Of a stretch of 21,464 nt of DNA, positions 1 through 21,464 are shown piece after piece. A program made the translations under genes and the position numbers. The stretch spans positions 1-21,464 of the IMG/VR virus record IMGVR_UViG_3300025132_000369; one strand, given 5' to 3'. Within the stretch, counting starts at the first letter, position 1; each line of letters opens with the position of its first letter. The notes beneath the pieces were generated by a model. The model was not told where the DNA came from. It ran no database searches and saw only the letters and a list, made by a program, of their open reading frames with translations. Source of the DNA: a virus.

Positions 1-1
1 C

Positions 2-142
2 CAAGTAACACCTACTATCTTCGGTGTCGAGGACTTCGTTCCTCGTAAGGGTGTCATGACCCGTTATGCCAAGAAGATGGTTCGTCCTGACATGTACGGT
101 CTTGTTATCGTTCGTGGATTACTTGGTGAGTCCGGTTCCTAG
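2..142 (+). CDS. Major capsid protein, C-terminal end (partial; start lies outside window)
   Basis: The frame is open from the window edge to TAG at 140-142 and encodes the last 46 residues of a longer protein. The motif GVMTRY followed by YGLVIVRGLLG resembles the C-terminal beta strands of T4-type gp23 capsid proteins, where an RYG-type motif precedes a final hydrophobic strand; this is a resemblance recalled from the family, not an alignment. Codon choice is strongly biased: all four Arg codons are CGT, all three Lys codons are AAG, and Gly is almost always GGT. Downstream genes prefer AGA and AAA. Such bias fits the most abundant virion protein. Its place just before decoration-like proteins and the neck genes supports the call. 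Another abundant head protein remains possible. Confidence 0.6.
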   Translation, partial: QVTPTIFGVEDFVPRKGVMTRYAKKMVRPDMYGLVIVRGLLGESGS

Positions 143-166
143 AAATTAATTTAGGAATTATAAGAG

Positions 167-202
167 CCCTCGATGATTTATTCATCGGGGGTTTTCTTTT
201 TT
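167..202 (+). terminator. Intrinsic terminator after the capsid gene
   Basis: A 10-bp stem (CCCTCGATGA at 167-176 with TCATCGGGGG at 182-191, one G-U pair) closes a 5-nt loop and is followed by TTTTCTTTTTT at 192-202. This is the strongest hairpin in the window and sits 24 nt after the capsid stop codon. Confidence 0.92.
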
Positions 203-207
203 AAACT

Positions 208-215
208 ACTATTTA
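208..215 (+). promoter_or_regulatory. Candidate phage late promoter box ACTATTTA, copy 1
   Basis: ACTATTTA, followed by CTATTGAT, lies just after the capsid terminator and 45 nt before the ATG at 261. The same octamer recurs upstream of six other starts here. It could be the -10-like element of a phage-specific late promoter, comparable in role to the T4 late box TATAAATA. Confidence 0.55.
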
Positions 216-260
216 CTATTGATTGTGAATGTCACAAAAACATTTTAGGAGATATAAAAT

Positions 261-734
261 ATGTCAAAAGTTGCAAGAAGTGCAAGAGTTGCTAGCCGCC
301 AACGGCCAGAGATCATCACAGCTAGTAAAACTATTCAAGCTGCTGAAACAGGTGAGCTTTTCCTGATTAATTATAATACTGGAGCAGAAATTACTCTAAC
401 TCTTCCACCAGTACAAGACGGAGCATACTTCAGATTTCAATTTATGCAAGCTTTGAGTGTTACAGATGGTTCTGTCAAAATTACCTCTGCTGATGGTGCT
501 GGTACTATGAAAGGTACAATGTGGAACATTGTTTATGCTGGATCAAGTGCTAATACACCTTGTTCAACAAACAAAGATAGTTCTTCTACATCAATTCATT
601 TTAGCGGTAGTGGAAACACTGATACTAAAACGACACATGTTGGTTCTTATGTTGATATCTTTTGCGACGGAACGAATTGGCACGCTTCTGGTGTGTGTAT
701 AGCAGGTCATTTATCTCAATCATTGTTCATATAG
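261..734 (+). CDS. Putative capsid decoration protein, paralog 1 of 3
   Basis: A 157-aa protein starting at an ATG preceded by TAGGAGA. It shares a scaffold with the next two genes: a basic N-terminal arm ARSARVASRQRPE (residues 5-17), KTI..AETGEL.. (23-34), ITLTLPP (44-50), GAYFRFQF (54-61), a KGT strand (84-86), and a C-terminal block HVGSYVDIFCDGTNW (126-140) with SGV (143-145). The alternating hydrophobic and polar pattern suggests an all-beta fold. No catalytic motif, signal peptide or membrane segment is seen. Small beta proteins of this style often lie beside capsid genes in marine phages, so a decoration or head-fibre role is inferred from position and style. The gene is a single unit flanked by its own promoter box and terminator, implying high expression. 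Confidence 0.6.
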   Translation: MSKVARSARVASRQRPEIITASKTIQAAETGELFLINYNTGAEITLTLPPVQDGAYFRFQFMQALSVTDGSVKITSADGAGTMKGTMWNIVYAGSSANTPCSTNKDSSSTSIHFSGSGNTDTKTTHVGSYVDIFCDGTNWHASGVCIAGHLSQSLFI

Positions 735-757
735 ACAGTAAATTTTTATTGTATTTG

Positions 758-790
758 AAAGCCCGTCTTATGATGGGTTTTTTCTTTTTT
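758..790 (+). terminator. Intrinsic terminator after decoration paralog 1
   Basis: A 6-bp core stem (CCCGTC 762-767 with GATGGG 772-777) closes a TTAT loop. It can extend through the flanking G and A residues with the T-rich side, and TTTTTTCTTTTTT (778-790) follows. Its sequence is almost the same as the terminator at 1328-1360, with compensating stem changes. Confidence 0.9.
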
Positions 791-795
791 AATCT

Positions 796-803
796 ACTAT
801 TTA
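796..803 (+). promoter_or_regulatory. Candidate late promoter box ACTATTTA, copy 2
   Basis: ACTATTTA followed by TTATTGATCGCAT, directly after the preceding terminator and 45 nt before the ATG at 849. This is the same spacing as in the first and third decoration units. Confidence 0.55.
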
Positions 804-848
804 TTATTGATCGCATTTATCGAATGTATATTTTAGGAGATATCAAAC

Positions 849-1304
849 ATGTCAAGAGTTGCAAGAAGTGCAAGAGTCGCAAGCCGACAAAGACCAGAGA
901 GCATCACCGCCGCTAAAACAATCGCGGCAGCAGAAACCGGTGAGCTTTACTTTCTCAATTACAATACAGGGGCTACTATCACTATAACATTGCCCCCTAT
1001 TCAAGAAGGAGCATACTTTAGATTTCAAATTCAGACTGCTCTCGCCGCATCCAGTGCACAAATAGATATTTCTGCTGGTACTGATGTAATTAAAGGGACA
1101 CTCGTAGTTCTAGATTATCATGCTACCAACAATGTTGATATCGCAACAAATAAAGATGATGGCACTGATACAAAAATATCTTTAATCGGTAATGGGAACA
1201 CCATGCATGTTGGGTCCTATGTTGACCTTTATTGCGATGGTACTTCTTGGCAAGCCAGTGGTGTTATCATTGCTGATGCAAAAACCCAAGCTGTGTTTGC
1301 ATAG
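849..1304 (+). CDS. Putative capsid decoration protein, paralog 2 of 3
   Basis: A 151-aa paralog of the preceding gene, with TTTTAGGAGA just upstream of its ATG. The N-terminal arm (residues 5-17) is identical in protein sequence to that of paralog 1. TITLPP (45-50), EGAYFRFQI (53-61), IKGT (81-84), ATNKDDG (99-105) and HVGSYVDLYCDGTSWQASGV (120-139) match the shared scaffold. The middle (about 62-118) is much more divergent than the ends, as expected for surface loops under different selection. Single-cysteine composition and lack of hydrophobic segments argue for a soluble virion protein. Head decoration is inferred from neighbourhood; no enzyme motif is visible. It forms its own promoter-gene-terminator unit. 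Confidence 0.6.
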   Translation: MSRVARSARVASRQRPESITAAKTIAAAETGELYFLNYNTGATITITLPPIQEGAYFRFQIQTALAASSAQIDISAGTDVIKGTLVVLDYHATNNVDIATNKDDGTDTKISLIGNGNTMHVGSYVDLYCDGTSWQASGVIIADAKTQAVFA

Positions 1305-1327
1305 ATAATATAATTCACTATGATTTG

Positions 1328-1360
1328 AAAGCCCACCTTATGGTGGGTTTTTTCTTTTTT
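1328..1360 (+). terminator. Intrinsic terminator after decoration paralog 2
   Basis: A perfect 6-bp stem CCCACC (1332-1337) with GGTGGG (1342-1347) closes a TTAT loop, followed by TTTTTTCTTTTTT (1348-1360). It is a near copy of the previous terminator with covarying stem bases. Confidence 0.92.
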
Positions 1361-1365
1361 AATCT

Positions 1366-1373
1366 ACTATTTA
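1366..1373 (+). promoter_or_regulatory. Candidate late promoter box ACTATTTA, copy 3
   Basis: ACTATTTACTATTGATCGCAT begins five bases after the terminator T-tract and ends its octamer 45 nt before the ATG at 1419. Together with copy 2 it is part of a duplicated terminator-plus-promoter segment. Confidence 0.55.
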
Positions 1374-1418
1374 CTATTGATCGCATAGAGCAGATATTTT
1401 TTTTAGGAGATATATAAT

Positions 1419-1901
1419 ATGTCAAAGAGTGCAAGAAGTGCAAGAGTTGCAAGCCGCCAACGACCAGAGACACTAGGTTCTGGAACAAACCAGCCTACAA
1501 ATAAAACAATCGCAGATGCCGAAAGTGGCGAGATTTTTTTAATTAACCACAATAGTGCTCACACTTTAGAGATTGTTCTTCCCGAAGCTAAAGAGGGAGC
1601 TTATTTCAGATTTCAATTTATTACATTAATGGATAATAACAGTGCAAAGGTTGAAATTCAAAAACCTTCAACAATGGCTGCTGGAACACTCAAAGGCACT
1701 ATTGCTAATGTTGTGTATGCTGGTAGTTTCGCAGACACCACTTGTTCATCAAGAAAAGATGCTGGATCTGCAACACAGGTTGATATAGTTGATGATGTAC
1801 ATGTCGGCTCCTATGTTGAGTGCTACTCAGATGGAACAAACTGGCAGTTTAGTGGTGTTGTTATTGGCAGTGCCCTTGGAACAGCCACATTTGACGCATA
1901 A
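1419..1901 (+). CDS. Putative capsid decoration protein, paralog 3 of 3
   Basis: A 160-aa paralog with ATG preceded by TTTTAGGAGA. The arm ARSARVASRQRPE (5-17) is kept. It is followed by a short insertion, TLGSGTNQPTN (18-28), absent from the other two, then KTIADAESGEIFLIN (29-43), EGAYFRFQF (59-67), LKGTIANVVYAGS (91-103) and VHVGSYVECYSDGTNW (127-142). The cysteine in the C-terminal block sits in a different place relative to DGT than in paralogs 1 and 2. It is the most diverged of the three but clearly the same family. It may contribute a distinct decoration subunit or simply be an older duplicate. Function is inferred from position near the capsid gene. Confidence 0.6.
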   Translation: MSKSARSARVASRQRPETLGSGTNQPTNKTIADAESGEIFLINHNSAHTLEIVLPEAKEGAYFRFQFITLMDNNSAKVEIQKPSTMAAGTLKGTIANVVYAGSFADTTCSSRKDAGSATQVDIVDDVHVGSYVECYSDGTNWQFSGVVIGSALGTATFDA

Positions 1902-1928
1902 TATATAACTTTTCCACTTATTAAGACT

Positions 1929-1953
1929 AAGCTCACTTCGGTGGGCTTTTTCT
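1929..1953 (+). terminator. Intrinsic terminator after decoration paralog 3
   Basis: Stem GCTCAC (1931-1936) with GTGGGC (1941-1946), one U-G pair, closed by a stable C(UUCG)G tetraloop and followed by TTTTTCT. This hairpin differs in sequence from the two preceding terminators. Confidence 0.88.
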
Positions 1954-1990
1954 GTTAAAGACTAATTATTTTATATTTAAGGAGAATATT

Positions 1991-2326
1991 ATGGGTAGAA
2001 GATCCAAAAGAAAAAAGTTAATTCTTAGAAAAGTAAAAGCTGGAGAACAAGTCCCAGATCAAGACCTTATTAGAAATGGCCTTGGTAGAATTGTAGAGGA
2101 AAACTCCGTAAGAATTCAAAAATTAAAAGAAGCACAAGAAGCAGAAGCCAAAGCAGCCAAACTTAAAGCTGAAGCAGAAGCTGCCGAACTCAGAGCCAAA
2201 GAAGAAGCAAAAAAAGAAGCCGAACTGAAAGCAAAGAAAGAAGCCGAAGCAAAAGCAAAAAAAGCAACCCCAGCTAAAAAAGCTCCTCGTAAGAGAGCAC
2301 CAAAGACAACTAGAAAGAAGAGTTAG
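1991..2326 (+). CDS. Lys/Ala/Glu-rich basic protein of unknown function, histone-tail-like C-terminus
   Basis: A 111-aa protein with ATG preceded by AAGGAG (1979-1984). The start is strongly basic (MGRRSKRKKLILRKVK). Residues about 45-92 form a Glu/Ala/Lys repeat expected to be one long charged helix or coiled coil. The last 20 residues (KKATPAKKAPRKRAPKTTRK) resemble the Lys/Ala/Pro tails of histone H1 and bacterial H1-like proteins. This low-complexity composition makes homology unreliable. It lies between decoration and neck genes, so a DNA-contacting or capsid-interior protein is possible, as is a scaffold-like or tail-tip coil. No ACTATTTA box precedes it, only an AT-rich leader, and the terminator at 1929 separates it from the previous gene. 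Confidence 0.7.
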   Translation: MGRRSKRKKLILRKVKAGEQVPDQDLIRNGLGRIVEENSVRIQKLKEAQEAEAKAAKLKAEAEAAELRAKEEAKKEAELKAKKEAEAKAKKATPAKKAPRKRAPKTTRKKS

Positions 2327-2345
2327 AAGCTTTCCCATTCTGGAA

Positions 2346-2353
2346 ACTATTTA
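2346..2353 (+). promoter_or_regulatory. Candidate late promoter box ACTATTTA, copy 4
   Basis: ACTATTTAATCTTGAT lies 22 nt before the ATG at 2376, between the basic protein gene and the neck genes. The TTGAT downstream of the octamer is shared with copies 1-3. Confidence 0.45.
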
Positions 2354-2375
2354 ATCTTGATTGGGGGATTTATGT

Positions 2376-3650
2376 ATGGCAATACCAACTTTAACACCAG
2401 CTTCTACTAAGAGCGCTATAGTATTACCGGAGTCAGTGGCCTTTACAGGTTTGGCTCCTCAAAGCACTGATGTGGCCGCTGCTTGTCCTATTGGTTTTTA
2501 TACGGCATCCGCTGGCTTTATATCCGGCGCAGTCGCCCAAGTTGCCTATACTTATAAGAAATTAGGTGGAGATGTATTAGATATAGAAATGCCATCAGGA
2601 AGTGTTTATGCGAACTATGAAGAGGCAGTTCTTGAGTATTCATACTTAGTCAATCTACATCAATCTAAAAACACTCTAGGATCAATGCTAGGGGCCCAAA
2701 CTGCAAGTTTCGATCATCGAGGCGATGTTACTGCTGGTCCAGAAGATGTAGCCCTTAAATACCCTAGATTCTCCTTTGAAACAGCATTTCGCATTGCAGA
2801 TTCTTATTCCACTGAAGCGGTTGTTGGTGGTAGGCAGACAATTTATTCTGGCTCTATAACGACAGTAACAGATAAACAAGATTATGATTTGCAAACCATT
2901 GTATCTGAATCAGCCGCCACAGACTCAAATGTACCATATTATAACAAAGTTGGCAGCAGAAGAATTAAAATTCATCAGGTCTATTATGTAACACCACGTC
3001 AAATGTGGAGATTTTATGGATATTATGGTGGCTTGAATGTGGTCGGTGATTTTCAGAATTACGGTCAATATGCTGATGATTCAAGTTTTCAAGTTATCCC
3101 AGTTTGGCAAAATAAATTACAAGCCATTCAGTACGAAGATCATTTATATACCAGAACATCTCATTATTCTTATGAAATTATCAACAACCAATTGAGAATA
3201 TACCCAACACCAGATGATGTTTCACCAATAAAGTTTTGGTTTAGATTTTCTATTGATGATGAAAAAGAACCATGGGAAGACAATATAGAATCAGGCCAAA
3301 ATGGAATTAATAATATGAATACACTTCCATTTGAGAACCTTCCTTATGAAAACATCAACTCAATCGGTAAGCAGTGGATCCGCAGATTTGCTCTTGCTTT
3401 ATCCAAGGAGACATTAGGACAAATTAGAGGAAAATTTGGAGGGTCTATACCCATTCCCGGTGACAATATTAACTTAAATGCTTCAGAATTACTATCACAA
3501 GCAAAAGAAGAACAAAATACCTTAAGAGAAGAGCTTAAAACACAATTGGATGAAATGACTTATCCAAAACTTCTTGCTACCGATGCAGAGATGACTGACA
3601 ATGCACAAAATATTGTAGCAAAAACACCTTTGAAAATTTTTGTAGGATAA
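2376..3650 (+). CDS. Neck protein, T4 gp13-like
   Basis: A 424-aa protein. An in-frame TTG at 2361 would add five residues, but the ATG at 2376 has GGGGGA 8 nt upstream and gives a natural start, MAIPTLTP. The C-terminal part is the most telling: IGKQWIRRFALALSKETLGQIRG (from residue 330), then a GGSIPIPGDNINLN loop, then a charged helix ending near EMTYPKLL. This arrangement is what I recall for gp13-type head-completion proteins of T4-like phages. The N-terminal 300 residues are aromatic-rich and not recognised; T4 gp13 is 309 aa, so this version is longer. It would sit at the head-tail junction. Its place directly before gp14-like and gp15-like genes, in T4 order 13-14-15, supports the call. 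Confidence 0.6.
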   Translation: MAIPTLTPASTKSAIVLPESVAFTGLAPQSTDVAAACPIGFYTASAGFISGAVAQVAYTYKKLGGDVLDIEMPSGSVYANYEEAVLEYSYLVNLHQSKNTLGSMLGAQTASFDHRGDVTAGPEDVALKYPRFSFETAFRIADSYSTEAVVGGRQTIYSGSITTVTDKQDYDLQTIVSESAATDSNVPYYNKVGSRRIKIHQVYYVTPRQMWRFYGYYGGLNVVGDFQNYGQYADDSSFQVIPVWQNKLQAIQYEDHLYTRTSHYSYEIINNQLRIYPTPDDVSPIKFWFRFSIDDEKEPWEDNIESGQNGINNMNTLPFENLPYENINSIGKQWIRRFALALSKETLGQIRGKFGGSIPIPGDNINLNASELLSQAKEEQNTLREELKTQLDEMTYPKLLATDAEMTDNAQNIVAKTPLKIFVG

Positions 3651-3654
3651 CTAA

Positions 3655-4143
3655 ATGTCTGATAAATGGAAAAAAGCTGCTCAACCTCCTCCTCCGATGT
3701 TTCTTGGAGAAAAAGAAAGAGATTTAGTTAAGCAAGTTAATGATGAAATCATTGAAAGAGTTATTGGACAACAAATTCTTTACTTCCCAATTGACATAGA
3801 TCATACAAATTATCATCCACTTTATGGAGAGGCTATAGAAAAAACATTCTTACCACCAGTTAGAGTATTTGCATTAGTAGAATATGGTGGAGAAGAAACA
3901 AGTTACCTTTCCAATATAGCTGTCGATGAAATGGAGAAAATAACTGTTAAATTTCATAGAAGAAGATTAACAGAAGATCAAGACTTAGAAGTCAAAGTTG
4001 GTGACTTTGTTAGATACGGCGATATTTACTATGAAATCATGAAAAAATCTGAACCCAAGCATTTGTTTGGACAACCAGAGCATGAATTTGAAACAATAGC
4101 AGAGTGTATAAGAGCAAGAGACGGATTATTCAATGCCAAATAA
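3655..4143 (+). CDS. Neck / head-tail connection protein, T4 gp14-like
   Basis: A 162-aa soluble protein with AGGA (3644-3647) upstream of its ATG, four bases after the previous stop. A helical N-terminus (FLGEKERDLVKQVNDEIIER) leads into QQILYFPIDIDHTNYHPLYGEA (residues about 39-60). It continues as beta-rich sequence with VKVGDFVRYGDIYYEIMK near 112-130. The pattern of helix, then a YYLP-like strand, then 'LYGEA' resembles gp14 neck proteins of T4-like cyanophages, though it is shorter than T4 gp14 (256 aa). The same pattern also suits head-closure proteins generally. The assignment rests largely on being between gp13-like and gp15-like genes. Its last codons overlap the next gene by 11 nt, indicating translational coupling. 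Confidence 0.5.
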   Translation: MSDKWKKAAQPPPPMFLGEKERDLVKQVNDEIIERVIGQQILYFPIDIDHTNYHPLYGEAIEKTFLPPVRVFALVEYGGEETSYLSNIAVDEMEKITVKFHRRRLTEDQDLEVKVGDFVRYGDIYYEIMKKSEPKHLFGQPEHEFETIAECIRARDGLFNAK

Positions 4144-4972
4144 AGTAATAACATTTGACCCTTCTACTATCGAAACAATCGACACTGGTCTTTATAATTG
4201 GGTTGATAAGGATCTTGAACTTCACTCTACAACCAACGAAGGCTATAAGAAAGTTCCAGTTATTTGGCTCGGTGCAGAGAGGGCTTTTCAGATCAAAAAA
4301 GACCAACTGCTGAGAGATAGTGACAACAGATTGAAACTCCCAATAATCGCAGTTAATAGAGTATCAATCACAAAAGACCCATCTTTTAAAGGAATCTTTC
4401 AAGCTCACTATGCAGAAAAGAACGACTACAAAGGCGGCACAGTTACAATCACACGCAGAGTACAACCAGATAAAACTAGAAATTTCGCCAATGCTGACAT
4501 AGCAAGGTTGCTTAAAGATAGTCGCCAAACTGGACCGCAATTAAATAATAAACATAAAACTGTATACCAAGAAATAACAATACCAGTACCCTCTTACATC
4601 ACTGTAATGTACAATATAACGATAAGATCAGAGTATCAGCAACAAATGAACGACTTAGTTGCCCCTTTTATCGCTAAAACGGGAAATATTAATGGCTTTT
4701 TGTTTGAACAAGAGGGTCACCAATATGAGGGCTTTATTCAGCCAGAATTCACAGAAGTAAAAAATGATACTGATATGGGCTCAGACGAGCGAATGTTTGA
4801 AACAAAAGTATCAATAAAGGTTTTAGGATATTTAATTGGTGAGGGTAAAAATCGACAACGACCAAAAGTGACGATTAGAGAGAACTATGTTAAAATTCGG
4901 GTATCTAGGGAGCGAGTTATCACCGGAGACAAGATTCCTTGGAAAGAAAAAGACAACGATTACAGAGAATAG
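4133..4972 (+). CDS. gp15: Tail sheath stabiliser / completion protein, T4 gp15-like
   Basis: A 279-aa protein starting inside the end of the previous gene. Family features visible are VPVIWLGAERAF (residues 41-52), a strand LKLPIIAVNRVSIT (67-80), and the block ITIPVPSYITVMYNITIRSEYQQQ (148-171) followed by MNDLVAPFIAKTGN. T4 gp15 (272 aa) has the equivalent order: a 'VPITYAS.E' strand, 'LPRI', then a 'P.PIKMIYELSIFTRYEDDM' block. T4 gp15 forms the hexameric ring that caps the tail and joins it to the neck. Length, order of motifs and location just upstream of the sheath all agree. The C-terminal 40 residues, rich in Arg and Lys, have no obvious counterpart in T4. There is no terminator after it. 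Confidence 0.78.
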   Translation: MPNKVITFDPSTIETIDTGLYNWVDKDLELHSTTNEGYKKVPVIWLGAERAFQIKKDQLLRDSDNRLKLPIIAVNRVSITKDPSFKGIFQAHYAEKNDYKGGTVTITRRVQPDKTRNFANADIARLLKDSRQTGPQLNNKHKTVYQEITIPVPSYITVMYNITIRSEYQQQMNDLVAPFIAKTGNINGFLFEQEGHQYEGFIQPEFTEVKNDTDMGSDERMFETKVSIKVLGYLIGEGKNRQRPKVTIRENYVKIRVSRERVITGDKIPWKEKDNDYRE

Positions 4973-4991
4973 GATTTTAGGTCAAAACAAT

Positions 4992-4999
4992 ACTATTTA
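4992..4999 (+). promoter_or_regulatory. Candidate late promoter box ACTATTTA, copy 5 (sheath)
   Basis: ACTATTTACTGTGAAT lies in the 60-nt gap before the sheath gene, with the octamer ending 33 nt before the ATG. AAAGGAGAG at 5017-5025 is a strong ribosome site, fitting high sheath expression. Confidence 0.5.
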
Positions 5000-5032
5000 C
5001 TGTGAATATTACATTTAAAGGAGAGTATTTTA

Positions 5033-7984
5033 ATGCCTAGAAAGTTTGATTTCGTTTCACCAGGAGTTCAGATCACAGAGATTGATCAAAGTAAAATTGA
5101 GACTCCACTGCAAGACGATGGTTTATTGGTTATCGGTCGAGCCACCACCGGCCCTGCTCTCAAGCCTGTTAAGATTAATAGCTTGGAGAACTTTATTGAT
5201 GTGTTTGGAAAACCAATTAGTGGTAAAGGCACAGTCAACGCTGATGTTTGGCGAGATGGTAACAACCAAGGGCCTACATATGCTATGTATGCCGCTCAAG
5301 CTTGGCTTGCTTCTAACACCTCTCCTGTGACTTTTATTCGCTTGTTGGGTGAAGATTCACCAAGTGCTTCCGGCATTAAAGCTGGTTGGGACATGGGTGG
5401 CGCCGCCATCAGCAGCACTCCATCGGCCAATAGAGTTGCTTATGGCTTGTTTATTTGCCCTTCTGCATCGGCTGGAACACTATTGAATGGTACATTGGCA
5501 GCGGTCTTTTATACATCCGGTTCGGCTTTAACTTTGAGTGGAACCGTTGCTGGCGGTAAATACCCATCGGCAGAAAAAGTAACATCTTCTGCTGGTATGT
5601 TCATCAAGTCAATAGCAACCGGCGGCAAACCTAGTACTTTTAAATTAGAGGTCTCTGATGGTGCTGCTCAAAATGGTGGAGTAGCATGGACACCAAAGTC
5701 TTTTATATTTCATTTTGACCCAGATGAAAAGACAAGTTATATTAGAAACATTGTAAATACAAATCCACAAAAACTTTTTGGAACAAACGTCCCATCGGCA
5801 CAACAAGAAAAATACTTTCTTGGAGAAACATATGAAGAAGCCGTTAATCGCATAATAACAAACACTGCTACTGCGGGTAATCAGTATGGAATTTTATTGC
5901 CCTTACAATCAGGTTCGGCAGCCGCTAATAGTTTGTTGTTTCATCAAGCACAAGCTACTACTTCAAAGACAGGTTGGGTAATTAATCGAAATCCAGACCC
6001 AATTAGCGGCAGAGCATCTTATCAAGCTGATAATATGAAAAAGCTTTTCCGTTTGGTTTCTTTAAGTGAAGGTGAATATTTTGAAAGAAATTATTATGTT
6101 TCGATTGAAGACATTCAACTTGGAACAGTTGCTAATCCAAATTCTTCTTTCACTGTCAAGATTCGAAACACTAACGATGATGTTGTAGAGCAATTCTCAA
6201 ACTTGAATCTTGATGAATCATCTGAAAACTTCATTGGAAAAAGAATTGGAGATATGTTCCAAACATGGGATTCCAATAAGAAACGATATGAATTGTATGG
6301 AGAATACACAAATCAGTCAAATTATGTCCGTGTAGAGATGGCCGATGATTGGAAGAATAGCGGTGTTGATGATGTTTACATGCTTCCGTTTGGCTTCTTT
6401 GGGCCTGTTCAGCCAAAAGGCTTTATGGTGGTTTCTGGTAGCTCAACCGCTAAACCAATTCAAACCCCTTCTGGTGATTTCGTCGCTGCCGCTGGTACAA
6501 TAAATACCTATGCTAGAGGAAATCTCAGTGCAATAACTTATGGTAATACAACCACAGAACACTTCGTTATGTTTCCATGGGCTGGCTCGGCTGCAAATGC
6601 ATTGACACAAAGAATAACTGCTTCTTTGACATTCCCAAGATTAAAGCTCACAGAAAACAATACAGCGAAATCAGGTACAAACTATAATGCAAAAGATTTG
6701 TTTGGCTTGAATCACAAATTCGCTGGTAAAAATTCACGACATGTTTTGAGCGATAGAAGTTATATTGATTTACTTCGATACCAAGGCGGTGGAATCGACT
6801 TACATTCCGCGACTCATGCTACACAATATTCTTTTGTATTCTCATTAGACGATGTTAGAGAAGCAAGTGGCAAGTGGTATTGGCAATCAGGATCTATGAA
6901 AGCTGGTACTTCTTTTGCCTCAACACAAGGAACCCTAGGGTTGCTAACAAGCAGTGTAAAACAGTTTGCTCTTCCATTGTTTGGAGGTTTTGATGGTGTT
7001 GATGTAACTCAAATCGATCCTTTCTCAAGCAAAAATGTATTAGACAACTATGCTGAGACCACACACTATGCAAACTATTCGGTTCAAAAAGCAATCGACT
7101 CTATCTCAGATAGTGAAGTTGTCGCATATGATGTTGTTTCAATGCCGGGTTTAACAAACACTGGATTATCAAACAATTTAATAAATGCTGTGGAAGACCG
7201 TGGTGATGCTTTGGCAATTATTGATTTAGATGATCAATACAAAGAGACATACGAAAATTCTGGCACTAGAACTGGTGGTAGTATTGATGATGTTAAAGCA
7301 ACCGCTAGAACTAGAGACCTCAATACAAGCTACGCCGCCGCTTATTACCCAAGAGTCAGATTAAGAGATACTCTCTCAGGTAATGGAGATGTGTTTATTG
7401 CTCCATCTTCTGTTGCTGCGATCGGTGCTTTGGCACATTCGGATGCTAATTCTGATGGTCCATGGTTTGCACCAGCGGGCTTCAATCGAGGTGGTATTTC
7501 AATCCTTGGTGGTAACCAAGGTCCACGTGTTGCTGGTACTTGGAAAAATCTTCCAAAATCAGATCGTGATGAATTGTATGAATTAAACATCAATCCAATC
7601 GCAAGATTCCCAGCAGTTGGAGAGATTGTAATCTTTGGACAAAAAACTCTTCAACAAACACCATCGGCTTTAGATAGAATTAATGTTAGAAGATTGATGG
7701 TCTATCTCAAGAAAAGAATTGGTAATATTGCTGATACTCTTTTGTTTGACCAGAATGTTGAAGCAACATGGTCTCGATTTAAGTCACGTGCAGATTTGGT
7801 TCTCTCTGATGTACAGGCGAGATTAGGTATATCTGAATACAAACTTGTTTTGGATACTACAACAACAACACCAGACTTAGTTGATCAAAATATCATGTAT
7901 GCTAAGATTTTTGTGAAGCCAGCAAGAGCAATAGAATTTATTGCTATTGACTTCATTATCACAAAAACAGGTGTTGAATTCTAG
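5033..7984 (+). CDS. gp18: Tail sheath protein, T4 gp18-like (enlarged)
   Basis: A 983-aa contractile tail sheath subunit. The N-terminus has the family hallmark FVSPGVQITEID (residues 7-18) and the following GLLVIGRATTGPALKPVKI strand pair. The C-terminal domain contains LFGGFDGVDV (about 649-658), GEIVIFGQKTL (863-873), INVRRLMVYLKKRI, the WSRFKSRADLVLSDVQARLGI helix region and KPARAIEFIAIDF (about 961-973). These are the conserved core that forms the interlocked sheath lattice. T4 gp18 has 659 residues, so about 300 extra residues sit between roughly 115 and 640, probably as surface-exposed domains on the outside of the tail. Promoter box and strong ribosome site precede it; the tube gene follows 40 nt later. 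Identification is secure. Confidence 0.95.
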   Translation: MPRKFDFVSPGVQITEIDQSKIETPLQDDGLLVIGRATTGPALKPVKINSLENFIDVFGKPISGKGTVNADVWRDGNNQGPTYAMYAAQAWLASNTSPVTFIRLLGEDSPSASGIKAGWDMGGAAISSTPSANRVAYGLFICPSASAGTLLNGTLAAVFYTSGSALTLSGTVAGGKYPSAEKVTSSAGMFIKSIATGGKPSTFKLEVSDGAAQNGGVAWTPKSFIFHFDPDEKTSYIRNIVNTNPQKLFGTNVPSAQQEKYFLGETYEEAVNRIITNTATAGNQYGILLPLQSGSAAANSLLFHQAQATTSKTGWVINRNPDPISGRASYQADNMKKLFRLVSLSEGEYFERNYYVSIEDIQLGTVANPNSSFTVKIRNTNDDVVEQFSNLNLDESSENFIGKRIGDMFQTWDSNKKRYELYGEYTNQSNYVRVEMADDWKNSGVDDVYMLPFGFFGPVQPKGFMVVSGSSTAKPIQTPSGDFVAAAGTINTYARGNLSAITYGNTTTEHFVMFPWAGSAANALTQRITASLTFPRLKLTENNTAKSGTNYNAKDLFGLNHKFAGKNSRHVLSDRSYIDLLRYQGGGIDLHSATHATQYSFVFSLDDVREASGKWYWQSGSMKAGTSFASTQGTLGLLTSSVKQFALPLFGGFDGVDVTQIDPFSSKNVLDNYAETTHYANYSVQKAIDSISDSEVVAYDVVSMPGLTNTGLSNNLINAVEDRGDALAIIDLDDQYKETYENSGTRTGGSIDDVKATARTRDLNTSYAAAYYPRVRLRDTLSGNGDVFIAPSSVAAIGALAHSDANSDGPWFAPAGFNRGGISILGGNQGPRVAGTWKNLPKSDRDELYELNINPIARFPAVGEIVIFGQKTLQQTPSALDRINVRRLMVYLKKRIGNIADTLLFDQNVEATWSRFKSRADLVLSDVQARLGISEYKLVLDTTTTTPDLVDQNIMYAKIFVKPARAIEFIAIDFIITKTGVEF

Positions 7985-7991
7985 AGCGAAC

Positions 7992-7999
7992 ACTATTTA
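7992..7999 (+). promoter_or_regulatory. Candidate late promoter box ACTATTTA, copy 6 (tube)
   Basis: ACTATTTAAATTATAT occupies the 40-nt gap between sheath and tube genes, ending 25 nt before the ATG at 8025. AAGGAG at 8009-8014 is the ribosome site. Confidence 0.45.
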
Positions 8000-8024
8000 A
8001 ATTATATTAAGGAGAAAACAAGTA

Positions 8025-8615
8025 ATGGCAGTTTTTTGGAGTGCGAACAATTCAGAGGCAAAAAGAAATTATAGATTTAAAGTCACAATGGAACCTTTTG
8101 GTGCCAACAATGTGGTTTGGTGGGCTAAAACAGTCACTTTGCCTTCATATGAAGTTTCAGAAGTTGAACACAATCATATGGACAATAAGTATTATTTCCC
8201 TGGTCGAGTTTCTTGGTCAACTGTAGCAATGACCCTTGTTGATCCTATCAGCCCTGATGCAACAGATATATTAAACAATATGCTTGAACAAACTGGTTAC
8301 AAAGTACCAGCTACTTCGGCAGCAGCTAATGCTAAAGGTTTTCTTTCTAGAAAAAAAGCAGCTAACTTGGGTACATGTAAGATAGAAGTGCTTAATGACG
8401 AAGGAGTTTCTGTTGAGACTTGGGAATTACAAAATACTTTTATTCAAGCCGCTACATTCGGTTCTTTAGATTATTCAAATGATGATTTAAAAGAGCTTGA
8501 ATTGACACTTAGATATGACTATGCTACTTGTGAAACCCTAACTGGTGGAGCGGTACGTTTTGAAAAATCCTCTTCTGGCGCCCCTCCTTCTGGGGCTCCT
8601 CCTACGACCACTTAA
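8025..8615 (+). CDS. gp19: Tail tube protein, T4 gp19-like
   Basis: A 196-aa inner-tube subunit. Recognisable tube features are FWSANNSEAKRNYRFKV (residues 4-20), VVWWAKTVTLPSYEV (30-44), the YYFPGRVSWSTVAMTLVDP segment (56-74), and the C-terminal strands ETWELQNTFIQAATFGSLDY (131-150) ending in LTLRYDYA (160-167). T4 gp19 has 163 residues; the extra length is mainly a linker at about 92-116 and a flexible C-terminal tail with a GAPPSGAPP repeat. Hexamers stack inside the sheath to form the DNA conduit. The start has AAGGAG upstream. It is followed after 25 nt by a paralog. Identification is firm from sequence and from adjacency to the sheath. Confidence 0.92.
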   Translation: MAVFWSANNSEAKRNYRFKVTMEPFGANNVVWWAKTVTLPSYEVSEVEHNHMDNKYYFPGRVSWSTVAMTLVDPISPDATDILNNMLEQTGYKVPATSAAANAKGFLSRKKAANLGTCKIEVLNDEGVSVETWELQNTFIQAATFGSLDYSNDDLKELELTLRYDYATCETLTGGAVRFEKSSSGAPPSGAPPTTT

Positions 8616-8640
8616 TATTAAAATTATTTAGGAGTGCTAA

Positions 8641-9339
8641 ATGTCTTTTTGGAGTGACAAAAGCATAAGCCCAGCAAGAAAATATAGATTCAAAGTGAGC
8701 CCCGCTGGCAAAGACTGGTGGTATGTGAACAGTGTTAATCTTCCTTCGTTTGAAGTGAATACTGGGGAGTACCAACTATTAAATCAAAAGTTTAAATATC
8801 CTGGCATTCCAACTTGGCAAGATGTGGTGATTGATCTTGTTGATGTAGGTTCTGCATTTAACGAGATTAAAACTTATTTAGCTTCCCAAGGATTTACTTC
8901 TCATCAAACACACGGACTTGCAAAAGGAATGTCTATCTCCGTTAGGCAGACGATAGCCACTCAAGGCTCTGGATCCACTACTACCGCTAATCCAAAAGTA
9001 GAACAAAAAAAAGCCCAAAACAACGGCGAAGAACAAAATTCAGAAAACTCTTGGTGGTCCGGTGCCAGTTCGTGGTGGAAAAAAGATAAAGACTTGAAAG
9101 AAGAGGAAAAAAAGCGAACACCAAATGAAGCTGCTGAAAAAGCTAAACAAGGCGTCACACAAGATGATGGTAATGATATGGTTATACAACAAATGACCGA
9201 AGACGGAAAGACCCTCAGAACTTGGACTCTTAGGAATTCTTTTATTAAAGCAGTTAATTATGGTGAGTTAGATTACAGTAGCGATGATTTACTTACAATG
9301 AAGATAACGATTGGCTATGATTATGCCACAGTATCATAA
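8641..9339 (+). CDS. gp19: Second tail tube protein (gp19 paralog) with inserted charged linker
   Basis: A 232-aa paralog of the preceding gene, with TTTAGGAG upstream. Matching blocks are SFWSDKSISPARKYRFKVS (2-20), WWYVNSVNLPSFEV (26-39), FKYPGIPTWQDVVIDLVDVG (51-70), TWTLRNSFIKAVNYGELDYS (194-213) and ITIGYDYATVS (222-232). Between them, at about 108-178, lies a low-complexity insertion rich in Gln, Asn, Glu, Lys and two WW pairs (138-139, 145-146). Proteins with this fold can act as main tube, as tube terminator, or as baseplate tube initiator (gp54/gp48 share the fold). Lower conservation and the insertion suggest a specialised ring rather than the bulk tube, but this is inference. It precedes the gp26-like gene with a 19-nt gap. 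Confidence 0.85.
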   Translation: MSFWSDKSISPARKYRFKVSPAGKDWWYVNSVNLPSFEVNTGEYQLLNQKFKYPGIPTWQDVVIDLVDVGSAFNEIKTYLASQGFTSHQTHGLAKGMSISVRQTIATQGSGSTTTANPKVEQKKAQNNGEEQNSENSWWSGASSWWKKDKDLKEEEKKRTPNEAAEKAKQGVTQDDGNDMVIQQMTEDGKTLRTWTLRNSFIKAVNYGELDYSSDDLLTMKITIGYDYATVS

Positions 9340-9358
9340 AATTTTAAAGAGGTGAAAA

Positions 9359-10207
9359 TTGAGTAGAAATAATACGGAACGAATGGGTGCAGTTCCTCAA
9401 GCCGAAGCCCCAAGCCCAACAACAAACAATCAAGATCCTATGCACTTTGTTGCACCAACGGAATTTGTTGACTTGCCCTCAAAGGGACTTGGATATGGCG
9501 ACAACCACCCAATGCGAGGCAAGGATACTATTGAAATTAGATTTATGACAGCGAAAGATGAAGATATTCTAACTTCTAAAACCCTTTTGAAAAAAGGTTT
9601 AGCACTTGAGAGGTTTTTAGACAATATTATTGTTGATAAAAATATTAAAGCTTCTTCATTGTTGGTTGGTGATAGAAATGCTATTATTATAGCTGCCCGA
9701 ATATCAGGATATGGTCCACAATATACTACAAAAGTGACATGCCCAGCCTGTACGGAAACATCAGATTGTAATTTTGATCTTAACAAAGTTGTTGTCAATT
9801 ATTCAGAAGTTGATGAAAAACTTGGTCTCTCACAAGATGAAAAAGGCAACTTTGCTGTTACAATGCCATTATCTAAATTTGAAGTTTCTTTTCGTCTTTT
9901 AACAGGTAAGGACGAATTGTACCTATCCCAGCTATCAACAAATAAAGCTAAAGGGAAAATGCTTGAAAGCGGTTTAACAGATCAGTATAAACGAATGATT
10001 GTTTCCGTTCAAGGGCACGAAAACCAACAAATTATTGATAAATTTGTTGATAATATGCCAACGAGAGACTCCAGATTTTTAAGAACCTGTTATAAAGCAG
10101 CCAACCCAGATATCAAAGTAATTGATGACTATTCTTGCAACGCGTGCGGTTTTGAGCAAGAATTGGAGGTGCCCTTTGGGGCTGACTTTTTTTGGCCTGA
10201 CCGATAA
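9359..10207 (+). CDS. gp26: Baseplate hub / tail assembly protein, T4 gp26-like, with zinc ribbon
   Basis: A 282-aa protein beginning at a TTG codon: AGAGGTG (9348-9354) lies 4 nt upstream, while the first in-frame ATG (9383) is too far from it. Motifs are FVAPTEFVDLPSKGLGY (30-46), LVGDRNAIIIAARISGYGP (102-120), CPAC (128-131), CNAC (260-263) and the C-terminal VPFGADFFWP (271-280). The PTE..LPSKG..Y and GDR..I...R.S.YG patterns are those of gp26-type baseplate proteins of T4-like phages. The paired CxxC motifs suggest a bound zinc. T4 gp26 is 208 aa. It lies where many phages place the tail assembly chaperone, just before the tape measure. Its last 32 nt overlap another frame (see the 67-aa gene at 10176), so an extended product is possible. 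Confidence 0.75.
   Translation: MSRNNTERMGAVPQAEAPSPTTNNQDPMHFVAPTEFVDLPSKGLGYGDNHPMRGKDTIEIRFMTAKDEDILTSKTLLKKGLALERFLDNIIVDKNIKASSLLVGDRNAIIIAARISGYGPQYTTKVTCPACTETSDCNFDLNKVVVNYSEVDEKLGLSQDEKGNFAVTMPLSKFEVSFRLLTGKDELYLSQLSTNKAKGKMLESGLTDQYKRMIVSVQGHENQQIIDKFVDNMPTRDSRFLRTCYKAANPDIKVIDDYSCNACGFEQELEVPFGADFFWPDR
10165..10170 (+). promoter_or_regulatory. Internal Shine-Dalgarno for the overlapping small gene
   Basis: GGAGGT inside the end of the gp26-like gene sits exactly 5 nt before a TTG codon (10176) that opens the overlapping frame. Strength and spacing are optimal, which favours independent initiation over frameshifting for the small protein. Confidence 0.6.
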
Positions 10208-10379
10208 ATATATTGAAGCAATTTATGAACAGTTCTTTCTTTTAAAATACCATGGTGGTTGGTCCTTCATGGAGGCTTATAACTTACCAGTCGGCTTAAG
10301 ATTGTGGTTTTTAAACAGACTACAAAAGCAATTTAAAGATGAAAAGAAAGAAATGGACAAGGCCGTGAAAAAAAGATAA
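10176..10379 (+). CDS. Small gp26-associated / tail assembly chaperone-like protein
   Basis: A 67-aa protein in the +1 (equivalently -2) frame relative to the gp26-like gene, overlapping it by 32 nt. The TTG at 10176 is chosen because GGAGGT precedes it by 5 nt; an in-frame ATG at 10122 has no such site. The core (residues 9-50) runs TDKYIEAIYEQFFLLKYHGG, then WSFMEAYNLPVGLRLWFLNR. The pattern of helix, then 'GG(W/F)', then 'Y.(M/L)P...R..(F/Y)' is one I recall from small proteins next to gp26 in T4-like phages. A basic helical tail follows. Position between gp26 and the tape measure fits the T-type tail chaperone slot. A T7 run at 10187-10193 would allow a frameshifted fusion as an alternative. 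A terminator follows immediately. Confidence 0.72.
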   Translation: MGLTFFGLTDKYIEAIYEQFFLLKYHGGWSFMEAYNLPVGLRLWFLNRLQKQFKDEKKEMDKAVKKR

Positions 10380-10380
10380 C

Positions 10381-10404
10381 AAATGCCCTTTGGGGCATTT
10401 TTTT
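10381..10404 (+). terminator. Intrinsic terminator after the gp26-like pair
   Basis: An 8-bp stem AAATGCCC (10381-10388) with GGGCATTT (10393-10400) closes a TTTG loop and runs into TTTTTTT. It starts one base after the stop codon of the 67-aa gene. Confidence 0.9.
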
Positions 10405-10410
10405 ATTAAA

Positions 10411-10418
10411 ACTATTTA
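10411..10418 (+). promoter_or_regulatory. Candidate late promoter box ACTATTTA, copy 7
   Basis: ACTATTTATTTGTAAAT follows the terminator directly and ends 24 nt before the ATG at 10443. It would restart transcription for the tape measure and baseplate genes. Confidence 0.5.
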
Positions 10419-10442
10419 TTTGTAAATGGGAGAAATTTTTAT

Positions 10443-10793
10443 ATGTTAGTGATTGATTTATCAGAAAGAAAACTGTTGAAAGAGACTTGGATGGAGATGA
10501 TTGGCACTTGGTCAAAAGCTCTTTTGAAGATGATGTATGGCGATGATGTTAAAGTTGTTGCTAATGTAAATGAAGAAGACTCTGCGGGTCCAAAATTTAT
10601 TATTCGTGGAAAACACAAAGATGTTAAATCTTATGCCATGGCAATTGTAGCAGAGAAAAACTATCTTGATTCATTTTCTCGGTATGGAAAAAATCATTTT
10701 CAAACCGTAAAAGCCCGCGAAGAACTAGATACAGCAGTACAGAATTTTGAAAACAACACAGGATTATTGTGGCCTTTCAAAGATGAGGGATAA
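10443..10793 (+). CDS. Unknown small phage protein upstream of tape measure
   Basis: A 116-aa soluble protein, ATG preceded by GGGAGA (10428-10433). I do not recognise a domain. The sequence has an N-terminal helix (residues 6-32) rich in Trp, Leu and Met, WMEMIGTWSKALLKMMYGDD. A strand region VKVVANVNEED....KFIIRGKHKDVKSYAMAIVAEKNYLDSF follows (36-78), and the end is FENNTGLLWPFKDEG. No signal peptide, membrane segment or cysteine is present. Its promoter and position between a terminator and the tape measure gene suggest co-expression with tail assembly genes. A tail assembly or tape-measure chaperone role is possible but unsupported by motifs. It ends four bases before the tape measure ATG. 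Confidence 0.8.
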   Translation: MLVIDLSERKLLKETWMEMIGTWSKALLKMMYGDDVKVVANVNEEDSAGPKFIIRGKHKDVKSYAMAIVAEKNYLDSFSRYGKNHFQTVKAREELDTAVQNFENNTGLLWPFKDEG

Positions 10794-10796
10794 TGA

Positions 10797-13190
10797 ATGG
10801 CTGAAGAAAAGACACCATTAACACCAGAAGAAATAGAGCAAATTACTAAACAATATGAAGAACTTAAAAAGCTTGATATTGCCCAACAAGATGCTACTAA
10901 ATCTGCTATTGAACTCGCTGCCGCCGAAGCCAAATTCGCTGAAAAACAGAGAGATGTTATTGCTGCCTTGGATTCTCATAGAACCGTACTATCACAGTTT
11001 AAGAATTTAAATGAAAAGATTGCCAATATCAAAGAAAAAGATGACGAAGAAACAAAAAAACAAATAGCGAATTTAAAAGAACAGGCACTCGCTTTAAAAG
11101 ATGCAGCAGCGGAAGCTGATGAGTATGTTAATAAAATAGAAAAACTCGGCCCGGGCTATGAAAATGCCCTTCGAAATGCTGGTCCTATGTTTGAGGACAT
11201 TGCCACAACAATGGGTCTTGCATCAAAAAAAGGTAATGAACTTGCTGAAAGCATCGGCAGCATAGCATTCCAGAAAGGTGGTATTCGCGGCCTTGGAAAA
11301 GTGTTTGTTTCAAATTTCTTAAATCCGGTTTCTATAGGTATTTCTTTGCTAACTAAACTGGTAGAACAAACAATTTCTCAAGCTTTCGCTGTAGATAAAG
11401 CAGGTGCAGCATATACAAAAGCCACTGGAATGTCTCGACAATATGATGGAATGATAAACCAAATATCACAGAGTCAAAGGGAATTTGGAATTGAAGCCGA
11501 ACAAGTTCAAAAATCATTGGTCTCTTTAAGTACCACATTGTCTCAATTTAATGATCTACCTAAAGAAACCGCACGAAACTTAGTAAAAGTAGTTTCTCAA
11601 CTCGAAGGTATTGGTGTCGCTGCTGAAGATTCTGTTCAAATGATAACCAAATTAAACAAAGCATTTGGAACCTCAGAAGACGTTGCTGCAAATTTAACAA
11701 AAGAAATGGCATTATCAGGTGAAGCCATTGGCATGTCTTCTCAGCAAATCGTAAGAGAATTTAACTCGGCTTTGGGTACTCTTGCTATTTATGGACCAAG
11801 GTCAACTAAAATATTCAAAGATATTGCAACAATGGCAAAAGCTGCTGGTGTTGAGGTTAATGATATGTTGGGGATAGCAAACCAATTTGATACTTTCTCT
11901 TCATCGGCCAAAACAGCAGCCAAGATGAATGCTATATTGGGAACAAGCTTCTCTGGTGTAAATCTAATGATGATGGATCATGATGAGAAACTCAGACATA
12001 TTATCGGAGGTATGCAAAGATCAGGTGTTGCATTTAAAAATCTTGATAAATTTACACAACAAGCAGTTGCAGCCCAACTGGGTATTAAAGATATGGGAAA
12101 AGCTAACCAAATGCTTGGAATGACTTTGGGTGAATATGATAGGATGAAATCAAAACAACAAGCAGTCAATAAAACACAAGAAGAATTAGAAAAGAGATTG
12201 AAAGCGACATTACCTGCAATGCAAAGAATGGAATTAGCTTTTAAAGAATTTGCTATTTCTATGGAACCATTGATACCGACTTTTATTAAAATAATTGAAT
12301 TTTTAGCTGGTGTTGCAAAATATGCAGCAGACAACCCTTGGAAGTCTTTGGCTATGGGTGTCGGTGCTTTTATGTTAAAAGCAAAATTTGCAGCGGCTGC
12401 ACAAGCTAAGGCTTTAGTCGCCGTTGGTCAGGGTGCCGGTGGTGCAGCCCCCGGTGTTTCAAAATTAGCAACCGCATCTAAAGGACTTTTGATAGGTTTT
12501 GTCCCAGCAACCCTTGCAATTGCTGGTCTAATTTATGCTCTGTCTAATTTTATGAAAGTGATGTTTGATAGTATTATTATTATGAAAATGTACGGTGTAG
12601 GATGGAAAGATATAGCTAAGGGCCTTGGGACTTTCGCTGCTTCTATAGTCGTTCTTACTGGTGTTTTGTGGGCTTTGGACAAAGTTGCTACCAAGCTAGC
12701 TAGAAATCCGCTCGGAATGGCTATAACAGGTATCGTCGCCGCCACTGCTGGTCTGGCAATGGGTATTGGTGCCTCTGGTTCGGCCCCAGTAGGTCCCGAA
12801 TTAGATACCAATATGTTAATGGAAAATGCAGATGCTATTGATGGTTTGGCAACAAGAATGCAATCTCTGGTAAAATCTAAAGGAAATATAAAAGCAACTT
12901 TTGCTGCGATTGGTGAAGGCTTAGAACAAAGTAAAGAAGCTCTTAATGCTGACATACAATCGACTATAGCAAACATCGCATTAATAACAACTGGCAAAGC
13001 CGCAGGTGATATGAATATGACTGTAAGTGCACTTGCTTTATCAACAAATGAATTGATTGATACTATAGGTACTTATCTTGGTGCAACAAACGACAAAGAA
13101 AAGGTCACCTATCTAAAATTAGACAAGAAAGAGACAGCTAAACTCTGGAAAGGCGAAAAAGCCAAAGCAGAACAATCAAGTGATCGTTAG
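10797..13190 (+). CDS. Tail tape measure protein (functional counterpart of T4 gp29)
   Basis: A 797-aa protein, the usual layout of a tape measure. It has a charged coiled-coil N-terminus (about 10-120, EEIEQITKQYEELKKL...) and a central alpha-helical domain (about 200-450). That domain has alternating Ala, Lys and Gln stretches and ITKLNKAFGTSEDVAANLTKEMA-type segments as in TMP domains. The second half has hydrophobic segments at about 563-590 (IGFVPATLAIAGLIYAL), 612-628 (AASIVVLTGVLWALD) and 641-661 (MAITGIVAATAGLAMGIGA). These stretches may insert into the host membrane on DNA delivery. T4 gp29 has 590 residues. At the customary 1.5 angstrom per residue, 797 residues imply a tail near 120 nm. 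Upstream is GAGGGA; the gene is followed 12 nt later by a baseplate gene. No lytic peptidase domain is visible. Confidence 0.85.
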   Translation: MAEEKTPLTPEEIEQITKQYEELKKLDIAQQDATKSAIELAAAEAKFAEKQRDVIAALDSHRTVLSQFKNLNEKIANIKEKDDEETKKQIANLKEQALALKDAAAEADEYVNKIEKLGPGYENALRNAGPMFEDIATTMGLASKKGNELAESIGSIAFQKGGIRGLGKVFVSNFLNPVSIGISLLTKLVEQTISQAFAVDKAGAAYTKATGMSRQYDGMINQISQSQREFGIEAEQVQKSLVSLSTTLSQFNDLPKETARNLVKVVSQLEGIGVAAEDSVQMITKLNKAFGTSEDVAANLTKEMALSGEAIGMSSQQIVREFNSALGTLAIYGPRSTKIFKDIATMAKAAGVEVNDMLGIANQFDTFSSSAKTAAKMNAILGTSFSGVNLMMMDHDEKLRHIIGGMQRSGVAFKNLDKFTQQAVAAQLGIKDMGKANQMLGMTLGEYDRMKSKQQAVNKTQEELEKRLKATLPAMQRMELAFKEFAISMEPLIPTFIKIIEFLAGVAKYAADNPWKSLAMGVGAFMLKAKFAAAAQAKALVAVGQGAGGAAPGVSKLATASKGLLIGFVPATLAIAGLIYALSNFMKVMFDSIIIMKMYGVGWKDIAKGLGTFAASIVVLTGVLWALDKVATKLARNPLGMAITGIVAATAGLAMGIGASGSAPVGPELDTNMLMENADAIDGLATRMQSLVKSKGNIKATFAAIGEGLEQSKEALNADIQSTIANIALITTGKAAGDMNMTVSALALSTNELIDTIGTYLGATNDKEKVTYLKLDKKETAKLWKGEKAKAEQSSDR

Positions 13191-13202
13191 AGGAATTAAA
13201 AA

Positions 13203-13847
13203 ATGTCAGTATCATCATTTTATCAACCAGAAATAATAGATTTAGCAGACCAAAAAGGTGCCAAATTATCAATAAAAAGCATGTTGACAGGTAAGATCTT
13301 AGAATTCCCAGCGTTTATAAAATCCTTTAGTCAAAGTTTTTCATCAACATGGAGTGAAGAGCAAGTTTATGGTCGAATGGATCCAATTGCTACTTTTCAA
13401 AACACTAAAAGAACAATTGCTTTATCTTTTGACTTGCCCGCACAAAATATAAGCACAGCCCAACTACACTTGTCTCAATGCGACGAGCTAGCTCAGTTTT
13501 TATATCCCGGTTATATAGATCAAACATCTAAAGGATCTAATACTCCTGATGGCAGAGTTATATCACGTCCCCCTTTGGTTTCTATTAAATATGCAAATTT
13601 AATTTCTACAGGCAAAGGTGGAAGACAATTAGGGTGGCTTTCTGGTTTAGAATGGGTGCCAGCTTTGGATATGGGTATGTTTGTTGATGGTAAAAATTTA
13701 TATCCAAAAGTAATCTCGTTATCGTTTACTTTTAATGTCTTACATCAAAGCGATAAAGGCTTTGGCAAAAAAGATAAAAAAAGCACCGGCAATGATTGGT
13801 TGAGCGAAGATTTCTTTGGTGGCTCTGTAACATCCACTAAAAAATAA
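13203..13847 (+). CDS. Baseplate tube cap / tube initiator-like protein (gp48/gp54-type)
   Basis: A 214-aa protein with TAGAGGA just upstream of its ATG, immediately after the tape measure. Notable blocks are FSQSFSSTWSEEQVYGRMDP (residues 42-61) followed by IATFQNTKRTIALSFDLPA (62-80), then LAQFLYPGY (96-104), RPPLVSIKYANLI (122-134), LGWLSGLEWVPALDMGMFV (143-161) and LYPKVISLSFTFNVLH (166-181). The order of beta strands recalls the tube-like fold shared by gp19, gp48 and gp54. The 'VYGRMDPI..F..TKR' block is, as I recall it, frequent in environmental myovirus baseplate proteins. In T4, genes 48 and 54 follow gene 29, which matches this position. Assignment to 48 versus 54 cannot be made by eye. 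The last 28 residues are charged and flexible. Confidence 0.6.
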   Translation: MSVSSFYQPEIIDLADQKGAKLSIKSMLTGKILEFPAFIKSFSQSFSSTWSEEQVYGRMDPIATFQNTKRTIALSFDLPAQNISTAQLHLSQCDELAQFLYPGYIDQTSKGSNTPDGRVISRPPLVSIKYANLISTGKGGRQLGWLSGLEWVPALDMGMFVDGKNLYPKVISLSFTFNVLHQSDKGFGKKDKKSTGNDWLSEDFFGGSVTSTKK

Positions 13848-13862
13848 CAAAAGAGTTAAAAA

Positions 13863-14195
13863 ATGTCAAGATATAATAAAAGAACAAGAGCTATAAATGC
13901 AAACGATCAATATAAGAACATTTTTGATAAAAAAGGTGTTCAAAGGATTGAGCAATATAGAACTCTATCAAAAAGAGTCTATGAGGATCAAATTTATGAT
14001 TCAATTGAGACTATAAATTATACTTGGAAATATGGTGATATGTATTGGCGCCTGTCTTCAAGGTATTACGGAGACCCAAAATATTGGTGGGTTATTGCTT
14101 CTTTTAATAAAAAGCCAACTGAGTCTCTTAATAAATTAGGAGATATTATTAAAATACCTATTAATTTGGCCGAGGCTTTACAGGTGGTAGAATAA
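13863..14195 (+). CDS. gp53: LysM-like baseplate protein (T4 gp53 / P2 gpX type)
   Basis: A 110-aa protein whose second half is LysM-like: YTWKYGDMYWRLSSRYYGDPKYWWVIASFN (about 53-82), then LNKLGDIIKIP (90-100). The 'GD..W.L...YYG...YWW.IA..N....L..GD.I.IP' arrangement is the hallmark of the LysM-type baseplate proteins gp53 (T4) and gpX (P2). These link wedge and hub near the tube. T4 gp53 has 196 residues; this version has a shorter N-terminal part, basic and probably extended (MSRYNKRTRAINAND). The ribosome site is weak (AAGAG at 13854-13858). Its stop codon TAA shares one base with the next ATG, pointing to coupled translation with the giant protein. Confidence 0.72.
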   Translation: MSRYNKRTRAINANDQYKNIFDKKGVQRIEQYRTLSKRVYEDQIYDSIETINYTWKYGDMYWRLSSRYYGDPKYWWVIASFNKKPTESLNKLGDIIKIPINLAEALQVVE

Positions 14196-17100
14196 TGAGC
14201 GATTTTCAGTCAACTTTTTTTAGTGGCTTTCACCAATGGCTAGAGGCGGGTATAACAGATTTTAGTCTTACTCAATTTTGGTGGGATATCCCTGGTAGTG
14301 TGGGATCAGCAAGAAAGAAAACTCAAGCAAAGCAGATTTCAGACCGCTCACCGGACAGTGACGGAGACGATAATGAAGAAGTTATAAGAGAAGGACCAGA
14401 GCTTCTTTACGATTTGACTGTGGGACATCCCGACTACCCTGGCTCACTTACTGCTGTTTTTGCGTTGCTCGGCCAGGGTAAGAGATATATTGGAATGTCA
14501 ACTAGTGCCCCCTCCGGTTACACATTCAATGGCGGTGATTACTACCAGAATATTTATGGGTCTTTCGGTGGTCGTCAATTTAGTGCCTATCTTCTTAATC
14601 AAGAAAGCTCTTGGGCAACCTTTTTTAATGATCCGTACTTTGTAAAGCTTTTATTGCAATCAACAACTGGAGATTATATTAAAGATGGGGTTGTGAAAAG
14701 TGGTTACTACATAAAGGACGGCGATACCCACAAAAAATGGTGGACCGACGATGAAGGTGGTGCAAAATATCCAGATGGTGACCTGTTCAAAGGTCTCCAT
14801 GAAGAATTAGAATTGTTAAAAAATGGCTTGGACAGTAGTAGCGGCCTCATGAATCAAAATGCGACGATGCGCAATTATGCATTGAAAGGTGCATATCTTT
14901 CGAGCCCGGTTGGTACTATGTTCGATGAAACATACGGTACAGGGATAGATAGGGTATATCGCCACCGAATCCACCCAGCCATAGTTGGAGGTAGAGAGAA
15001 GAACCTAATTGAAGCATTTAGAGAGCACTTGGAGGGGAAAGGTTCCCCTCGTAACTGGACAGAAGACGAAGTGGATTTGTTTTATTTGTGGTCTGGTGGA
15101 GACAAGTATGGGTCGAATACTGTACCATACCTTAATGTTCTCGCCGCAGCCGAATCGGCAACGAACTCAAACTCCTCTATATACCGATACATCACTACAA
15201 AAACAAGAAATTTCTGGAAGGAAAATTATTCTAAAGCCAATGCCCAAGCTCTCGTTGGAACAAAGGCATATGATGTTTTGACAGATTTTTTAGGAGAAGA
15301 GCCAACTCCAGAATTATTTGCCAAACATGTTACACATGGAATCGCCGCCACTGATGGTCTTATAGCAGAACTAAAAGGCACCGCTGCTGATAATTCTTCC
15401 GGCATTGAAGGTTATATTTCGCGAGCAAAAGCAATGGGTGTATCAGGCGACATGACAACTATTAAGGCAACACCGTTTACTATGACAGGTTTTGTTAAAA
15501 ATGTTGGTCTTTTTTATCCAAAAATCCCCACAGGAAAATATGGGCCCTATTATAATACAAGTGATCGATTCAATGCCACGGTCTTTCAAAAAGACTCTGA
15601 TTTAAATTTTCAACATGGTTGGCTTGGTCGATACGGTGGGGCTGCCAATGATAGGGTAGAATTCCAACCCCTGGCTAAAGAAATTGCTCTCGGTAAAGCA
15701 GTAAAGGGTATTAGTCGGGAATGGTGGCCGGAGGAATCATCTTACCAAGGCAAAACAACTGGAATACCGGGACTACGACCAGCAACCGCTGGAGAACAAG
15801 TTGCAGAACCCAATGGCATCGGCACGTTTGGTCGCCGGATTAGTCAAGGCGACACCAACCCAGCAGTTCCAGCCGATCAAACCTTTGATTTCTCCGACGA
15901 AATGCCAGTTTCTTCACAGCAAATATACGATTACGAATTTAAAGGTGGGGCTATCGAACCATTCAGGATCAACAGTGGTGATACTATCTACACATATTCA
16001 ACTCTAGACGATGATGCAGTGGAACAATTGAGCACAGCGATGAAAAATAAGATTTCTAATCTCCTCAGTGGTCGAAGTATTGAAATTGTATATCCAGAAA
16101 AATTCAAGACACCGTTCATTCCTTTAATTGAAGCCGCCGCAATGGTAAATCAGGAGTATACTTATCTCATGGACCCCGATGATGGGAGATTGGTACAATA
16201 TCAAAAACAAGTGGAAGTAGTCGCTTCCTCTGGTGTTCTTCCAGCCGGAACCCAAGCAGAATCATACGGTGCCTCTGAATTTACCATTTTTCCATATGCA
16301 AACGATTCGAATTTAAATCTAGTGAACTATGGGACAATAACAGTCGATGGTGTGGAATGGCAAGATGCTGGCGATATAGCATCAGTTTTGCAAGATACAG
16401 ACAATGACGGCTATGTCGATGGGTTCTACAATGACCTTCGTCAATGGGTTCCTACTGATACCTATGGTAACCCAGTCGATCCAACTCAGGGGAGGACTGG
16501 TGTTCCGGGTTTGGGTAGCTTCGGCGGTATCAGCGGGATAGATGCCAATGGCGATGGCGTTTTCGATGTGCTTGATGACCTCACCGGCACCTACCGCCCC
16601 ATTCCTGTTTTCACTGGTGCAGAAATTCCACCCCAAAGGCTCCCACAGGGTAAAGTTGGTCGCGGCCTCGCGGTTCAAATGTGGATTGATGCTGTTAATG
16701 TGGCCTCTTCCAAACTAGCTCAGTGGATGGTCTATGCTAATGCAACAATTGATATCACAGCTAGATATTTTTCAGTTGTTAGTTTAGCAGCATCCAATTA
16801 TAAAAAGGATCAAATTGCCGAGATATTTGCCGATGCGGGAATTGAAAAAGGCAAGCCAAACCCTAAACTTGGCAGTGGCTTAATTGTTGATTTAAAAGAT
16901 GATCCAGAACCGGATAAAAAATTAACTAAACAACAAATAAAAGAAATTTTAGAACAAAGAACTAAAAATATAGATCAATGTTTATTGTTAACAAATATGG
17001 ACTTCTTAAGACAAGAATACGATGGTTGGATACAATATTGTCTTACACATGATGGCTCCTACGGATGGTCTGAACATGCCTGGAATCACATGCATAGTGA

Positions 17101-19663
17101 TGATTTTGGCCGCCCTTGTGCCTTTGGGGATAGATTTCACCGAATAACAGATTCAGAAGGGCAATATAATAAAACACCAAATTATTTTGGTGCAGCCAAA
17201 GGCGATCGTATAAGGCCCTTTTTTGAGATAACACCAGAAATCATGTCTTCTCTTACACCCAAGATTAGATTATTTAGGATATCAAATAATCCAGATGGCT
17301 CAGAAAAAGAAATAGAATTTACATTTGAAAATTACATTTCACAGGAAACAGTTAGCAGTTTAAACAATCCGCAATCTATTCAAAAAGGAACAGGCGGTGG
17401 AATAAAAAACTTTTCTTTTACATATGAGGGAGGATCACCAGCAACAGCCACAAAAGATATCAATGCAGAACTTACTTTGTTTTTTCAATCATTTAATGAA
17501 TTAACAAAATTTAGAACATCAGGAAATAAAGAACGATATAAATATATTGATTTGTTGTTGTATCCTTCAAACAGAAAAAATACCAGCAATGGGAAAACCG
17601 AAGCCGAATCAAAAAATATACATCCTAATGAATATAATCCAACGAATTTTAGAATAAGAGCAGAAGTGGGTTGGAATATTAGAAACGACCAGTCTTTTAG
17701 GGATATGCTTTATAGTCGATTGTCGGATGATGAACATAGAAGATATGAGGTGAGTGCTAAAGCTGATCCAAGAAAAGTAGCAAAACAGATGTCTGTTACT
17801 GAAATTATTAAACATGATGTTTTGAAAGACTTCAATAATGCAATTAGAATGACAAATAAAACATTTCTTTTAAACATGGTTGATCACGATATTGATTTTA
17901 GAAATGATGGATCCGTTGAATTAAAAATTCAATATGCTGCTTATATGGATTCTAGAACAAGAGGTAGTGATGTAAATGCACTCTCCACACCACAGATAGA
18001 AGCCTATAAAGGCTATTTGCGAAATAAAATAGCCGAAAAACAAAAAGAACAGTCATGTACTTTACGTCAGCTTCAATCTTTAAACAGTTCTGTTATGACT
18101 GCCGAGGAAATATATGTTAAAGCTGCCCAAGGGTCTCTTGTTAAGAGATTGTTGCATAGAAAATTAAAGAGAAGTGTTGTCTTCAGTAAAGCACAGACAA
18201 CAAATTATTCAAAAAGATATTCCACCGCTGCCCCGGCACCAATTCGTCCTTACATTAATGCCCGCGCGATGAACAATGAAGAACTGGAAGTTGAATTTTA
18301 CTTTTTAGGAGATATATTACACACGGTTTTAGATTGTCTCTATTTGCCGCCCGGAGAATTCAATCCAGATAATGCTGCTTATGACCCACGAAATGATGAA
18401 ATTACTAAATTTTCCAAAAGAAGAAAAGACATGCAAAACTACAAGATATTATTATCTACTTTTACATATACAGATCACACTACAAATTTTGCAGGTGCTA
18501 GAAAAGACCCATATTTTGTAGCAAATATAGCAGACATGCCTATATCGGCAAAATATTTAAATGATTGGCTTGTTGAGAATGTGACAAAACCAGAGAGAGT
18601 CGTGTATCCTGTTACAGATTTTGTCAAAGATTTGTTGAGATCAGTGGTTGATTTGTTGACAGATGCATGTCTTAATAGAAGAATGCAGCCTTCTCTTATG
18701 TTTCAAACTGGTCAGTTTATGGGAATTGGTGGAGAAAAAGAAGGACTTGCAAGACTTATTGAAAAAGGAGAAGGGTTTGTCAAAGGAGTTCTCAATAAGG
18801 CCCAAGCTGATCTTACGACTAGTCTGGATTGGGCTCTTGGCCGAAGGACTTCATTGGGAAGTTCTGGAACTGAACAGTCTGCCACAGAAAACCGTGCGGT
18901 AGCGAGAGGATATCCTGACCCCTTGAGTCTCGTTGGACTTTCGAATGAAAGCCTAAATCAACCAATTGCTGCTAATTTATGGCACCACAGGGGTATTTTG
19001 CCTTTAAGATCATTTGATCCATCGTTCGACGGGATTATTCCAACTGAAAGCCTTTATAAATACACGCTAATATATCCAGTTGCACCAGTTATGTCTGTCT
19101 CGCATAAAGGAGAGGGTGTAAGACATCTAGATGAAGAAAGAGGTACATATCATTTTCAAATAGGATCCAACAGAGGGTTGTTGAAAAATGTAAAATTCAA
19201 CAAAACAGATATGGCTTATTTAAGAGAGGCAAGGTTCTATAATCAAGGTAATTACGGCTTGTTGCAACTTGGTGCTGTCTATAATGTTGAATTAGAATTG
19301 TTTGGTAATACTTTGTTTTATCCCGGTATGGAGATATTTATCGACCCACGTGGCTTCGGAGGTACTGACTGGGATCCAACATCCACAAGGACAGTTGCAA
19401 ATGCACTTGGAATTGGTGGATATCATATTATAACAAAGGTCACTTCAGAAATCGCCCCAGATGGTTTTTCTACTTCAATAAGTGCTCTATGGCAGCATAG
19501 TGGTGCTCCTAGTGATAGAGCTAATTCTATCAATGGTAATACTTCCAATGAACCCGTTGCAGCACCAATCGAACAAGCTGGGCCTAATGAGCGGGAAAAT
19601 CGAAAATGTGAAGAACTGTTGGATCAAATATTATCAAATAATTTAAGATCATACAGGGACTAA
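14195..19663 (+). CDS. Giant virion protein, probable composite baseplate hub protein
   Basis: An 1822-aa protein, by far the largest here. Residues 1 to about 850 are not recognised. They are Gly-, Tyr- and Trp-rich and encoded by unusually GC-rich DNA (55-58% in sampled lines near 16,500). They carry two calcium-loop motifs, DTDNDGYVD (734-742) and DANGDGVFD (783-791), as in EF-hand/dockerin-type loops. From about 900 the DNA becomes AT-rich (about 20% GC in sampled lines) and the protein looks like a baseplate component. It has repeated strand-rich segments, a helical region (about 1280-1350), and a C-terminal domain with YPVAPVMSVSHKGEG, PGMEIFIDPRGFGG (near 1709) and GIGGYHIITKVTSEIAPDGF (near 1739). 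The last resembles the end of gp27/gpD-type hub proteins. No peptidase or lysozyme active site is seen. A hub or tail-spike role is inferred from position after the LysM-like protein. Similar giants may be annotated VrlC-like in T4-type cyanophages. Confidence 0.6.
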   Translation: MSDFQSTFFSGFHQWLEAGITDFSLTQFWWDIPGSVGSARKKTQAKQISDRSPDSDGDDNEEVIREGPELLYDLTVGHPDYPGSLTAVFALLGQGKRYIGMSTSAPSGYTFNGGDYYQNIYGSFGGRQFSAYLLNQESSWATFFNDPYFVKLLLQSTTGDYIKDGVVKSGYYIKDGDTHKKWWTDDEGGAKYPDGDLFKGLHEELELLKNGLDSSSGLMNQNATMRNYALKGAYLSSPVGTMFDETYGTGIDRVYRHRIHPAIVGGREKNLIEAFREHLEGKGSPRNWTEDEVDLFYLWSGGDKYGSNTVPYLNVLAAAESATNSNSSIYRYITTKTRNFWKENYSKANAQALVGTKAYDVLTDFLGEEPTPELFAKHVTHGIAATDGLIAELKGTAADNSSGIEGYISRAKAMGVSGDMTTIKATPFTMTGFVKNVGLFYPKIPTGKYGPYYNTSDRFNATVFQKDSDLNFQHGWLGRYGGAANDRVEFQPLAKEIALGKAVKGISREWWPEESSYQGKTTGIPGLRPATAGEQVAEPNGIGTFGRRISQGDTNPAVPADQTFDFSDEMPVSSQQIYDYEFKGGAIEPFRINSGDTIYTYSTLDDDAVEQLSTAMKNKISNLLSGRSIEIVYPEKFKTPFIPLIEAAAMVNQEYTYLMDPDDGRLVQYQKQVEVVASSGVLPAGTQAESYGASEFTIFPYANDSNLNLVNYGTITVDGVEWQDAGDIASVLQDTDNDGYVDGFYNDLRQWVPTDTYGNPVDPTQGRTGVPGLGSFGGISGIDANGDGVFDVLDDLTGTYRPIPVFTGAEIPPQRLPQGKVGRGLAVQMWIDAVNVASSKLAQWMVYANATIDITARYFSVVSLAASNYKKDQIAEIFADAGIEKGKPNPKLGSGLIVDLKDDPEPDKKLTKQQIKEILEQRTKNIDQCLLLTNMDFLRQEYDGWIQYCLTHDGSYGWSEHAWNHMHSDDFGRPCAFGDRFHRITDSEGQYNKTPNYFGAAKGDRIRPFFEITPEIMSSLTPKIRLFRISNNPDGSEKEIEFTFENYISQETVSSLNNPQSIQKGTGGGIKNFSFTYEGGSPATATKDINAELTLFFQSFNELTKFRTSGNKERYKYIDLLLYPSNRKNTSNGKTEAESKNIHPNEYNPTNFRIRAEVGWNIRNDQSFRDMLYSRLSDDEHRRYEVSAKADPRKVAKQMSVTEIIKHDVLKDFNNAIRMTNKTFLLNMVDHDIDFRNDGSVELKIQYAAYMDSRTRGSDVNALSTPQIEAYKGYLRNKIAEKQKEQSCTLRQLQSLNSSVMTAEEIYVKAAQGSLVKRLLHRKLKRSVVFSKAQTTNYSKRYSTAAPAPIRPYINARAMNNEELEVEFYFLGDILHTVLDCLYLPPGEFNPDNAAYDPRNDEITKFSKRRKDMQNYKILLSTFTYTDHTTNFAGARKDPYFVANIADMPISAKYLNDWLVENVTKPERVVYPVTDFVKDLLRSVVDLLTDACLNRRMQPSLMFQTGQFMGIGGEKEGLARLIEKGEGFVKGVLNKAQADLTTSLDWALGRRTSLGSSGTEQSATENRAVARGYPDPLSLVGLSNESLNQPIAANLWHHRGILPLRSFDPSFDGIIPTESLYKYTLIYPVAPVMSVSHKGEGVRHLDEERGTYHFQIGSNRGLLKNVKFNKTDMAYLREARFYNQGNYGLLQLGAVYNVELELFGNTLFYPGMEIFIDPRGFGGTDWDPTSTRTVANALGIGGYHIITKVTSEIAPDGFSTSISALWQHSGAPSDRANSINGNTSNEPVAAPIEQAGPNERENRKCEELLDQILSNNLRSYRD

Positions 19664-19678
19664 TAGGGACAAACAATA

Positions 19679-21010
19679 ATGACAAAATTCAAAGCATCAA
19701 ACGATATGGGATCTCCGCGAACTGTTTTTTATTATAGGGCCCTTTATGATCAAGAGGCTCTTAGCAGTGTAACAGGAGGCCCCAGACCAGAAATAAGAGA
19801 TTTTTCTTTTGCTGAAAATGTATTATATGGCCGAGTGGACACTCGTTTAAACACCGTTTATCCTGATGAAAGTACATTAAAAGTTATTTCATCTGAAACA
19901 GAAAGAGAAAATTCCTATCGTTTATTAAACTTTGCTGCTGATGCTTTTGAGGCTATTAGAGCTAAAATGTATCAAGCTAGAGATATTGGAGTGATTCCTG
20001 ATGATGATCAAATTTTCTCAACTTTTAAAATAAAAAAAGCTTACGAATCACCAGTCAGCTTGTACAACAAATATATTGATGATTTGATGGAAGACTATAT
20101 TATGAATTATTTGGCTATTGCTGGTCATAAACAAAAAGTTTTTAATTTAGAACATTTTATAAATGAATTTATAATATTCTTAAATAACAAAGCCCAACAC
20201 ACACCGTTTACTTTTACATCGTGGCAGAGATCAACTACATCAAATATTTTTACATCTGGAATAGCAGTTACTTTAGCAAATATGAGATTTGGAGAGGACC
20301 CGACAATAGAACAAAGAATTCTAAAAAGCAAAGCATTTAGATATTATTTAAATGTTTGTAGGCAAAATGGCTTTTTAGTGTCCGAAAAATCTCCTTTCAT
20401 GTTGGTTGCTGATATAATGTCACCGGGTTTATTACAGTATTCTAAAAATAGCTCTATTTTTACAATAGAAGAGGTATTCTTAAGTTGTTACAACTATGCT
20501 TATATGGTAGATTACGACATATTGTTTACAAAAATGTTTGATGGATATAATCTATTTGCCGCTCGATTCCCACAGGAGAGAATAGTTAGCAAAAAATGCC
20601 ATAGAAGTTATTCAACATTTTTTAGAACACCGCTTACACAGCAACAAATAAAAAGTAAATATTCTACTCCATTTTGGCTTGCAAAATATTCAACGATAAG
20701 AAATATTGAAGAAAATGGTGTTCTAAGTGGCAATATCTTTAAAAAAATGCAAAAGAAAATAAAATTATCAAATCATCTTGACAAAGAAGCTTCTATGAGA
20801 TATATTAATAGTACTTTTCGTGAAACCTATAAATCAAAATATGGTGGTACAAATTATTTTGTTAAGAGAAAGGCTACAAGAAACAATGGACAAGAATCTT
20901 CAATTGTGTCAACAACGGGCGCCACAAAAATTGAAAATGAAATCACTTCACCAAATGATTTCACAACAAACATTCTCCCAAGCAGCGGAGGATCAAGCGG
21001 GGGGTATTAA
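19679..21010 (+). CDS. Unknown virion-associated protein, 443 aa
   Basis: A 443-aa protein with AGGGA (19665-19669) 9 nt before the ATG. I do not recognise a family. The body is rich in Tyr, Phe, Ile and Asn. Aromatic segments include RTVFYYRALYDQEAL (14-28), YNKYIDDLMEDYIMNYLAIAG (about 128-148), and YLNVCRQNGFLVSEKSPFMLVAD near 226-248. The last 45 residues are low in hydrophobics and end in SSGGSSGGY, a flexible tail. No signal peptide, membrane helix, zinc ligands or enzyme motif is evident. It follows the giant hub-like protein, with only 15 nt between them, so it is probably made with it. A structural or assembly role in the baseplate is a reasonable guess, not a demonstrated function. 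Confidence 0.85.
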   Translation: MTKFKASNDMGSPRTVFYYRALYDQEALSSVTGGPRPEIRDFSFAENVLYGRVDTRLNTVYPDESTLKVISSETERENSYRLLNFAADAFEAIRAKMYQARDIGVIPDDDQIFSTFKIKKAYESPVSLYNKYIDDLMEDYIMNYLAIAGHKQKVFNLEHFINEFIIFLNNKAQHTPFTFTSWQRSTTSNIFTSGIAVTLANMRFGEDPTIEQRILKSKAFRYYLNVCRQNGFLVSEKSPFMLVADIMSPGLLQYSKNSSIFTIEEVFLSCYNYAYMVDYDILFTKMFDGYNLFAARFPQERIVSKKCHRSYSTFFRTPLTQQQIKSKYSTPFWLAKYSTIRNIEENGVLSGNIFKKMQKKIKLSNHLDKEASMRYINSTFRETYKSKYGGTNYFVKRKATRNNGQESSIVSTTGATKIENEITSPNDFTTNILPSSGGSSGGY

Positions 21011-21464
21011 TGACATTTCAAATTCTTGATGACAGGAGAGAGTGCTATGGAATCTATTATAACGGAAGCTTTATTTACGACAATTTCCCAAGCAACCTTG
21101 ATCGGACTTGGGAGTGGTGTCCTCATCTTCTTGGTCGGAACATCGATTATGGCTCTATCTTTTGCGGTGGTCGAGAGATTGGTAAAGTCGGCCCCGTCCA
21201 CCTTCAAGACCGGTATGAAGTCTATTCTCGCAAGATTCGGAGCTTTTTAAGAGCAACAACAAATGCTAAGATAAAGTTTGATGATGTTTGCTTGTTCGAG
21301 ATTGTCCCTCAACAGCACCTCCGACATTATTGTGAGATCAAGAATGATATAACCAATTGGGTATTCGAGAATCATGAGAAACCACAGAACCATCAGCACA
21401 TGGTAGATGTAATGGAGTTGTGCGATGATATTTCACAAAAAATCCCCGTAATCGACCTAAATCG
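21010..21464 (+). CDS. Unknown phage protein, incomplete at the window's right edge
   Basis: The frame opens at ATG 21010, sharing the last A of the preceding TAA stop, and stays open for 151 codons to the window end. A G-run (20998-21004) upstream may serve as the ribosome site. The product is polar and aromatic, with a Cys- and His-containing character: DDRRECYGIYYNGSFIYDNFP (7-27), TWEWCPHLLGRNIDYGSIFCGGREIGKVGP (33-62), then helical KIRSFLRATTNAKIKFDDVCLFEIVPQQHLRHY. Cys at 12, 37, 52, 94, 108 and 138 and several His are present but do not form a clear zinc motif. I do not recognise the family. A second frame inside it encodes a small membrane protein (21047-21250). Confidence 0.78.
   Translation, partial: MTFQILDDRRECYGIYYNGSFIYDNFPSNLDRTWEWCPHLLGRNIDYGSIFCGGREIGKVGPVHLQDRYEVYSRKIRSFLRATTNAKIKFDDVCLFEIVPQQHLRHYCEIKNDITNWVFENHEKPQNHQHMVDVMELCDDISQKIPVIDLN
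21034..21040 (+). promoter_or_regulatory. Ribosome site for the nested small membrane protein gene
   Basis: AGGAGAG lies 6 nt before ATG 21047, inside the coding sequence of the overlapping partial gene. It is a better ribosome site than the one available to the host frame. Confidence 0.5.
21047..21250 (+). CDS. Nested small single-pass membrane protein (67 aa), candidate
   Basis: A 67-aa frame wholly inside the partial gene starting at 21010, shifted by +1. ATG 21047 is chosen over the in-frame TTG 21026 because AGGAGAG precedes it by 6 nt. The protein has an N-terminal amphipathic stretch (MESIITEALFTTIS), one long hydrophobic segment (residues about 17-42, ATLIGLGSGVLIFLVGTSIM...) and a basic C-terminus (KSAPSTFKTGMKSILARFGAF). 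Such a topology is seen in holin- or spanin-like and other small phage membrane proteins, but nothing specific identifies it. A minus-strand frame is also open here, so the locally higher GC content may produce open frames by chance; hence moderate confidence. Confidence 0.5.
   Translation: MESIITEALFTTISQATLIGLGSGVLIFLVGTSIMALSFAVVERLVKSAPSTFKTGMKSILARFGAF

Follow-up and report, generated by a model that had tools for sequence, protein, structure and literature searches.

The 21,464-base IMG/VR record analysed here (the window, probably a fragment) encodes on its plus strand, at 14195–19663, a baseplate hub protein of 1822 aa with a long N-terminal arm. In the reading that we regard as probable, this is the hub of a contractile tail, bearing an arm that is exchanged as a unit and meets a variable partner, with the step in base composition inside the gene marking the junction of arm and hub. 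Syntenic homologues occur at about 55 distinct IMG/VR loci, and they show a large group of uncultured myophages in which the hub is kept while the attached arm is swapped and lengthened.

The gene is a single uninterrupted frame of 1822 codons, the ATG of which overlaps the stop codon of the LysM-like gene preceding it. The arm, comprising residues 1–905 (14195–16909; all coordinates given here refer to the plus strand), has a GC content of 43.7% as compared with 36.2% for the remainder of the protein, and among 2.7-kb stretches elsewhere in the window, where the maximum is 40.4%, none reaches the level of the arm. An earlier sequence-only reading of this DNA had described the gene as a mosaic of a GC-rich and an AT-rich half, and its hand counts are exact (58.3% at 16501, 55.0% at 16561, 18.3% at 16921, and 23.3% at both 17461 and 17521). 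The sliding GC and codon analysis which it had proposed finds the step as well, the best single change point by maximum likelihood being codon 846 (nt ∼16733), slightly 5' of the range of 16740–16920 in which the change had been placed; permuted blocks of 10, 20, and 40 codons equalled the likelihood of this change point 0, 0, and 1 times in 2000, which upholds the change itself. The GC content of the arm is higher at all three codon positions, with a GC3 of 0.35 vs 0.25 in the hub, a difference that is moderately unusual by itself (76 of 1822 shifts as large in a circular-shift test). The arm is also richer than the hub in glycine (10.7% vs 6.5%) and aspartate (7.7% vs 5.9%), and since GC is raised at all codon positions, this G/D-rich amino-acid make-up can be only part of the cause.

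The C-terminal part, residues 906–1822 (16910–19663), is by its predicted fold and by gene order a baseplate hub of the gp27/GpD/VgrG type. The fold, which in such hubs consists of paired beta-barrel domains, was obtained from an AlphaFold model built from 16 relatives. This model is of moderate confidence (pLDDT 65, pTM 0.67), and tail hubs or spikes account for almost all of its top Foldseek matches in the PDB. The best of these is the P1 baseplate (9vzk, E 2.7e-3), with all PDB E-values lying above 1e-3; further matches are VgrG (2p5z), Mu gp44 (1wru), pyocin R2 (6u5h), and diffocin, with T4 gp27 (1k28) found lower in the list. Among the viral models of BFVD, the core matched a baseplate protein of SP-15 (1.5e-5), a phage protein D (3.5e-5), the VH7D baseplate hub (2.3e-4), and the late control protein D of LE3 (6.8e-4), along with large unnamed relatives with E-values down to 1e-39. 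At the level of sequence, the hub core gave no Pfam, PHROG, or PDB match above curated cut-offs, and solved hubs themselves share little sequence, at 4–13% pairwise (PMC3004832). The fold matches, together with the fixed gene order, bear out the earlier suggestion that the second half of the protein is a baseplate hub. Structure prediction of the two halves, also suggested at that time, thus delivered a hub fold for one of them, while the arm model, made from 5 sequences, is poor (pLDDT 40).

In every locus inspected, the genes follow the order of sheath, tubes, phrog_150 protein, long coiled gene, 13203-type gene, LysM gene, and hub, and on the 3' side of the hub, likewise in fixed order, a 19679-type gene and a polymerase-like gene. 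In the window, the genes at 5033–9339 comprise the tail sheath (5033–7984; phrog_23, E 8.5e-57) and two tail tube-like genes (8025–8615 and 8641–9339), the former of which matches phrog_4542 (E 9.8e-24) and the latter of which was assigned through the similarity of its relatives to the first. They are followed by a baseplate hub assembly-type protein (9359–10207; phrog_150 baseplate hub, E 1.8e-16) and by a tape measure candidate (10797–13190), for which the PHROG search gave no match and which was named by its position, length, and synteny. The 214-aa product of 13203–13847 is by synteny a candidate for a baseplate or tube-junction protein; its identity dips, being variable in some sister pairs, and a Flavobacterium phage encodes a homologue of it (E 2.6e-8). 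A LysM-like, gp53-type baseplate wedge protein (13863–14195; phrog_7145 baseplate wedge subunit, E 5.6e-9) lies directly 5' of the hub gene and adjoins it in every locus inspected, and a syntenic gene for a 443-aa protein with neither PHROG nor Pfam match (19679–21010) is the last ahead of the replication genes. Within the 21,464 nt of the window, no gp5-like gene was identified, and the window holds no RNA families or tRNAs.

The arm itself consists of a body (residues 1–700), an insert (residues 701–815; 16295–16639), and a helical base (residues 816–905; 16640–16909). The insert, of about 115 aa, is absent from all homologues and with its GC content of 49.0% gives rise to the GC peak near 16500, the surrounding arm being milder at 43.1%; it may have been gained recently, unlike the arm as a whole. 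It carries two acidic DxDxDG loops (DTDNDGYVDGF and DANGDGVFDVLDD), which by their sequence look like those of calcium-binding repeats, and its Pfam matches to TSP3/EF-hand families are all sub-threshold. The base, delimited from the model helix, the change point, and profile comparisons, leads into the hub; it corresponds to helix 6–52 of the core model and contains the change point at nt 16733. Pfam, PHROG, and PDB searches gave no family match for any of 47 arms, and no receptor-binding, adhesin, fibre, lectin, or enzyme fold was seen in them, which counts against the host contact proposed below. On the hub side, a loop of low alignment occupancy at residues ∼1510–1600 (18722–18994, GC 46.5%) is expanded only in the window protein. 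The milder GC-rich patch that had been pointed out at 18780–18960 is real (48.6% GC), but it belongs to this variable loop and is not a second module.

The relatives were collected with a C-terminal segment alignment of two rows, which led to 16 contigs, and with the profile made from these, which led to 64 loci in IMG/VR and, after removal of copies, to the about 55 distinct hub proteins. All relatives sharing the hub are metagenomic contigs; searches with the whole protein or the first two-row alignment, and of isolate phages and GTDB genomes, returned no relatives or only the contig L004, and none of the isolates in the collection searched carries the giant protein. A hub of ∼800–1030 aa is common to all relatives, while the arm ranges from 26 aa in L084 to 926 aa in L027. 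Shorter versions lacking the N-terminal part, for which the sequence-only reading had recommended a search, are therefore found: L084, the most distant relative in the set, has a complete hub gene of 876 aa with neither an arm nor an extra neighbouring gene, and others have far shorter arms. In L048, an additional ORF of 156 aa (6681–7148) located between the LysM gene and a hub with a short arm of 260 aa was considered as a split-off arm and was rejected, as it matches no other arm.

The window protein falls with those of L004, L006, L009, and L010 into a clade with a support of 100, which L027 joins at 98. Within this clade of five, the arms are homologous to that of the window at 20–26% identity, L027 being the exception; for the window and L004, the hubs are 52% identical and the arms 26%, the latter being homologous and full-length. 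A profile of the clade arms detected no arm outside the clade (E > 0.18), and in profile–profile comparison with hhalign the links between arms of different groups lie almost only in the base helix. Judged by these sequence comparisons, the arms of different groups appear mostly to be without detectable homology, although the alignments are small and homology may have been lost by divergence. When arm-type proteins were sought elsewhere, including in viral contigs, only the same phages were found, and no donor.

Pairs of sister phages indicate how such differences arise. In L034/L035, the arms have a synonymous divergence (pS) of 0.613, as compared with 0.088 for the hubs. Per block of 100 codons, the hubs of this pair are 92–99% identical and the arms 64–76%, and the 1500 bases 5' of the hub gene are 97.5% identical; identity falls at the start codon of the hub gene and recovers near the arm–hub junction. 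The arm also exceeds the hub in L082/L050 (pS of 0.825 vs 0.473) and in L052/L055 (0.715 vs 0.351), the arms of both pairs having ∼30% protein identity, while the relation is reversed in L072/L073, where the arms are almost identical (pS 0.013) and the hubs differ more (0.136). Synonymous change differing about tenfold within one gene is impossible by divergence in place, and the arms in these sister pairs have therefore been replaced by recombination, that is, by allelic replacement. Any one metagenomic pair may suffer from local misassembly, but this is unlikely to be a common cause, because the four clearest pairs agree and come from different samples. More broadly, of the 65 pairs for which at least six genes could be compared, 59 have their least conserved tail segment in the arm, which has a median identity of 0.28 as against 0.67 for the hub. 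The claim of a two-part protein joined near residues 850–910 is supported, and in the relatives the arm moves independently of the hub. An apparent incongruence of the arm and core trees for L040/L060 was discarded, since the topology is not significant (AU p 0.11 on the core) and one and the same group order is compatible with either tree; the two differ in distance, in that the arm reaches z 30–50 to the far group and ∼5 to the near group, while the cores are 45% and 74% identical to these groups, respectively.

As to what the GC step records, the sequence-only reading had taken it for the trace of an acquisition, in which a foreign GC-rich module was recently fused to an older hub gene in the window phage. 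The sharp step does sit at a module junction, and an arm-less relative exists in L084. However, L084 is the most distant relative, no arm donor was found among the viral contigs, and above all the step recurs with homologous arms in L004 (arm 43.9%, hub 36.4%) and, in the same direction but less pronounced, in L006, L009, and L010. With the homologous arm and the step being shared by the clade, the arm must predate the splits of L004, L006, L009, and L010, which refutes such a fusion for the arm as a whole and makes it highly improbable as an explanation of the step. The step is also present in L027, with its change point at codon 920 and the arm ending at 926, and a high GC3 persists in the clade although the proteins have diverged to ∼25% identity. 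Full-length relatives with the same shift across all hosts would, as had been stated, speak for selection on codons rather than fusion. Inside the clade, such relatives exist and count against fusion; most groups outside of it show a weak step, none at all, or one of opposite sign (down to −0.056), and therefore it is no universal codon pattern. A step of this kind is rather to be expected where a module with an evolution and recombination of its own meets its hub, and it shows that a jump in GC within a gene may delimit two modules and yet not be the date stamp of a recent fusion.

It could also be argued that the arm is an ancient, weakly constrained N-terminal extension which has grown by insertions and drifted past recognition with no replacement at all, the GC step then reflecting relaxed codon choice and inserted, exposed segments rich in G, D, and T. 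The homology of the window-clade arms along their full length would fit this, as would the nature of the GC-rich stretches, which are the insertions at 701–815 and 1510–1600 and the variable part of the sheath. Longer arms are, moreover, richer in GC relative to their own hub (Spearman 0.74, raw), a link that is modest after correction for kinship by independent contrasts (r 0.41, p 0.02–0.04) and is not robust once the clade and L027 are left out (p about 0.1). The window has no relative close enough to reveal replacement within its own clade, and the divergence between the window and L004 arms could be obtained in this way alone. What drift in place does not account for is a synonymous divergence of the arm that in sister phages is several-fold above that of the hub, or ten times below it, and as a general explanation it thus appears unlikely, though it retains some weight. 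Mutation of the arm by a diversity-generating retroelement, which the hypervariability of a part of a tail protein might bring to mind, seems very unlikely, as the substitutions in L063/L064 are of all types, affect all three codon positions, and are not adenine-specific, and as the changes extend along the whole arm and include indels and synonymous change; nor did such an element come to notice in passing. In that pair dN/dS is 0.73 in the arm and 0.13 in the hub, so that protein change is high relative to silent change where the arms are young, with dN/dS not exceeding 1.

In the model which we favor, exchange of an arm on a kept hub, the last ∼900 residues form a gp27/GpD-like central hub of the contractile tail, and the first ∼905 constitute an arm lying outside the conserved hub and starting from its helical base. 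Three such arms would extend outward from a trimeric hub and, while the phage penetrates, make contact with a variable partner, possibly a receptor in the envelope or cytoplasmic membrane or an exclusion protein of the host. An arms race with this partner would lead to relaxed or diversifying protein change and to replacement of the whole arm by recombination among related phages, and since the arm evolves and recombines apart and has a codon and amino-acid make-up of its own, base composition shifts at the junction. The arm of the window itself would have been replaced in the same manner, would be displayed in three copies, and would contact the host. Contact parts commonly undergo replacement along with rapid protein change, for which reason host contact is favored here, and the arm is plausibly a host-facing part in an unexpected place. 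For T4 gp27, contact with a cytoplasmic-membrane receptor has been suggested, not demonstrated (PMC3004832). The main rival to host contact is that the arm is an internal structural part, e.g. a scaffold binding the proteins of the tape measure, wedge, or tube junction, and owes its variation to that of these partners. This has a modest chance of being correct, for the arms are long enough to reach the wedges, and the tape-measure-like and 13203-type genes dip sharply in identity in the same sister pairs; simple covariation with the 13203-type protein is, however, not observed, since this protein is 71% identical in L072/L073, where the arms are nearly identical, and 98% identical in L034/L035, where the arms are 68% identical. 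As a more tentative extension of host contact, the exchangeable arm may, along with variable tape measure and tube-junction parts, be a second, inner determinant of host range, which would act via a cytoplasmic-membrane receptor or through escape from superinfection exclusion.

The second sharp dips in identity are located at 3401–3800 in L034, 3001–3400 in L082, 5401–6000 in L052, and 2801–3200 in L072. They fall within or close to the tape-measure-like gene and the 13203-type gene, and other pieces of the inner tail may thus be exchanged as well.

With respect to known systems, the protein resembles the hubs T4 gp27, P2 GpD, Mu gp44, and VgrG in its predicted fold and in its place beside a LysM gp53-like gene, from which likeness a role as a trimeric continuation of the tube would be expected, and it has no match to them at the sequence level. 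Known hubs have ∼320–430 aa, whereas the hub part here has ∼800–1030 aa and is preceded by an arm of up to 926 aa, and the central hub is usually the most conserved core of contractile tails. The known fusions of effector domains to VgrG are C-terminal (PMC3004832). In the Flavobacterium phage vB_FspM_immuto, which also carries the homologue of the 13203 gene mentioned above (E 2.6e-8), immuto26A_238 (938 aa) takes the place of the hub behind a LysM gene that is homologous to that of the window (E 1.4e-9); it differs in that its extra domain is C-terminal and peptidase-like, the protein being annotated as a carboxypeptidase. Homology of the hub core to the genes at the same place in Microcystis and Flavobacterium phages is not significant; the immuto gene at the hub position (L085 16555–19371) shows a hub-like motif near residues 682–706. 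Searches for variable parts of phage tails usually turn to the fibres, and in tail-fibre adhesins alleles with high protein divergence are exchanged between near-identical flanks. The allele exchange seen here is alike, but it affects the N-terminus of the central hub and not a fibre tip. The hypervariable regions of cyanomyophages include variable tail and baseplate genes, their diversity being attributed in part to allelic exchange, and experimental mutations were not concentrated in these regions; a variable hub arm is not described in that study (PMC6224464), and the literature search on variable hub arms found nothing.

Several minor observations concern the genes around the hub. The sheath gene contains a shorter GC-rich patch, with 47% GC over the 600 bases from 5101 (5101–5700), which lies in a part of the protein that differs between the window and L004, and GC-rich stretches seem to mark variable segments of the window genome. 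The start of the polymerase-like gene (21001–21464) is 90–98% identical in DNA to 17415–17789 of L004, while the two contigs are 46–85% identical over the remainder. This would reflect either that the segment is strongly conserved or that it was recently exchanged, the breakpoint then lying near 21000. Directly after the apparent end of a capsid gene (1–142), three tandem paralogues of 157, 151, and 160 aa (261–1901), which are 49–59% identical and begin with MSK/R-x-ARSARVASRQRPE, are candidates for capsid decoration proteins. Finally, L049 has two adjacent homologues of the 13203-type gene (3297–5133), where other loci have one.
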